This document shows, one piece after another, positions 1 through 64,000 of a stretch of DNA of 64,000 nucleotides. Below the pieces are notes generated by a model. The model had not been told where the DNA came from, searched no databases, and was given only the letters and a program-made list of their open reading frames with translations. A program made the translations under genes and the position numbers. Numbering within the stretch: the stretch's first letter is position 1; each line of letters opens with the position of its first letter. The stretch is from NCBI RefSeq assembly GCF_005222205.1, contig NZ_CP032350.1, forward strand, positions 124,001-188,000, written 5' to 3'. The DNA is from Azospirillum brasilense (GTDB lineage: Bacteria > Pseudomonadota > Alphaproteobacteria > Azospirillales > Azospirillaceae).

Positions 1-787
1 GCAGGTAGAGGACGACCCCGGCGAAGGGCGCCATGGTGAGCTTCAGCAGGCCGAGCGCCGCCGACAGCGCGACCAGCCCGGCCATGTCCCAGGGACCGAG
101 CGGCGTGCCTCGCTCGCGGTAGCCCCAGACCAGCGCCAGCATCAGGGCGGGAAGCATCAGGTTCAGCGGATCGGCGCTCAGCGAGCAGGCGCTCTGCAGC
201 GCCCCCGGGGACAGCGCCAGGGCGAGGAACACCAGCCGCCCGCCGGGCAACGCCCGCAGGATGGCCAGGATCATCAGGCCGTAGACGGCGAAGTTGCCGA
301 TCCGTCCGGCGTGCGCCTGCTCGAGCGGACCCAGCCCCCAGGCGCGCGCCGCGGCGACAAAGGCGGCCTGGGGCATGTAGGCGAGCGGCGAGAAGCTGGC
401 CGAACTCGGGAAGGGCACCACCCGGTCGGCCGGAGGCTTGCCGGCCAGATGGTCCGACAGGGCGCGCGCCTGGGCGGCGTCCACCGGCTCATGCTTCTGG
501 ATCAGCACGAAGTAATGGATCATGTGCAGGTAGCCGGCCTCGTCGATCGGCCCGCCCCAGGAGTTCGGCCCCAGCGTGTCCGCCAGGAAGCGGCCCTGCG
601 CGATCTGCAGCACCCGCTGCCAGTGGAACGGTTCGTCCGGCCCGGCGTAGGGCGGCGTCTTGACCAGAAGGAACACGCCGAACAGCAGGAAGAAGAGGAT
701 GGATGGAACGGCGATCAGAAGCGGCTCGAACCGGAAGGCCGCGCGCAGGCGGACGGGCACGGAACGGCTCATCGACTCTTTCAACAT
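1..787 (-). CDS. DUF2142-family membrane protein, C-terminally truncated by the window edge
   Basis: The reverse strand is open from an ATG at 787 to the window edge (about 262 residues) and no stop is reached. A first membrane helix near residues 20-37 is followed by a PPYAGPDEPFHWQR motif. The proline/DEP-FH signature just after the first helix is what I recall for DUF2142 integral membrane proteins of polysaccharide clusters. More hydrophobic segments follow (AVYGLMILAILRAL; LMLPALMLALVWGY; LKLTMAPFAGVVLYL). An ATG at 772 is the alternative start. It is divergent from the GT2 gene at 969. A role in envelope glycan assembly is inference. Confidence 0.72.
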   Translation of the reverse strand, partial: MLKESMSRSVPVRLRAAFRFEPLLIAVPSILFFLLFGVFLLVKTPPYAGPDEPFHWQRVLQIAQGRFLADTLGPNSWGGPIDEAGYLHMIHYFVLIQKHEPVDAAQARALSDHLAGKPPADRVVPFPSSASFSPLAYMPQAAFVAAARAWGLGPLEQAHAGRIGNFAVYGLMILAILRALPGGRLVFLALALSPGALQSACSLSADPLNLMLPALMLALVWGYRERGTPLGPWDMAGLVALSAALGLLKLTMAPFAGVVLYL

Positions 788-968
788 CCACACCGGCTCG
801 ACAGCGACAGGGGAATCCGAACGGAAGACGCGGCCCCGGTCCGGGCCGCGGCGGTAACAGACCATATTCCGCCGGTGCTGGAAACGCCGAACCTTCCCCC
901 CGCGCGCCGGGGCGTGCCATGGTGCCGCTCCCCGCCTCGCCCGCATCCCCCACCTGTTTCCCCCGCCG

Positions 969-1943
969 ATGCCGCCCGCCGACCGACCCAGCCTCCGCAT
1001 CGTCACCGTGAACTGGAACGCGGGCGACCTGTTGCGCCAGTGCGTCGCCTCCATTCCCGCGGCGCTGACCGGCGCCTTCGCGCTGGAACTCATGACAGTC
1101 GTCGACAACGCCTCCACCGACGGTTCGGCGGACGGGCTAACGGCGGACGGCGTTCCGCTCGCCGTGCTGCGCAACCCGTCCAACCGGGGGTTCGCCGCCG
1201 CCTGCAACCAGGGGGCCGCCGGGTCGCGGGCCGACTGGCTGCTGTTCCTCAACCCGGACACCCGGCTGTCGGAGCGGTCGCTGGCGCCGGCCTTCGCCTT
1301 CCTGGCGGAGCCCGCGCAGGAGCGCGTCGGCGTCCTCGGCGTCCGGCTGGTGGACGGGACGGGGCGAACCCAGCGCTGCTGCGCGCGCGCGCCGACGCCG
1401 GGCCGCATCCTGGCCCAGGCGGTGGGGCTGGACCGGCTCTGGCCCGGGCTGTTCCCGCCGCATTTCATGACGGAGTGGGACCACGCCGACAGCCGGCCGG
1501 TCGATCAGGTCATGGGGGCCTTTCTGCTGATCCGCCGATCGCTGTTCGAGGAGCTGGGCGGCTTCGACGAACGCTTCTTCGTCTATTATGACGACGTGGA
1601 CCTGTGCCTGCGCGCCCGCAGGGCCGGCTGGGCGGTCGTGCATTTCGCCGGAGCGGAAGCCTATCACCGCGGCGGCGGCACCAGCGACCAAGTGCGCGAC
1701 CTGCGGCTGTTCTACGGGCTGCGCAGCCGGATCCTGTTCGCCGCCAAGCATTTCCCGCCCGCCGGCGCCGCCCTGGCCACGGCGGCCACGCTGGGGTTGG
1801 AGCCGCTGGTGCGGTTGGCCCACGCGCTGCTGGCCCGCTCGCCGGCGGACGCCCGCGCCGTTCTGCGCGGCAGCGCGATGCTCTGGCGTGCCCTGCCGCG
1901 CCTGCTGGCCCGCAAGCCCGCCGGAGGCGGAGCGGCGGAGTGA
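969..1943 (+). CDS. GT2-family glycosyltransferase (rhamnosyltransferase-like)
   Basis: This 324-residue protein has a GT-A fold GT2 layout. It opens with RIVTVNWNAGDLLRQC, then VVDNASTDGS, NRGFAAACNQG and the metal/nucleotide-binding region FLNPDTRL. Further on, GGFDERFFVYYDDVDLCLRARRAGW is the acceptor-side signature of the WbbL/rhamnosyltransferase branch. It would transfer a sugar from a nucleotide donor to a growing surface glycan on the cytoplasmic side. Donor and acceptor cannot be read from sequence. No convincing Shine-Dalgarno precedes the ATG at 969, but the GT2 fold begins ten codons in, so the start is close to correct. Confidence 0.9.
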   Translation: MPPADRPSLRIVTVNWNAGDLLRQCVASIPAALTGAFALELMTVVDNASTDGSADGLTADGVPLAVLRNPSNRGFAAACNQGAAGSRADWLLFLNPDTRLSERSLAPAFAFLAEPAQERVGVLGVRLVDGTGRTQRCCARAPTPGRILAQAVGLDRLWPGLFPPHFMTEWDHADSRPVDQVMGAFLLIRRSLFEELGGFDERFFVYYDDVDLCLRARRAGWAVVHFAGAEAYHRGGGTSDQVRDLRLFYGLRSRILFAAKHFPPAGAALATAATLGLEPLVRLAHALLARSPADARAVLRGSAMLWRALPRLLARKPAGGGAAE

Positions 1944-1951
1944 CCCGGCAC

Positions 1952-2013
1952 CCTTCCGCTCATCGCCTCACCTTCCGCTCATCCCTTTGTCCCACAACTC
2001 TTTGTCCCACAAC
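1952..2013. repeat. two short tandem duplications in an intergenic gap
   Basis: CCTTCCGCTCATC occurs at 1952-1964 and again at 1971-1983. CTTTGTCCCACAAC occurs at 1985-1998 and again at 2000-2013. Both pairs lie in the 145-bp gap between the GT2 and GT61 genes. They may be slippage products or paired protein-binding sites, and nothing decides between these. Confidence 0.6.
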
Positions 2014-2088
2014 CGCCTTGCGGCTATAGTCGCCACGGCGCCGGCTGGCCGGGCTTCGCCGATCCGGACACGCTGACTGGACCTTTGC

Positions 2089-3231
2089 ATGCCGTCCACC
2101 CCGATCCCGCCCATCACAACGGAACTGCCGGCCGGCGCGGATCTTCTGACTCTCCTGTCGCCCGCCTTCGAGGCGCCGCCCCCGTCCATCCGCCACAGGG
2201 AACGGGTGCCCCCCGACGTCCTGCGCACCATGGAGGCCACCTGGGCGCCGGGCCGCTTCGAGGAGCGCCAAGTGAGCGTGCTGCGGCTGCGCGACGTCTG
2301 GGTCGCCAAGGAAGGGCTGGTCTTCGACCGCGACGGCGCGCTCTATCACAGGACCGTCACCCAGCACGGCGCGGCGGAGGTGGCCGTGGCGCAGGCCGCC
2401 GTCCGGGAGGCCATCGCGCGGGGCGGCGCCACGCCCGACCGCGACGGCCCGGTCGTGCTGTGCAAGAAGCGCGGCGTCGGCAACTACGGACATTGGCTGA
2501 TGGAGATGCTGCCCAGGGCGCACCTCGTCCACCGCCATCGTCCCGACCTTGGGGCGCGCGTCCTGGTGGCCGACGTGCCCGGCCAGCTGCGCGCCTCCAT
2601 GGCGGCGTCGCTCGCCCTTCTCGGCATCGACCCGGCCCACGCCGTGGTGGCCGGCGACGCCCCCCGGGCCTTCGGCGAGCTGCTGCTGGTCGAGGGGCTG
2701 ACCGATCACGGGGCCTACATGTCCCCCCTGGTCATGGAGTGCGTGGAGGCCCTCGCCGCGGCCGTTCCCCCCCAGTCGCCCCGCCCCCTGCTGGTCAGCC
2801 GCCAGAGCGTCGGCTTCCGCCGTCTGGTCGATGAGGACGCGCTGCTGATGCACGCCATGGCGGCGGGCGGCGTTCCGGTGGAACCGGCCCTTCTGCCCTT
2901 GGCCGACCAGATCGCTTTGTTCAAGGGGGCGTCGCGGATCGCCGGGGTCATGGGGGCGGCCTTGACCAACATCGCCTTCGCCGCACCGGGGACCCGCGTC
3001 ACCGCCCTGGCCCCGGCCGGCATGCCGGACACCTTCTTCTGGTTCATCGCCACGTTGCGCGGCCTGGACTACACGGAAATCCGCTGCACCCCGAGCGGCC
3101 CGGTGCGGGGCAACATGCCCTGGGACACCGATCTGCTCCTGGACCCGGAGGACGCGGCGGAGGTCCTTGGGCTCGAAAGCCGCGAGTTCCCGCTCCCCGA
3201 CGCGACACCCGTTTCCGGATGCGTTCCATGA
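2089..3231 (+). CDS. GT61-family (DUF563) glycosyltransferase
   Basis: This 380-residue protein carries the GT61 hallmark KKRGVGNYGHWLMEMLPRAHLV near residues 124-145, in which the YGHWL-E-LPR block is typical of DUF563/GT61 enzymes. The C-terminal part (ADQIALFKGASRIAGVMGAALTNIAFAAPGTRV) matches the second conserved block, where a G-H/G-A-LTN segment sits near the active site. No signal peptide is visible. The stop overlaps the next gene's ATG at 3228 in an ATGA arrangement, so the two are translationally coupled and probably work on the same glycan. Confidence 0.85.
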   Translation: MPSTPIPPITTELPAGADLLTLLSPAFEAPPPSIRHRERVPPDVLRTMEATWAPGRFEERQVSVLRLRDVWVAKEGLVFDRDGALYHRTVTQHGAAEVAVAQAAVREAIARGGATPDRDGPVVLCKKRGVGNYGHWLMEMLPRAHLVHRHRPDLGARVLVADVPGQLRASMAASLALLGIDPAHAVVAGDAPRAFGELLLVEGLTDHGAYMSPLVMECVEALAAAVPPQSPRPLLVSRQSVGFRRLVDEDALLMHAMAAGGVPVEPALLPLADQIALFKGASRIAGVMGAALTNIAFAAPGTRVTALAPAGMPDTFFWFIATLRGLDYTEIRCTPSGPVRGNMPWDTDLLLDPEDAAEVLGLESREFPLPDATPVSGCVP

Positions 3232-5765
3232 CCGACACGGCCTCCAGCTTCACCATCGGCATCGACAGGGTGACCGTCGGCACCGAGCTGCGGGTCGAGG
3301 GCTGGGCCTTCCACCACCGCCACGGCCCCTGCCTCGTCGCGGCCTCCGTCGACGGCGCGCCGCCCTCTCCCGCCGACCGGCTGCTGATGGGGATCGGCCG
3401 TCACGACGTGGGCCTCGCCCTGAGGATGCCGCAGGCCGACCGCTCCGGCTTCGAGCTGGTGGCCGCCCTGCCCTCGGGCGCCACGTCGGTGACCCTGCAT
3501 CTGGCCGCCGGAACCCCCGGCGCCGGCGAGGAAGGGGCCAGCCTGCCGCTGCTGGTGCGCGAAGGCCCGTCGCTGCGCGGCTGGCAACCGGCCATGGGCA
3601 GCGGCATCGCGGTGATGGAGCACCGTTTCCTGACCGAGCGCGGGGTGTCCTTCGCCACCGCCCTCCCCCCGGCGCTGGGCCGAGCGGGCGCGGCGCTCGG
3701 CCTGTTCGCCACGCCACGGCACGCCGGGATGCCCCACGCCGCCGCGCCGCTCGCCGCGCCCGTCTCCATCGTGGTTCCGGTCTATGGCGGCAAGACGTTC
3801 CTGACCCCGCTGCTCCACAGCCTGCTCGACACGGTCGAATCCCGGCACCCCATCGTCTTCGTGGACGACGGCAACCCCGACCGCAGCGTCTCCGCCTTCC
3901 TGGTGGCGCTCGGCGTGTCGCTGGACAACGTCACGGTCGTCGCCAAGCCGCGCAACGAGGGCTATCCCCGCGCCGTCGCCGACGGGCTGGAGGTGGCGAC
4001 CCGGTTGAACCCCGACGGGCACGTCGTCCTGCTGAACACCGACGTCGAGCTGCCGGCGGGCTGGCTGGAGCGGCTGGTCGGCCCGATCGAGCGCATGCCG
4101 CGGGTCGCCAGCACCACGCCGCTGACCAACGCCGGCACGATCTGCGGCTTTCCCACCATGCCGGAGGACAACGCCCCCTTCCTCGGCGCCACGGTCGGGG
4201 AGATCGACGCGGCCTTCGCGTCGCTGGCGGAGCTGCCGCCGGTGGAGGTGCCGACCGGCGTGGGCTTCTGCATGGCGCTGAACCGCAAGGCCCTGCGCGC
4301 CGCCGGCTTCTTCGACCTGGACGCCTTCGGACGCGGCTACGGCGAGGAGGTGGACTGGTGCCGGCGCGCCGAACGGCACGGCTTCGTCAACGTCGCCGTG
4401 CCCAACCTCTACGTCCACCACCGCCACGGCGGCAGCTTCCCCGGCGAGGAGAGGCAACGCCTGATCGCCGCCTCCGGCGCGGTCATCCGGCAGCGCTATC
4501 CGGAGTTCGACGCGGAGGTCCAGGACTTCATCCGCGCCGATCCGCTGCGCCCCATCCGCGCCGCCGCCGCGGTGGTCGCCCTGGGCCGGCTCGGCCGCAA
4601 ACGGACCGTTCTGCTGTTCGACCATGCGGGCGGCGGCGGAACCGCCACCTTCCGCGCCGCGGAGATCGCGCGCCTTCAGGCGGCGGGCCATGCCGTCCTG
4701 CTGGTGCGCCCGGCCGGCCGGCCGATGCCCGGCATGCCGGCTGGCGCGCTCGACCTGGAACTGCGGCTTCGCGACCCGGCGCAGGAAGAACCGTCGGAGG
4801 AAGGGCTGAGCTTCCGCTGGCCGGCCAACGACCTGTCCGACCTCGCGGCCCTGGCCGGCGCGCTGCCGCTGGCCGGGATCACGGTCAGTTCCCTGGTCGG
4901 CTACGCCGACCCGGCGGCGGTGATGGCCTTCATCCGGGATCTGCGCGCCGCGCGGGGCGTGCCGCTGCGCCTTCTCCACCACGATTATTTCCCGGTGTGC
5001 CCGTCGCTCAACCTGATCGACGCGCAGGACCGGTTCTGCGGCGTCCCGGAACTGGAGCGCTGCCGCGCCTGCCTGCCGGCCAACCCGCACCGCCACGGGC
5101 CGGTGGGGACGGTGACGCCGGACCCCGCTTTCGATCTGGCGGGACACCGCCGCCTGTGGCAGGCCTTCTTCGACCTCGCCGACCGCCACGTCTTCTTCTC
5201 GCGGAGCGCGCTCGCCACCATGCGGCGGGCCTTCTCGCTCGAGGACGGACGGCTGAGGATCATCCCGCATCTGGCCGGTCACGTGACGGTGACCCCGCTG
5301 CCGCCCCCGTCCCCTCCGCCGGCCGGATCCGATCCGGCGGCGCGGGTGGCGATCGTCGGCGGCATCGGGGTGGCCAAGGGGTCCAACATCGTCGAGGCGA
5401 TGGTCCGCCTGGCCGAGGCGCACCGGCTTCCTCTCGTCTTCGAGCTGTTCGGCAACATCGACCGCCCGATCCCCTCCGCCCATTTCCACGACAACGGCCC
5501 CTACGAGCCGGACCAGCTGCCGCGCCTGCTGGCCGGGCGGGGGTGCCGGGCCGTCTTCCTGCCCTCGATCTGGCCGGAAACCCATTGCTACGTGCTGGAC
5601 GAGGTGGTCGGGCTGGGGCTGCCGGTGGGCGTCTTCGGTGTCGGCGCGCCCGCCGAACGGCTGCGCCACTGGCCGAACGGCTTCGTCGTCCCGACGGTCA
5701 CGGCGGAGGCGGCGCTGTCGGCCCTGCTTCAGGTGACGGGGCGGGCTGCGCCTCCCGCACCCTGA
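3228..5765 (+). CDS. two-domain glycosyltransferase (GT2 plus C-terminal GT-B-like domain)
   Basis: This protein has about 845 residues. Residues 1-170 form a beta-rich N-terminal region. A GT2 domain (APVSIVVPVYGGKTFL, IVFVDDGNPD, VVLLNTDVELPAGW, GFGRGYGEEVDWCRRA style motifs) spans about 178-430. From about residue 455 a second transferase-like domain starts at RTVLLFDHAGGGGTATFR and ends with FLPSIWPETHCYVLDEVVGLGLPVGVFGVG, which resembles the donor-binding half of a GT-B enzyme. I chose ATG 3228 because it forms ATGA with the preceding stop; ATG 3219 in the same frame is the alternative. Two active domains suggest it adds two sugars in succession, which is inference. Confidence 0.85.
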   Translation: MTDTASSFTIGIDRVTVGTELRVEGWAFHHRHGPCLVAASVDGAPPSPADRLLMGIGRHDVGLALRMPQADRSGFELVAALPSGATSVTLHLAAGTPGAGEEGASLPLLVREGPSLRGWQPAMGSGIAVMEHRFLTERGVSFATALPPALGRAGAALGLFATPRHAGMPHAAAPLAAPVSIVVPVYGGKTFLTPLLHSLLDTVESRHPIVFVDDGNPDRSVSAFLVALGVSLDNVTVVAKPRNEGYPRAVADGLEVATRLNPDGHVVLLNTDVELPAGWLERLVGPIERMPRVASTTPLTNAGTICGFPTMPEDNAPFLGATVGEIDAAFASLAELPPVEVPTGVGFCMALNRKALRAAGFFDLDAFGRGYGEEVDWCRRAERHGFVNVAVPNLYVHHRHGGSFPGEERQRLIAASGAVIRQRYPEFDAEVQDFIRADPLRPIRAAAAVVALGRLGRKRTVLLFDHAGGGGTATFRAAEIARLQAAGHAVLLVRPAGRPMPGMPAGALDLELRLRDPAQEEPSEEGLSFRWPANDLSDLAALAGALPLAGITVSSLVGYADPAAVMAFIRDLRAARGVPLRLLHHDYFPVCPSLNLIDAQDRFCGVPELERCRACLPANPHRHGPVGTVTPDPAFDLAGHRRLWQAFFDLADRHVFFSRSALATMRRAFSLEDGRLRIIPHLAGHVTVTPLPPPSPPPAGSDPAARVAIVGGIGVAKGSNIVEAMVRLAEAHRLPLVFELFGNIDRPIPSAHFHDNGPYEPDQLPRLLAGRGCRAVFLPSIWPETHCYVLDEVVGLGLPVGVFGVGAPAERLRHWPNGFVVPTVTAEAALSALLQVTGRAAPPAP

Positions 5766-5815
5766 CGCCGCTGCCGGGCTTTATCGAAGCCAATTTGTAT
5801 TCGCTCCGGCTTCAT

Positions 5816-5861
5816 GCCGGCGAGCGCAAAGCCCGGCACATCGGGCTTTGCGCTCGCCGGC
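5816..5861. terminator. strong 20-bp inverted repeat between convergent genes
   Basis: GCCGGCGAGCGCAAAGCCCG (5816-5835) is exactly inverted at 5842-5861 with a 6-nt loop. It lies between the 3' ends of the plus-strand transferase (5765) and the minus-strand membrane protein (5905). There is no uridine run, so it is either a bidirectional transcription barrier or a palindromic intergenic repeat. Confidence 0.6.
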
Positions 5862-5904
5862 AAACCGAAGATACGGCGCAGATTTTAACAGACAAGGAAT
5901 CGTC

Positions 5905-8055
5905 TTATTTTGAATCAATGCGCTTCAGTGCAATGCCTGAAACCGACAGGTCCCCGACACCATTGAAGAAGGTGCGAACCTCCACATTCTTGGCACCTTT
6001 TGGAACTGAAACCTCACCACTGCAAGCGCTCTGCCCGCCCGTTTTCAAAGGTGCTTGGAAAAACGTTTCCGGGCCGTCCACGACGCCAACAAAGTCCCAG
6101 GAGCCGACGTCGGCCCCACCCGAACCCCCTGTGCTGGATTGGTAGTCGACACAGGCGACGTATTTCCCCGGCGACAGATTTGCGTAGGGGCCGAAGGTCA
6201 GGACACCACCTTGCCCATCCCCTCCCTGGACCGTTCGCGCGTCTCCCTGGACATGCCCGACGATGCCCGGCAGATCGGCCGCCACAAGCGCGACTGCGGA
6301 CCCGCCCCATAGGCCGGTCTCAAGCTTGGTCTGCGGAACACGCCGCTTCATCATGAAATCGTGCAGTTCCGATCCGCTGTAATAGAAAACATCGAAGGCG
6401 GCCTGTTCGCACCGGTGGCGCTCGTATCCGGAAGGCAACTGAGCCTCAATGTTGTCGGCCAGGAACGGGGTGGAGCCGGCGGCTGCCGAATTCCTTGCGG
6501 CGATCACGAAGTTGATGTGGGTCCCGTAGTGCTGCTGGCGGATGAGGGGGCCGACGGTCGACATCCAGAAAAGGGGACGGAGATCGGGTTGCACCGCGAT
6601 CATCCGGTCGATGGAGCGGGTCTGGTACTGAACGCCCCGAGCATGCCAGTAATCGGAAATACCGGTGCGCAGCTTATGCTTGCCGCCCAGATCGTCAAGG
6701 CAAGCGCCGATCTCCCGTTCATTAAGGCGGTTGTCGCCCTGCAGTCCGAGAATTGGGAGGTTTCCGCTCTCGCGCAAATCGAGCAAGCTAAAGTTGGGGG
6801 TCATGATCCGGGACGTCGCCATCGCCGCACCTGTCGCTCCCAAGCCAACGAGGCACAGCCCTGCGGCGTAGGCGGACCAGCGGAAGCGGGTCGGCCGCCC
6901 GGCGCACCGGCGGTCGTGAACGATCAGGCTCAACAAAAAGACTAGGGCGCCGGGAAGCATAAGGTACCGCAGGCCGAATTCGTCCGCATACCCGCCGGAG
7001 ATGATCGACCCCGTGATCAGAACACCGCATGACGCCAACAAAAATGCCCAGGCGATGGTCAGCTTGCCATCGCACTCGACCATGCCGACCCGCAGGCTCG
7101 ACAGCCCTTCGGTCCGTGCGCCAGTTTCGCGGCGGAACTGCACGATGCCGGGCAACGCCGCCATCGAATACAGCAAGGCCGCGGCCATGGACCCGAGAAA
7201 AACCCAGACAAGGGCATCGGCAGCGCTGTAGAGAAGCTCAAAGCTGTCCAGGAACTTGTTCAAGGACGCGATCATCCGCACACGCGAGATCGACGCCCGG
7301 CCAAGCAGCGGGTCGTTGTAGGTCACGTAGCCTTCCAGCCCCTTGGCCACGGCAAACGCCCCCAGAACCATCAGGGTTGCGAGAATCACCCGGTTTCGCG
7401 TCCGTGCATCCCTTCCCGCAAGCGCGGCCGTCATCAATCCGACGAGGGCCATCGGCACAACGAAGGCCAGGATGAACAGCGAGCCCGAAAGCACCGCAAC
7501 GACCACGCCAAGACCAAGGCCCAGCAGCCAGACAACACCGCCCCGATCGATGAAACGCAGGAACGCGCCCAGGCACAGCAATCCAAAGATGGTCGTCGGA
7601 ACATGCACGTTGTTGTGGATGTGGTAGAACCAACCATGGTCCACGGCCACGAGATTTGCCAGCGACAGGGCAATCAACAACAACGCGATTCCGACTTTCG
7701 AGACGTCGGGCATGATCTGCCGCGCCAGAAAGATGGCGGACCCGGCGAGGATCAGGATCTGAAGGATGGTGACCAACAGAATGCGGTCGCCTGGCTGAGC
7801 GAGCAGAAAATAGGCGAGAGCGTTCAAGGCGGTGTCCGGAACGTAGGCCGGAGCCGGGGTGAACCGCCAATGGGACCATGCGCCGCCGAGGTCGAACAGA
7901 TCCTGGAACAGGTCGGCTTGAAACAGCATATCGCTGTGAAGGCTGAGCCGGAAACCGTTCAACAGCGCCGTTATCAACACCAACAGCCACGCTGCGGGCA
8001 GTAGAATGCGCGTCGCGGCACCCCCCGATGAGATGCGGTGGTTCTCTCTTCCCAT
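5905..8055 (-). CDS. large multi-spanning membrane protein with C-terminal extracytoplasmic domain
   Basis: I do not recognise a named family. From the ATG at 8055 (MGRENHR) the protein has 716 residues; the frame is open to a TTG at 8178, but that extension looks non-coding. About ten hydrophobic segments follow, starting with ILLPAAWLLVLITALLNGF. The last ~280 residues are soluble and end in a beta-sandwich-like region (LTFGPYANLSPGKYVACVDY) reminiscent of carbohydrate-binding modules. That architecture resembles membrane glycosyltransferases or polymer-assembly proteins of surface glycan clusters. GC content is visibly lower than in the neighbours, hinting at separate ancestry. It is convergent with the gene ending at 5765. 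Confidence 0.75.
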   Translation of the reverse strand: MGRENHRISSGGAATRILLPAAWLLVLITALLNGFRLSLHSDMLFQADLFQDLFDLGGAWSHWRFTPAPAYVPDTALNALAYFLLAQPGDRILLVTILQILILAGSAIFLARQIMPDVSKVGIALLLIALSLANLVAVDHGWFYHIHNNVHVPTTIFGLLCLGAFLRFIDRGGVVWLLGLGLGVVVAVLSGSLFILAFVVPMALVGLMTAALAGRDARTRNRVILATLMVLGAFAVAKGLEGYVTYNDPLLGRASISRVRMIASLNKFLDSFELLYSAADALVWVFLGSMAAALLYSMAALPGIVQFRRETGARTEGLSSLRVGMVECDGKLTIAWAFLLASCGVLITGSIISGGYADEFGLRYLMLPGALVFLLSLIVHDRRCAGRPTRFRWSAYAAGLCLVGLGATGAAMATSRIMTPNFSLLDLRESGNLPILGLQGDNRLNEREIGACLDDLGGKHKLRTGISDYWHARGVQYQTRSIDRMIAVQPDLRPLFWMSTVGPLIRQQHYGTHINFVIAARNSAAAGSTPFLADNIEAQLPSGYERHRCEQAAFDVFYYSGSELHDFMMKRRVPQTKLETGLWGGSAVALVAADLPGIVGHVQGDARTVQGGDGQGGVLTFGPYANLSPGKYVACVDYQSSTGGSGGADVGSWDFVGVVDGPETFFQAPLKTGGQSACSGEVSVPKGAKNVEVRTFFNGVGDLSVSGIALKRIDSK

Positions 8056-8271
8056 CTCTACCAATTCGATCACGTTGCGGAAGGGCGTCGAACATACCAA
8101 AAAACACGGAGCCGTCAGGAATTTTGCGGGTGGACATAATGAAGCGGTGGTACCGCTATCATCCGTAGACACGAACAAGCGAAACGAAACCTGTCACGGA
8201 TAGGACACTAGACTCCCGGTCGGCCGGGCGCATAGGGTGGCGCCGCCCCCGAAGCACCGCCTTGGAATCCC

Positions 8272-9177
8272 ATGCCGACGCTGCCCGACGACCTCCGGCT
8301 TCTCGAAGCCGAGTCCATCGCCATTCTGCGGGAGGTCGCAGCCGCCTTCACCCGCCCAGTGATGCTCTATTCCATCGGCAAGGACAGCGGCGTTCTCCTG
8401 CACCTGGCGCGCAAGGCCTTCCACCCGTCGCCGATCCCCTTCCCGCTTCTTCACGTCGACACCGGCTGGAAGTTCCGGGAGATGATCGCCTTCCGCGACG
8501 AGACGGTGCGCCGGCTGGGCCTGCGGCTGCTCGTTCACCGCAACGAGGACGGGGTGGCCCGCGGCATCGACCCGATCCGCTCCGGCTCGGCCCTGCACAC
8601 CCGCGTCATGAAGACCGAGGCGCTGCGCCAGGCGCTCGACCGGCACGGCTTCGACGCCGCCATCGGCGGCGCACGGCGCGACGAGGAGAAGAGCCGCGCG
8701 AAGGAGCGCGTCTTCTCCGTCCGCAGCGCCGCCCACAGCTGGGACCCGCGCGACCAGCGGCCGGAACCCTGGCGGCTGTGGAACACGCGCCTCGCACCGG
8801 GGGAGTCGGTGCGCGTCTTCCCCCTGTCCAACTGGACCGAGATGGACGTGTGGCGCTACGTCGCGGCGGAGCGCCTGCCGGTGGTGCCGCTCTACTTCGC
8901 GGCGGAGCGCCCGATGGTGCGCCGGTCGGGCGCGCTGATCATGGTGGACGACGGCCGCCTGCCGCTGAACCCCGGCGAGGTTCCGGAGATCATGCGGGTC
9001 CGCTTCCGCACGCTGGGCTGCTACCCGCTGAGCGGGGCCATCCCCTCCGACGCCGCGACCGTGGAGGACATCCTGGCGGAAATGCGCGCGTCGCGGACCT
9101 CCGAACGGCAGGGGCGCCTGATCGACGGCGACGAACCGGCTTCCATGGAGCGCAAGAAGCGCGAGGGCTATTTCTGA
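8272..9177 (+). CDS. cysD: sulfate adenylyltransferase subunit 2 (CysD/NodP)
   Basis: This 301-residue protein is the PP-loop ATP sulfurylase subunit that makes adenosine 5'-phosphosulfate from ATP and sulfate together with CysN. The nucleotide-binding loop [13 protein letters not shown] is at residues 33-45. [13 protein letters not shown], the [13 protein letters not shown] block and the ending ERKKREGYF are all diagnostic. A TTGGAA sequence eight bases upstream supports the ATG. The stop overlaps the cysNC start (ATGA). In this surface-glycan setting it may serve glycan sulfation as well as cysteine synthesis, as known for nodPQ. Confidence 0.97.
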
Positions 9178-11099
9178 TGACGACCCCCCTCAATTCCACC
9201 CTCAATTCCTCCGTCACGTCTGCCGCCGCTCTCGTTGCCGAACCCGCCGCGGGTCGCGGCCTGCTGCGCTTCCTGACCTGCGGTTCGGTGGACGACGGGA
9301 AGTCCACGCTGATCGGCCGCCTCCTCCACGACGCCGGGCTGGTGCCCGACGACCAGCTCGAACAGGCGCGGCGCGACAGCCGCGGCCGCGTCGAGACCGA
9401 GGGGGACATCGACGTCTCCCTGCTGGTGGACGGGCTGGAGGCGGAGCGCGAGCAGGGCATCACCATCGACGTCGCGCACCGCTTCTTCGCCACCGGACGG
9501 CGCAGCTTCATCGTCGCCGACACGCCGGGGCACGAGCAGTATACCCGCAACATGGCGACCGCCGCCTCCACCGCGTCGCTGGCGGTGCTGCTGGCCGACG
9601 CGCGCAAGGGCCTGCTGACCCAGACCCGCCGCCACGCCATCGTCTGCTCGCTGATGGGCATCCGGCACGTCGTGCTGGCGGTCAACAAGATGGATCTGGC
9701 CGGCGGCGACGAGGCGGTCTTCAGCGCCATCGCACGGGACTTCCAGAGCTTCGCGGAGCCGCTCGGCTTCCGGTCGGTCACGGCGATCCCCCTGTCGGCG
9801 CGGCGCGGCGACAACGTTGTCCACCCCTCCGGCGCCATGCCCTGGTACGCCGGCCCGACCCTGCTGGCGCATCTGGAGACGGCGGAGGTCGGAGACGAGC
9901 GGACGGCGGACGGGCCGCTGCGTTTCCTGGTGGAATGGGTGAACCGTCCGGACCCCGATTTTCGCGGCCTGTCGGGGACGGTGCTGTCGGGGTCGCTGGC
10001 GCCGGGCGACGCGGTGACGGTGTGGCCGTCGGGGCGGCCCGCCCGGATCGCCCGCGTCCTGACCTTCGAGGGCGACGTGGCGCGCGCGGCGACCGGCGAC
10101 GCGGTCACCGTGACGCTGGAGGATGCGGTGGATGCCGGGCGCGGCGACCTGCTGAGCCACCCCGGCGACGCGCCGGAGGTGGCCGACCAGTTCGCCGCCC
10201 ATCTGCTGTGGATGGCGGAAGACCCGCTGATGCCCGGCCGTTCCTATCTGCTGCGCGCCGGAAGCCGCTGGGTCCCGGCCACCGTCACCACGCTGCGCCA
10301 CGCGCTGAACGTGGAGACGCTGGAACACACCGCGGCGCAGACGCTGGAGCTGAACGCGGTCGGGCTGTGCAACCTGTCGACCGCGGCCCCGCTCGCCTTC
10401 GATCCCTACACGGCGAACCGGGACACCGGTTCCTTCATCCTGGTGGACCGCTACACCAACCGCACCGTCGGGGCCGGGATGATCCAGCACCCGCTGCGCC
10501 GCGCCGCCAACCTGCACCCCCAGGAGCTGGCCGTCTCCGCGGCGGAACGGGCGGACCTCAAGCGGCAGCGCCCGGCGGTGCTGTGGTTCACCGGCCTGTC
10601 GGGAGCCGGCAAATCCACCGTCGCCAACCGGGTGGAGCGGCTTCTCCACGCGCTCGGCCATCACACGATGATGCTGGACGGCGACAACGTCCGGCTGGGG
10701 CTGAACCGCGACCTGGGCTTCACCGACGCCGACCGTGTGGAGAATGTCCGGCGCGTCGGCGAAGTGGCGAAGCTGATGACGGACGCCGGGCTGATCGTGC
10801 TGTGCGCCTTCATCGCCCCCTTCCGGGCGGAGCGGGAAGCGGTGCGCGCCCTGCTCCCCGAGGGCGCCTTCCTGGAGGTCTTCGTGGACACGCCGCTGGA
10901 GGAATGCGTGCGGCGCGATCCCAAGGGGCTGTACGCCAAGGCGCGCAGCGGGGCCCTGAAGAACTTCACGGGCGTCGACTCCCCCTACGAACCGCCCATC
11001 GCGCCCGAGCTGCGGCTCGACACGGCGGCGGAGGACGCCGACGCGCTCGCCCGGCGCGTGGTGGAGGAACTGCGGCGGAGAGGCATTGCCGGAGCCTGA
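9177..11099 (+). CDS. cysNC: bifunctional sulfate adenylyltransferase subunit 1 / adenylylsulfate kinase (CysNC/NodQ)
   Basis: This 640-residue fusion has an N-terminal GTPase with P-loop GSVDDGKST (36-44), switch motif [12 protein letters not shown] and base-recognition NKMD, followed by elongation-factor-like beta barrels. The C-terminal domain, from about residue 465, is APS kinase with P-loop GLSGAGKST and [17 protein letters not shown]. It drives ATP sulfurylation by GTP hydrolysis and then makes PAPS, the universal sulfate donor. The start codon overlaps the cysD stop by one base. The CysN-CysC fusion is the NodQ arrangement. No sulfotransferase was recognised in this window. Confidence 0.97.
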
Positions 11100-11270
11100 G
11101 GCGGGCCGTAGGCTGGATCTCTTGGCCTGACATCGCCGGCACGGCACAATCGCTTGCCAAAGCCGGACGCTTGCGGCCATCTGCAAGGCCGTTCCGCGCC
11201 CGGACGCCGGCGCGAGGCCATCATGCCCGCTGAAACCGCCCAGTCCGCTGAAACCGCCTGGAGAGACACC

Positions 11271-12230
11271 ATGACCGCAATCCGCAGCTACAATCGGCGC
11301 GTCCTGGTGACCGGCGGCGCCGGCTTCCTCGGCTCCCACCTCTGCGAACGCCTGCTGGCCCGCGGCGACGAGGTGGTGTGCGCCGACAACTACTTCACCG
11401 GATCGCGGAGCAACATCGCCCACCTGCTGGGCCACCCGAACTTCGAGGCGATCCGCCACGACGTGACCTTTCCGCTCTATGTCGAGGTGGACCAGATCTA
11501 CAACCTGGCCTGCCCGGCCTCGCCGGTGCATTACCAGCACGATCCGGTGCAGACGACCAAGACCAGCGTGCATGGCGCCATCAACATGCTGGGGCTGGCC
11601 AAGCGGCTGAACGCCCGCATCCTCCAGGCCTCGACCAGCGAGGTCTACGGCGACCCCGCCATCCATCCGCAGCCGGAGGAATATTGGGGCAACGTCAACC
11701 CGATCGGGCCGCGCTCCTGCTACGACGAGGGCAAGCGCTGCGCGGAGACGCTGTTCTTCGACTATCACCGCCAGCACGGGCTGGCGATCAAGGTGATGCG
11801 CATCTTCAACACCTATGGGCCGCGCATGCACCCCAACGACGGGCGCGTCGTCTCGAACTTCATCATGCAGGCGCTCCGCAACGAGCCGATCACCGTCTAT
11901 GGCCAAGGCCAGCAGACCCGCTCCTTCTGCTACGTCGACGACCTGATCGAGGGCATGATCCGGCTGATGGATTCCCCCGACGAGGTCACCGGCCCGGTGA
12001 ACGTCGGCAACCCCGGCGAATTCACCATGCTGGAACTGGCCGAGCAGGTGATCGCCTTGACCGGATCGCGTTCGCTGGTCGAGCACCGTCCGCTTCCCCA
12101 GGACGATCCGAGACAGCGCCGCCCCGACATCACCAAGGCCAAGGCCCTGCTCGGCTGGGAGCCGACCGTACCGCTCCGCGACGGGCTGGAGCGCACCATC
12201 GCCTATTTCCGGCAGCGCTTCATCGACTGA
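11271..12230 (+). CDS. UDP-glucuronate decarboxylase (UDP-xylose synthase)
   Basis: This 319-residue extended short-chain dehydrogenase/reductase has NAD motif GGAGFLGSH near residue 15, TSEVYGDP, and the catalytic tyrosine/lysine in [13 protein letters not shown] near residue 150. The [10 protein letters not shown] block, [13 protein letters not shown] and [10 protein letters not shown] are typical of UXS enzymes, which convert UDP-glucuronate to UDP-xylose. I chose ATG 11271 because GGAGAG lies seven bases upstream; the frame is open further up (ATG 11223). It pairs with the UDP-glucose dehydrogenase at 25808-27133 to complete UDP-glucose to UDP-xylose. Confidence 0.93.
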
Positions 12231-12303
12231 GCCAGCGGCCCATCCGGACGGCGCGTCCAGCCCCCCGCACACCGTCCGGACCGAATACGGAAGGCCATGG
12301 GTT

Positions 12304-12616
12304 TGGAGTCTTGTCGCGCCCCTCCCCCGACTCAGGCGCGCCGGCTGGCTCCCGCAAGACCGGAACACCCCGCCGTCCCTGCCCAATTCACCGAGTCGCG
12401 TTCCGAATCGCCTTCAAAAGCGATTCGGAAACGTAGAACTGGAGTTTTGTCGCGTGTGACCAAGCTTCCACAGGAAGAATGGGTTATCCCCTGGAATGTT
12501 GTCGCGCGATTCCTGGACTCTTGTCGCGCGACTCGCGATTCTCTACTGGAGTCTTGTCGCTCAAACTAATAGGTGAATCTAGTAACCTTACAAATAGTCT
12601 GCGCGACAAGATTCCA
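12304..12616. repeat. iteron array of a plasmid-type replication origin, upstream of repA
   Basis: Six copies of a 15-bp element with consensus TGGAGTCTTGTCGCG are present. Direct copies are at 12304-12318, 12440-12454, 12492-12506, 12514-12528 and 12547-12561 (last base differs); an inverted copy is at 12602-12616. The third, fourth and fifth start 22 and 33 bp apart, about two and three helical turns. An AT-rich stretch (12562-12600) sits between the last direct and the inverted copy and could be the unwinding element. Position next to an RPA-type initiator gene makes this the likely RepA binding region and origin. Confidence 0.82.
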
Positions 12617-12692
12617 AATTGCGGCTGTCAACCTGCCGTGTTATGGATCGGACCATAAATGGACCCGGAACAAACGGCGAGAACAGCGCGCT

Positions 12693-13631
12693 ATGGGCCA
12701 GTTGCATCGCCTGATCAGCCAAGTGGGCCGTGAGCAGGCCAAAGCACTCCAGACCGACCCTGATCAGCGTTCGCTGGTCGACATCGCCGCGGCGGTACTG
12801 GAGGAAGAACGGCAGGACCTTGGCATTACCTATTCAGGCTTTGCCTTGACCGCGCTTCCGCATCGCCGCCTTCCCGACGATCAGCCCTGGGAAAGGCGCG
12901 GGCATCGTATTCGTTTGCTGATCGAGCCGGGCCGACTGCCCGTTCGTGGCGGCGGCTTCAAACTCTACGGCGTTCCTTATGGCAGCCGGGCCCGCATGAT
13001 CCTGCTGTATCTGCAGACCCGCGCGCTGCAAACGGACAGCCGTGAGGTCGAACTGGGCCGCAGCATGCATGATTGGCTGGATCGCATGGGACTGTCGGTG
13101 GGCGGGCAGACCTACCGCGACATCCGAGAACAGGCCTCGCGGATCGCCGCCTGCAACCTGACCTTCGCCTGGGAAGACGCTAACAGCCTCGGCTTCGAGA
13201 AGGACTCGATCGTCAAGGGAGGCATCCATTTCTCCTCGGAGCACAATTCCCCCCAGGGGACGCTGTGGGAAGACAGGGTCCTGCTGTCCGAGGCCTTCTT
13301 CCGTGAGCTGAAAGCGCATCCCGTGCCGATCTGGGAACCGGCGCTGCGGCACATCCAGAACAACAGCACGAGCATCGACATCTACATCTGGCTGGCCTAC
13401 CGGCTGCACAGCCTGAACAAATCCACGACCATCACTTGGCCGGCGGTGTTCGAACAGTTCGGGGCCGGTTATTCGCGTCTGCGCGATTTCCGGAAGCGCT
13501 TCATCGAAGCTCTTCAACTGGCCCTCGCCGTCTATCCCGAGGCGCGCGTCGACGTGGAGGATCATGGACTGCTCCTGCACCCCTCGCCTCCCCCGATTCC
13601 CGAACGGAAGATGAGCCAGCTCATGCGCTGA
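12693..13631 (+). CDS. repA: plasmid replication initiator RepA (RPA family)
   Basis: This 312-residue protein resembles the plasmid-encoded RepA (RPA) family of alphaproteobacterial plasmids, with GGGFKLYGVPYGSRARMILLYLQTRAL, MGLSVGGQTYRDIREQASRIAACNLTF and IDIYIWLAYRLHSL, which fit winged-helix initiator folds. I chose ATG 12693 because the upstream in-frame extension crosses an inverted iteron (12602-12616). Iterons lie on both sides (12304-12616 and 13671-13720), as expected for an initiator that binds them to open the origin and control copy number. It is the main evidence that this DNA is a plasmid or chromid. Confidence 0.88.
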   Translation: MGQLHRLISQVGREQAKALQTDPDQRSLVDIAAAVLEEERQDLGITYSGFALTALPHRRLPDDQPWERRGHRIRLLIEPGRLPVRGGGFKLYGVPYGSRARMILLYLQTRALQTDSREVELGRSMHDWLDRMGLSVGGQTYRDIREQASRIAACNLTFAWEDANSLGFEKDSIVKGGIHFSSEHNSPQGTLWEDRVLLSEAFFRELKAHPVPIWEPALRHIQNNSTSIDIYIWLAYRLHSLNKSTTITWPAVFEQFGAGYSRLRDFRKRFIEALQLALAVYPEARVDVEDHGLLLHPSPPPIPERKMSQLMR

Positions 13632-13670
13632 GCGCAACTCTCTGCAAGGCGGCTCAGCTTTTTCGGGACA

Positions 13671-13720
13671 CGCGACAAGACTCCAAACTCCCCGCCGGCG
13701 GCGCTCGCGACAACACTCCA
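13671..13720. repeat. two inverted iterons downstream of repA
   Basis: The same 15-bp element found upstream of repA recurs here in reverse orientation at 13671-13685 (exact consensus) and 13706-13720 (one difference, TGGAGTGTTGTCGCG). They lie between the repA stop and the gmhB-like start, so they may be a copy-control locus or may repress the downstream gene. Confidence 0.8.
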
Positions 13721-13747
13721 GACGGCCCCGCTCCAGCAAAGGATTCC

Positions 13748-14290
13748 ATGCCCCACAGAGCCCTTCTGCTCGACCGCGACGGGATTGTGAACGTCGATCA
13801 CGGCTATGTCGGCGACCGTGGCCGTTTCACGTTCATGGACGGCATTTTTCCCTTGACGCGGCACGCGGCGGACCGTGGTTTCCGGATCGCCGTCATCACC
13901 AACCAATCGGGCATCGCGCGCGGCTATTTCAGCGAAACCGCGTTCCTGGAGTTGAGCGGTTGGATGCGGGACATGTTCCGCTCCCAGGGCGTGGAAGTGG
14001 CTGGAGTCTTCCATTGCCCCTACCACAAAGGCGGCACGGTGGAGCGTTACGCCCGCGACAGCTTCTGGCGGAAACCCAACCCCGGCATGATCCTGGAGGC
14101 GGCACGGCGGCTGGACCTCGACCTGTCCCGGTCGGTCTTCCTGGGCGACCAGCCGACCGACATGGCCGCGGCGCAGACCGCAGGCGTGGCGCAGCGGGTC
14201 ATGCTCGAACCGGCCGGGGAACCGCCACGGGAAACAGCGGCAACGCTGACGGTTCACGGGTTGACCGAGCTGATCCCTTATTTGGCCTGA
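13748..14290 (+). CDS. HAD-family phosphatase, GmhB-like (heptose bisphosphate phosphatase)
   Basis: This 180-residue protein has HAD motif I LLLDRDGIVN (nucleophile Asp9, acid Asp11), motif II ITNQSGIARGYF, the RKPNPGM segment and motif IV GDQPTDM. The order and length match D-glycero-D-manno-heptose 1,7-bisphosphate 7-phosphatase, which makes heptose precursors for LPS or glycans. One oddity is that the usual zinc loop (C-x-H ... C-x-C before RKP) keeps only FHCPYHKGG and has DSFWRKP where the second cysteine pair should be. AAAGGA at 13738-13743 supports the start. It follows repA and the two inverted iterons. Confidence 0.82.
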   Translation: MPHRALLLDRDGIVNVDHGYVGDRGRFTFMDGIFPLTRHAADRGFRIAVITNQSGIARGYFSETAFLELSGWMRDMFRSQGVEVAGVFHCPYHKGGTVERYARDSFWRKPNPGMILEAARRLDLDLSRSVFLGDQPTDMAAAQTAGVAQRVMLEPAGEPPRETAATLTVHGLTELIPYLA

Positions 14291-14412
14291 CCGGCGGCTC
14301 CCGCACAAACCGGACGACGCCGTCATGAGGGCGTGGCTCAACCAATCCGGCCCCCGGAAAAATTTTGGGAGGCCAAAACAGCTGGGCCGACCAGACATAT
14401 CCGCCGTCACCG

Positions 14413-15387
14413 TTATGGGTTGCCTTTCAGGCTTTTGAGCGATTTGGGTGGGCGGCCACGCCGGCGGGGCGCTTCCGCTGCAGGAAGCGGCCGGTCTTCC
14501 AGAAGCCCCTGGGCGACGGCCTGAGCCAACAGGTTCTGAACCGACGAGACCGACCAGCGCGTTTCGCCGCGGGGCGTCCGGCAATGCAGCTCTTCAAGAT
14601 GCCGGGCGATGTTTGTCAGGGTCGGGTTGTCCAGCGTCTTCACCGCCGAGGCGACCAAGGTGACGAGATCGTCGCTGTCCCGCCGCCGCGGGGTGCGCTC
14701 CAGCACCCGGTCGTCCACGAACCCGTCGCGGGCGAGGCGACGCACGGCGCGCGCCAGGGCCGCTCCGGTCCAAGGGCCGCCGTCGGGCCGCCGTGAGCCA
14801 TTCCTGGCCAGGATGCGGGCCACGGTCGCCCAGGAATAGCCGGGGCGCATCGCGCGGACGTGGGGCAGGATGTCGTCGGCCACCCGCAATACATCGGCGT
14901 CGCGTCGCGCCTCGCGGGCGTCGTTGACGGCGCGCACCGCCGACGCGGAGCGGAAGCGCAGGCCCGGATTGCCACCGATCCGGCCGCGTTCCCGGGCGGC
15001 CTTCAGCCCGGCCTTGGTGCGCTCGCGGATGAGCGCGCGTTCGAACTCGGCCACCGCACCAAGGATCTGCAGGGTGAAGCGGCCTTGTGGGCTGGTGGTG
15101 TCGATGGGATCGCCCAGCGAGCGGAAGCCCGCCCCTTGGGCGTCGAGCGCCTCGATGATCTCCAGGAGATGGGCGAGCGAGCGGGCCAGCCGGTCGATGC
15201 GCACGACGACCAGCACGTCGCCGGCGCGGCAGCGCGCGATGGCGCGCTTCAGCTCCGGTCGCGACCGGTCGCCGCCGGACCCATGCTCCCGGTGAATCGT
15301 CGAGCAACCGGCAGCCTCCAGCGCGTCGAACTGCGGGTCGGTGGTTTGCTCGTCGGTCGACACGCGGGCGTACCCGATCAGGGCCAT
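14413..15387 (-). CDS. serine recombinase (resolvase/invertase type) with long C-terminal extension
   Basis: This 324-residue protein has an N-terminal resolvase domain: IGYARVSTDEQ with catalytic Ser10, VVRIDRLARSLAHL, and QGRFTLQILGAVAEFERALIRERTKAGL, where the E-helix starts. About 180 residues follow beyond the small DNA-binding region, with repeated helix-turn-helix-like segments, ending in an AT-hook-like RRRGRPPK. Normal resolvases are about 185-210 residues, so this is an enlarged form. GAGAGG upstream supports ATG 15387. The likely role is multimer resolution of the replicon or DNA inversion. A perfect inverted repeat 96 bp upstream may be its target. Confidence 0.9.
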   Translation of the reverse strand: MALIGYARVSTDEQTTDPQFDALEAAGCSTIHREHGSGGDRSRPELKRAIARCRAGDVLVVVRIDRLARSLAHLLEIIEALDAQGAGFRSLGDPIDTTSPQGRFTLQILGAVAEFERALIRERTKAGLKAARERGRIGGNPGLRFRSASAVRAVNDAREARRDADVLRVADDILPHVRAMRPGYSWATVARILARNGSRRPDGGPWTGAALARAVRRLARDGFVDDRVLERTPRRRDSDDLVTLVASAVKTLDNPTLTNIARHLEELHCRTPRGETRWSVSSVQNLLAQAVAQGLLEDRPLPAAEAPRRRGRPPKSLKSLKGNP

Positions 15388-15482
15388 GAACCTCTCCCAG
15401 CGCAGCGGCCCGGAAACGGTGCACACCGCCAAATCTCATCCGATTGAGCTTCAGACACCGTCGCCGGCGTCCAGCCGGGGCG

Positions 15483-15526
15483 TTTTACCAAACACGCAGA
15501 CGTCACGTAACGGTTGTTTGGTAAAA
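15483..15526. promoter_or_regulatory. 12-bp inverted repeat, candidate recombination (res) site or operator
   Basis: TTTTACCAAACA at 15483-15494 is exactly inverted as TGTTTGGTAAAA at 15515-15526, with a 20-bp spacer. It lies upstream of the divergent-facing recombinase start (15387). Serine resolvases bind paired inverted half-sites placed next to their genes, so a res subsite or autoregulatory operator is the best reading. Confidence 0.6.
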
Positions 15527-16587
15527 TATCTGTGAGTCGTGGGTCGCCATGCGCTCCGCTGATCGCCGCGGTTCACAAGCCGGCGCGAGACAAGATGCCA
15601 AGCCGCGTCGGCCTCAATGGCGTTGGGACATCGGGCAAGGGACGCCCGCCGGATGGACCGCGTCTCGATCTGCCTTCCTGAAAAAGCGTCGGCTTTTCAA
15701 CGATATAGGGCGATGCCCCGCGCGCCGACGGGGAACTTTTCGCATGAACCGCCACATTTTGCACGATCCGGTCTGCAAAGCGGGGGCAGGCAGGGTGTCG
15801 AACCCCTTGGAATCCGGCCTTTCGCACGAACCACAAGACGGCGACAAACGACAACCGAAATGGGAAGGTTTTGCGCGGCAAGCCCCCGCAGACCAGCTTG
15901 CGAAATGGCGCCCCTCATTCGGAAGTGAATATCCGAATAACTATCATCGCGGTGCGGCTGACCCAGCGCCCTGGACGGTTGCCTGTTCCAAAGATTGGCG
16001 GTTGCCGAGGACAGCAGGATCAATGCGACCGGATGCGCCTTCGCCGCCGCTCTTGACCGGCTCAAGCCTTGCCAGACCCTGAACTGAACCGCCCGACAAC
16101 GGCATCGGCTCATGAAGCCGATGCGGCAGATACACGCCGCGGCGGTCCCGCGCCGTGTGCGATGGAATGCGCCCGTGATGTCCGGGATGAGCATCATGAT
16201 GGCTGCGAGAGCGCAGAAGGCCACCGCCTGGGCGGGGGGCTTAGCGCGAAGGAGAGGGCGGCGCATCCGTGTCACCGCCGCCGCCCGCCACGCCTTCGAA
16301 ATACGCTCCGGCAATATCGATTGCGCCCGCCCTTCACCGCACGGAGCGCCGATCCATCCAAAGGACTTAAGTTGTCCTAAAGTGATGGTTCTGATGAAGA
16401 CCTCCATATGGAATGGATGCCAATAGAAGCGGCAGTTTTAATGAGGAGTAGGAGTTATTCCTTATTAGGAACTTGCGGGAATATGCCTCGGGAATTCATG
16501 TCATAGGAAGTCGCACGCTTTGCCATATACGCGGGCGGGGCGCCCGGTCATCCCAACGATCACAACAAAATTTACGGAGAGTTTCCC
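15527..16587. other. about 1.06-kb stretch with no convincing gene
   Basis: Open frames exist on both strands (for example 15549-16082 plus and 15697-16407 minus), but none shows a recognisable motif, codon pattern or ribosome-binding site. AGGAC-TTAAGTT-GTCCT near 16362-16378 is a minor inverted repeat. The last ~150 bases are AT-richer and presumably hold the promoter of the RTX gene at 16588, since they partly resemble the leader before its paralogue at 19874. Confidence 0.5.
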
Positions 16588-19464
16588 TTGAACGAAGTCA
16601 TCATCGCGGACGCTGGGCTTGAGGATCTTGACGGGCTGCTCAGCCACCGCCGTCCCGACGTTCAGGTTACGCTCGTCTCCGCCACCGACGACGGCCATGC
16701 CGTTCTGGCCGCCGCCCTCGCCGCCCGCCCGTCCGTCCTGCATCTGGTCGCCCATGGCGAGCCGGGACGGGTCCTGCTGGGCGCCCAGCCGCTGGACGCG
16801 CGGTCGCTGCTCGACCGCTCCTGGCCGGACGCGCGCGGCACCGAGATCCACCTCCACGCCTGCCATGCCGGCGCGGGTGCCGAGGGCCGTCTCCTCCTCG
16901 ACCGGCTGGCCGCCGCCACGGGCGCCGCGGTCGCGGCCTCCTCGGGTCCCGTCGGTCCGGCGGCGCGCGGCGCGTCCTGGAAACTCGACGTGCGCACCGC
17001 GCCGGTGTTCACCCCCTCCCCCTTCGCCGGGGTCGAGGGCGCCGGCGCGCGCGGCTGGGCTCATGAACTGGCTGTGACCGGCACCCCGACCGACGGCAAC
17101 GACACGCTGACCAGCGATGACGCCGCGGACAACATCAACGGTGGGGCCGGCAACGACATCCTGATCGGCAACGGCGGCAACGACACGCTGATCGGCGGCA
17201 TCGGCCACGACACCATGGACGGCGGCGCCGGGGCCGACGTGTTCGACGGCGGTGACGGTTTCGACGTCGTCACCTACGAGAACGCCACCACCGGCATGGT
17301 CATCGACATCGGCAACCCGGCGAACAGCACGGGCGACGCCGCGGGCGACAGCTTCACGGGCATCGAGCGCTGGATCGGCTCCAACTTCGCCGACACCATG
17401 GTGGCCGGCAACGACCCCGTGTGGTTCTGGGGCCATGCCGGCGACGACGTGGAGATCGGCGGCGCCGGCAACGACACGATGGAGAGCGGCGACGGCAACG
17501 ACACCGTCCACGGCGGCGCCGGTGACGACCAGATCTACAGCCGCGCCGACAACGACGTGCTCTACGGCGAGGCCGGCAACGACCTGATCTACGGCGGCTG
17601 GGGCAACGACATGCTCGACGGCGGCGACGGCAACGACACCCTGTTCGGTGAAGGGGATACCGACACCATGTACGGGGGCGCCGGCGACGACAGCATGGAC
17701 GGCGGCCAAGGCAACGATCTGATGTATGGCGGCGATGGCAACGACACGCTGATCGGCGGCATCGGCCACGACACCATGGAGGGCGGCGCCGGAGCCGACG
17801 TGTTCGACGGCGGCGACGGCTTCGACGAGGTGACCTACGCGAACGCCACCGCGGGCGTCGTGCTGGATCTGCGCAACCCGGCGAACAGCACGGGCGACGC
17901 CGCGGGTGACACCTTCACCAACATCGAGCGCTGGATCGGCAGCGAGTTCGACGACCGGCTGGTCGGCAACGACAACGGCGTCTGGTTCTGGGGCCATGGC
18001 GGCAACGATGTCGAGATCGGCGGCGCCGGCAACGACACGATGGAAAGCGGCATCGGCAACGACACGATCTACGGCGGCGGCGGCGACGACCGGGCCTTCG
18101 GGCGGGCCGACGACGACATGCTCTACGGCGAGGCCGGCAACGACCTGCTGGCCGGCGGCGGCGGCAACGACATGCTCGATGGCGGCACCGGCAACGACAC
18201 GCTGATCGGCGATTGGGGCGTCGACACGATGATCGGCGGCGACGGTGACGACGTTTTCTACAGCGGCGCGCATGATCCCCTGCCGGAGGCCGACATCATC
18301 CAGGGCGGTGCCGGCAACGACACCTTCATCATCGCCGCGCAGAGCGACGCCGGCACGGTCTCCTACGATGGCGGCGAGGGCACCGACACGCTGCGCATCA
18401 GCTCCGACAACGTCGCCGATCCGGAGAACAAGATCACCACGGCGACGCCGCAGATCGACATCTCCGGCATGACCCTGACCAGCGTGGAGAGGCTGGAACT
18501 GGTCGGCAGCGTCCGTCATGCGGTGACGATGAGCGCCGCCCAGGCCAACGGCTTCGCCAGCATCACCGGCGCCACCGGCGGCGATGTCTTCACCATCGCC
18601 GGAACGGCCATGACGGGCGCGGTCACCGCCGGCAACGGCAGCCAGCTCACCGCCGGGCAGGTCCAGGCCGAGACGGTGAACGGCGTCACCTATCTGCGCA
18701 TCGGCACCGACGCCACGGCGGGTGCCGACGTGACCCTGCGCTTCGCCGGCGGCTTCACGGCGGACCAGTTCCAGGTCAGCGGCAGCGGGATCACCCTGAG
18801 CGGGACCCCGTCGACCCCGCCGACCACCACCCCGCCGACCACCGAACCGCCCACCACGGAACCGCCGACCACGACGCCCCCCACCACGGAGCCGCCGACC
18901 ACCACCCCGCCGGTCGACGACCGTCCTTCGACCGCCATGCAGCGCATCGTGAACGGCGTGACCGAGGACGTGAAGGCCTACGCCTACGAGGGGCCGGTCT
19001 CCACCCTGCAGTGGAGCTTCCTGGGCGACTCCCGCAGCGAGGTGCTGGGCGGGTCGGACGGCAACGACTTCCTGAACCTGCTGGGCGGCGACGATGCGGC
19101 CGCGGGCGGGGCCGGTGACGACGTGCTGGACGGCGGCTCGGGCTCCAACTGGCTGATCGGCGGTTCGGGCAAGGACACCTTCTTCGTCGACGGCCGCGGC
19201 ACGGAGGTCACCTGGTCCACCGTCACCGACCTGGAGCAGGGCGAGTGGTCCACCCTCTGGGGCTACAAGGAAGGCACCTCCACCCTGCGCTGGGAGGAGA
19301 TGGACGGCGCCGAAGGCTACAAGGGCGCGACGGTCCATTGCGACATCGACGGCAACGGCACCATCGATGCCAGCATGACCTTCGCCGGCAAGAGCGTGGG
19401 CGCCATGACCACGACGACCGGCACCATGGGCGACCAGAACTACATCGCCTTCATCAGCCTGTGA
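16588..19464 (+). CDS. DUF4347 (caspase-like) plus RTX calcium-binding secreted protein, copy 1
   Basis: This 958-residue protein is read from a TTG start with GGAGAG eight bases upstream; the identical arrangement occurs in copy 2. Residues 1-155 look like DUF4347, with HLVAHGEPG (His56) and HLHACHAGAGAEG (Cys92) forming a possible caspase/CHAT-type His-Cys pair. Residues ~165-560 are GGxGxDxLx RTX nonapeptides, including a duplicated ~187-residue module with an FDxVTY/WFWGH core. A beta-rich segment (~575-730) and a Pro-Thr linker (~735-780) follow. The C-terminal ~175 residues are a second RTX-plus-tail cassette shared with the proteins at 19874 and 39963. There is no Sec signal, so type I secretion is likely. 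No transporter is in the window. Confidence 0.88.
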   Translation: MNEVIIADAGLEDLDGLLSHRRPDVQVTLVSATDDGHAVLAAALAARPSVLHLVAHGEPGRVLLGAQPLDARSLLDRSWPDARGTEIHLHACHAGAGAEGRLLLDRLAAATGAAVAASSGPVGPAARGASWKLDVRTAPVFTPSPFAGVEGAGARGWAHELAVTGTPTDGNDTLTSDDAADNINGGAGNDILIGNGGNDTLIGGIGHDTMDGGAGADVFDGGDGFDVVTYENATTGMVIDIGNPANSTGDAAGDSFTGIERWIGSNFADTMVAGNDPVWFWGHAGDDVEIGGAGNDTMESGDGNDTVHGGAGDDQIYSRADNDVLYGEAGNDLIYGGWGNDMLDGGDGNDTLFGEGDTDTMYGGAGDDSMDGGQGNDLMYGGDGNDTLIGGIGHDTMEGGAGADVFDGGDGFDEVTYANATAGVVLDLRNPANSTGDAAGDTFTNIERWIGSEFDDRLVGNDNGVWFWGHGGNDVEIGGAGNDTMESGIGNDTIYGGGGDDRAFGRADDDMLYGEAGNDLLAGGGGNDMLDGGTGNDTLIGDWGVDTMIGGDGDDVFYSGAHDPLPEADIIQGGAGNDTFIIAAQSDAGTVSYDGGEGTDTLRISSDNVADPENKITTATPQIDISGMTLTSVERLELVGSVRHAVTMSAAQANGFASITGATGGDVFTIAGTAMTGAVTAGNGSQLTAGQVQAETVNGVTYLRIGTDATAGADVTLRFAGGFTADQFQVSGSGITLSGTPSTPPTTTPPTTEPPTTEPPTTTPPTTEPPTTTPPVDDRPSTAMQRIVNGVTEDVKAYAYEGPVSTLQWSFLGDSRSEVLGGSDGNDFLNLLGGDDAAAGGAGDDVLDGGSGSNWLIGGSGKDTFFVDGRGTEVTWSTVTDLEQGEWSTLWGYKEGTSTLRWEEMDGAEGYKGATVHCDIDGNGTIDASMTFAGKSVGAMTTTTGTMGDQNYIAFISL
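17191..18310 (+). repeat. internal 561-bp tandem module duplication inside RTX copy 1
   Basis: The segment starting at 17191 (IGGIGHDTMDGGAGADVFDGG) recurs starting at 17752 with only scattered changes, an in-frame offset of 561 bp (187 codons). The paralogue at 19874 has this module once. The repeats have diverged at synonymous and non-synonymous sites, so the duplication is not brand new. Confidence 0.85.
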
Positions 19465-19483
19465 TCTGAAGCGGTCCGAAACG

Positions 19484-19518
19484 CGCCGGCCTGGAGTCAT
19501 CCTCCAGGCCGGCGTTTT
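19484..19518 (+). terminator. rho-independent terminator after RTX copy 1
   Basis: CGCCGGCCTGGAG (19484-19496) pairs perfectly with 19502-19514 around a 5-nt loop and is followed by TTTT. It starts 20 bp after the stop codon. Confidence 0.85.
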
Positions 19519-19519
19519 C

Positions 19520-19873
19520 ATGACGGAAGCGCCGGAGGCGGCACCCCATCCGGATGATCGGCTCCCCCGAAATCGCAAACCCTTTTATCTCCTTACCCGG
19601 AGCACCCCCTTGAAGTTTAATATCTGTGTTCTGAGGTCATATATAAACGAAATATCATAGGACGTTGAGATTCCCCTTTATCTTGCAAGATAACCCGACG
19701 ACTATGTTTCATTGAAGACGAAGAGTTATTTCTTCTTGGGCAATTGCAGAAGCCCTCTCCGAAAGCGCATGTGATTGGGTGTCGCGCTTCCCCGTATTCG
19801 CGAACCCCCCGCAACCGCGAACAATGCGATCGGGCGCCCCAGCGATCACAACAGAATGCACGGAGAGTTTCCC
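19520..19873. promoter_or_regulatory. AT-rich leader between the two RTX genes
   Basis: This 354-bp gap has no credible gene. Its middle (about 19615-19720) is strikingly AT-rich against the surrounding GC-rich DNA. The final ~140 bp resemble the leader before copy 1, including the stretch ending GCGATCACAAC and the GGAGAGTTTCCC ribosome-binding region. It should contain the copy 2 promoter, but I cannot pick -35/-10 boxes with confidence. Confidence 0.5.
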
Positions 19874-22171
19874 TTGAACGAAGTCATCATCGCGGACGCT
19901 GGACTTGAGGATCTCGACGGGCTGCTCAGCCGCCGCCATCCGGACGTCCAGGTCATGCTCGTCTCCGCCGCCGACGATGCCCACGCCGTTCTGGCCGAGG
20001 CGCTCGCCGCCCGCCCGTCCGTCCTGCATCTGGTCGCCCATGGCGAGCCGGGACGGGTCCTGCTGGGCGCCCAGCCGCTGGACGCGCGGTCGCTGCTCGA
20101 CCGCTCCTGGCCGGACGCGCGCGGCACCGAGATCCATATCCACGCCTGCCATGCCGGCGCGGGTGCCGAGGGCCGTCTCCTCCTCGACCGGCTGGCCGCC
20201 GCCACGGGCGCCGCGGTCGCGGCCTCCTCGGGTCTGGTCGGTCCGGCGGCGCAGGGCGCCTCCTGGACGCTTGATCTGAGCACCGCGCCGGTCGGCGCTC
20301 CCTCCCCCTTCGCGGCGGTTGAGGGCTGGACCCATGTCCTGGCCGTGACCGGCACCCCGACGGCGGGTCCCGACCTGCTGACCAGCGATGATGAGCCGGA
20401 TGTGATCGAAGGCGGGGCCGGCAACGACACGCTGATCGGCGGCGGCGGCAACGACACGCTGATCGGCGGTGCGGGTGCCGACGTTCTGAACGGCGGGGCC
20501 GGCTTCGACGAGGCGTCCTACGAGACCGCGACCTCCGGCCTCGTGCTGGACCTGCTGACCCCGGGCAACAGCACGGGAGACGCTGCGGGCGACACCTTCA
20601 TCGACATTGAGCGCTGGGTCGGCTCCAACTTCGACGACACCATGGTGGCCGGGAACGACCCCGTGTGGTTCTGGGCCCACGACGGCGCCGACCTGGTGAC
20701 CGGCGGGGCCGGCAACGACACGCTGGAGAGCGGCAACGGCAACGACACCGTCCATGGCGGGGCCGGGAACGACCAGATCTTCGGGCGCGCCGACGACGAC
20801 ATGCTTTATGGTGACGACGGCGACGACCTGCTGGTCGGCGGCGGCGGCAAGGACAGCCTGATGGGCGGGGCCGGCAACGACACGCTGGTCGGCGACTGGG
20901 ACGCCGACACGATGATCGGCGGCGACGGCGACGACGTCTTCTACAGCGGCGAGCACGGCGACCTGAACGAGGCCGACGTCATCGAGGGCGGCGCCGGCAA
21001 CGACACCTTCATCATCGCCGCGCAGGGCGACGCCGGAACGGTCTCCTACGACGGCGGCACCGGCACCGACACGCTGCGCATCAGCTCCGACAACGTGACC
21101 GATCCGGAAGGCAAGATCACCACGGCGACGCCGCAGATCGACATTTCCGGCATGACCCTGACCAGCGTGGAGAACCTCGATCTGGTCGGCAGCGTCCGCC
21201 ACACGGTGACGATGACCGCCGCCCAGGCCAGCGGCTTCACCAGCGGGGTGACCGGAGCCATGGTGGGCGACGCCTTCACCATCGCCGGGACGGCCATGAC
21301 CGGGACGGCCTCCGCCGGCAACGGCAGCCAGCTCGGCGCCGGACAGGTGCAGGCCGAGACGGTGGACGGCGTCACCTTCCTGCGCATCGGCACCGACGCC
21401 ACGGCGGGCGCCGACGTGACCCTGCGCTTCGTCGGCAGCTTCACCGCCGGGCAGTTCCAGCTCAACGGCGACACCGTCACGCTGATCGACGCGCCGCCCA
21501 CCACGACGCCTCCCACGACGGAACCGCCGACCACCACCCCGCCGACGACCGAGCCTCCCACCACCGAACCGCCGACCACGACGCCCCCCACCACGGAGCC
21601 GCCGACCACCACCCCGCCGGTGGACGATCGCCCCTCCGCCGCCATGCAGCGCATCGTGGACGGCGTGACCGAGGACGTGAAGGCCTACGCCTACGAGGGG
21701 CCGGTCTCCACCCTGCAATGGACCTTCCTGGGCGACTCCCGCAGCGAGGTGCTGGGCGGGTCGGATGGCAACGACTTCATCAACCTGCTGGGCGGCGACG
21801 ATGCGGCCGCGGGCGGGGCCGGTGACGACGTGCTGGACGGCGGCTCGGGCTCCAACTGGCTGATCGGCGGTTCGGGCAAGGACACCTTCTTCGTCGACGG
21901 CCGCGGCACCGAGACCACTTGGTCCACCGTCACTGACCTGGAGCAGGGCGAGTGGGCCACCCTCTGGGGCTACAAGGAAGGCACCTCCACCCTGCGCTGG
22001 GAGGAGATGGGCGGCGCCGAAGGCTACAAGGGCGCGACGGTCCATTGCGACATCGACGGCAACGGCACCATCGACGCCAGCATGACCTTCACCGGCAAGA
22101 GCGTGGGCGCCATGACCACGACGATCGGCACCATGGGCGACCAGAACTACATCGCCTTCATCAACCTGTGA
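19874..22171 (+). CDS. DUF4347 plus RTX calcium-binding secreted protein, copy 2
   Basis: This 765-residue paralogue of the upstream protein uses the same TTG start (an in-frame ATG, MHGEFPL, lies 18 bases upstream). The DUF4347 domain retains HLVAHGEPG and HIHACHAGAGAEG. The RTX region is shorter, with one FDEASY/WFWAH module instead of two. The beta segment, a longer Pro-Thr linker and the C-terminal cassette (TLQWTFLGDSRSEV ... GDQNYIAFINL) are nearly identical to copy 1. The DNA identity of the first 150 codons and last 175 codons is much higher than in the middle, suggesting gene conversion or selection on the ends. A terminator follows. Confidence 0.88.
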   Translation: MNEVIIADAGLEDLDGLLSRRHPDVQVMLVSAADDAHAVLAEALAARPSVLHLVAHGEPGRVLLGAQPLDARSLLDRSWPDARGTEIHIHACHAGAGAEGRLLLDRLAAATGAAVAASSGLVGPAAQGASWTLDLSTAPVGAPSPFAAVEGWTHVLAVTGTPTAGPDLLTSDDEPDVIEGGAGNDTLIGGGGNDTLIGGAGADVLNGGAGFDEASYETATSGLVLDLLTPGNSTGDAAGDTFIDIERWVGSNFDDTMVAGNDPVWFWAHDGADLVTGGAGNDTLESGNGNDTVHGGAGNDQIFGRADDDMLYGDDGDDLLVGGGGKDSLMGGAGNDTLVGDWDADTMIGGDGDDVFYSGEHGDLNEADVIEGGAGNDTFIIAAQGDAGTVSYDGGTGTDTLRISSDNVTDPEGKITTATPQIDISGMTLTSVENLDLVGSVRHTVTMTAAQASGFTSGVTGAMVGDAFTIAGTAMTGTASAGNGSQLGAGQVQAETVDGVTFLRIGTDATAGADVTLRFVGSFTAGQFQLNGDTVTLIDAPPTTTPPTTEPPTTTPPTTEPPTTEPPTTTPPTTEPPTTTPPVDDRPSAAMQRIVDGVTEDVKAYAYEGPVSTLQWTFLGDSRSEVLGGSDGNDFINLLGGDDAAAGGAGDDVLDGGSGSNWLIGGSGKDTFFVDGRGTETTWSTVTDLEQGEWATLWGYKEGTSTLRWEEMGGAEGYKGATVHCDIDGNGTIDASMTFTGKSVGAMTTTIGTMGDQNYIAFINL

Positions 22172-22192
22172 GCTGAAGGCAGCCGGAAACGC

Positions 22193-22230
22193 GCCGGTCC
22201 GGGGGACGCCCTCCCCTGGGCCGGCTTTTT
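22193..22230 (+). terminator. rho-independent terminator after RTX copy 2
   Basis: A GCCGG-T-CC-G-GGGG arm (22193-22205) pairs with CCCC-T-GG-G-CCGGC (22213-22225), followed by TTTTT. It separates the RTX gene from parA. Confidence 0.8.
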
Positions 22231-22340
22231 CCTGTTGATGCCGGCTGTTGATGCAACGGGGGTGACCGTCAACCTTGACCGATTCGGGCGTCCATCGTAT
22301 CGGTTGAACACGGCAAGCGCATTCGCTGTGGAGGTTGACG

Positions 22341-23348
22341 TTGCGTGGCGAAGACATGAGGCTCCTGCGCGAGGAGCGCAAACTTTCACAGCCGGATTTC
22401 GCGGCCTGGCTGAACGAGCGGCTGGAGCGGCGCTATGACCGTTCCAAGATTTCCCGTTGGGAAAGCAACAGTGAGAAGATCCCCGACGCGGTGGTCCGCT
22501 TCCTGCTGAAGGAGACGGCGGTGGTGGACGGCAAGCATGGCCCGGCCCTGGTCATTTGCCTCGCCAATCAGAAGGGCGGGGTCGGCAAGACCACCTGCAC
22601 GGTGAACACCGCCAGCATCCTGGCGCGCGAGGGCTACCGCGTGCTCATCATCGACGCCGACCCGCAGGCGAACGCCACGGCGCATCTCGGCATCGACCTG
22701 ATCGAGTATGAGGAGGGGCGGCGCAAGTCGCTCGCCCATGTGCTGCGCGAGGAGGTCGCCGTCGAGGACATCGTCGTCCCGGTTGGCGACATCGGGCTGG
22801 AGATCGCCCCGTCGAGCATCGAGCTGGCGTCGGTCGAGGTGGAGCTGACCGCCGACCCCAGCGGTCCTATGGCCTTGCGGGAACGGCTTCAGGACGCGCG
22901 ATCGGCCTACGACTTCATCTTCATCGACTGCCCGCCGAACCTCGGCCAGTGCACCGCCAACGGGCTGGTGGCGTCGGACCTCATCGTCATCCCCTGCCAG
23001 ACCGAGTATTTGTCCTCCATCGGCGTGAACCATCTGCTGAAGACGATCAACAAGCTGAAGCGGCGCTGCCACCCCAGCCTCGCGGTCCTGGGCATCCTGC
23101 CGACCATGCACAACGCCCGCCTGAACCAGCATCAGGTGACGCTGGAACAGCTCCACAGCGCGCTGGGCGGCACGCTGCGCATCTTCCCGCCGGTGCCGCG
23201 GGCGACGATCTACGGCGACGCCGCCCTTGCCGGACGCGCTGCCCTGGAGGCGGTGCCGGACGCACCGGGTGCCTCGTCCTACCGGGCGCTCGCCGACGCC
23301 ATCGTCGTGGAGCGGCGCAAGCGCGTGGAGGTGGCCAATGTCGCGTAA
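22341..23348 (+). CDS. parA: ParA partition ATPase with N-terminal XRE-type helix-turn-helix
   Basis: This protein has about 335 residues. The N-terminus (GEDMRLLREERKLSQPDFAAWLNERL ... SKISRWES) is a helix-turn-helix that could bind the par promoter. The deviant Walker A motif NQKGGVGKTT lies near residues 75-85, with IIDADPQAN and FIFIDCPPNLG following. ParA pumps plasmid copies apart by ATP-dependent DNA binding. I favour TTG 22341, which has GGAGG six bases upstream; TTG 22335 and ATG 22356 are alternatives, the latter cutting into the first helix. It overlaps parB by 11 bp. Confidence 0.92.
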   Translation: MRGEDMRLLREERKLSQPDFAAWLNERLERRYDRSKISRWESNSEKIPDAVVRFLLKETAVVDGKHGPALVICLANQKGGVGKTTCTVNTASILAREGYRVLIIDADPQANATAHLGIDLIEYEEGRRKSLAHVLREEVAVEDIVVPVGDIGLEIAPSSIELASVEVELTADPSGPMALRERLQDARSAYDFIFIDCPPNLGQCTANGLVASDLIVIPCQTEYLSSIGVNHLLKTINKLKRRCHPSLAVLGILPTMHNARLNQHQVTLEQLHSALGGTLRIFPPVPRATIYGDAALAGRAALEAVPDAPGASSYRALADAIVVERRKRVEVANVA

Positions 23349-24207
23349 GCTCGGAACCGGGAACCTCGCCCGGCTGAACGCCATGAGCCGCGGCGCCCTC
23401 GCCGTCTTCGCGGAGCCCGAACAGGGCGTCCGCCTCGTCTATCCCGACGTGGATTGGATCGAGGCCAATCCCGACCAGCCGCGCCGCCGCTTCGACGAGG
23501 CGGAGCTGGCCGCCCTGACGGACTCCATCCGCAAATACGGCCTGCAGCAGCCGATCGGCGTGCGCGAGCTGGGGCCGAGCCGCTTCCAGCTCGTCTTCGG
23601 GGAGCGGCGCCTGCGCGCGGTGCGCGCGCTGGGCCAGCAGACGGTCCCCTGCATCCTGGTGCCGGACGGCATCGACACCGCCGAGGTCGCGGTGATCGAG
23701 AATGTCCTGCGCGCTGACCTGACCCCCTTCGAAGAAGCCGACGCCTTCGTGGCTCTGGTGGAGAAGCACGGCTATTCCCATGCCGACCTCGGCCAGATCA
23801 TGGGACGCGACAAGGCGGAGATCACCCGGACCCTCGGCCTGACCCGGATCGCCCCGGCGGTGCGGGAACGCTACGAGAATGCCGCGAGGAAGGTCGCCCG
23901 CTACAAGCTCTACCAGATTGCGGCGCTCGACGACGCGGCGGCGCAGATGAGCCTTCTGGACAGCCTGGCCAATGATCAGCCGCTGCCCGAACCCCGGGAG
24001 ACCGGCACGGGGTCAGCGCCGGCGCGCGACGAGCCGGAGGTGGTGTTGAGCGCCTTCAGCCTGCGCGTCTCCCGCAACATCCTGCGCACGCGCGAAGCTC
24101 TCCAGGCCTTCCAGGAAAAGCCGAAGCGGCTGGAGGAGGTGGACCGCGAGGTTCTGCGCGACCTCCGCCGCTCCATCGACGCCATTCTGGACGGCGGGGA
24201 GGGCTGA
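23338..24207 (+). CDS. parB: ParB partition protein
   Basis: This 289-residue protein has the ParB/Srx nucleotide-binding region with FGERRLRAVRAL and the IENVLRADLTPFEEADAF block, followed by the helix-turn-helix YSHADLGQIMGRDKAEITRTLGL. These are the signatures of CTP-switch ParB clamps that load at parS. The ATG lies inside the end of parA (11-bp overlap), so the two are coupled. Two palindromes begin eight bases after its stop and are the natural candidates for its centromere. Confidence 0.93.
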   Translation: MSRKLGTGNLARLNAMSRGALAVFAEPEQGVRLVYPDVDWIEANPDQPRRRFDEAELAALTDSIRKYGLQQPIGVRELGPSRFQLVFGERRLRAVRALGQQTVPCILVPDGIDTAEVAVIENVLRADLTPFEEADAFVALVEKHGYSHADLGQIMGRDKAEITRTLGLTRIAPAVRERYENAARKVARYKLYQIAALDDAAAQMSLLDSLANDQPLPEPRETGTGSAPARDEPEVVLSAFSLRVSRNILRTREALQAFQEKPKRLEEVDREVLRDLRRSIDAILDGGEG

Positions 24208-24214
24208 CCCGGAC

Positions 24215-24290
24215 CGGTGAGAATTCTCACCGATCGCTTTTCCCCACACCCTTTTCCTCACACGGGTCGGTGAGAATTCTCACCGACCCG
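24215..24290. promoter_or_regulatory. two palindromes, candidate parS centromere sites
   Basis: CGGTGAGAATTCTCACCG is a perfect palindrome at 24215-24232. The same 18-bp core recurs at 24268-24285, extended by further perfect pairing to a 28-bp palindrome at 24263-24290. The centres are 53 bp apart, about five helical turns. Position immediately after parB and exact repetition support ParB binding sites. Confidence 0.75.
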
Positions 24291-24302
24291 TCTCGAAGGC
24301 AC

Positions 24303-24358
24303 GGACAAAGAAAAAGGCCCTTCCCCGCATCCGCAGGAAAGGGCCTTTTTCTTTGTCC
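24303..24358. terminator. bidirectional terminator between parB and the phosphomannomutase gene
   Basis: GGACAAAGAAAAAGGCCCTT (24303-24322) is exactly inverted at 24339-24358. The A-rich and T-rich arms give a uridine-rich tail on either strand, fitting two convergent genes. Confidence 0.88.
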
Positions 24359-24365
24359 ATCCGTA

Positions 24366-25772
24366 TCAGTGGGCGGCGTTGCCGCCGTTTTCGAAGGAGG
24401 GGGCCTCGAGCCCGGAGGCTTCGAGCTGGGCGACGACCATGCTCTTGAGGCGCTCCAGGCCCTCCTGGGTGGAGGACTCCGCGCGGGCGACCAGGACGTC
24501 CTGGGTGTTGGAGGCGCGCAGCAGCCACCAGCCGTCGGGGGTCTGGACGCGCACGCCGTCGATGTCGTTGACCTGGGCGCCCTCGGCCTTGAGGCGCTCC
24601 TTGACCTCGCGGACGACCTGGAACTTGCGCTCCTCGTCGGCCTGGAAGCGGGTCTCCGGGGTGTTGATCACCTCGGGCAGGCGGTCGCGCAGCGCCGCCA
24701 GCGGGCCGCCGGAGCGGCTGACCTGGCCGATCAGGCGCACCGCGCAGTAGAGCGCGTCGTCGAAGCCGTACCATTTGTCGGCGAAGAAGATGTGCCCGGA
24801 CATCTCGCCGGCCAGCGGCGAGCCGGTCTCGGCCATCTTGGCCTTGAGCAGGGAGTGGCCGGTCTTCCACATCAGCGGCTGGCCGCCGAGGCGGGCGATC
24901 TCGTCGAACAGCGTCTGGCTGGCCTTGACGTCGGCGATGATGGTGGCGCCGGGGTGGCTCTTCAGCACGTCGGCGGCGTAGATCGCCACCAGCTGGTCGC
25001 CCCACACGACGCGGCCGAGATGGTCGATGGCGCCGATGCGGTCGCCGTCGCCGTCGAAGCCGATGCCGATGTCGCAGCCGTGCTCGGCGACCGCCTTCTT
25101 GAGGTCGACGAGGTTCTTCTCGACGGTGGGGTCGGGGTGGTGGTTGGGGAAGTCGCCGTCGATGGCGTCGAACAGCAGGATGTGCTCGCCGGGCAGCTTG
25201 GCGGTCAGGCGGCGCAGGATCTCGCCGGTGGCGCCGTTGCCGGCGTCCCAGGCGATCTTGAGGTCGCGCACGCCGTCGTAATCTTTGAGCAGGCGGGCGA
25301 CGTAGGCGTCCTGGACGTCGACGCGCTCGGCGCTGCCGGGGCCGGTGGCGTAGTCGCCGGCGGCGGCGATGGCGCCGAGCTCCTGGATCATCGCGCCGTA
25401 GACCGGCCCCTTGCCGAGCATCATCTTGATGCCGTTGTACTCCGGCGGGTTGTGCGAGCCGGTGATCATGATGCCGCCGTCGGCCGCGCGGTCGCGGGTG
25501 GCGAAGTAGAGCATGGGGGTGGGGCCGAGCCCGATGCGCGTCACCCGCAGGCCGGTGGAGACCAGCCCGTCGACCAGCGCCTCCTCCAGCGCCGGCGAGC
25601 TGTGGCGCCCGTCGTAGCCGATGCAGGCGGTCGTGCCGCCCTTGCGCACGATCATCGTCCCGAAGGCGCGGCCCACCGCGCGCGCGTCCTCGGTCGTGAG
25701 CGTCGTGCCGACGATGCCGCGGATGTCGTACTCGCGCAGCAGAGTCGGATGGAAGGTGTGGGGCTCGCCCAT
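24366..25772 (-). CDS. phosphomannomutase/phosphoglucomutase
   Basis: This 468-residue alpha-D-phosphohexomutase starts [10 protein letters not shown]. The phosphoserine loop [12 protein letters not shown] carries Ser106, and the metal-binding loop is GFDGDGDR near residue 250. The sugar-specificity loop GEMSGHIFF and the C-terminal phosphate-binding [15 protein letters not shown] are present. The GEMSGH form is typical of bifunctional PMM/PGM enzymes, which feed GDP-mannose and UDP-glucose synthesis. ATG 25772 is favoured since the family begins near [13 protein letters not shown]. It is 35 bp downstream of the UDP-glucose dehydrogenase stop, so the two are probably co-transcribed. Confidence 0.94.
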
Positions 25773-25807
25773 GTTCTCGACTGACCTCCGTGGGGCAGGA
25801 TGGTTTT

Positions 25808-27133
25808 TCAGGCCTTCGAAGACGGCGCCGCGGGCCGCCCGATGGAGCTGTAGGCGAAGCCGGCCGCCGCCATGTCCTCGGGATTGTAGACGTTGCGCAG
25901 ATCCACCATGACCGGCCGCTTCAGCAGGGCTTTGGCCCGCTTCAGGTCCAGCGCGCGGAACTCGTTCCACTCCGTCAGGATGACCACACAATCGGCTCCT
26001 TCCAAGGCGCCATAGGCGTCCTGGGCCCACACCACGCCGGGCAGAAGCTTTTCGGCCTCGTGCATGCCGGCCGGGTCGAAGGCGCGCACGGTGGCGCCGG
26101 CGGCCTGCAGCGCCGGCACGATGTCCAGCGACGGGGCGTCGCGCATGTCGTCGGTGTTGGGTTTGAAGGTGACGCCCAGCACGCCGACGGTCTTCCCCTC
26201 CACCGATCCGCCGCAGGCGGCGACGATGCGTCCTGCCATCGCCTTCTTGCGGGCGTCGTTGATCTCCACGACCGTTTCGATGATGCGCAGCGGGCTGCCG
26301 ACCTGCTGGGCGGTGCGCACCAGGGCCAGCGTGTCCTTGGGGAAGCAGGAACCGCCGTAGCCCGGTCCGGGGTGCAGGAACTTCTTGCCGATGCGCCCGT
26401 CGAGGCCGATGCCGCGGGCCACGTCATGCACGTTGGCGCCCACCTTCTCGCACAGGTCGGCGATTTCGTTGATGAAGGTGATCTTGGCGGCAAGGAAGGT
26501 GTTGGCGGCGTACTTGGTCAGCTCCGCCGTTTCCAGCGCGGTCAGGACGATCGGCGTCTCGATCAGGTAGAGCGGGCGGTAGAGCCGGCGCATGACGTCG
26601 GCGGCGCGCTCGGAAGAGGTGCCGATGACCACGCGGTCGGGGCGCATGAAGTCGCCGATGGCCGAGCCTTCGCGCAGGAACTCGGGGTTGCTCGCCACGT
26701 CGAAATCGGCGTTGGGGTTGGTGCGGCGGATGATCGCCGCCACCTCGCGTCCCGTTCCGACCGGCACGGTCGACTTGTTGACCACCACCGTGTAGTGGTC
26801 GAGGTTGGCGGCGATCTCCTCGGCGGCGGCGTAGACGTAGGAGAGATCGGCGTGACCGTCGCCGCGGCGGGTCGGCGTGCCCACGGCGATGAAGACGGCG
26901 TCCGCACCGGCCATCGCCTCCTTCAGGTCGAGCGTGAAGGACAGCCGGCCGGCGGCGACGTTGCGCGCCACCAGATCGTCCAGGCCCGGTTCGTAGATCG
27001 GAATCTCGCCGCGCTTCAGGTGTTCGATTTTCCCTGCGTCCTTGTCCACGCAGACGACGTGCACGCCGAACTCCGAAAAACAGGCGCCGGACACCAATCC
27101 GACATAGCCCGTACCGATCATCGCGATGCGCAT
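25808..27133 (-). CDS. ugd: UDP-glucose 6-dehydrogenase
   Basis: This 441-residue enzyme has N-terminal NAD motif [18 protein letters not shown], the [20 protein letters not shown] segment, central [14 protein letters not shown] and the catalytic cysteine in [14 protein letters not shown] near residue 260. It oxidises UDP-glucose to UDP-glucuronate with two NAD. AAGGAA upstream and a start at the Rossmann strand support ATG 27133. The product feeds the UDP-xylose synthase at 11271-12230 and possibly acidic glycans. Confidence 0.96.
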
Positions 27134-27441
27134 GAAAGTTCCTTTGCTGAAAGCCACGCGCCTTTGCCCGTCTCCGGCCGGGAGGCGGTTCCTGGCGTTC
27201 AAACGCCGCAGGTTGCGTTTCGGGTCGCTGCTCTGGTGAATCCGTCCGGTTGCGGATTGCCGGGGAGGTCTTGAGGAGTGGCGTTCATCGGACGGCGCGA
27301 AGCCGGCCCGTGGAGCGCCAGCCCGTCGGATGCTGGCTCATGGAACAGCAGGCGGGGCGGGGCCGGACCGGAGAAAGGGCTGCATGCCCGTCCTGTCGGC
27401 ACGGTCCGGCCTTCACGAGACAAGCCCGGTTCCGGTACGGC

Positions 27442-27738
27442 TCAGATCGCCTGGAGGTAGGCGGGGTCGAGGGCGCCGTGGCGGAACGGAATCCAATCCT
27501 TGTGGTCGGCCCGGTACTGCAGGCCGTAGGGGTTCTTGAAGAAGATCTTTTGAAGGGGCTGTCCGCCTTCGGCGCGGGTGCGCTCGAGATCGATGAGGGG
27601 CGAGGCGGCGAACACCTTCTCCCACAGCTCACCATTGTCCACGTCGCGGCCCGCGTTCTTCACATAGTCGCGCGCGGTGTCGCTCAGCTGCCAGGCCTCT
27701 TCGACCATCGCGTAATAGTCCACAGTACCCTCGGCCAT
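27442..27738 (-). CDS. small conserved-looking hypothetical protein
   Basis: I do not recognise this 98-residue protein. It is acidic in its first half (VEEAWQLSDTARDYVKNAGRDVDNGELWEKVF), with a more basic aromatic second half (KIFFKNPYGLQYRADHKDWIPFRHG). It has no signal peptide or membrane helix. Codon use is strongly coding-like (natural amino-acid mix, GC-rich third positions) and competing frames are poor, so I think it is real. It sits alone between pseC and ugd. Confidence 0.6.
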   Translation of the reverse strand: MAEGTVDYYAMVEEAWQLSDTARDYVKNAGRDVDNGELWEKVFAASPLIDLERTRAEGGQPLQKIFFKNPYGLQYRADHKDWIPFRHGALDPAYLQAI

Positions 27739-27838
27739 GACCCTGCTCCGAAGCGTTCGAGATGACGCTTGGCATAGCGCATTTTTGGAAGGGAGAAAAC
27801 CTCCGAGCAAGCACGCCCCGAGCGACGGGCCGGGGGCA

Positions 27839-29092
27839 TCATGGCGGATTGGGGCTTGGCAGGCCCAGTGTTTCGGCCAGGGCGCCGACGACCCGGTCCA
27901 CGTCGGAGTCGGCCATGGCCGGGTAGAGAGGCAGCGACAGGGTCCGGGCGTAGTGGGCGTCGGCGCCGGGCAGGGAGAGGCGGCCGCACCGCTTTTGCCA
28001 GTAGGGCTGGCGGTGGACCGGGATGTAGTGGACCTGGCTGCCGATGCTCCGCGCCCGCAGATCGGCCATGACCTGCGCCCGGGTCCGTCCGGCGGCGGCG
28101 AAGTCGATGCGGACGGCGCAGAGATGCCAGGCCGGCCGGCACCAGGGAACGCGGGCCGCCGGCCGGACCAGCGGGGCCAGCGGGGCCAGCCGCTCCGCAT
28201 AGAGATCCATCAGGTGCCGGCGCCGTTCCACGAAGCGATCCAACCGGGCGAGCTGGCTGAGGGCGAGTGCGGAGTGGATGTCGGTCAGACGGTGATTGAA
28301 GCCGGGCTCCGCCATCTCGTAGTACCAGGGGTTGGCGGTCCCGTCGGCGGCGAAGGCGGCCTCGCGGTCTTCGAACCCCGCCGGGTCCCGCTCCATCCCG
28401 TGGTTGCGGAAGCGGCGCAGCCGGGCGGCGAGATCCGCGTCGTTGGTGGTCACGGCGCCGCCTTCCCCCGCCGCGATGGTCTTCACGGGGTGGAAGGAGA
28501 AGGCGGTGAGCGTGCCGAAGCTGTTGGAGCCGACCGGCAGGGAGCGCCCATCCGGCGTCACGTCCACGCTGCCGATGGCGTGGCAGGCGTCCTCGATGAC
28601 CGCCAGCCCGTGGCGGGCGGCGAGCGCGCCGAGCCCGGCCATGTCCGTGGTCTGGCCGGCGAAATGCACGGGCGCCAGGGCGCGCACCCGCCAGCCGGCG
28701 CGGGCGGCCCGCTCCATCGCCGCCTCCGCCTGTTCCGGCCCCATCAGGCCGGTGTCGGGATCGACGTCGGCGAAGGCGACCTCCGCCCCCACGTAGCGGG
28801 CGGCGTTGGCGGTGGCGAGGAAGGTGACGGCGGGCACCACCACCGCGTCGCCGGGGCCGAGCCCCAGCGCAAGGGCGGCCAGATGCAGGGCGGCGGTTCC
28901 GTTGGCGCAGGACACCGCATGGGCCGCTCCGGTGCGCTCGCACAGCGCGCGCTCGAACGCCTCCACCGTCGGCCCCTGGGTCAGCCAGTCGCCGCGCAGG
29001 ACGGCGGTCACCGCGTCGATGTCGGCCTGATCGACGTCCTGGCGCCCATAGGGCAGAAAGGGCAGCGGCGGCCGGGACACCGGTTCGCCCAT
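27839..29092 (-). CDS. pseC: PseC-type UDP-sugar aminotransferase (DegT/DnrJ/EryC1 family)
   Basis: This 417-residue PLP enzyme starts PFLPYGRQDVDQADIDAV, which is typical of PseC. CANGTAALHLAALAL, VIEDACHAIGS and the PLP lysine in FSFHPVKTIAAGEGG near residue 200 mark the family. PseC makes the 4-amino intermediate of pseudaminic acid from the PseB product. Its ATG overlaps the pseB stop (ATGA), the usual pseB-pseC pairing. No pseH, pseG, pseI or pseF was recognised nearby, so either they lie elsewhere or the amino-sugar is used directly. Confidence 0.9.
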   Translation of the reverse strand: MGEPVSRPPLPFLPYGRQDVDQADIDAVTAVLRGDWLTQGPTVEAFERALCERTGAAHAVSCANGTAALHLAALALGLGPGDAVVVPAVTFLATANAARYVGAEVAFADVDPDTGLMGPEQAEAAMERAARAGWRVRALAPVHFAGQTTDMAGLGALAARHGLAVIEDACHAIGSVDVTPDGRSLPVGSNSFGTLTAFSFHPVKTIAAGEGGAVTTNDADLAARLRRFRNHGMERDPAGFEDREAAFAADGTANPWYYEMAEPGFNHRLTDIHSALALSQLARLDRFVERRRHLMDLYAERLAPLAPLVRPAARVPWCRPAWHLCAVRIDFAAAGRTRAQVMADLRARSIGSQVHYIPVHRQPYWQKRCGRLSLPGADAHYARTLSLPLYPAMADSDVDRVVGALAETLGLPSPNPP

Positions 29093-30174
29093 CACGGCGC
29101 TTCCGCGAGCAGCCGCATCAGCCGCGCGCCGTCCAGCCAGTCGCCGTTGGTGTCGCTGGCGTAGCGGAAGCCGTCGGTAACCGGCTTGGCGCCCAGCCGC
29201 TGATAGGGCTCGTGCGTCCAGAAGGCGAAGGCCGGCTCGATGACGAAGCGGTCCGGCAGTTCGAAGGTCTGGCGGGAATCGTCCTCGGTGATCATCACCT
29301 CGTGCAGCTTCTCGCCGGGGCGGATGCCGACCAGCTTGTGCGGCAGATGCGGAGCCATCGCGCGGGCCAGATCGGTGATGCGCATGCTGGGAATCTTGGG
29401 CACGAAGATCTCCCCGCCCTGCATCATCGCGATGCAGGAGACGACGAAGTCCACCCCGTGCTGCAGCGTGATCCAGAAGCGGGTCATCCGGTCGTCGGTG
29501 ACCGGCAGGGACTGCGCCCCTTCCGCGATCATCCGGCGGAACAGCGGGATCACCGACCCGCGGGACCCCACCACATTGCCGTAGCGCACCACCGAGAAGC
29601 GCGTGCCGAGCGAGCCGGACAGGTTGTTGGCGGCGATGAAGATCTTGTCCGAGGCCAGCTTGCTGGCGCCGTAGAGGTTGACCGGGTTGGCCGCCTTGTC
29701 GGTGGACAGGGCGATCACCCGCTTCACGCCGGTGTTCAGCGCGGCCCGCACCACGTTTTCCGCCCCATAGACGTTGGTGTGGATGCATTCCATGGGGTTG
29801 TATTCGGCGGCGGGCACATGCTTCAGCGCGGCGGCGTGGACGCACACGTCCACTTCGCGCATGGCCAGCTCCAGCCGCTCGCGGTCACGCACGTCGCCGA
29901 TGAAGAAACGCAGCGTGGATGCCCATTCGGGGCCGAGCTGCTGCTGCATCTCGTACTGCTTGAACTCGTCACGGGAGAAGACGATGACCCGGCGCGGGCT
30001 GGCGTGGCGCAGCACCGTTTCCACGAAACGCTTTCCGAAGGACCCGCTGCCCCCGGTCACCAGGATCGACTGGCCGTTCAGCATGCCGAAGCCGGGGAGC
30101 AGCGCCTCGGTCGGCGATTCGTTCGGACGGTCAAGCTGCTGCATGGTCAAGGGCGTCCGCGCTTCGTGGTTCAT
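29092..30174 (-). CDS. pseB: PseB-type UDP-N-acetylglucosamine 4,6-dehydratase (inverting)
   Basis: This 360-residue short-chain dehydrogenase has MLNGQSILVTGGSGSFGKRFV, FSRDEFKQYEMQQ, AALKHVPAAEYNPMECI and STDKAANPVNLYGASK, all strongly diagnostic of PseB/FlaA1. It removes water from UDP-GlcNAc while inverting C5, the first step towards pseudaminic acid and related sugars used on flagellins and capsules. Most PseB proteins begin at the MLNGQ methionine, which here is residue 31 (30084). The longer start at 30174 adds a non-conserved tail, so the true start is uncertain. Confidence 0.93.
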   Translation of the reverse strand: MNHEARTPLTMQQLDRPNESPTEALLPGFGMLNGQSILVTGGSGSFGKRFVETVLRHASPRRVIVFSRDEFKQYEMQQQLGPEWASTLRFFIGDVRDRERLELAMREVDVCVHAAALKHVPAAEYNPMECIHTNVYGAENVVRAALNTGVKRVIALSTDKAANPVNLYGASKLASDKIFIAANNLSGSLGTRFSVVRYGNVVGSRGSVIPLFRRMIAEGAQSLPVTDDRMTRFWITLQHGVDFVVSCIAMMQGGEIFVPKIPSMRITDLARAMAPHLPHKLVGIRPGEKLHEVMITEDDSRQTFELPDRFVIEPAFAFWTHEPYQRLGAKPVTDGFRYASDTNGDWLDGARLMRLLAEAP

Positions 30175-30342
30175 TCAGGCCGGTTCGATCGACCTTAGCC
30201 CGAGACCCCTAGCAGTGGGTTAACATTCCAGCAAGGAATCCGCGGCTTCCACGCGCAGGGATGGCGCGGCGGCGCGGCGGCGCTTGGGCCGCGGCCTGTG
30301 TTCCGCCCGACCGGCGGTGATGTGGGAAAGGCTTCGTGATAC

Positions 30343-30417
30343 TGGAGCGGGCGAAGGGATTCGAACCCTCGACCCCAACCTTGGCAAGGTTGTGCTCTAC
30401 CCCTGAGCTACGCCCGC
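30343..30417 (-). tRNA. tRNA-Gly (anticodon GCC)
   Basis: Read on the reverse strand, a GCGGGCG acceptor strand (30411-30417) pairs with its complement at 30347-30353. The anticodon loop is TTGCCAA, the T-loop GTTCGAATC, and an encoded CCA is at 30343-30345. All four arms fold. It lies upstream of pseB with its own promoter expected on the same strand. Confidence 0.96.
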
Positions 30418-30611
30418 GCCGCTCCAACGAAGGAGGCAGGGAGATACCCCACGCGCCCGGCGGAACGCAAGCCCCCTGTTTGGCTTGCGCTGAGATTTTT
30501 CTCTTCGGACGTCCCCATCCGCCTTCCTGGCGCATCGGAAGGAGACGTTAGGCTTAAAGTTATAACCCGCTCAATGCTGTTGACTTCCCTGCGTCGACTG
30601 TGGAAATTTCC

Positions 30612-30680
30612 TCTCACAAAACAAAGGCCTTGAGGTCTGGGGAGGAAACCAAAAACATCATGATGCTCTAAGAGCATTCG
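30612..30680 (-). ncRNA. candidate small RNA with TTTCCTCCC loop (unit 1)
   Basis: On the reverse strand a hairpin ATGCTC-TTA-GAGCAT (30663-30677) is followed by TTGGTTTCCTCCC and then a weak hairpin with a T-rich tail near 30616-30626. The 13-base stretch is identical to one in the small-RNA candidate at 34797-34870, and the order hairpin, CCTCC loop, second hairpin is the same. No clear promoter is seen, and a strong plus-strand terminator next door makes the orientation uncertain. Confidence 0.4.
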
Positions 30681-30683
30681 TCT

Positions 30684-30720
30684 GCCGCGCCGACCTCGTG
30701 TCCGGACGCGGCTTTTTTTT
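30684..30720 (+). terminator. intrinsic terminator with eight thymines
   Basis: GCCGCG (30684-30689) pairs with CGCGGC (30707-30712), followed by T8. No plus-strand gene precedes it, so it may end a short transcript from this gap. A TTGACT box at 30589-30594 is a possible -35. Confidence 0.55.
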
Positions 30721-30814
30721 GCCTATCGCCATTCCTTTGCCGGAAGCCGGTAATACCACTCCGGGCAACGGCAGGCGGGACTTGGCCCCGCCCGCTTTTC
30801 CGCAGCGCTTCGCG

Positions 30815-31483
30815 TCACAGGGCGATGCCGCCGGCCTCCAGGTAGGATTCCAGGGTCAGCGCCTGGACCGTCGTCCGCCCGGCGCGGAGCTGTTCGCGCA
30901 GGCCCTCCTCCATCCGCTCGCGCTCCGCCGCCTTGGCGAGCGTGGCCGCAGCCTCGGCCTGGGGCACCACCACCACCCCGTCGTCGTCGCCGACCAGGAT
31001 GTCGCCCGGCATGACCATCACGCCGCCGCAGACGATGGGGGTGTTCACGTCGCCCGTGGGCTGGGTCTTGGTGGTGCCCTTCATGCTGGTTCCCCGGCAG
31101 AAGACGGGAAAGCCCATGGCGCGGATGGCCGCGGCGTCGCGCACGCAGCCGTCGATGACCAACCCGGCCAGGCTCCGCTGGATCGCCGCCTCGGTCAGCA
31201 CGTCGCCCCAGGGGCCGGCCTCGGTCATGCCCTTGAAATCGACCACCAGCACGTCGCCCGGACGGGTCAGCGCCATGGCGGCGTGGATCATCAGATTGTC
31301 GGTGGGGCCGCCGGACACGGTCACCGCGGTGCCGAACAGCGCCATGCCTTGGTAAAGCGGCTTGATCGGAAAGGACATCGCGCCCTTCTTGCCCATCGCT
31401 TCGTGCAGCGTGGCCGGGGACTGGCCGCGGAAGGCGGCGACCAGATCGGGGGCGGGACGGGGGAACTCTTTGACGACGGTCAT
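30815..31483 (-). CDS. RraA-like aldolase/decarboxylase (CHA aldolase/oxaloacetate decarboxylase type)
   Basis: This 222-residue protein has the RraA/HMG aldolase fold. TLHEAMGKKGAM starts the domain; GDVLVVDFKGMTEAGPWGDVLTEAA and GLVIDGCVRDAAAIRAMGFPVFCRG carry the conserved G-x-x-R-D motif; GGVMVMPGDILVGDDDGVVVVP follows. Family members cleave 4-carboxy-4-hydroxy-2-oxoadipate or HMG and decarboxylate oxaloacetate. It lies 80 bp downstream of tctA, suggesting catabolism of an imported tri- or dicarboxylate. RraA (the RNase E regulator) is the homologous alternative but is shorter. Confidence 0.85.
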   Translation of the reverse strand: MTVVKEFPRPAPDLVAAFRGQSPATLHEAMGKKGAMSFPIKPLYQGMALFGTAVTVSGGPTDNLMIHAAMALTRPGDVLVVDFKGMTEAGPWGDVLTEAAIQRSLAGLVIDGCVRDAAAIRAMGFPVFCRGTSMKGTTKTQPTGDVNTPIVCGGVMVMPGDILVGDDDGVVVVPQAEAAATLAKAAERERMEEGLREQLRAGRTTVQALTLESYLEAGGIAL

Positions 31484-31563
31484 CGCACAGGCACCTTTCA
31501 CGGCGTGAAGGCCGCCGGCCTTTGGAAAGAAGAGGCGGGCGGGGATAGGAAGGCGTTCGGGAT

Positions 31564-33069
31564 TCACTCGTCCTTGAAGGCTTCGTCCCGGCGGCGGCGC
31601 ACCGACGGCATCACCATCAGGATCAGGAGCAGGGCGGCGGTGGCCAACAGGCTGCCGCTGATCGGGCGGGTGGCGAAGACGGTGGGATCGCCGCCCGACA
31701 GCAGCAGGGCGCGGCCCAGATTCTCCTCCAGCATCGGCCCCAGCACGAAGCCCAGCATCAAGGGCGCCGGCTCGCAGTCCAGCTTGCGCAGCGCGTAGCC
31801 CAGGACGCCGAACAGAGCCATCAGCAGCACGTTGAAGCCGCTGTTGTTCAGCGTGTAGGTGCCGATGCAGCAGAAGACCAGGATGGCCGGGAACAGATAG
31901 CCGTAGGGCACCCGCAGCAACCGTACCCACAGCCCGATCATCGGCAGGTTCAGGATCACCAGGATCACGTTGCCGATCAGCATGCTGGCGATCATGCCCC
32001 AGAACAGCTCCGGCTGCTTCGCCATGATCTGCGGCCCCGGCGTGATGCCGTGGATGGTCATGGCGCCGATCATCAGGGCCATGATGGCGTTGGGCGGGAT
32101 GCCCAGGCTCAGCATCGGGATGAAGCAGGCCTGCGAGGCGGCGTTGTTGGCGGCTTCCGGTGCCGCCACCCCCTCGATGGCGCCCTGGCCGAAGCGCTCC
32201 GGGTGGCGGGACACCTTCTTCTCCAGCGAATAGGCGGCGAAGGAGCCGAGCGTGGCGCCGCCCCCGGGCAGGATGCCCAGCAGCGCCCCCATCACCGTCC
32301 CGCGCACCGTCGCCGGCCAGGCCTGGCGGACGTCCTCACGCTTCGGCCACAGGCTGACGATGCGAGCGGTGGTCTGCCCGGCGCCGCCGGTCTGCTCCAG
32401 GCTGGAGATGATCTCGGCCAGCCCGAACAGGCCCATGGCGAGCGGAACGAAGTCGATGCCGTCGTAGAGCTGCGGCAGGCCGAAGGTGAAGCGCGTGTCG
32501 CCGGAGTTGACGTCGGTGCCGACCATGCTCAGCAGCAGGCCCAGCAGGATCATCGCGATGGCCTTCACCACCGATCCATGGGCCAGCGTCACCGCCCCGA
32601 TCAGGCCCAGCAGCATCAGCGACACATATTCCGCCGGCCCGAAGGCAAGCGCCACCCCGGCCAGCGGCGGGCCGGCCACGGCGATCAGGATGGTGGTGAC
32701 GATCCCGGCGAACAGCGAGGCGAGCGCCGCCGTGGCGAGCGCCACCCCGGCCCGGCCCTGCCGGGCCATGGCATGACCGTCCAGGCAAGTGACGACGGAT
32801 GAGGACTCGCCTGGCAGGTTCACCAGGATGGCCGTCGCCGACCCGCCGTACTGCGAACCGTAGAAGATGCCCGCCAGCATGATGAGCGCGCCGACCGGCG
32901 GCAGATAGAAGGTCAGCGGCAGAAGCATCGCCACCGTGGCGGTCGGTCCCAGACCGGGGAGCACGCCGATCAGCGTGCCGATCAGCGCCCCGCCGAAGCA
33001 GAGCAGCAGGTTGTCCGGTGACAGCGAAACCGACAGGCCGAGCAGCAGGTTGCCAAGCAGGTCCATCAT
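31564..33069 (-). CDS. tctA: tripartite tricarboxylate transporter, large membrane subunit (TctA)
   Basis: This 501-residue protein has a dozen membrane segments. GALIGTLIGVLPGLGPTATVAMLLPLTF and the mirror-image GTVMGALLGILPGGGATLGSFAAYSLEKK are the two conserved TctA signatures. IFYGSQYGGSATAILVNLPGE is also diagnostic. It imports carboxylates across the inner membrane with TctB and a TctC binding protein. Its ATG overlaps the tctB stop (ATGATG). No TctC gene is adjacent. Confidence 0.95.
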   Translation of the reverse strand: MMDLLGNLLLGLSVSLSPDNLLLCFGGALIGTLIGVLPGLGPTATVAMLLPLTFYLPPVGALIMLAGIFYGSQYGGSATAILVNLPGESSSVVTCLDGHAMARQGRAGVALATAALASLFAGIVTTILIAVAGPPLAGVALAFGPAEYVSLMLLGLIGAVTLAHGSVVKAIAMILLGLLLSMVGTDVNSGDTRFTFGLPQLYDGIDFVPLAMGLFGLAEIISSLEQTGGAGQTTARIVSLWPKREDVRQAWPATVRGTVMGALLGILPGGGATLGSFAAYSLEKKVSRHPERFGQGAIEGVAAPEAANNAASQACFIPMLSLGIPPNAIMALMIGAMTIHGITPGPQIMAKQPELFWGMIASMLIGNVILVILNLPMIGLWVRLLRVPYGYLFPAILVFCCIGTYTLNNSGFNVLLMALFGVLGYALRKLDCEPAPLMLGFVLGPMLEENLGRALLLSGGDPTVFATRPISGSLLATAALLLILMVMPSVRRRRDEAFKDE

Positions 33070-33635
33070 GGCCACACCCGCAGGGGCAGGCCCAGGCCCC
33101 AGACGAACAGCGCGACGCAGCCCGCCGCCAGGGCACCCCCCAGCAGCAGCAAAGGAACCGGACGGAGCGGTTGGCCGGCCAGATTGCCCAGTCCGACCAG
33201 GATCAGCACCGCGGGCACCAACCCCAGGGTCTCCACTGTTCCGGCGAAGGCCAGCACCGCCGCGGTCACCCAGATCAGCGGGCGCCATCCCCAGGACGGC
33301 CAGGCGGCGCCATGGATCAGCAGGCCCCGCCCGGTCACCAGGGCGCCGGCCAGAACCATGAGCATGCCGATCATCCGCGGAAAGAAACCGGACTGCACAG
33401 AGGCGAGCGTGCCGGTCGGCCAGTCGCGTCCCAGCCACAAGGCGCCGATCCCGAAGGCGGCGATCAGCAACCCGGCCCCCAGATCCAACGGCGCCCGTAC
33501 CGGGGCGTGACCGCCGGAGGCCTTGCGGTCTTGGAACGCGCCGTCCGGCGTGCCTCGCGGTGCTGTTGATGGGCCGTGGAGCGGGGTGGGCACGGAAGAG
33601 GTCGAACGAAGATCGGGGAAGGGCAGGCTCGGCAT
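33066..33635 (-). CDS. tctB: tripartite tricarboxylate transporter, small membrane subunit (TctB)
   Basis: This 189-residue protein has a polar N-terminal tail of about 50 residues and then four hydrophobic segments (LGAGLLIAAFGIGALWLG; RMIGMLMVLAGALVTG; PLIWVTAAVLAFAGTVETLGLVPAVLILVGL; LLLGGALAAGCVALFVWGLGLPL). That topology, with LP-RVWP at the end and coupling to tctA, identifies TctB. ATG 33635 is chosen; the frame is open to 33761, but that part crosses an AT-rich promoter-like region. Confidence 0.88.
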   Translation of the reverse strand: MPSLPFPDLRSTSSVPTPLHGPSTAPRGTPDGAFQDRKASGGHAPVRAPLDLGAGLLIAAFGIGALWLGRDWPTGTLASVQSGFFPRMIGMLMVLAGALVTGRGLLIHGAAWPSWGWRPLIWVTAAVLAFAGTVETLGLVPAVLILVGLGNLAGQPLRPVPLLLLGGALAAGCVALFVWGLGLPLRVWP

Positions 33636-34099
33636 GAGATTCCGGCTTTCGGTGGACGGCTTTCGGTCGGCGGTTGTCGATGGCGGCGCTCCATCGGAAG
33701 ATATTCCGTCATAAGCTTTTGCAAATATAAGGGTAAAATTTGATGGGTCGCCATTATCCATCGTTGTTTATCCATCCTACCAATATCCCTATAGAGAGCA
33801 AGAGCGTCGAAAATCCCCTTTTTAGGTGTCGGATTTGTGTGTGGATCAGTAACCTGAGATTGTCTCTCGGTTTAATGGGGCTTATTTTGGTTGATGACGT
33901 TTTCCGGACGGGCGCGGTTTGGTGTCTTCGGTGGCCAGGGATCCGGGACGCTTGCCCCGGCAGCATCGCTCCCGGCCAGAGCAGCCCGGTTTGAGCCGCC
34001 TTGCTCGCGTCTCCCCGATTGCGCCGTTGCCCTCGCGGCCTTGGGCCGTTACCCATGCTGCGCGGCCACACAGCAGGCCACCATCAAGGAGATTGAGGA
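33636..34099. promoter_or_regulatory. divergent intergenic region between tctB and the Nudix gene
   Basis: This 464-bp stretch has no credible gene. The half near tctB (33700-33900) is AT-rich and holds a direct repeat TTATCCATC at 33754-33762 and 33768-33776, 14 bp apart, a possible regulator site. The half near the Nudix gene is GC-rich. Confidence 0.45.
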
Positions 34100-34678
34100 A
34101 TGACGCGCCGTCTGCGCCCATGGACCGTGCTGGAAACTCGTGAACTGCTTGACGCAGACCCGTTCCTGAAAGTCCATGTGGAGACGGTGGCCCTTCCTGA
34201 TGGCCGGATCATCCCGGATTACTATCAGTTCGACATGCCGTCTTTTGCCTGTATCTTCGCAGAGACGGAGGATGGGCATGTGATCGTCTACCGACAGTAC
34301 CGCCACGGACCGCGGCGGGTGAATCTGACCTTTCCCGGTGGTCACCTGTCACCGGGCGAGGACCCGCTTGAGGCCGCCCGGCGTGAACTGTTGGAGGAGA
34401 CCGGCTTCGTCTCGGACCGTTGGACATCGCTGGGCGGCTACACGGTCAACGCCAACCAGGGCGGTGCCGTGTCGCACATGTTCCACGCGGTCGGTTGCCG
34501 CCGGGTGGCCGATCCCCTGTCCGATGATCTCGAGGAAACCGAGATCCTGTTCATGACGCGGCAGGAACTGCTGGCGGCCGTCGGGCACGGCGAGATCGCT
34601 TTGCTCACCCAGATCGCCCTGGTCAGCATGGTCTGGCAGAACGACATCCGGACGGCGCTCGCCAGCCAGACGCCGTGA
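34100..34678 (+). CDS. Nudix hydrolase (ADP-ribose pyrophosphatase-like)
   Basis: This 192-residue protein carries a complete Nudix box, GHLSPGEDPLEAARRELLEETGF, from Gly81 to Phe103 with the metal-binding RELLEE at 95-100. The upstream segment VIVYRQYRHGPRRVNLTFPGG matches the ADP-ribose/nucleotide-sugar pyrophosphatase branch (NudF/NudK-like), which would hydrolyse a nucleoside diphosphate linked to another group. GAGGA directly precedes the ATG. In this setting a nucleotide-sugar substrate is plausible but not shown. Confidence 0.92.
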   Translation: MTRRLRPWTVLETRELLDADPFLKVHVETVALPDGRIIPDYYQFDMPSFACIFAETEDGHVIVYRQYRHGPRRVNLTFPGGHLSPGEDPLEAARRELLEETGFVSDRWTSLGGYTVNANQGGAVSHMFHAVGCRRVADPLSDDLEETEILFMTRQELLAAVGHGEIALLTQIALVSMVWQNDIRTALASQTP

Positions 34679-34796
34679 TGCGGCGTGTCTGAAGCTTGAG
34701 CGTGAGCTTGTCTTTGTTGATCTTTCTCAAAAAATAGGTATGTCTTCGGAATACATGGCCTGTTTACGAGCCGTTAATCAAATCGGTCCATAAATG

Positions 34797-34870
34797 GCTT
34801 CACCAAGTTCTCTTGGTTTCCTCCCTCCCAGAACTAGGCTGCGCCTCACCGGCTGCAGCCTTTTCTTTTT
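34797..34870 (+). ncRNA. candidate small RNA with CCUCC loop (unit 2)
   Basis: CCAAG-TTCT-CTTGG forms a hairpin at 34803-34816, followed by the single-stranded TTTCCTCCCTCCC (34817-34829). A terminator stem AGGCTGC/GCAGCCT (34836-34842 and 34855-34861) then runs into a T-rich tail. The C/U-rich loop is complementary to Shine-Dalgarno sequences, as in CcsR (cuckoo) RNAs of Rhodobacter and alpha-r14 RNAs of rhizobia. A second copy follows in tandem. Confidence 0.6.
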
Positions 34871-34950
34871 CCGGCATCATGGCTGCAGAGGCGGCAGGTC
34901 CAGCTGGGGAAGAAAAGAAATATTTTCAGCGGAGAGCATCCGCCGGGGGC

Positions 34951-34979
34951 TTGACCTTTGCTGCGATGCAGCATAAATT
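34951..34979 (+). promoter_or_regulatory. promoter for small RNA unit 3
   Basis: TTGACC (34951-34956), a 17-bp spacer and TAAATT (34974-34979) match a housekeeping-type promoter. The predicted start near 34986 lies just before the unit 3 hairpin. Confidence 0.6.
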
Positions 34980-34985
34980 GAATCC

Positions 34986-35053
34986 CGGATGCCCTTTGGG
35001 CGTTTCCTCCCTAGACTTGAAGGCCGCGCCGTTCTGGCTGCGGCCTTTTTCTT
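34986..35053 (+). ncRNA. candidate small RNA with CCUCC loop (unit 3)
   Basis: A hairpin GCCC-TTT-GGGC (34991-35001) precedes TTTCCTCCC (35003-35011). A strong terminator stem AAGGCCGC/GCGGCCTT (35020-35027 and 35040-35047) with a T run follows. A good promoter lies directly upstream. Architecture matches unit 2 about 190 bp away, which argues for a duplicated small-RNA gene. Confidence 0.68.
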
Positions 35054-35171
35054 GCCCGCGGCTCGTGGATGTCCGCCCGGCGCCCACGCGATCGTCTCTC
35101 GCGGCGCGGTAGCGCCCGTGATATGCAAGCCGACCATAGAAGCCCTGTTCGTCGAACCGAAGGCCCGTACC

Positions 35172-35864
35172 ATGGCCGAGCGCCGCACGCCCTCCCTGTC
35201 CACCCTCCGCAATCTCGGGCGGGGGCTGCTCGCCCTGCTTCTGCTCGGTGGAGCCGGGGCTTGGTGGGCATGGCATGGCGCCTTCGGGATGGACGCGCTC
35301 CAGGACATTCTGCGCCATCACCCCGCGGCACCGGTCCTGTTCCTCTTCCTGCACATCCTGGCCAGCCTGCTGTTCTTCCCGCGCTCCGTCATGGCGATGG
35401 TCGCCGGGCTGGTCTTCGGCGTTTGGTGGGGCGGGGTGCTGGCGGCGGCGGGCAGCGTGATCGGCGCCTCCACCGGCTTTCTGCTGACCCGCTACGTCTG
35501 CGACGGGTTGGTTCCGGCCCTGGACCGGGCGCGCTGGGGCGACGTCCTGCGCCGGCTGGAGACCGGCGGCTGGCGCGCCGTCGCCATGCTGCGGCTGGTT
35601 CCCGTGCTGCCGCACAGCGGGGTGAACTACGCGCTCGGCCTGACGCGGGTGCGGCTCGGCGCCTACGCCTTCGGGTCGCTGGTCGGGCAGTTGCCGATGA
35701 CCGTGGCCTTCGTGCAGTTCGGCGCCGCCGGCGATCACGCCCTGGCCGGCAAGCCGGACTGGATCGCGCCGACCGTCATCGGGCTCAGCCTGCTGATCCT
35801 GTCGGTTCTGCTGCCGAAGGTCGGGCCGAAGCTGCGGGAGAAATTCGGCGCCGGGCGCGCCTGA
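35172..35864 (+). CDS. TVP38/TMEM64-family (DedA-superfamily) inner-membrane protein
   Basis: This 230-residue protein has an N-terminal helix (GLLALLLLGGAGAWWAWHG). The VTT-domain core follows: LLFFPRSVMAMVAGLVFGVWWGGVLAAAGSVIGASTGFLLTRYV, and later RLVPVLPHSGVNYALGLTRVRLGAYAFGSLVGQLP, the re-entrant F-PxS-N-x-x-x-G motif. Relatives act in lipid handling or undecaprenyl-phosphate recycling, a process that would matter for glycan export, but the exact role here is unknown. GAAGG upstream supports ATG 35172. It is followed 49 bp later by a GT4 gene. Confidence 0.88.
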   Translation: MAERRTPSLSTLRNLGRGLLALLLLGGAGAWWAWHGAFGMDALQDILRHHPAAPVLFLFLHILASLLFFPRSVMAMVAGLVFGVWWGGVLAAAGSVIGASTGFLLTRYVCDGLVPALDRARWGDVLRRLETGGWRAVAMLRLVPVLPHSGVNYALGLTRVRLGAYAFGSLVGQLPMTVAFVQFGAAGDHALAGKPDWIAPTVIGLSLLILSVLLPKVGPKLREKFGAGRA

Positions 35865-35913
35865 CGGCCAGGTTTCATCAAGACGTCCGGCCGGCGGCCC
35901 TTGCGGAGGCATC

Positions 35914-37119
35914 ATGAACATCGTCTTCATCCACCAGAACATGCCGGGCCAGTACAAGCATCTGGCCGCCCGTCTGGCCGCCGATCCGGCGAACCGCGTC
36001 GTCTTCATCACCAAGCGCACCGACCGGGACATTCCGAACGTTCGCCGCCTGTCCTACCAGCCCAGCCGCAAGGCGCGGGAGAACGCGCATCCCTACCTGG
36101 TGTCCACCGAAAACGCGGTGCTGCACGGCCAAGCCGCCGCGCGGCTGCTGATGGGCCTGCGCGAGGAGGGCTTCCGCCCCGACGTCATCGTCGGCCATCC
36201 GGGCTGGGGCGAGACGCTGTTCGTCAAGGACGTGTTCCCCAACACCCCCTACCTGAATTACTGCGAGTTCTTTTACCGCGCCCAGGGGCTGGACGTCGGC
36301 TTCGACCCGTCGGTCCCGGTCAATGTGGACACGGTGCTGCGGCTGCGCATGCGCAGCACGCCGCTGCTGCTCGCCCTGGAGGCCTGCGACCGCGGCATCG
36401 CCCCGACCGAGTGGCAGCGCAACTCCCATCCGGCGCCGTTCCACCCGAAGATCGAGGTCATCCACGACGGGGTGGACACCGCGCAGCTCCTGCCCGATCC
36501 GGACATCCGCGTCACCCTGGCCGATGGCACGGTGCTGACGCGCGAGGACGAGGTGCTGACCTACGCCGTGCGCAACCTGGAGCCCTACCGCGGCTTCCCC
36601 AGCTTCATGCGCGCCCTGCCGCGCATCCTGGAGGCGCGGCCGAAGGCCCATGTGCTGATCGCCGGCGGCGACGAGGTCAGTTACGGTTCGGCGCCCCCCG
36701 GCGGGAAGAGCTGGCGGGAAACCATGCTGGCCGAGGTGCCGCTGGACCCGGCGCGCGTCCATTTCCTGGGGCACCTTCCCTACGACCGGTATCTGTCGGT
36801 CCTGCGGCTGTCGCGGGCACACATCTACCTGACCTATCCCTTCGTCCTGTCCTGGTCGATGGTGGAATCCATGGCGCTCGGCTGCGTGGTGATCGGCTCC
36901 GACACCGCGCCGGTGCGGGAGGTCATCCGGCACGGCGAGAACGGGCTGCTGGCTGACTTCTTCTCCCCCGACGACATCGCCGCCAAGGCGGTCGCGGTGC
37001 TGCAGGACCCCGGAGCCTTCGCCCCGCTGGCCCGCGCCGCGCGGGAGACGGCGGTCGAGCGGTTCGACCTGTCCCATTGCCTGGAACGCCAGATCGCGTT
37101 GATCCGCGCGATGGCCTGA
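35914..37119 (+). CDS. GT4-family glycosyltransferase
   Basis: This 401-residue GT-B enzyme has N-terminal MNIVFIHQNMPGQYKHLAARL and PDVIVGHPGWGETLFVKDVFP, which are characteristic of the Glyco_trans_4_3 (PF12000) N-domain. The donor-binding C-domain contains NLEPYRGFPSFMRALPRIL, HFLGHLPYDRYLSVLRLSRAHIYLTYPFVLSWSMVESMALG and the sugar-nucleotide EV-HGENGLLADF motif. The substrate is unknown. The strong start at the first beta strand makes ATG 35914 secure. Confidence 0.92.
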   Translation: MNIVFIHQNMPGQYKHLAARLAADPANRVVFITKRTDRDIPNVRRLSYQPSRKARENAHPYLVSTENAVLHGQAAARLLMGLREEGFRPDVIVGHPGWGETLFVKDVFPNTPYLNYCEFFYRAQGLDVGFDPSVPVNVDTVLRLRMRSTPLLLALEACDRGIAPTEWQRNSHPAPFHPKIEVIHDGVDTAQLLPDPDIRVTLADGTVLTREDEVLTYAVRNLEPYRGFPSFMRALPRILEARPKAHVLIAGGDEVSYGSAPPGGKSWRETMLAEVPLDPARVHFLGHLPYDRYLSVLRLSRAHIYLTYPFVLSWSMVESMALGCVVIGSDTAPVREVIRHGENGLLADFFSPDDIAAKAVAVLQDPGAFAPLARAARETAVERFDLSHCLERQIALIRAMA

Positions 37120-37411
37120 GGCGGGAAAAGCCCCTACTCCAAGAGGCAATATTTTCCCGGCGGGTGGGCAGAAGCCGCCGCCCATGGGGAGGTTTTTGCC
37201 GAGCGCGTGGGCTGGAAATGGCTTTTCTGCGCCCGCGAAACGCGATGCCCGCACCGAGGGCGGCAGCGGGGCGGACTCCCCGGCATTGGTTTGATTTTGA
37301 GATAATTTCCAAACGAAGGCCTGGGAGCGGCGGGTTCGGGGCGCGGGGCATGGCATGACCCTTGCGATGGTGTGGGTACCAATCCGGCGAACCCGAACAC
37401 GAGTGCCTGCC

Positions 37412-37711
37412 ATGTCCATGACCGCAGTCCAGCCGATGCCGACTGCCTCGGCAACCGCCCTGGAGGCGGATGACGCCCTCTTGCTGTCCAAGTCCCCGCG
37501 CCGCGGCGGCTTCGCCTGGGAAGCCGTGAAGACCCTGATCGCCGTCGCCGTCTTCGCCGCGATGCTGCTGCCGGTGGCTTTTCCGTCGAAAGCGAGCCCA
37601 CAGGGCCGGCTTCAGCAGGCGTCCTCGGAGGACATGGCGCCGCCCGTCCTGAAGGCCGTGGCGAAGGCCGACGGACAGAAGGCCGTCCGCAAGCCGGTGG
37701 CGAGCAACTGA
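37412..37711 (+). CDS. small single-pass membrane protein, function unknown
   Basis: This protein has about 99 residues from ATG 37412 (MSMTAVQPM); the frame is open back to 37355. One hydrophobic segment (TLIAVAVFAAMLLPVAF) lies mid-protein, with a positively charged flank before it (SPRRGGFAWEAVK) and an Ala/Lys-rich tail after. This suggests a short cytoplasmic N-terminus and a periplasmic tail. A good terminator follows it. I do not recognise a family. Confidence 0.55.
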   Translation: MSMTAVQPMPTASATALEADDALLLSKSPRRGGFAWEAVKTLIAVAVFAAMLLPVAFPSKASPQGRLQQASSEDMAPPVLKAVAKADGQKAVRKPVASN

Positions 37712-37735
37712 AGTCCTGAAGGTGCCCGCTGCGCG

Positions 37736-37770
37736 AAAGGCGTCCGGTGACGACACCGGGCGCCTTTGTC
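37736..37770. terminator. bidirectional terminator between the small membrane gene and mosA
   Basis: AAAGGCG-T-CCGGTG (37736-37749) pairs with CACCGG-G-CGCCTTT (37754-37767) around ACGA. It sits between two convergent genes. Confidence 0.8.
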
Positions 37771-37792
37771 GTTCCTGCCGGACCGAACCCGC

Positions 37793-38665
37793 TCAGAGCG
37801 GCCGGGCGCCTGTGTGGATGCCGGTGCGGATGCCGGTGCGGATGATGGTGCCGATATGCTCGCCGCGCAGCGCCGCGGTCAGGCGGCCCGGCACCAGCCC
37901 GTTCACGACCTGCACGCGCTCCAGGTGGCGGGCGTTCGCCATCACCTCCAGCAGCGCGCCGTCCAGCGGCAGCGTGCCGCCCTGCTTGGCCAGCTCGGCG
38001 GCGGTGGTGTCGCGCAGCAGCTCCGCCGCGCCGCCCTCGGGGCCGTTCGGATCGGCGGTGTGGATGCCGTCCACATCCTCCACGATGGTCAGCCCGGCGG
38101 CGCCCAGCGCGTCAGCCAGCAGGAAGGCGCCGGTGTCGGCCCGGTGCTGCGGAATGCGCGAGCCGGGGAACTCGTGGTGATGGTAGGGCGGGAAGGCGCT
38201 GCCCACCACCGCGCGGGCGGCCGACAGATGGACCGCGAGCTGGTTCGCGATGGTGCCGTGCTCGACGTAGGACACGCCGTCGGGCGAGAGCAGCGCGGCC
38301 AGGATGTGGCCGTTCTGCCCGGCCTCGGTCGCGGCGAGCGGGGCGAGAGAGCCGACCGGCAGGCCGAGATCCAGCCCGACGCTGTAGAGATGGCGGGCGC
38401 GGATGCCGGCGCCGGTCAGGATCAGCAGCCGGTGCTCCGGCAGGACGCTGCGGATCTCCTCGACGATCGGCAGGATCGCCTCGTGGCCGCGGTCCATGAT
38501 CGACCGCCCGCCGATCTTCACGACCTGGAGCCAGGGCAGCAGGCGGATCGGGCGGACGCCGGCGACCGGGGCGGTCAGGCTGCCGTCGAGAAGGGTCTGG
38601 CGCGCGAGCGGCGAGGCCACATGCTTGATGCTGTTGGCATGCTTCTTGTGCTGGGTGTCGGACAT
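37793..38665 (-). CDS. mosA: molybdenum storage protein, alpha subunit
   Basis: This 290-residue member of the amino-acid/UMP-kinase fold closely follows what I recall of Azotobacter vinelandii Mos[65 protein letters not shown], and the His-rich pocket [14 protein letters not shown] (162-164) followed by [13 protein letters not shown]. MoSto forms an alpha3-beta3 cage that stores molybdate as ATP-dependent polyoxomolybdate clusters for nitrogenase. The C-terminus is longer, ending in repeated [12 protein letters not shown]. It lies 13 bp after mosB in one operon. Confidence 0.93.
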
Positions 38666-38678
38666 GGAAGACGGTCCT

Positions 38679-39491
38679 TCAGCTCGCGGTGATGATGGTG
38701 CCGACATGCTCGCCGGCGAGCGCGCGGGTCAGGTTGCTGGGGACCAGGCCGTTGATGACCTGCACTTCGCGGACGTGGCGGGCCTTCTTCAGCAGGTCGA
38801 GCACCGGGAATTCCAGGATCGAGTCCTGCAGCCCTTTCGCCTTCATCTCGTCCACCGAGATCTTCGGGATGAAGGTGGCGTTGCTGGAGGTCTTCGGGTT
38901 CCCGGTGTAGAGCCCGTTCTCGTCCTTCACGTAGATCATCGCCTTGCAGCCGAACTGCTCGGCCACCAGGAAACAGCCGGCGTCGGTGCGGTAGGGCGGG
39001 ATGACGCCCTCGGCGGCGGGGCGCATCCACAGCTTGTAGGGCGGCATGCCGCTGAAAACGACGGCGTTCACTTCGGCCAGGAATAACGGTACCGACGACA
39101 GGCCGGCGCCGTCCACCGCGGAGATGCCGTGCTTGGCGAGGAGCTGGCCGAGCATCGCGGCGTTCTGATCGGCGACCGAGCCGCCGAGCTGCGAGAGCAG
39201 GCCGGCCGGCAGGTTCAGCCCCGCCGCGATCGAGTAGAGGTGGCGGGCGCGGGTGCCGGCGCCGGTCCCGATCAGCAGCTTGTGCTCCTTGCGGGCGGCG
39301 ACGATCTCGTCGACCAGCGGGTAGACGGCGGCGCGGCCGCGGTCGATGACGCTTTGCCCGCCGATCTTGAGCACCGTCGCGTTCGGCAGGATGCGGAAAT
39401 CCGCCGCGGCCTCCGCCGCCGCCAGAAGCTGCGTGTCGGTGAGCGACCGCTGCATGAGGAGCGCTTCAAGCTCCGCTGTCGTGCTGGTCAT
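38679..39491 (-). CDS. mosB: molybdenum storage protein, beta subunit
   Basis: This 270-residue protein has the length I recall for Azotobacter MosB. It starts [16 protein letters not shown] and contains [87 protein letters not shown] and [21 protein letters not shown]. It partners mosA in the molybdate storage cage. AAAGGGAA upstream of ATG 39491 supports the start. It is the first gene of the pair. No nif or mod genes are visible in the window. Confidence 0.94.
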
Positions 39492-39794
39492 GAGGGGCTG
39501 TTCCCTTTCGGTTCAAAGGCATGTCGGGAAGGGGCCGTTTCCTCCCGGTCCGGTCTGGGGAAAGGGCATCCGCCGGAATCGGGGCACGCGGGTGCGGTCC
39601 TGCTCCATGGATCCCGTGGAACGGCGTATGGAAGACTGTCTTTTGTATTAGACGTTGACGGAACCGTGATCTCTTCCCGTTTACCCGTCAACCCGGAAAA
39701 TGAAAATACCGTTGTTTTTCATGGCGTTATGAAGGGGGTGGTGATAACGCCGATGAAACGCCGCTTCTGTCCCCGTTCAATCCGCCGGGGCGTG

Positions 39795-39908
39795 CTAAAG
39801 CGAACTTCCGTTCGCTTTAGACTCATAGCGCCTCATTCGCCGGCGGGCTCCGGTCGCATGTGCGACCGGGACCGCCGTCGCGGTCCAAAGCGGATTGCAA
39901 TCCGCTTT
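39795..39908. repeat. cluster of three palindromes
   Basis: CTAAAGCGAAC at 39795-39805 is inverted at 39810-39820. CCGGTCGCA at 39850-39858 is inverted at 39861-39869. AAAGCGGATTG at 39887-39897 is followed immediately by its inverse to 39908. The first and third share the AAAGCG arm. They lie just past the 3' end of the minus-strand beta-helix gene, so they may act as terminators or be REP-like elements. The rest of the gap 39492-39794 shows no gene. Confidence 0.75.
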
Positions 39909-39962
39909 AGTGGGCCCGGCGGCGCATGCTGGGCCAGAATGGGGAAAAGGAAGAGGAGTCGG

Positions 39963-42900
39963 CTACAGGGTGATGAAGGCGATGTAGGGCTCGCTGCCGG
40001 CCATGCCGGTGGTGACGGTCATGGCGCCCACGGCCTTGCCGGTGAAGGTCATGCTGGCGTCGATGGTGCCGTTGCCGTCGATGTCGCAGCGGACGGTGGC
40101 GCCCTTGTAGCCTTCGGCGCCGCCCATCTCCTCCCAGGTCAGCCGGGACTGGCCGGGCACGAAGCCCCAGAGGGTCGCCCACTCGCCGCGTTCCAGATCG
40201 ACGATGGTGGACCAAGTGACCTCGCCCCCGCGCCCATCCACGAAGAAGGTGTCGTGGCCCGGCCCGCCGATCAGCCAGTTGGAGCCGGAGCCGCCGTCCA
40301 GCACGTCGTCACCGGCCCCGCCCGACGCGGCGTCGTCGCCGCCCATCAGGTTGATGAAGTCGTTGCCGTCCGACCCGCCGACCACCTCGTTCTCGGTGGT
40401 TCCCAGGAAGCTCCATTGCAGGGTGGCGACCGGCCCCTCGTAGGCGTAGGCCACCACCGTCGTCTGCACACCGTCCACGATCCGGCTGAAAGGCACGGAG
40501 GGCCGCGCCGGAGCCGGGTCGGGGAGGGGCGCCGAGACCGACGGGGCGGCCGGCGACGGCGTTGGAGAGGGGGCGGGCGGGGCGGCGGGGGTGCTGTTGT
40601 CGGGCTGGGGCACCGGCACCGGCACCGGCACCGGGGCGGGCGGCTCGTTGGCCTGGGGATCGGAAGGGGGCAGGGGGGTGGTCCCGCCGCCGTCCTGCGG
40701 GGGCGCCGAGCCGCCGCCGGAGACGATGCCCATCAGCGTCCAGGCGAGATCCTGGAGACCGGCCGTCAGGGCCGGGGACAGCGGCAACAGGCTGTAATCG
40801 TGGTTGTAGGCGTCGGCGAACAGCGGGTCGCCGGTCCGGTCGTTCGCCCCATAGGCGCCGACCTGATGCAGGAAGTTGGCGTCGATGGCGTTCTGTCCCG
40901 CCGACAGGATCGTCACGTAGCCGCCGAGCGGCACCGCCCCCGACACGAGGTTGCCGGTGACCGTGTTGTTCGCCGGGATGCCGGCCGCTCCGGCCAGGGG
41001 CACCCACTCGATGCGGATGAAGCTCTCGCCGTTGGCGCCGAGCACGCCGATGTTGTTGGTCACGGTGTTGTCGTGGCCGCCATGGATCATGACGGCGGCC
41101 CAGGCGGTGTCGCGCAGGAAATTGCCCTGAACGGTCACGCCGCTGGTCAGGTCATCCAGATAGATGCCGTAGCCCTTGTAGTCGCGCAGCCACTGGCCGG
41201 TGCTGGTGGTGGCGATGCCGCCGGTGTGCTCGACCCGGTTGCCTTCGATCCGCGTGCCGGTGTTCAGGTTCGACCGCCCGAGCAGTTCGATGCCGCCGGA
41301 ATCCGCCGTCTCCAGCCCCGTGTTGCGGACGCGGTTGTAAAGGATGGCGTTGTTCAGGCTGATCGTCGCGGTGTCCCAGTTCTTGACCGAGATGCCATAG
41401 CGCGAGCTGTGGTCGATGTCGTTGTGGGAGATCACCGTGTCGCTGATCCCCGACGCCATGATGCCGCCGGCGTATTTGCGCACCTCGCCGATGTGTTGGA
41501 TGCGGTTGCCGGTGACGGTGTTGCCGATCGACTGGCCGGTCAGTGCGATGCCGTTGATGCCCAGATGGTCCAGGTAATTGCCGCTGACCAGATTGCGGTC
41601 CGATCCCTGGGTCAGCCGGATGCCGGTGCCGACATTCACGAAGCCGTTGCCGGCGATGGTGTTGACGTCGCCGTTGACGACGTCCAGAGCGTTGCCGTCC
41701 GTCGTCGTGTTGGTGAAGGTCAGCCCCTGGACCGTCACCCCGTTGGCGCCGTTCAGCCGCAGCAGCGTGCCGAGCCGGGCGACCTCCACCCCGGTCCCGG
41801 TGAAGTCCTCCCCCGCCTTGATGACCAGCCGCCCGTCCGAGGCGCGGTAGGCGAACTCCCCGACCTGATCGACGTGGGCGCTGTTGCCCAGCAGCTTGAA
41901 GGTCGAGCCGTCGCGCATGGTGAAGGGCGCGTCGGCGGTGAAGGTCAGGGTGCGCGTCACCGTGTCGATGCCGGCGACGGTCAGGATCGCGTCCTGGAGC
42001 CGCTCGGTGTCGAAGACCTGGACCCGGCTGCCCGGCACCAGATCGGCGGTGGTGACGTCGCCCGCCCGGTAGCGCAGCGCGTTCTTGCTGGCGCCATAGG
42101 CGCTCGCGTCGGCGACGAACCAGCCGGTGGTCGGGTCCTGCGGGTCGTAGGCGCCCTTGGAGGCCAGCCGGTAGCGCACGCCGTCGACGGTGACGTCCAG
42201 CCCCGGCGCCGCGGACAGGGGCGCCGACCAGACGCCGTTGCCCTCATAGGTGAAGCCGGTGACCCGCTCGCCGCCGCTGAGGACCGCCTGCTCGCCCGGA
42301 TAGCCGAGGATGCGGACGCCGCTGTCCGACGCGCCGAGGCTGAGCGTGCCCGTCAGATTGTAGGAGCCCTCGCGGACGTAGGTGGTCTTGACGGTGCCGG
42401 CGCGCATGGCCGCCTGCGCCCGCTCCAGGCTGGCGAAGGGGCCGTCGGTGCCCTCGGCGTTCGGCGCGGCCAGCCGCCCGGACCAGGCGTCGTTGCCGTT
42501 CTTCGCCACGTAGAAGGCGTCGCCCTGCGGAGCCGCGGCGTCCGACGCGCTGCCCTGGAACACGGGGGCGGCGACCGCCAGGGTGACGGAGCCGTCGTTG
42601 GACGGCGCCGGGGGGGCCACGGTCTTGCCGTTCACCGTCACGGCGCCGAGCGCCAGAGCGCCGGCCGGTGTCCCGTCCACCGGCAGGATCCGCACCGTGT
42701 GGGCGATGGACGGGTCCAGGGTGACGCCGAAGGTGAAGCGCTCGGCGGTGCCGGACGCGGCCTCCGCCTCCCCAACCAGCGTGCCGTCCACCAGGACCTT
42801 GAAGCGCACCGGCCCGGTGGCGGACGCGCCGCGCGCCGCCTCGACGGTGATGGGGATGGGCCGGGTGATGACCTCCTCCGGCTTGGGGGGCGGGCGGACC

Positions 42901-43313
42901 AGAGGGCCGCCGAACATCTCCTCGCCCAGACCGAAGGACAGCAGTCCGCCCCAATAGAGCCCGACCTGGCCGGGAACCACGTCCTTCCCGTCCACCGCAC
43001 CCTTGTCGTAGGTGGCCCGCGCGTCGGTGGATTTGACCTCCTGCCCGTCGACGAGGATGGAGCCGACGAAGAGGTTGCGGTCCACCCCGTTCACCACCCC
43101 GTCGTTGTCGTACCAGATCGAAATCCGGTGGGCCTGATCGGGATCGAGCGTGGCGGTGAAGCGGTAGGGGGTGCTGGAGGTGGCGGCGACCCACGCCTCG
43201 CCGATCATCACGCCGTCGACCAGCAGCCGGAAATGCGGCGCTTGGCCGGCGGACACGCCCCAGGCGTTCACGACGATCGGGATGTCGATGGTCCGTTGCG
43301 GGGACGTGGACAT
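39963..43313 (-). CDS. secreted parallel beta-helix protein with carbohydrate-binding-like domains and C-terminal RTX cassette
   Basis: This protein has 1,116 residues from ATG 43313. The N-terminus holds two related beta-sandwich repeats; the first has ISIWYDNDGVVNGVDRNLFVGSILVDGQEV, resembling Ca-dependent CBM36/60 modules (DRNL-V motif). From about residue 270, FYVAKNGNDAWSGRLAAPN and DGPFASLERAQAAMR open a right-handed beta-helix running to about 860, with many NTVTGNRI/NTVTNNIG coils typical of polysaccharide lyases or epimerases. A Pro-rich linker precedes a ~175-residue C-terminal cassette nearly identical to those of the RTX proteins at 16588 and 19874. There is no Sec signal, so type I export is likely. 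Substrate and activity are unknown. Confidence 0.88.
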   Translation of the reverse strand: MSTSPQRTIDIPIVVNAWGVSAGQAPHFRLLVDGVMIGEAWVAATSSTPYRFTATLDPDQAHRISIWYDNDGVVNGVDRNLFVGSILVDGQEVKSTDARATYDKGAVDGKDVVPGQVGLYWGGLLSFGLGEEMFGGPLVRPPPKPEEVITRPIPITVEAARGASATGPVRFKVLVDGTLVGEAEAASGTAERFTFGVTLDPSIAHTVRILPVDGTPAGALALGAVTVNGKTVAPPAPSNDGSVTLAVAAPVFQGSASDAAAPQGDAFYVAKNGNDAWSGRLAAPNAEGTDGPFASLERAQAAMRAGTVKTTYVREGSYNLTGTLSLGASDSGVRILGYPGEQAVLSGGERVTGFTYEGNGVWSAPLSAAPGLDVTVDGVRYRLASKGAYDPQDPTTGWFVADASAYGASKNALRYRAGDVTTADLVPGSRVQVFDTERLQDAILTVAGIDTVTRTLTFTADAPFTMRDGSTFKLLGNSAHVDQVGEFAYRASDGRLVIKAGEDFTGTGVEVARLGTLLRLNGANGVTVQGLTFTNTTTDGNALDVVNGDVNTIAGNGFVNVGTGIRLTQGSDRNLVSGNYLDHLGINGIALTGQSIGNTVTGNRIQHIGEVRKYAGGIMASGISDTVISHNDIDHSSRYGISVKNWDTATISLNNAILYNRVRNTGLETADSGGIELLGRSNLNTGTRIEGNRVEHTGGIATTSTGQWLRDYKGYGIYLDDLTSGVTVQGNFLRDTAWAAVMIHGGHDNTVTNNIGVLGANGESFIRIEWVPLAGAAGIPANNTVTGNLVSGAVPLGGYVTILSAGQNAIDANFLHQVGAYGANDRTGDPLFADAYNHDYSLLPLSPALTAGLQDLAWTLMGIVSGGGSAPPQDGGGTTPLPPSDPQANEPPAPVPVPVPVPQPDNSTPAAPPAPSPTPSPAAPSVSAPLPDPAPARPSVPFSRIVDGVQTTVVAYAYEGPVATLQWSFLGTTENEVVGGSDGNDFINLMGGDDAASGGAGDDVLDGGSGSNWLIGGPGHDTFFVDGRGGEVTWSTIVDLERGEWATLWGFVPGQSRLTWEEMGGAEGYKGATVRCDIDGNGTIDASMTFTGKAVGAMTVTTGMAGSEPYIAFITL

Positions 43314-43537
43314 GCGGGATCCTGGAGCCTGCGGGCGGGGAAACCGCCCGTCCCGAGGGTTGCGGAATGCTCCCTCGCGCTCCAAAACTGGCATACCACT
43401 ATCGATTGGGTGTGTGACATTGGTCCCAGAATGGCCACAGCCGGGACACTGGTCACAGCCCATGCGGGAAGGCTTGCCGGGGCTCGTGGAGCGGCGGTAG
43501 ATAGCGGTGCCACTCCCGCCTCCTGCACCGAGTCCCC

Positions 43538-45931
43538 ATGACCCTGCCGCCGACCTTCGACGCGGATGCCCTCGCCCGCTATGCGGCGGCGGACGTCATT
43601 TTCCTGGCCCAGGACGGCTTCCGACAGCCCTCCGCGCGGGTGCGCTGCTACAACTTCGCCAAGGCGCTGCGCCAGCAGGGGCTGCGGGCGGAGGTGCTGT
43701 CCTTCTTCGACCATCTGGGCGCCGCCGACCAGGCCGGCGCCCTTTCCACCATCCCCGAGGAGGAGAAGATCCGCCTGAACCTGGAGGCCCACCGGGTGCT
43801 GGCGAGCAACCCGCGGGCGGTCCTCTATGTGCAGAAGGTGGGCTACCACACGCTGGCCGCGGCCCTGGCGGCGGAGCGCGGCGGCAACCGGATCGTGCTC
43901 GACTACGACGACTACGAGTTGGACATGCAGCCCTTCCGCCGGCTGGAGCCCTGGTTCCCCAGCCTGCGCCCCGACCAGCTCTTCCACACGGTGGCCAACC
44001 GGGCCGGGGCCTGCGTGGCGGCCAGCCACCGGCTGGAAACGCTGTTGGCTCCGCTGAACCCGAACACGCACCTGATCCACACGGTGGCCGATCAGGACCT
44101 GTTCACCGCGGACGGGCGGGACGCGCCGCGCCGCCGCTTCGGGAACCGGGTCAACATCCTCTATTCCGGCGACTTCTGGGGCGACATCCCCATGAAGGAC
44201 GTGCTGTTCGCGGTGGACGCCTTCGCGCTGGTCCCCCGCGCCGTGCGCGACCGCGCCTGTTTCCACATCATCGGCTTCGGGCGGGCCTGGGAAGAGTTGA
44301 AGCGGCGCCTGAGAGAGCACTTCCCGGATCTGCCCAACCTCGAACTGCACGAGTTCATTCCGCCCGCCGAGATCCCCGCCGTGCTGCGGGAGATGGACAT
44401 CGGCGTGCTGCCCTATTCGGCCAACGAGTTCAACGTGGCCAAGAGCCCGACCAAGATGTTCGAGTTCCTGCTGGCCAAGGTGGCGGTCTGCGCCACGCCG
44501 GTGGGCGAGGTGACGCACTGCCTGGAAAACGGCGTGTCCGGACTGCTGGCCGAAGGAATGGAGGGCTACTCCGCCGCGCTCACCCGGCTGATCGGCGACG
44601 ACACCTTCCGCCGGGGCGTCGCCGAGGCCGCCCATCGGGTGGCGATGGAGCGTTTCTCCCTCCAGGGCATCGCCCCCCGGCTGGCCGCCGTCGTCCGCGG
44701 CCTGCTGGAACCGCAGGAGCGGGCGGAGGCCCCGCCCGTGACGACGCTGGAGGATTTCCTGACGGTTCGCCTCGCCCGGCCGGTCCCGCCGGCCCCGCGC
44801 GAGGTGCATCTGATGCGCCGCGACCTGGAAGCCCTGCTGGCCACCGAGGAGCTGGAGGCCGCCGACCCGCGCCGCTGGAGCGGGCCGCTGGTCGCCGCCC
44901 TCGACTGGCCCGGCCTGACCAGCGTGGAGCGGGTGGCGCCGGACCGCGTGGCCGCCCTGAAGGCCGCCGCGGCCCGCCATCGCAACGCCGCCCGGCTGCG
45001 CCCGGAGATCCTCCTGCCGGTGCGGGAACGCCCCCCCGGCCCCCCGGCGCTCAGCAAGCTCGCCGCGGCGGAGGATTGGGACGATCCGTCCTGGCGGCCC
45101 TGGGCGGTGCGGGTGCGGACCAACGTCTCGACCTTCCAGGCCCCCTACATCGACGACGCCGACGCGGAGCGCCGCCGCGACGAGGACGCCCGCAACAACA
45201 TCGACAATTTCTTCAAGCGCAGCCGCGGCACCTGGGAGCGCGCGCAGTTCCTCTACGGCCTCGACCGGCTGGGCCTGCTGGAGCGGGGACCCCGCGCCCT
45301 GGTGCTGAGCGCCGAGGTGGACGGCTTCTACCTCATGCTGACCGAGCTGGCGCGGTGCGTCGGGGTGGTCGATGTCGGGCCGGCGGCGGCGGCCCACGCG
45401 GAGCGGGTGGAGCGCGGCGACCGCGACCCCTGGCTCGCCAAGCCGCGCCGCTTCCATCGCGACCGCATCGTGATCCACCATGGCGCGCCGGGGGCGGATC
45501 TGTTCGCCGACGCGCTGTGGGACATCGCTGTCCTCCCCCAGAACACGCTGCCGCGCTTGGTGGCGGAGGGAAAGGCGGCGGCGCTTCTGACCTGGATCGA
45601 CCGGCGTCTGGCCCCGGGCGGGGTTCTGGCCTTTTCGGCGGAGATCCGGCTGAACGGGCGTCCGGGCGTGCCGGGGCTCACCCCGCGTCAGGCCGAGGGC
45701 CTGGGAGACGCCTTGTCAGACATCGGACTGGAACTGACAGGGGCGGTGGACCTGTCGCTCAGCGACGCCACGCTCGACCGGTTCGTGACGACCGGCGCGC
45801 CGGGTTCCGGGAACCCGAACTTCGCCGCCCGCACCGGCGAGGCCCTGCACATCACCGCCGTCTGGTTCGTCCGCAAGCGGGCCGATACCCCGGACGGCGG
45901 GTGGGAGAGGCTGGCCGGGTTCCTGGCCTGA
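43538..45931 (+). CDS. GT4-type glycosyltransferase fused to a degenerate methyltransferase-like domain (paralogue A)
   Basis: This protein has 797 residues. A GT-B domain (about 15-400) has VIFLAQDGFRQPSARVRCYNFAKALRQQG, IVLDYDDYELD, FHIIGFGRAWEELKRRL, MDIGVLPYSANEFNVAKSPTKMFEFLLAKVAVCATPVGE. After a spacer, residues ~505-797 form a domain starting KLAAAEDWDDPSW, with YFKRSRGTWERxHxLYGLDRLGLL-type motifs and a conserved SLSDATLDR near the end. It is about full-length similar to 50064-52460, and its last third is shared with 52677-55301. The C-domain resembles glycan-cluster methyltransferases but lacks the GxGxG SAM loop (LVLSAEVDGFYLML). Convergent with the radical SAM gene. Confidence 0.86.
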   Translation: MTLPPTFDADALARYAAADVIFLAQDGFRQPSARVRCYNFAKALRQQGLRAEVLSFFDHLGAADQAGALSTIPEEEKIRLNLEAHRVLASNPRAVLYVQKVGYHTLAAALAAERGGNRIVLDYDDYELDMQPFRRLEPWFPSLRPDQLFHTVANRAGACVAASHRLETLLAPLNPNTHLIHTVADQDLFTADGRDAPRRRFGNRVNILYSGDFWGDIPMKDVLFAVDAFALVPRAVRDRACFHIIGFGRAWEELKRRLREHFPDLPNLELHEFIPPAEIPAVLREMDIGVLPYSANEFNVAKSPTKMFEFLLAKVAVCATPVGEVTHCLENGVSGLLAEGMEGYSAALTRLIGDDTFRRGVAEAAHRVAMERFSLQGIAPRLAAVVRGLLEPQERAEAPPVTTLEDFLTVRLARPVPPAPREVHLMRRDLEALLATEELEAADPRRWSGPLVAALDWPGLTSVERVAPDRVAALKAAAARHRNAARLRPEILLPVRERPPGPPALSKLAAAEDWDDPSWRPWAVRVRTNVSTFQAPYIDDADAERRRDEDARNNIDNFFKRSRGTWERAQFLYGLDRLGLLERGPRALVLSAEVDGFYLMLTELARCVGVVDVGPAAAAHAERVERGDRDPWLAKPRRFHRDRIVIHHGAPGADLFADALWDIAVLPQNTLPRLVAEGKAAALLTWIDRRLAPGGVLAFSAEIRLNGRPGVPGLTPRQAEGLGDALSDIGLELTGAVDLSLSDATLDRFVTTGAPGSGNPNFAARTGEALHITAVWFVRKRADTPDGGWERLAGFLA

Positions 45932-45965
45932 CCGCCCTCTTCGTCCGGTTTCACTCCGCCGGACC

Positions 45966-47699
45966 TTACTCCGCCAACACAGGCGCGTCGTCGTAGAGAT
46001 CGCGCAGGATGGCGGCGGAAATTCCCAGCCGCGCCGCGTCCTGCCGCATCGCCGTGCGGGAGGAGACGATGCGTGGCGTGAGGAAGACCGGCCCCGCGAA
46101 GCCGGGCAGAGCGGCGGGGGCCTCCACCGGGGCGCCGTCCAGCGACTGGCCGGCCAGCTTGCCGTCGAACAGCCGCACGCGGCCTTCCGTGATGAGCGGC
46201 TTCAGCGCCGGCACCTGCCCCAGCGTCTCGAAGAAGTCGGTGCCGATGCCCCACAGGGCCACGGGGCCGTCGGCCGCGGCTTCGGTCACCGCAGCGCCCA
46301 GCGCGCGCCACTGGCGGATGAGGTAGTCGGAGCTGCTCTTGGCCTTGTCGGCCCCGATGGCGAGGTCGCCTTCGGACAAACGGCGCATCTTCTCGCCGCC
46401 GTCCGGCACGTAGAGATACTGCTCGTCGAGCGCCGCCCCGGCGTAGCGGTCGAGATGGCCCTTCTCCCTCAGGGTGGACATGGGCGTGCCTTCGATCTCG
46501 CCGCAGCCCGTCTCCTGGAAGGTGTCGAGCGGCAGGCTGGCGATGTAGGCCTTGGTGTCCTGCATCTGCTCGCGCGTTTCGCCCGGCAGGCCGTAGGTGA
46601 AGGTGCCGTGCACCGTCATGCCCAGCCGCTTGATCTCATGCACCGCGGCGCGCGCGGTCTCCAGGTTCAGGCGCTTGTTGACGATGTTGTCGTTGACCCA
46701 CTGGTTGCCGCTCTCGAAGCCCAGCTTGACGCCGAAGCAGCCGCTGTCGCGCATGGCCTGCCACGTCTCCAGCTTGATGGTGTCGGCGCGGCACATGGCC
46801 GACCAGGGCAGGCCGATGCGGGTCATCACCTCGCAGATCCCCAGAACGTGCTTGTCGCCGAGGTTGAAGGTGTCGTCGTCGAAGTAGATGGACCGGTAGC
46901 CGTAGCGCCCAACCAGATCGCGCAGCATCCCTTCCACATAGTCCGGCTCGTAGAAGCGGACCGAGCGCTTGCCGGTGCCGTCCGGGTCGTTGCCGGTCAT
47001 GGTCGCCGGCCAGACGCAGAAGATGCACTTGTAGGGGCAGCCGCGGCTGGCCCAGACCTGGAGCTGCGGCGCCTTCTGCCCGGCGGGGTTCACGTCCCAA
47101 TAGCGGTGGGCAATGACGTCGTCGAAGTAGGGGTAAGGGGCGGCGTTCATCTCCGCCACCGTCAGCAGTTCGTGGGGCAGCACACCCGACGCACCGTTCA
47201 GCACGCGCACGCTGCCCTTCTCGTACTCGCCCTGGATGACGGCGTGGATGGGGAACTGCTCCATCACCGCCTCGCCCTTGGCGGACATGGCGCCGGTCAG
47301 CACGATCTTGGTGTCGGGCAGGATCTCCTTGACGCGTCGCACGATGGTCTGGTCGTGATCCCAGCAGGGCGTCGCCGTCTCGATGAAGATGTACTCGTAC
47401 CGCTCCTCCCGCAGGTGCTGGAAATAGCTGTCGTAGGACTCGCGCAGCGCGATGGAGTCGCGGAACGTCACCTTGGCGCCCGTCGCCTTGGCGGCGTAGG
47501 TCGCGGCGTAGCCCATGAAGAAGGGATAGGGCAGATATTCCCCGAACACGAAGTTGCCGGGCGAGGAGTGGGCCTGGTTGGTGTGCGGCCACCGCGAACC
47601 GGCGCGCACGCCGCTGAACCACGCCGAGGCCGGGGCGTCGTCGCCGGCGAACTCGAACCGCTTGATCCACCAGGGCGGATTGCTGAACAGGACCTTCAT
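45966..47699 (-). CDS. radical SAM protein with B12-binding-like N-terminal domain
   Basis: This 577-residue protein has an N-terminal Rossmann-like half (residues 1-180, GYAATYAAKATGAKVTFRDS ... IHAVIQGEYEKG) like cobalamin-binding regions. The radical SAM core has RGCPYKCIFC with the cluster cysteines at 221, 225 and 228, then YFDDDTFNLG and VKLGFESGN, typical of the B12-type (BchE/methylthiotransferase-like) branch. A ~130-residue C-terminal part has a separate WGIGTDFFE Rossmann-like motif. It sits at the end of a minus-strand operon with two sugar-nucleotide epimerases, so a radical step on a sugar or lipid carrier is plausible. The reaction is unknown. Confidence 0.87.
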   Translation of the reverse strand: MKVLFSNPPWWIKRFEFAGDDAPASAWFSGVRAGSRWPHTNQAHSSPGNFVFGEYLPYPFFMGYAATYAAKATGAKVTFRDSIALRESYDSYFQHLREERYEYIFIETATPCWDHDQTIVRRVKEILPDTKIVLTGAMSAKGEAVMEQFPIHAVIQGEYEKGSVRVLNGASGVLPHELLTVAEMNAAPYPYFDDVIAHRYWDVNPAGQKAPQLQVWASRGCPYKCIFCVWPATMTGNDPDGTGKRSVRFYEPDYVEGMLRDLVGRYGYRSIYFDDDTFNLGDKHVLGICEVMTRIGLPWSAMCRADTIKLETWQAMRDSGCFGVKLGFESGNQWVNDNIVNKRLNLETARAAVHEIKRLGMTVHGTFTYGLPGETREQMQDTKAYIASLPLDTFQETGCGEIEGTPMSTLREKGHLDRYAGAALDEQYLYVPDGGEKMRRLSEGDLAIGADKAKSSSDYLIRQWRALGAAVTEAAADGPVALWGIGTDFFETLGQVPALKPLITEGRVRLFDGKLAGQSLDGAPVEAPAALPGFAGPVFLTPRIVSSRTAMRQDAARLGISAAILRDLYDDAPVLAE

Positions 47700-47762
47700 C
47701 GCGCTTCCTTCCACCGCTCCCTGCGGATCGTCATGCTCGGACCGGCCATCACGGGCCGGCAA

Positions 47763-48833
47763 TCACTGGCGGGCGAACCGGTCGGCCATCTCGGCGTGCA
47801 TCTCGGCCAGAATGCCGTCGATGTCGCGGGTCAGCGACCAGTCCGGATAATGCTCCTGGAAACGCCGGATGTCGCTGATCCACCAGATGTGGTCGCCGAT
47901 CCGGTTGGTCTCGTCGTAGCTCCAGGCCATCGGGCGGCCGGTGAGTTGCTCGGCCTTCGTGATGGCCTCCGCCATCGAGCAGTTGGAGTGACGCCCGCCG
48001 CCGATGTTGTAGACCTCGGCGCTGCGCGGCTTCTGGAAGACGTGCCAGAAGGCGTTCACCAGATCGAAGGAATGGATGTTGTCGCGCACCTGCTTGCCCT
48101 TGTAGCCGAACACCCGGTAAGGCGTGCCGGTGACCGCGCATTTCACCAGATAGGCCAGGAAGCCGTGGAGCTGGGCGCCGGAATGGCCCGGCCCGGTCAG
48201 GCAGCCGCCGCGGAAGCAGGCGGTCTTCATGCCGAAATAGCGCCCGTATTCCTGCACCATCACGTCCGCGGCCACCTTGGAGGCGCCGAACAGGCTGTGC
48301 TTGGTCTGGTCGATGCTCATCGCCTCCGGGATGCCGTGGGCGGCCCAGGGGTGGGACGGGTCCAGCTCCCAGCGGGTCTCCAGCTCCACCAGCGGCAGGG
48401 CGTTGGGCGTGTCGCCGTAGACCTTGTTGGTCGAAGTGAAGATGAAGGGGGCGTCCGGGCAATGGCGCCGCGCGGCCTCCAGCAGGTTCAGCGTGCCGTT
48501 GGCGTTGACCGAGAAGTCGGTGAAGGGCTCCCGCGCCGCCCAATCGTGCGAGGGCTGGGCGGCCGTGTGGATCACCAGCGCGATGGACGAGCCGTACCGC
48601 GCGAACAGCGCGTCGATGGCGTCCTGGTCGCGGATGTCCGCGGTGACATGGCTGTAGGACGGGTGCCGCTTCTCCAGCCGCTCCCGGCTCCAGGCCGTGC
48701 TCGCCTCGTCGCCGAAGAAGTAGCGGCGCATGTCGTTGTCCACGCCGACGACGTCGAACCCCTTCTCCGCGAAGAAGCCGACGGCTTCGGCGCCGATCAG
48801 GCCGGCGGACCCAGTGACGATGACGACGGACAT
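47763..48833 (-). CDS. NAD-dependent epimerase, CDP-paratose 2-epimerase-like
   Basis: This 356-residue extended SDR has NAD motif [13 protein letters not shown] and the [32 protein letters not shown] block, which is close to RfbE (CDP-paratose/CDP-tyvelose epimerase). [36 protein letters not shown] (catalytic Y/K region altered to F-G-A-S-K) and NIGGG are also present. The usual catalytic tyrosine of YxxxK reads as phenylalanine here, so activity may differ. It lies between the radical SAM gene and a second epimerase. Confidence 0.85.
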
Positions 48834-48883
48834 GAGGGAGTTCTCCTCGGGAAAAGTGAAGCGGGGGGACCGCCAAGCGTCGT

Positions 48884-49963
48884 CTATAACAGAATCGGTT
48901 CCAGGATGCGCCGGTTGGCGCCCAGCCAGTCGATCAGCTCGTCCATGATGGCGCCGGGCGTCCGTTGCGGGCGCCAGCCGGTCGCCTGCGTGACGTCCGC
49001 GTTGTCGGTCACGTACCAGGGGATGTCGGCGGCGCGGGTTTCCGGGCTGGCGGCAATGGGGATGGTCCGGCCCGTGCGCTCCGCGCAGAGCCTAGTCAAC
49101 TCGGCCAGCGACACGCTCACCTCCGGCCCGCCGCCCACGTTGAAGATCCGGCCCTTGAACCGGTCCATGCCGGCCACCTGCACCCTCAGCAGGTCGTACA
49201 GGTCGGCGACGTGCAGCATGTCGCGCACCTGAAGCCCCTCGCCGCCGAAGCCGCTGTAGGACAGAGTCCCGCCATACAGATGACGCGCCGCCCACAGCAC
49301 GACGACGCCTTGGTCGACCTTGCCCATCTGCCAGGGTCCGGTCAGCACGCCGCACCGGTTGATCACGGCGCGCAGGCCGTACATGGCGCCGTATTCCTCG
49401 ATCATCAGCTCCGACGCCAGCTTGGTGGCGCCGTAGATGGAGCGGCTGCCCGGCATCGGAAAGCCCGTCGCGATGCCCGCCGCCGACCAGCCCGGCCCGG
49501 CGGCGCCGCCCGGCAGCACCAGCCGCGTGGCGCCGCGCTCCAGCGGCAGCCGGCGCAGCGGGTCGATGGGATAGACGCGGCTGGTGGACAGGAACACCAT
49601 GTCAGCGCCGTGGCGCCGCGCCGCCTCCAGGCAGTTCACCGTGCCGACGAGGTTGGTGTTGATGACGTAGGCCGGGCTGCCGTCATAGCCGGCATGCACC
49701 GACGGTTCGGCGGAGCATTCCAGCAGCAGGTCGAAGGCGCCGAGTTCCTCCAGATCCTCCGGGTTGCGCACGTCGCCATGGGCGAAGCGCACGCCGCCCG
49801 CGCGCAGGCGGTCCAGGGCCAGTTCGGAACCGCGCCGGCGCAGGTTGTCGAAGGCGACGACCTCGGCTTCGGGGCGGTCGCGCTTGAACAGAAGGGCAAG
49901 GTTGGAGCCGACGAATCCCGCCCCGCCCGTGACGACGATCCTGCAGGGGCGTGTGGCGTTCAT
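48884..49963 (-). CDS. NAD-dependent epimerase/dehydratase, paratose-epimerase-like
   Basis: This 359-residue extended SDR has [90 protein letters not shown] and [19 protein letters not shown] with an intact YxxxK. This layout is again near CDP-paratose 2-epimerase. It is 50 bp upstream of the other epimerase, and the two probably act in sequence on one nucleotide sugar. The CDP-sugar assignment is inference. Confidence 0.88.
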
Positions 49964-50063
49964 GACGGGGTTTCGTCCAAATGTCTTGCGGCGGAATGGG
50001 CCGATGATCGAAGGGGGGCGGTTAACAAAGCCTCAAATTGCGCGTGGCGCCAGGGCTTTCGCA

Positions 50064-52460
50064 TCAAGCCCTCAGCGCCGCGGCCAGCCGCGTCCAGCCG
50101 CCGGGCGCCGTGGGCCCCGTCTTGCGGCAGAACCAGACCACGGGCGCGTGGAGGGTGTCGCCGGTCAGCGCCACCAGATGCGGGTTTTCCGCGCCGGGCG
50201 CTCCGGTCCGCACCAGCCGGTCGAGAGTCGCGTCGCTCAACGATGAATCGAAGCCGCCGAGCAGTTCGAAGCCGGTGTGCCGTTGGAACAGGGTCGCGAG
50301 GCCCTCGCCGGCCAGGTCGGGAGCAAGGCCGGCCACATCCGTGCCGCCGTCGAGCCGCAGCCGGCCCATCACGGCCAGGATGCCGCCGTCCGCCAACCGC
50401 TCGTCCGCCCAGGCGAGCAGACCATCGGCGTTGCGATCGAAGACTGCGTCCTGGAGCAGAAGGACCGCGTTCCAGGGGGTGTCCCCGGATCGTTGCCCGG
50501 CGGCTTCGGGCAGGCCGTGGTGGATGGCGATCCGGTCACGGCGGAACAGGCGCGGCTTCAGCAGCCACGTGTCCAATTCGCCCGCCGCCGCGCGCCCGGC
50601 CCGCGTCGCGGCTCCGGGGCCGATGTCCAGCACGTCCACATGGGAGACCCATTCCGTCAGGGCCAGATAGAAGCCGTCGATGGCGGTGCTGATCGCCAGC
50701 ATCCGGGCCGTTCCGTCGAGCAGCCCCAGCCGGTCGAGCCCGTACAGGAGGTGCACGCGCTCCCACGTCCCCCGGCTGCGCTTGAAGTAGCTGTAGACGT
50801 GGTTGAGCCGTTCGTCGTCCCGCAGCGCCTCGAAGTCGGGGATGTTGTCGGCCGCGCTGACGTGAAAGGTGCCGCAGTTCGTCTTGAAGCGCTGCGCCCA
50901 GGCGAACCAGGCCGGGTCTTCCCAATCCTCCGACGCGGCCAGCTTGGCGAGGCGTGGCGGTCCATCCGGCCGTTCCATCGCGGTAATGCGCAGGCGCGGG
51001 CGCAGGCGGCGGGCGTTGCGGTGGCGTAGCGCCGCGTCCCGGAGGCGGGCCAGAGTCTCTTCGGACACGCCTTCGCTCCGCGCGGCGCCCGGCCAGTCCA
51101 GCAGCGCCAGCAGCGGGGCGGACCAGCGGCGCGGATCGACGGCGGCGAGGTCGGGAGCCGCCGCCGCGGCCTTCAGGTCGCCGCGGGCAAGCGCCACCTC
51201 GCGCGAGGGCATCGCCAGCCGGCGGCCCAGGGCCTGCCGCATGAAGGCTTCGAGCGGCATCCCCGCCGGGCCGGCCGATGCGTCCGGCGCCATGGCCTGC
51301 CGGATGATGGCGGTCAGCCGGTCGCCGACGGCGTCCAGCGTGTAGTCGGCGAGCGCCCGTTCATAGGCGGCCTCGGCCACGGCCCGGCGCCTGTCGTCGT
51401 CGTCGATCAGCGTCGCCAGACGGTCGGAGAAGTCCTCCAGCCCCTCGCCGAGAAGGATGGACGCGCCGTTCTCCAGGCAATGCACCGCCTCGCCGACCGG
51501 CGTGGCGCAGATCGCCACCTTGGTCAGCATGTACTCGAACATCTTGGTCGGGCTTTTCGAGGCGTTGAACGCGTTGTCGGCGTAGGGCAGGACGCCGATG
51601 TCCATCTCGTTGAGCACCGCGCCGAACGCGCCCGGCGGGATGTGCTCGTGGAAGACCAGGTTGTCCATCTCCGGGTGGCGCTGCCGCAGGCGCCGTTTCA
51701 ACTCCTCCCAGGCCCGCCCGAAGCCGATGATGTGGAAGCGGGCCTTGCGGCGGATGCGGCTCGGGACCAGGGCGAAGGCATCGACGCCGAAGACGATGTC
51801 CCGCATGGGGATGTCGCCCCACACGTCGCCGCACCACAGGATGTTCACGGAGTCGCCGAAACGCCGGCGACCGTCGCCGCGGCGGTCCGGATTGAAGACG
51901 TCCCGGTCCGCCACCGTGTGGACAAGGTGCGTGTTCGGGTTGAAGGGGGCGAGCAGGTCGAGGATGCGCCGGCTGGACGCCACGCAGGCCTGGGCCCGTT
52001 CGGCGAAGCGGGCAAGGAATTCCTCGGGCTTCAGCGACGGTAGCCAGGGCTCGATCCGGCGGAAGGGCTGGCTGCCCAGATCATAGTCGTCGTAGTCGAG
52101 CACGATCCGGTTGCCGTTGCAGCCTGCCGCCATCAGACAGGCGACCGCGTGGTAGCCGGCCTTCTGCACGTAGAGCAGCGCGCGCGGGTTGCGCGATAGC
52201 ACCTCGAAGGCGGCCAGAGTCAGGCGGAGCTTCTCCTCCTCCGGCAGATTGGCGGCAAACCCCCCTTGCTCGGTCGCGCCGAGATGGTCGAAGAAGGAGA
52301 GCACCTCCGCGCGCAGTCCGCGCTGGTTGACCAGCTTTGCGAAGCTGTAGGCGCGCACACGGGCGGGTGCCAGTTTGAACCCGTCCTGCGCGACGAAGAT
52401 GACGTCGGCCTGGGCATAGCGGGCCATGTCGTTCGGGCCCAGCGGTGAAGGGATCGCCAT
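50064..52460 (-). CDS. GT4-type glycosyltransferase fused to a degenerate methyltransferase-like domain (paralogue B)
   Basis: This 798-residue paralogue of 43538-45931 aligns end to end: VIFVAQDGFKLAPARVRAYSFAKLVNQRGLRAEVLSFFDHLGA, NRIVLDYDDYDLG, FHIIGFGRAWEELKRRLRQ, KSPTKMFEYML. The C-domain is also shared (KLAASEDWEDPAW, YSYFKRSRGTWERVHLLYGLDRLGLL, SSLSDATLDR), again with a degraded SAM loop (LAISTAIDGFYLAL). It is divergent from the third family member at 52677. Probably the head of the minus-strand operon ending at 45966. Confidence 0.87.
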   Translation of the reverse strand: MAIPSPLGPNDMARYAQADVIFVAQDGFKLAPARVRAYSFAKLVNQRGLRAEVLSFFDHLGATEQGGFAANLPEEEKLRLTLAAFEVLSRNPRALLYVQKAGYHAVACLMAAGCNGNRIVLDYDDYDLGSQPFRRIEPWLPSLKPEEFLARFAERAQACVASSRRILDLLAPFNPNTHLVHTVADRDVFNPDRRGDGRRRFGDSVNILWCGDVWGDIPMRDIVFGVDAFALVPSRIRRKARFHIIGFGRAWEELKRRLRQRHPEMDNLVFHEHIPPGAFGAVLNEMDIGVLPYADNAFNASKSPTKMFEYMLTKVAICATPVGEAVHCLENGASILLGEGLEDFSDRLATLIDDDDRRRAVAEAAYERALADYTLDAVGDRLTAIIRQAMAPDASAGPAGMPLEAFMRQALGRRLAMPSREVALARGDLKAAAAAPDLAAVDPRRWSAPLLALLDWPGAARSEGVSEETLARLRDAALRHRNARRLRPRLRITAMERPDGPPRLAKLAASEDWEDPAWFAWAQRFKTNCGTFHVSAADNIPDFEALRDDERLNHVYSYFKRSRGTWERVHLLYGLDRLGLLDGTARMLAISTAIDGFYLALTEWVSHVDVLDIGPGAATRAGRAAAGELDTWLLKPRLFRRDRIAIHHGLPEAAGQRSGDTPWNAVLLLQDAVFDRNADGLLAWADERLADGGILAVMGRLRLDGGTDVAGLAPDLAGEGLATLFQRHTGFELLGGFDSSLSDATLDRLVRTGAPGAENPHLVALTGDTLHAPVVWFCRKTGPTAPGGWTRLAAALRA

Positions 52461-52676
52461 TGATGATCCGGGAAGGACGCGGAGGAAATCGCGCCACCCT
52501 CTGATTGCTTCTGCTGAAGGTCAAGTCGAAAATATTGCGGGCGCCCGTCTCTCGCGTCTCTCCGAAGATGGGTTGCGCAGTAGGGAATTTTGTTTCAGAA
52601 CCCGGTGGAGGTGGGGGCGGCTGCGGTCTTTTCCACACAGAACCGCCTTCTTGTCCTGTTGCTCCGGTGGTGTTTC

Positions 52677-55301
52677 ATGATTTCCGTCATTGTCTACGGC
52701 AGGAACGACTCGCACGGCTATAATCTGCACAAACGCGCCGCTCTTAGCCTCAACAGCATCGCAGAGGTTTTGACCGCTCCCGGCGATGAGATCGTCTTCG
52801 TCGATTACAACACGCCTGACGATCTGCCAACCTTCGTCGAAGCGATTCTCGATACGTTGACCGGGGGCTGCCGGGAGATTCTGCGTGTCGTTCGCGTTCG
52901 TCCGGCGCTGCATGCCCTTTTCGCCGACCGGACCAGCTATGCGACCATAGAATCGGTCGCCCGGAACGTGGGCTTGCGCCGCTCCAATCCGCGCAACCGC
53001 TGGATATTGTCCACGAATACCGACATGGTTTTCCTCCGCCGGGATGGGGGCCGTTCCCTGTCAGAGCTGGTGGACGGGTTGCCCGACGGCTTCTATCAGG
53101 TGCCGCGTTTCGAAGTGCCGGAATCACTGTGGGAATCCTTGGACCGCCGCGATCCCCGCTTGGCGATCGAACGATTTCGCTGGTGGGGTGCGCGTTTCCA
53201 TCTGAACGAGCTGGTGCACACCGATCCGATCACGCGCTTTGACGGCATCGGAGACTTCCAGCTTGCCCTCCGGTCGGACCTGTTCGCGATCCATGGCTTC
53301 AACGAGGACATGCTGGCGGGGTGGAACGTCGACATGAACCTGTGCCATCGGCTGCACCGCCGGTATGGGCGTGTCGATTCCCTGTCGGGCCAAGTCCTGG
53401 CCTATCATTGCGGCCACACCCGTCTCCCCACGGCGATCCATCGCGACGACACGGTCATGAACGATCCGGTGCGCTACATCGACCGTGTCGTTCGGGATGA
53501 CCTGCCCGAACAGGCGGAGCGTTGGGGGCTGGTGCGTCATGCGCTGGAGGAATTCCGCGCGGACGCCCCCCCTTCCGGCCGTCTGCCCGCCGCCCTGGAA
53601 AAGAGCCTGCCGGCGCAGGACGATCCCGGACGTGAGGCATGGAACGACTTCACCAACTTCAGCGCCCGTTTCCGTTTGCGGCTCGACCCGGACCACGCGC
53701 TTCCCTATGTCGCGGATCTCCTGGCGACGGCGCCGCCGGATGCGGTGCTGGCCTATGTCGGCAGCCACCGTGGGATGTTCGAACGCACGCTGCGGGCTTG
53801 GCGGGCGCTTGGCCATGGCGAGGCGGTCCTGGTGCCCGAAAGTGGGGTGATTCCGGATGAATTCCCCGGCGTGGAAGCCGTCGACGCGCTGGAGTTCGAC
53901 CGCCGGGCTTCCCTTTTCCTGTTCGAATTTGCCTTGGACGACGATTGGCTTGCGCAGGATCCCTGCCCCTGCTTCGAGGGGATTCCGGAGGAAGGGCTGA
54001 GGCAACTCGGCCTGATCTACGGCCTCTTCATTCAGCAGACGGAACGGGAGCGCCAACGCCTCGCGGCGGGCAAGGGCACGCCGAGGCGTTTCATCGGCGT
54101 GCCTGCGGTCAACACGTTCTTCGGCATGCGCTTCGGAGAGCGGGTCATGTTCACGCACACGATGTTCAGCACGCGCGTCCGGCATGGGCAGGTCCGCCGC
54201 ACAGGGCTCGCCGTCCGATCCGATGGGGCGGCGGACGAGGCAGGGCGGCGGCTTGGAGCGGCCCTAGGCCGAGCCTTTCCCATCGACCGGCAGGAGGTCG
54301 AGATCGCGCGCGGCGATCTGGATCGCATCCTTGCCGCCGAAGGGCCGGACGCTGTCGAACCGCACCGCTGCACGGCGGTCGCTCAGGCGTTGCTGGACGT
54401 TGTCGGGGCGGCGGTGCCTGAGCCGGTGCGGCAGGAGCGCAGACGTTGGATCGAACGGAACCGGCCGAGTCGTGCCCTGCGGGAGCGTATCGATCCTCTC
54501 ATCGTGTCATCCAAGCCTCCTGCCCCGCCGCTGCTCAACAAGCTCTGCGCGGCGGAGGATTGGGAGGATACTCATTGGCGGGCCGTCGCCGAGGAGTTCA
54601 CGCGTGACGGCTTGCCTTTCCGGGCATCCACCTACGCCTATTTCAAGCGCAGCCGCGGGGTGTGGGAACGCACCCACATGCTGTACGGGTTGGGGCGGCT
54701 TGGCGTGATCGGGCATGATGCCCGCTGTGCGGTGATCAGCCGGGCGCCGGACGGGCTGGGCCACTTCCTGTCGCTCCGGACCGCCGGAGTGGACATCATC
54801 GACCTTCAGGGGCATGGGACCGGCTGGCTGGCGCGGCGGCGGATGCGCCGGATGGACCGGATGTCCATCCACCCCGATCCGGCCTCCCCGGCGCCGGACC
54901 GTTCATGGCCGGACCGTTCATGGAATGCCGTCTTGATTCCGCAGAACACCTTGCTAGGGGCCGGATTGCGGCAGGCCGACACCCTTCTGCGCAACACCGC
55001 CCGCAGACTGGCCGGAGGCGGAGTCATCACCTGCTCCGTGGAGACCGCTCTCGATAATCGGGGGCGGAGGGATTGTCCGGCTCCGGACCGGATCGCCGCA
55101 GTGATGGGCATCCTTGCGGACAGGAGCGGGCTGGTGCTCTGCGGGGGAGTGGACTGGAGCCTGAGCGACGCCACACTAGATCGGATCGCCGTGCGGGGAG
55201 AGGATTCGGAACGCCGGCCGCATCTGGTGACGCGCGACGATCACGGGCATTGCACCTGTTCGGTCTGGTTCCTGAGCAAGGGGGAACACCCTCAGCGCTG
55301 A
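52677..55301 (+). CDS. GT2-like glycosyltransferase fused to the same degenerate methyltransferase-like domain
   Basis: This protein has 874 residues from ATG 52677. The N-terminus is a GT-A-like domain (MISVIVYGRNDSHGYNLHKRAALSLNSI, EIVFVDYNTPDD, WILSTNTDMVFLRRDGGRS, FNEDMLAGWNVDMNLCHRL). A middle region of about 300 residues is unassigned. From about residue 620 the domain of the two neighbouring GT4 fusions appears: KLCAAEDWEDTHW, YFKRSRGVWERTHMLYGLGRLG, WSLSDATLDR. So one C-terminal domain is joined to two unrelated transferase folds. It overlaps the convergent GT2 gene by 10 bp at its 3' end. Confidence 0.86.
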   Translation: MISVIVYGRNDSHGYNLHKRAALSLNSIAEVLTAPGDEIVFVDYNTPDDLPTFVEAILDTLTGGCREILRVVRVRPALHALFADRTSYATIESVARNVGLRRSNPRNRWILSTNTDMVFLRRDGGRSLSELVDGLPDGFYQVPRFEVPESLWESLDRRDPRLAIERFRWWGARFHLNELVHTDPITRFDGIGDFQLALRSDLFAIHGFNEDMLAGWNVDMNLCHRLHRRYGRVDSLSGQVLAYHCGHTRLPTAIHRDDTVMNDPVRYIDRVVRDDLPEQAERWGLVRHALEEFRADAPPSGRLPAALEKSLPAQDDPGREAWNDFTNFSARFRLRLDPDHALPYVADLLATAPPDAVLAYVGSHRGMFERTLRAWRALGHGEAVLVPESGVIPDEFPGVEAVDALEFDRRASLFLFEFALDDDWLAQDPCPCFEGIPEEGLRQLGLIYGLFIQQTERERQRLAAGKGTPRRFIGVPAVNTFFGMRFGERVMFTHTMFSTRVRHGQVRRTGLAVRSDGAADEAGRRLGAALGRAFPIDRQEVEIARGDLDRILAAEGPDAVEPHRCTAVAQALLDVVGAAVPEPVRQERRRWIERNRPSRALRERIDPLIVSSKPPAPPLLNKLCAAEDWEDTHWRAVAEEFTRDGLPFRASTYAYFKRSRGVWERTHMLYGLGRLGVIGHDARCAVISRAPDGLGHFLSLRTAGVDIIDLQGHGTGWLARRRMRRMDRMSIHPDPASPAPDRSWPDRSWNAVLIPQNTLLGAGLRQADTLLRNTARRLAGGGVITCSVETALDNRGRRDCPAPDRIAAVMGILADRSGLVLCGGVDWSLSDATLDRIAVRGEDSERRPHLVTRDDHGHCTCSVWFLSKGEHPQR

Positions 55302-56191
55302 GCGAAGGGAAAGCGGTGCACACGTTTCCAGACGCCTAGGCTCTCAACGAACTGGACGACCGGTCCCGTGAAGCCATGGGCAGCCAGGCCACCCAGGTCC
55401 TTCGGCGACGACAAAAGCCGGTATTCAGCCCAGACCGCCGCCCGATGGGCGGCCATGGCGTCGGTAAAAGAGGCATCCAACTCCCTTATGTAACCATCGC
55501 CCGCACCGAGTTGGCGATCGTGGTGCCGGAACTGGCCGAGCACGCTGTTCACCACCGTCGGCGCCCCCCTCCCCGCGAACCGGCGCCACAGGTCGAAGTC
55601 GCCGGCGATCCGCAAACGGGTGTCCAGCCCCCCACAGGCATGCCACAATCGCCCGGTCCACAGGCTGCCTTCCTGCTGCAGGAAGGGCAGGTGGCGGTTG
55701 TCGTGGAGCCCGGCGGCAAGCGTCTTGGCCGGGAAGGCGAAGCAATCTTCGATGTGGACGAGGCTGCCACGGGCATTGAGCCGCGTGATCCGCCCGGTCA
55801 ACCACTCGATGTCGGGAAAGGCCGCCGTCACGTCGCAGGCGGTTTGCAGGGCTCCGGGTGCCAAGCGGTCGCTGGCGTTGATCCAACCCATCAGCGAATC
55901 ACCGTCCACGCCGAGCTGCGCGAAGCCCCGGTTCAGGGCATCGTACATGCCGTTGTCCATGCGCGAATCAACCGTCATCCGGATCCCACGGCACAGGATC
56001 GGGAAGTTGCCGTTCTCCAAACAGGCCTGCCAATGCTCCAGCCGCTCCAGCGTGCCATCGCGCGATCCACCGTCCTGGACATGGTAGACGATTTCGAAAT
56101 CGCCGCTCTGGCTGAGCACGCTTGCGACCGTATCGTCGATGAACGCCGCGCTGTCGAGGCAGGGGGTGACGATCTGGAAGCAGCGGGGCAT
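55292..56191 (-). CDS. GT2-family glycosyltransferase
   Basis: This protein has 299 residues from ATG 56191. FQIVTPCLDSAAFIDDTVASVLSQSGDFEIVYHVQDGGSRDGTLERLEHW is the classic GT2 opening, followed by MDNGMYDALNRGF and MGWINASDRLAPGALQ (donor-metal region). The family of 'stealth-like' GT2 proteins with DGGSRDGT is common in capsule and flagellin-glycan clusters. The longer frame to 56257 lacks a better start. It overlaps the preceding convergent gene by 10 bp. Confidence 0.88.
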   Translation of the reverse strand: MPRCFQIVTPCLDSAAFIDDTVASVLSQSGDFEIVYHVQDGGSRDGTLERLEHWQACLENGNFPILCRGIRMTVDSRMDNGMYDALNRGFAQLGVDGDSLMGWINASDRLAPGALQTACDVTAAFPDIEWLTGRITRLNARGSLVHIEDCFAFPAKTLAAGLHDNRHLPFLQQEGSLWTGRLWHACGGLDTRLRIAGDFDLWRRFAGRGAPTVVNSVLGQFRHHDRQLGAGDGYIRELDASFTDAMAAHRAAVWAEYRLLSSPKDLGGLAAHGFTGPVVQFVESLGVWKRVHRFPFAQR

Positions 56192-56305
56192 GGCTGATCT
56201 TCTATAAGCTTTTGTGTCGAAGCTTGTGCGAGCGCATGGTGCACGCCACTGCGACATGAGTACACTGATTCCGGCCAGTCGAGCCGATTAATTGGGAGAA
56301 CCACC

Positions 56306-57040
56306 TTGGATTTGCCGGACAGCGCCATCGACTCGTTCAAGAAAGCCATCTGGCGGGTCATCGAGGCCAACACGGAGGCTTTCGCACCGCATGTTCTCAG
56401 TCATGCGAATTCATTGCAGCGAATCCGTAATCGCGGCATTGATTGCAGGACGGTGATCGACGTGGGGGCGTCCGATGGCCGATGGTCGCAAATGGCGCGG
56501 AGCTTTTGGCCGGACGCGCATTATCATCTGGTCGAAGCGTTCGAGCATTGGAACGGCGCGCTCCAGGCGCTGACCGCAGACGATCCCCGAATGACTTTCA
56601 CCTTGGCGGCGGCCGGGGCGGAGGACGGCGAGACGCCGTTCACCAACTCCTTCGACGATCCGTTCGGTGGCACGGCCATGCCCGACGCGGGCGCGCCGCA
56701 ATGGACCGTCCGGCAGGTCTCCCTGGACCAAGAGGTGGAACGGCTTGGCTTTGAAGGGCCGTTCATGGTCAAGCTCGACACGCACGGTACGGAACGCGAA
56801 ATTCTGGCCGGTGCTCGCCGGGTCCTGGAAAGCTGCGAAGTGCTGGTGATCGAGATGTACAATTATGGGGAGGACAGCCGGCGTTTCCCCGCCATGTGCC
56901 AGCATGTGGAAAGTCTGGGATTCCACTGCATCGACATGGGGGAGCCGATGTTCCGCGATCATGACCGGGCGTTCTGGCAGGTGGATTTCTTCTTCGTACG
57001 TAAGGATCGTCCGGAAGCGGTTTATCCCCAGTTTCGTTGA
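56306..57040 (+). CDS. FkbM-family methyltransferase
   Basis: This 244-residue protein is read from TTG 56306 with GGGAGA eight bases upstream. TVIDVGASDGRWSQMARSFWPDAHYHLVEAFEHW is the SAM-binding motif I/II, followed by VRQVSLDQEVERLGFEGPFMVKLDTHGTEREILAGA, which is the FkbM signature (D-IDVEG-like KLDTHG). It would O-methylate a sugar or glycan. Divergent from the GT2 gene and convergent with the GT4 gene at 57086. Confidence 0.9.
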   Translation: MDLPDSAIDSFKKAIWRVIEANTEAFAPHVLSHANSLQRIRNRGIDCRTVIDVGASDGRWSQMARSFWPDAHYHLVEAFEHWNGALQALTADDPRMTFTLAAAGAEDGETPFTNSFDDPFGGTAMPDAGAPQWTVRQVSLDQEVERLGFEGPFMVKLDTHGTEREILAGARRVLESCEVLVIEMYNYGEDSRRFPAMCQHVESLGFHCIDMGEPMFRDHDRAFWQVDFFFVRKDRPEAVYPQFR

Positions 57041-57085
57041 GGCGGGATGCCGCCAAGCCAGCGGATGGCTGGGGCGGCAGTGTCT

Positions 57086-58279
57086 TCAGAGGCGGCTTTC
57101 ACGTACCAGATCATTCAAGAAGGTTTCGGCGCAGGCGCGGCGGCGGATCAGACTGGCCTCGCAAGCCGCTCGTTCCGCTTCGACTCCCCGCCTTGGCGGC
57201 AGGTTCGGAAGGGCGCGCGCGATGACACCGGCCAGATCCTCAGGATCGCCGGCGCGGAAGAAATGGCCCTGTGCGCCGAGTTGCTCCCGGTGGACAGCAA
57301 AATCGGAGACGATCAGCGGGCAGCCGACCGCCCGCGCATCCTCCACTACGGTGCTCCAACCTTCGAACAGGGATGGCTGGATAACGGCGGTGCACGCCCG
57401 CAGCAGCGCGATCTGCTCATCTTGCGGAATCACGCCAAGGTGGCGGATACAGCTTTCGAGCCCCTGTTCCTTGACGATGCCGAACAGCGTTTCAAAATAC
57501 CCGTCGTGACGGTAATCTTTCGTGCTGCCAGTGCAGACGAGATCAACGGGAAAACCCCGTTCCTTTAGTAGGCGGACGGCGTTGAAGGCGGTCTGGTGAT
57601 CCTTGTGCACCCAGAATTGATTAGGAATATAGAGAAAGCTCGACGGCAATTTGTATTTCTCGATCACGGCGCGGACCGGTGCTGATTCGCCGGTTGAAAT
57701 GGTACTGACGAACGGCCAGACGTAGGGGCGGGCCCGATGGGATGGGAAGAATTCCTGAAAATCGAATAGCGCGTTCCGGCTGCTGAGGATGAGCGGACCG
57801 TCGCGGTCGGCCAGGACGCGGCAGATATCGTCCCGATATTGTTTTTCCGCGTCATTGAACAGTGCTGGCAGGCGCCGGTGTTGGAAATCGGGAATCCATG
57901 CCCAGTGGCGTGGTGTGGTGACCATAGGGGTTTCGCCCATTGGCATCGGCACGATGGCCGTAACGCTGCGCGCGATCGCTCGACGCCGCTCCGCGGCGGG
58001 GACATGGAGGAGAAAACGTCCGGCTTCGTCCCCGGAAGCCCGGATGATGGCGCCTTGGGGGCCGATCACAGCCTTCACCACGTCCAGTGAGCAAGCCTCC
58101 TCAACAGAAGACGGCCATTCTCCTGGCGTATCATTGAAGACATAAATTGAAGGCTTTTTCTGTTCTGGAAGATAATCAATTGTCTTTATGAAATTTGTTA
58201 CGTAATTAATGCCGCCCATCCAGCCATGATAGCTGCGGAATAATGAAACAAGAAGCGTCAACTCAGCGTTTTTATGCAT
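57086..58279 (-). CDS. GT4-family glycosyltransferase
   Basis: This 397-residue GT-B enzyme has LLVSLFRSYHGWMGGINYVTNFIKTI at the start. The C-domain has FLYIPNQFWVHKDHQTAFNAVRLLKERGFPVDLVCTGSTKDYR, RHLGVIPQDEQIALLRACTAVIQPSLFEGWSTVVEDARAVGCPLIVSDFAVHREQ. The E-G-W-S-T-VVEDA motif is the donor-binding signature. Its GC content is clearly lower than that of genes before 55 kb. It lies 20 bp downstream of the epimerase gene at 58300 and is probably in its operon. Confidence 0.92.
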   Translation of the reverse strand: MHKNAELTLLVSLFRSYHGWMGGINYVTNFIKTIDYLPEQKKPSIYVFNDTPGEWPSSVEEACSLDVVKAVIGPQGAIIRASGDEAGRFLLHVPAAERRRAIARSVTAIVPMPMGETPMVTTPRHWAWIPDFQHRRLPALFNDAEKQYRDDICRVLADRDGPLILSSRNALFDFQEFFPSHRARPYVWPFVSTISTGESAPVRAVIEKYKLPSSFLYIPNQFWVHKDHQTAFNAVRLLKERGFPVDLVCTGSTKDYRHDGYFETLFGIVKEQGLESCIRHLGVIPQDEQIALLRACTAVIQPSLFEGWSTVVEDARAVGCPLIVSDFAVHREQLGAQGHFFRAGDPEDLAGVIARALPNLPPRRGVEAERAACEASLIRRRACAETFLNDLVRESRL

Positions 58280-58299
58280 GATGATGCCCGATTTTGTCT

Positions 58300-59325
58300 T
58301 TATATTATCGCCGACTCACGGCGCAGCCAGAGGGCGTAATCCAGTATTCCCTCTTCAATCGACCGTCGCGGCATGAATCCCAGAGCGGAAAGACGGCTTG
58401 TGTCCGCTTGGAGATGCTGTGGATTGCCGTGCCGCTCCGTGCCTGTGAAGCGGATGCTGGCGGCAGGGCTGAGGGCTTTGCCTAGCATTTCCAGGAGGTC
58501 GGAGAGGCTTACAGCCCGTCCAGTACCGCCATTGATGATGATGGGGTCGGGCAACCTGCTGTTCAGCAGCAACAGCGTCAGATCGACCATGTCTTCGATA
58601 TGGAGGAAATCTCGGGTTTCTTCTCCAGTCGCATTGACATCGACTGTGCCAGAGCTCGTCAGAAGGCGCCGGCCAACGTCCCAGAGCACTTGCTTGCGCA
58701 AGCCCGGGCCATAAATCGAGAAGAAGCGGATGACGGCGCAACGGATCCCGTGGGTAGCAGCTCCCTGCTGGCAGAGCTTCTCAGCCAGCAGCTTGTGCCA
58801 GCCATATTGGGAAACCGGTGCGCACGGATCGTCTTCTTTGAGGGGAACCGGAGCCGCGTTTCCATATACCGCGGCGCTCGAAAGAAACACAATGCGGACA
58901 TTGGGCGCCAGACGGCCCAGAGTATGGACCAGGCTGGCCGTCGTCGTCACTGTGCGTTGGAAGTCGTCGAAAGGGGCCGCTTGGCCGGCTGCGACGGAGG
59001 AACCGCCGGCCGCATGCACCACGGCGTCCGGAGCTCCGAAGCGCCGGACCGCAAATTCGATCAGGTCGGGAGCGATGCTTCCAGCCAAGAACAGAGGATC
59101 GGCCCGTTCAGGTGAGCCCTCTGGGGCATGCCCCAGACCAATGGCCCGGCGTCCGCTCGCCCGCAGTCGCTGTAAGATTGCCCGCCCGGCGAAGCCCGCT
59201 GCGCCAGTCACCCAGATTGATTGATCGGGTATGGGATTTTCCGTCAAGCAGGTCACAAAGGGGGAGGGCAAGGGAAGCACGATGACGAAGAACCTGGATA
59301 GCTGCGGACAAAGCGCGCCCGGCAT
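58300..59325 (-). CDS. NAD-dependent epimerase/dehydratase
   Basis: This extended SDR has IWVTGAAGFAGRAILQRL, VVHAAGGSSVAAGQ, FLSSAAVYGN and QYGWHKLLAEKLC with YxxxK. The conserved C-terminal INGGTGRAVSLSDLLEMLG is present. Fold and motif order fit UDP- or dTDP-sugar 4-epimerases/reductases; specificity is unclear. The start is uncertain: ATG 59325 has GGAG ten bases upstream but gives a hydrophobic 33-residue tail before the Rossmann strand, whereas GTG 59256 or TTG 59247 would start near it. Confidence 0.82.
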   Translation of the reverse strand: MPGALCPQLSRFFVIVLPLPSPFVTCLTENPIPDQSIWVTGAAGFAGRAILQRLRASGRRAIGLGHAPEGSPERADPLFLAGSIAPDLIEFAVRRFGAPDAVVHAAGGSSVAAGQAAPFDDFQRTVTTTASLVHTLGRLAPNVRIVFLSSAAVYGNAAPVPLKEDDPCAPVSQYGWHKLLAEKLCQQGAATHGIRCAVIRFFSIYGPGLRKQVLWDVGRRLLTSSGTVDVNATGEETRDFLHIEDMVDLTLLLLNSRLPDPIIINGGTGRAVSLSDLLEMLGKALSPAASIRFTGTERHGNPQHLQADTSRLSALGFMPRRSIEEGILDYALWLRRESAII

Positions 59326-59626
59326 GCCGCCCACTCCGATTCGCCCGGTGCGGTGACAACACAGTGTAGAGGTCCGTATATGGAGAGGCAATTGCTTTCA
59401 CCTATGAACTGTACGCCAACTCATGGTGGGAAAGAGCGCGTCAGAAGCAGCAATTCATCTTCTTTAACCTTTTTCGGCAACAATGGGCCAAATCGGCTTC
59501 ACGGGAATCGCCAGCCCGAGGAAGGACCGTATCCGACCACGACAGCCTGCCGGTACCTATGATCCTGACTGTTTTCCAACAGCCGAACTGCCGGCCTTCG
59601 CCTGGGAAGAGGCGGAGTTTCCTGTG

Positions 59627-60322
59627 ATGCGCGTGCAGGCCGTCGTTCAAGCGCGGATGACGTCCTCGCGGCTGCCTGGAAAGGTGTTGCGGCCGCTGGA
59701 CGGCAAGCCGATGCTCCTTTTCCTGCTGGAGCGGATCGCGCGATGCAGTACCCTCTCCGGCGTGGTCGTGGCGACGTCGGAGCAGAGGGAAGATGATGCC
59801 GTGGCGGAAGAGTGCCGGAAAGCGGGTGTATCCTGTTTCCGGGGCGATCTGTTCGACGTGGCCGCCCGTTTCGCGGGGGCATTGGGCCGCTATCCCGCCG
59901 ATGCTTTCGTGCGCGTCAATGCAGACAGTCCGCTGCTCGATCCGGCGCTTATCGACCAGGGGGTGGCACTGTATCGATCGGCTGATGCCGATCTGGTCTC
60001 CAATGTCTTTCCGCGCAGCTTTCCACCGGGGCAGTCGGTTGAGGTGATCCGCACCGACACGTTTCTTACAGCATTGGACGACATGTCCAACGACGTGCGC
60101 GAACATGTGACCCTCCATTTCTATCGCAACGCCTCGCGCTTCCGGATCAGAAATTTCACGGCTCTGCGCCCGTATAGGGGACTGCATATGGCTGTGGACA
60201 CCGAGGCGGATTGGGGACGGTTCAGTTCTTGTGTCGCGGCCATGGAACGGCCGCACTGGCACTATGGGCTGGAGGAGCTTGCCACGCTCTGGCCTGGCGC
60301 GCGCGCCGGGGAGGCTTCGTGA
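59627..60322 (+). CDS. SpsF-like cytidylyltransferase family protein
   Basis: This protein has 231 residues from ATG 59627. VVQARMTSSRLPGKVLRPLDGKPMLLFLLERI is the SpsF/CMP-sugar nucleotidyltransferase opening, with VVVATSEQREDDAV, RVNADSPLLDPALID and YRGLHMAVDTEADW. Relatives activate sugars as CMP-derivatives for spore coat or surface glycans. The long upstream frame is not credible. It opens a tight five-gene operon reaching the window edge (GTGA overlap with the next gene). About 300 bp of AT-rich DNA separates it from the divergent epimerase. Confidence 0.85.
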   Translation: MRVQAVVQARMTSSRLPGKVLRPLDGKPMLLFLLERIARCSTLSGVVVATSEQREDDAVAEECRKAGVSCFRGDLFDVAARFAGALGRYPADAFVRVNADSPLLDPALIDQGVALYRSADADLVSNVFPRSFPPGQSVEVIRTDTFLTALDDMSNDVREHVTLHFYRNASRFRIRNFTALRPYRGLHMAVDTEADWGRFSSCVAAMERPHWHYGLEELATLWPGARAGEAS

Positions 60323-61332
60323 CCTTTTTGAAAGCTGCTGTCATCGGACTCGGAGTCGGGGAACAGCATATCGAGGGCTTCGAACGTCATTCGGCCTGCC
60401 GCGTCACGGTTCTATGCGATATCGACCATGATCGGTTGGCCGCCGTCGGCGCCCGCCATCCAGGCCGTTCCCTGGTCTCTGATCCCGGACAAGTGCTGTG
60501 CGACCCGAATATTGATGTAGTGTCCATCGCCTCCTACGACGACGCTCATTTCCAGCAAGTCGTCACCGCCCTGGAGCATGGCAAGCATGTCTTCGTGGAG
60601 AAGCCGCTCTGCCAGACGGATGTCGAACTCGACGGCATTTACCGGGCGTTGTTGCGTCACCGCGGCCTCCGCCTCAGCTCGAACCTGCCGCTCCGGCGGG
60701 TACCACGATTCCTTGATCTGCGTGCGCGCATCCTGTCCGGAGCGATGGGGGCCCTCTATCACGTCGAAGGTGATTACAACTATGGGCGCCTGCACAAGAT
60801 CACGGAAGGCTGGCGCGGCGCCCTCCCGTCCTACTCGGTTATGAAAGGGGGCGGGATCCACATGGTGGACCTGCTGCTTTGGTTCACTGGCCAACGGGTG
60901 ACCGAGGTGTTCGCGATGGGCAACCGGATCGCCAGCAAGGGCTCGCAGGTCCGGTTCGACGACATGGTGGTCGCAACGCTGCGCTTCAGCGGTGGCGCGG
61001 TCGGCAAGGTCGCGGCGAACTTTGGCTGCGTGCACCCGCATTTTCACCGCCTGTCCGTCTACGGGACCGCCGGCACCTTTGTGAACGAGCCGGACGGTGC
61101 CCGCTACCATTTCTCCCGCGATCCAGGCGATCCAGTGGAACTTGTGGACAATCTCCACTCCGGCACTGACAAGGGGGCGGGGGTTGCCGCCTTCGTGAAT
61201 GCGATCTTGACCGGAGAGCGGCCTGACGTCACAGAACAGGACGTGTTCGATGCCATGTCCGTGTGTCTGGCGATCGACCGATCAAACGTTGAGGGCGCTC
61301 CGTGCGCCGTGCATTACCGAGAAATCGGCTGA
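60319..61332 (+). CDS. Gfo/Idh/MocA-family sugar oxidoreductase
   Basis: This protein has about 337 residues from GTG 60319, which overlaps the previous stop as GTGA with GGGAGG four bases upstream. AAVIGLGVGEQHIEGFERH is the NAD-binding start. KHVFVEKPLCQTDVELD carries the conserved E-K-P motif, and GGGIHMVDLLLWFTGQRVTEVFA is the substrate-domain His region. It would oxidise a UDP- or dTDP-linked sugar at C3, the step before 3-amino transfer by the next gene. Confidence 0.92.
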   Translation: MTFLKAAVIGLGVGEQHIEGFERHSACRVTVLCDIDHDRLAAVGARHPGRSLVSDPGQVLCDPNIDVVSIASYDDAHFQQVVTALEHGKHVFVEKPLCQTDVELDGIYRALLRHRGLRLSSNLPLRRVPRFLDLRARILSGAMGALYHVEGDYNYGRLHKITEGWRGALPSYSVMKGGGIHMVDLLLWFTGQRVTEVFAMGNRIASKGSQVRFDDMVVATLRFSGGAVGKVAANFGCVHPHFHRLSVYGTAGTFVNEPDGARYHFSRDPGDPVELVDNLHSGTDKGAGVAAFVNAILTGERPDVTEQDVFDAMSVCLAIDRSNVEGAPCAVHYREIG

Positions 61333-61354
61333 AACCTGGAGCGGTGGAATACCG

Positions 61355-62500
61355 ATGCGCAGCATTCCCTTTGGAAAACCCATCATTGGCGATGCAGAAC
61401 GCCAAGCGGTCATGGCTGTTCTGGCCGGATCGACTCTGGTGCACGGACCGCTGGCGAAGAAGTTCGAGGAGGTCTTTGCCGACTTCACAGCGGCACCGCA
61501 CGCGGTCTCGGTGGCGTCCTGCACGGCGGCCATGCACCTCGTCTACTTCCATCTTGGCTTCGGTCCCGGCGACGAGGTGGTTGTGCCGGCGCAGACGCAT
61601 ACCGCGACGGCGCATGCGGTGGAATTGGTGGGAGCCAAGCCCGTCTTCGTCGATTGCGAGGCCGGAACCGGCAACATCGACGTGGCGGCGGTGGTGGCGG
61701 CCATCACGCCGCGCACCCGTGCGATTGCCGTCGTCCATTATCTGGGCGTTCCGGTCGACATGGCGGCCATCACAGCGCTTGCTCGGCAACATGGGCTGTT
61801 CGTGCTTGAGGATTGCGCGTTGGCAATCGGAACCCGGCTCGACGGCATTCACGCGGGTTTGCATGGCGATGTCGGTTGCTTCTCCTTCTATCCGGTGAAA
61901 CACATGACCACAGCCGAAGGCGGCATGATCATCTGCCGGGACCCGCAGCTTGCCGCGCAGCTTCAGCGCAAGAAGGCCTTCGGGGTGGACCGCACGGTTG
62001 GGGAGCGCACGGTCCCCGGCATGTATGACGTTACCATGCTGGGCTTCAACTACCGCATGAACGAAATCGAGGCGGCGATTGGCATTGAACAGGTTGAACG
62101 CCTGCCGGACATGCTGGAGCGTCGGAGGGCGAACAGCGCCGTTCTGCGTGACGGGCTGCGGGGGATCGCAGGGATCGGTCTTCTTGAGGACAGCCCGGCG
62201 GGCGGCGAAAGCAGCCATTACTGCCTGAGCGCCATCCTTGACGACTCCCTGGCCGCGCGGCGGCTGTCGATCATCAAGCACCTGAACGCTGCGGGGATCG
62301 GCACCAGCATCTATTACCCGCGCCCCGTCCCGCTTATGAGTTATTATCGGGGCAAATACGGGTTCAACGAAGGCGATTTCCCCCAGGCCGAGCGGATCAG
62401 CAACAATTCGATCGCGCTGCCGGTGGGGCCTCACCTGGATGAAGAAGACATGGCTTACATTGCCAATGCGATGGCTGATGCAGTTAAGGAGAGCAAGTGA
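61355..62500 (+). CDS. DegT/DnrJ/EryC1-family sugar aminotransferase
   Basis: This protein has 381 residues from ATG 61355. IPFGKPIIGDAERQAVMAVLAGSTLVHGPLAKKFEE, SCTAAMHLVYFHLGFGPGDEVVVPAQTHTATAHAVELVGAKPVFVDCE and the PLP-lysine motif FYPVKHMTTAEGGMI are diagnostic. It transfers an amino group to a keto-sugar nucleotide, presumably the product of the upstream oxidoreductase. The stop TGA overlaps the next ATG. Confidence 0.94.
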   Translation: MRSIPFGKPIIGDAERQAVMAVLAGSTLVHGPLAKKFEEVFADFTAAPHAVSVASCTAAMHLVYFHLGFGPGDEVVVPAQTHTATAHAVELVGAKPVFVDCEAGTGNIDVAAVVAAITPRTRAIAVVHYLGVPVDMAAITALARQHGLFVLEDCALAIGTRLDGIHAGLHGDVGCFSFYPVKHMTTAEGGMIICRDPQLAAQLQRKKAFGVDRTVGERTVPGMYDVTMLGFNYRMNEIEAAIGIEQVERLPDMLERRRANSAVLRDGLRGIAGIGLLEDSPAGGESSHYCLSAILDDSLAARRLSIIKHLNAAGIGTSIYYPRPVPLMSYYRGKYGFNEGDFPQAERISNNSIALPVGPHLDEEDMAYIANAMADAVKESK

Positions 62501-63543
62501 TGGCAAGTGCGATGGCTGGTCGCAAGATAGTTATTACCGGCGGCGCCGGGTTCATCGGCCATAATCTTGCCTTGTCCCTGAAGGCCATGGGCGCAAAGGT
62601 CGATATCCTGGATAGCCTTCAGGTCAACAATCTGAACGCCTTCGCAAGCAACACCAACAACCTGCCAAATCGCGATCTCTATCTCAGCCTGATCCAGCAG
62701 CGCCTGTCGATGCTGTTCAGTGCGGACATTCCGGTCCATGTGATCGATGTGCGTGATTACCACACCACGGGTCGCCTTCTGGCGGAGCTTCAGCCTGATG
62801 TGATCGTCCATCTCGCGGCCATCGCTCACGCCAACGTCGCCAACAAAGATCCCTATTCAACCTTTGATCACAGCCTTCGCACCCTCGAAAACACGCTCGA
62901 CTACGCGCGCCAGTTCGGGACGCATTTCGTCTATTTCTCGTCGAGCATGGTCTACGGCGATTTCCCCGATGGCTTCGTGACCGAAGAGTCGACGTGCAAC
63001 CCTCTGGGCATCTACGGCGCGTTGAAGTTTTCCGGCGAGAAGATGGTCATCGCCTACAATCAGGTTTTCGATCTTCCCTACACCATCGTTCGCCCGTCGG
63101 CGCTGTATGGCGAGCGGTGCGTCAGTCGACGGGTCGGGCAGGTCTTTATCGAGAACGCGCTGCAAGGTTTCCAATTGCAGGTTGCCGGCGACGGTTCCGA
63201 CCGGCTTGACTTCACGTATGTTGCCGACGTCGTCAATGGGGTCGCGCGGATCATTGAGGACGAGCGGTCGCGCAACCAGATCTTCAACATGACTTTTGGC
63301 CAGTCGCGCTCGATCGCCGGAATGATCGACATCGTCTGCTCGCACTTCCCCGACGTCTCGGTGACCTACATCCCACGGGATCGCCTCATGCCCTCGCGTG
63401 GGACCCTGTCCATGGACAAGGCGCGCCGCTTGCTGGACTTCGAACCCAGCTTCCCGGTCGAACGGGGCTTTCCCCTTTACATCGACTGGTACAAGAAGCT
63501 GTTTGCCGAACGCCAGAAGACGCCGCAGGCCGCCGCTGTATGA
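62500..63543 (+). CDS. NAD-dependent epimerase/dehydratase
   Basis: This protein has 347 residues from ATG 62500, with AAGGAG upstream and a one-base overlap with the previous gene. IVITGGAGFIGHNLALSLKAMGAKVDILDSL is followed by HLAAIAHANVANKDPYSTFDHSLRTLENTLDYAR, YFSSSMVYGDFPDGFVTEESTCNPLGIYGALKFSGEKMVIAYN (YxxxK) and RPSALYGERC. It is a nucleotide-sugar 4-epimerase or dehydratase. Its role in the amino-sugar route is inferred from the operon. Confidence 0.93.
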   Translation: MASAMAGRKIVITGGAGFIGHNLALSLKAMGAKVDILDSLQVNNLNAFASNTNNLPNRDLYLSLIQQRLSMLFSADIPVHVIDVRDYHTTGRLLAELQPDVIVHLAAIAHANVANKDPYSTFDHSLRTLENTLDYARQFGTHFVYFSSSMVYGDFPDGFVTEESTCNPLGIYGALKFSGEKMVIAYNQVFDLPYTIVRPSALYGERCVSRRVGQVFIENALQGFQLQVAGDGSDRLDFTYVADVVNGVARIIEDERSRNQIFNMTFGQSRSIAGMIDIVCSHFPDVSVTYIPRDRLMPSRGTLSMDKARRLLDFEPSFPVERGFPLYIDWYKKLFAERQKTPQAAAV

Positions 63544-64000
63544 CCGCAGCCGCGCTTCCGGGAGAAGGCACCCGCGACGGTGCCGGATGGACGCGGGACG
63601 CGTGGTTGGGGCAGCGGCTCGGCGTACCGGCATGGCGGCTCGATCCGACGGTGCCAGGCTGGGCCGACGCCATGGCCGGTGTCCTCAACCGGAAGGGCTT
63701 TGCCTACGCGCGGCTGCCGACGGCGGACGTGGGCGCTCTGGGCAAACTCCTCGACGCGGGTTTCCGGGTGGTCGACACAACGATGACCGCTGAGCGCGAG
63801 GCGGAAGGGCTGACGCCGTCGCCCAAAGGATGGGTGCGCTTCGCCGAACCGGGCGACCGCTATGCCGTCCGTGCGGTGGCGCGCCGTGCGTTCCGCTTCT
63901 CGCGCTTCCATCTGGACCCGGCGATTGCCGCCTCCACGGCGGATATGACCCGAGCCGATTGGATCGACGGCTATTTCGACGGGGGCCGAGGATCGGCGAT
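63540..64000 (+). CDS. GNAT-like N-acyltransferase, truncated by the window edge
   Basis: About 153 residues are visible from ATG 63540, whose ATGA overlaps the previous stop. KGFAYARLPTADVGALGKLLDAGFRVVDTTMT and FRFSRFHLDPAIAASTADMTRADWIDGYF resemble dTDP-fucosamine N-acetyltransferase (WecD/RffC-like) sequences of the GNAT superfamily. It would acylate the amine made by the aminotransferase two genes upstream. The C-terminal acetyl-CoA motif is beyond the window. Confidence 0.78.
   Translation, partial: MTAAALPGEGTRDGAGWTRDAWLGQRLGVPAWRLDPTVPGWADAMAGVLNRKGFAYARLPTADVGALGKLLDAGFRVVDTTMTAEREAEGLTPSPKGWVRFAEPGDRYAVRAVARRAFRFSRFHLDPAIAASTADMTRADWIDGYFDGGRGSA

Follow-up and report, generated by a model that had tools for sequence, protein, structure and literature searches.

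The window analyzed here, a stretch of 64,000 nucleotides of Azospirillum brasilense (contig NZ_CP032350.1, positions 124,001 to 188,000 of the forward strand), carries three fused genes, here called A, B, and C, whose products end in a related C-terminal unit. Gene A (43538..45931, forward strand) and gene B (50064..52460, reverse strand) encode proteins of 797 and 798 amino acids, respectively, each composed of a GT4 glycosyltransferase and the C-terminal pseudo-methyltransferase unit. Gene C (52677..55301, forward strand) encodes a protein of 874 amino acids, in which a GT-A-like N-terminal domain is followed by a middle Rossmann-like domain, a linker, and the pseudo-methyltransferase core. 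An upstream TTG codon at 52590 could also start C in the same frame, but the annotated Sp7 orthologue starts at a methionine aligned with 52677.

The GT4 assignment of A and B, proposed in an earlier note on this DNA, was borne out by Pfam, which matched PF13692 (E=8.1e-13) and PF13524 (E=7.1e-7) to residues 206-376 of A, and PF13524 (E=1.1e-13) and PF13692 (E=1.5e-9) to B; the PF13692 bit scores of A and B (49.3 and 38.7) exceed the cut-off of 27. NCBIfam added partial glycosyltransferase matches under the cut-off, and neither database produced a match in the C-terminal unit that exceeds chance level. C as a whole protein yielded zero Pfam or NCBIfam matches. A and B share 55% identity along their full length (801 columns) and, judged by this alignment, are full-length paralogues of one duplicated fusion type. 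The window thus holds three fused genes of two types, the duplicated GT4 type and the GT-A-like type, rather than three different fusions; a third type occurs in another genus (see below).

A and B resemble C far above chance (34% identity, E=1e-38, and 37% identity, E=5e-48, respectively), and C overlaps them only in its last ~375-420 residues, which establishes the relationship claimed earlier for the C-terminal parts of the genes at 43538, 50064, and 52677. The shared unit consists of a helical linker of ~100 residues followed by a core of 253-293 residues, ~350-400 residues in total. The core starts at the KLxAxEDW motif and comprises 291 (A), 293 (B), and 253 (C) residues; the homologous stretch is longer than the ~250-290 residues estimated earlier, as the linker is also common to all three proteins. 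In A, the linker spans residues 400-506 (44735..45055, forward strand), its helices being those of the model of the B homologue, and the core spans residues 507-797 (45056..45928), as delimited in alignment A3, with the fold assigned through homology to the B model. In B, the linker (residues 400-505; 50946..51263, reverse strand) corresponds to residues 1-106 of model meb33a7ab3182, and the core (residues 506-798; 50067..50945, reverse strand) is defined by the model and its structural matches. The respective parts of C are residues 525-621 (54249..54539) and 622-874 (54540..55298), both on the forward strand.

Three motifs recur in the core. The first reads KLAAAEDWDD in A, KLAASEDWED in B, and KLCAAEDWED in C. 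The second reads FFKRSRGTWERAQFLYGLDRLG in A, YFKRSRGTWERVHLLYGLDRLG in B, and YFKRSRGVWERTHMLYGLGRLG in C, and in B its YFKRSRGTWER part (50757..50789, reverse strand) lies at the helix preceding beta-1. Both had been noticed earlier as KL-AAEDWED and YFKRSRG-WER-H-LYGL-RLG and are present in all three proteins, the tyrosine and histidine written into the latter pattern fitting B and C but not A. The third, SLSDATLDR, is identical in A (45755..45781, forward strand), B (50217..50243, reverse strand), and C (55158..55184, forward strand), as the earlier note had said.

A class I methyltransferase fold and origin of the core are well supported by structure prediction and by homology to an intact enzyme. 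The AlphaFold model of the B unit (meb33a7ab3182; pLDDT 93.2, pTM 0.92), in which the linker is entirely helical, has a methyltransferase-like fold, and its 50 listed structural matches all adopt the class I methyltransferase fold. The solved class I SAM-methyltransferases 1vl5, YcgJ (1xxl), NodS (3ofk), and RebM (3bus) have a Rossmann-type fold in common with the core, at 9-18% identity in structural alignments, but their SAM loop is absent from it. The nearest intact methyltransferase, P0051 (Methyltransf_11/25), is known from one metagenomic protein and aligns with the core nearly end to end (hhalign 96.9%, E=1.4e-10, 244 columns), an alignment that takes in the WE..Q..YGL..LG helix ahead of beta-1 as well as the C-terminal tail. 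Unlike the core, P0051 is unfused and has an intact VGVGAGHE (GxGxE) after beta-1 and an acidic TDLY after beta-2; the core is devoid of those glycines. The resemblance to methyltransferases drawn in the earlier note therefore reflects both fold and homology. Its proviso that the domain might already carry a name led to nothing in Pfam, NCBIfam, or PHROGs: Pfam gave two families on 15 core sequences (E 0.078 and 0.12, each in a single member), NCBIfam one match in the B core (E=0.13), and PHROGs one match to the A core (E=0.075) and zero to the B and C cores, all at chance level. A fold search of viral models returned a mixture of weak matches that included several methyltransferases. Keyword searches of the literature, judged by titles, found no description of the unit. 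The fold is known, as is the fusion of a pseudoenzyme domain to an enzyme; what is new is the pairing seen here and the spread of one unit over unrelated transferases.

The core has lost the glycine-rich loop of motif I. The corresponding stretch of beta-1 and the following loop reads RALVLSAEVDGFYL in A (45293..45334, forward strand) and RMLAISTAIDGFYL in B (50664..50705, reverse strand), and the absence of GxG noticed earlier in A, B, and C extends, in register, to all 46 aligned proteins, with a glycine at the first place in 1 row, at the second in 1, and at both in none. A GxG directly after the Asp that follows beta-1, five residues past the motif I register, is found in 6/46 rows (C and five close kin). 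That Asp (D196 in model numbering) is kept in 46/46 rows and the next glycine (G197) in 44/46; at the end of beta-2, 38 rows have Asp and 8 lack the acid. At the start of beta-5, G294 is present in 46/46 and G293 in 38/46, and Q271 behind beta-4 in 44/46.

Other motifs are strictly conserved, with KRSxGxWxR and DxTLDR invariant in 46/46 rows. In total, 25 positions are identical throughout: E22, A53, and R82 in the linker; K107, A110, E112, D113, W114, and W119 in the KLxAxEDWxxxxW segment; K161, R162, S163, G165, W167, and R169 in KRSxGxWxR; and D196, W233, G294, D339, D344, T346, L347, D348, R349, and P361. When set against the predicted structure, KRSxGxWxR opens the helix that precedes beta-1, D196 is part of the loop behind beta-1, and D339-R349 falls at and just beyond a short strand, 333-339, which we take as beta-6. 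Class I enzymes bind SAM and substrate at this edge of the fold. Most of the strictly conserved core positions thus appear to lie at the presumed ligand edge, the clustering being argued from topology; nine of the 25 invariant positions (three in the linker and six in the KLxAxEDWxxxxW segment) are away from it. Among the 15 cores of alignment A3 the invariants are not absolute: KRSCG occurs in two and ANHTLDR in one of the 11 closer cores, and the four distant cores differ at several positions, all being without GxG and two without the Asp after beta-1.

The unit is maintained by purifying selection, less tightly than the transferase domains. Omega, estimated by the Nei-Gojobori method from one pairwise comparison per gene with the Sp7 orthologue, is 0.296 (A), 0.245 (B), and 0.288 (C) in the core and 0.235, 0.255, and 0.217, respectively, in the linker, compared with 0.076 (A), 0.148 (B), and 0.099 (C) in the N-terminal domain and 0.075 in the middle domain of C; core values are 1.7 to 3.9 times those of the attached N-terminal domain. 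Over longer distances, the GT-A-like proteins of genomes G054 and G001 share 48% and 51% identity with C in the N-terminal domain, and 21% and 29% in the core.

The N-terminal domain of C (residues 1-320; 52677..53636, forward strand) appears to be of the GT2/GT-A-like kind, judged by the motifs NTDM and GFxExMxxGWxxDxNxxxR (alignment A6), and the middle domain (residues 321-524; 53637..54248, forward strand) shows alternating strands and helices in model ma34843193f22. In that model, pLDDT is below 50 over residues 124-283, and its listed VIA matches cover the C-terminal core. Among nine C-type members no Pfam family exceeded the cut-off (PF00535, E=0.14, in 1/9), profiles of the full C-type proteins and of the C N-terminal domain matched nothing meaningful among solved structures, and hhalign found no match between a GT2 neighbour and C.

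Relatives of this N-terminal domain were found in 8 other genomes of 385, with at most 5 candidates per genome scored, and the unit is absent from all seven of the corresponding stretches that were read. Four of the seven encode proteins of 502-525 residues comprising the N-terminal and middle domains; these GT-A-like proteins of other alphaproteobacteria cover both domains of C (E 1.5e-162 to 5.8e-188 in the four proteins with profile A5) but stop ahead of the linker and have no pseudo-methyltransferase unit. Two others are open frames of 1,215 and 1,209 residues, with the N-terminal domain from residue 298 and a different C-terminal part, and the last encodes a distant relative of 417 residues, for which Glyco_transf_49 stayed under the cut-off (E=6.8e-4) and solved structures gave no meaningful match. 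The proteins of 502-525 residues (L126-L129) form an unnamed GT-A-like family in two alphaproteobacterial families outside Azospirillaceae, and scans of two of them with Pfam and NCBIfam yielded nothing above chance level. The N-terminal and middle parts of C probably represent an unnamed transferase family.

The unit was detected in 13/82 Azospirillaceae genomes, in 32 copies, 1 to 4 each, a count that leaves out two fragments at a contig end of the A. brasilense genome studied here. Neither a class-level sample of 385 genomes, which includes four further Azospirillaceae genomes, nor an overlapping phylum-level sample of 398 genomes contained a member besides this genome, at most 6 candidates per genome being scored, so that distant members may have escaped; six extra matches in the class-level sample (E 2e-5 to 8e-5) lie in common methyltransferase motifs and reflect general similarity. 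A search of the genome collection with two peptide patterns returned seven loci, five in Azospirillum and two in a record titled 'Roseomonas genomospecies 6'. Six plasmid records carry the unit, all from Azospirillum, the proteins being annotated as 'glycosyltransferase' or 'hypothetical protein'. Among 7,999 candidates scored, one short unit-only protein (P0050) was found and rejected as a standalone unit, as its contig has just 1,606 bases and the gene is probably cut.

The same unit follows unrelated N-terminal domains, as the earlier note had proposed: GT4, GT-A-like, and, in one protein of genus g2 (G001), a third N-terminal domain matching neither other type. For the linker, the four distant proteins gave weak matches (E 0.019, 0.11) or none, so that linker and core do not form a fixed unit in all members. 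Mapped onto a tree of 50 cores, the distribution of the three N-terminal types needs 2 changes, the minimum; the GT4 type forms one side of a weakly supported branch (64/50), and the four distant rows are long-branched and of unsure placement. Since the N-terminal part of C exists without the unit in other alphaproteobacteria and the core stands behind a third N-terminal domain elsewhere, the unit behaves, in these comparisons, as an added module, and it looks to have been added within the Azospirillaceae line. Two proteins of genus g2 (L039:4870-7914 and L039:16533-19871), one of them the carrier of the third N-terminal type, continue beyond the core for ~275-280 more residues with SGHVLYGPYxxLxxGxY repeats, which are perhaps beta-sandwich sugar-binding domains.

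The surroundings of the three genes fit a surface-glycan locus. A large beta-helix protein with CBM60, NosD/beta-helix, and RTX matches (39963-43463) stays beside A in related loci, and two further open reading frames (16588-19464 and 19775-22171) encode beta-helix proteins matching it. Between A and B lie conserved neighbours, all on the reverse strand: a radical SAM protein (45966..47705; PF04055, E=1.8e-14, with a weak match under the cut-off to the B12-binding PF02310, E=0.0017) and two NAD-dependent epimerase/dehydratase genes (47763..49963; PF01370, E=1e-39 and 1.9e-34). The succession of beta-helix/CBM60 protein, A, radical SAM protein, two epimerases, and B (and C) recurs in Sp7 and, fully or partially, in other Azospirillum loci, and strain K and G038 have two C-type genes past the epimerases, at the position of B in the window. 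In the strain K stretch (L104), three of the four annotated radical SAM genes directly adjoin a fusion gene, and a functional link between them is possible, judged from gene order. Also nearby are more glycosyltransferases, an FkbM methyltransferase, an epimerase, a cytidylyltransferase-type gene, and, presumably, Gfo/Idh and DegT genes. The pair at 37793-38707 and 38679-39491, whose Sp7 orthologues are annotated as molybdenum storage protein subunit alpha and uridine kinase, adjoins the glycan genes, and its position is kept in Sp7, K, and A. tabaci.

An apparent fourth unit gene, a broken copy of C (G000:C6:37-1824), was rejected and left uncounted. Over 8,117 columns, the initial 8,000 bases of contig C6 (L042) are 98.4% identical to 53402-61517 of the window, with 103 gap openings; the start of this contig is an untrimmed, error-rich overlap of its two ends that yields the false copy, and the real plasmid is probably ~177 kb. 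A close intact methyltransferase as a partner gene was likewise rejected: Methyltransf_11 had 49 matches in this genome, and among the open reading frames of 30 of the corresponding loci P0051 matched just two, both weakly (E 7e-5 and 2.6e-4). At E<=1e-8, P0051 matched 1/82 Azospirillaceae genomes, over 107 query residues; no P0051-like sequence was found in the phages or viral contigs searched or among the open reading frames of the seven stretches with relatives of the C N-terminal domain; and of 51 plasmid records matched, 47 were from Sinorhizobium, with one match covering >80% of the query at 28.8% identity. The same genome encodes a methyltransferase-glycosyltransferase fusion (L087, read by eye) that likewise joins both domain kinds in one chain but has its methyltransferase N-terminal, with an intact VGCGTG, and is not among the core-profile matches.

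We hypothesize, at a probability of about 0.5, that the unit is a methyltransferase-derived pseudoenzyme module that binds a glycan acceptor. According to this hypothesis, a class I SAM-methyltransferase, which we take to have been of a kind working on sugars in glycan clusters, would have been joined to a glycosyltransferase in an ancestor inside the Azospirillaceae, would have lost its glycine-rich SAM loop, and would have retained both its fold and a cleft along the ancestral active-site edge. Later, an unrelated GT4 enzyme ancestral to A and B would have acquired the unit, as would, in another genus, the third N-terminal domain. In the present-day proteins, the N-terminal domain would transfer the sugar, and the C-terminal unit would most likely bind the acceptor, a growing surface-glycan chain or its lipid carrier, and position or select it. 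We infer the order of fusions, the loss of SAM binding, the place of the acceptor in the cleft, and the surface-glycan nature of the product from the comparisons above. The observation in the earlier note is confirmed and its interpretation partly supported, the docking or acceptor-recognition role that it suggested being hypothetical. A more specific and more tentative version holds that a SAM-free glycan-recognition module was made from the methyltransferase fold before the fusion types diverged and can be moved among GT4, GT-A-like, and third-type transferases, as a pseudoenzyme counterpart of a carbohydrate-binding module that would act intracellularly on the growing chain.

Two alternatives retain catalysis in the unit. 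The one to which we give most weight, albeit as an unlikely one, is that the unit is an active methyltransferase holding SAM in a non-canonical loop with the invariant Asp, which would give A, B, and C both glycosyltransferase and methyltransferase activity. The complete fold, the beta-2 Asp in most rows, the largely kept beta-5 glycines, the GxG right after the Asp in C and its close kin, and the purifying selection are all consistent with it; the lack of motif I in register in every aligned protein and also in the four most distant members, together with the missing beta-2 acid in 8 rows, argues against it. The conserved Asp-Gly loop could serve another nucleotide-like cofactor, or hold SAM in an unusual manner. 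That the old cleft now catalyzes another, SAM-free reaction with the new invariant charged residues is the less probable of the two catalytic readings: many such residues line the presumed active-site edge, and the match list contains SpnF and polyamine synthases, which perform other chemistry on the same fold, but the raised core omega and the faster divergence of the core than of the N-terminal domain in G054 and G001 fit poorly with a catalytic domain.

The relaxed constraint could instead mark a merely structural part. A unit that only holds A, B, and C together as homo- or hetero-oligomers and binds no glycan would account for its presence in three proteins of one cluster, for the helical linker that joins the core in the closer members, and for the three invariant linker residues; the location of most strictly conserved core positions at the presumed ligand edge speaks against this, as does the single copy in 3/13 genomes (G023, G028, and G054, in assemblies of ~70+ contigs), since not every genome would then supply a second unit-bearing partner. 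We regard such a scaffold as improbable, ranking it between the two catalytic readings. Functionless debris of a decaying fused methyltransferase is very improbable: motif I has indeed been lost, but the loss is common to all three fusion types, and the invariance of the other motifs and the omega of 0.245-0.296 in the three genes disfavor decay.

The presence of one accessory domain on several transferases of one probable surface-glycan locus suggests that they share an acceptor; this would aid in ordering the pathway steps in Azospirillum, a genus that is associated with plants and applied as a crop inoculant. If the acceptor-binding module hypothesis is true, the unit would offer a clear example from bacteria of a methyltransferase fold retained as a recognition module.
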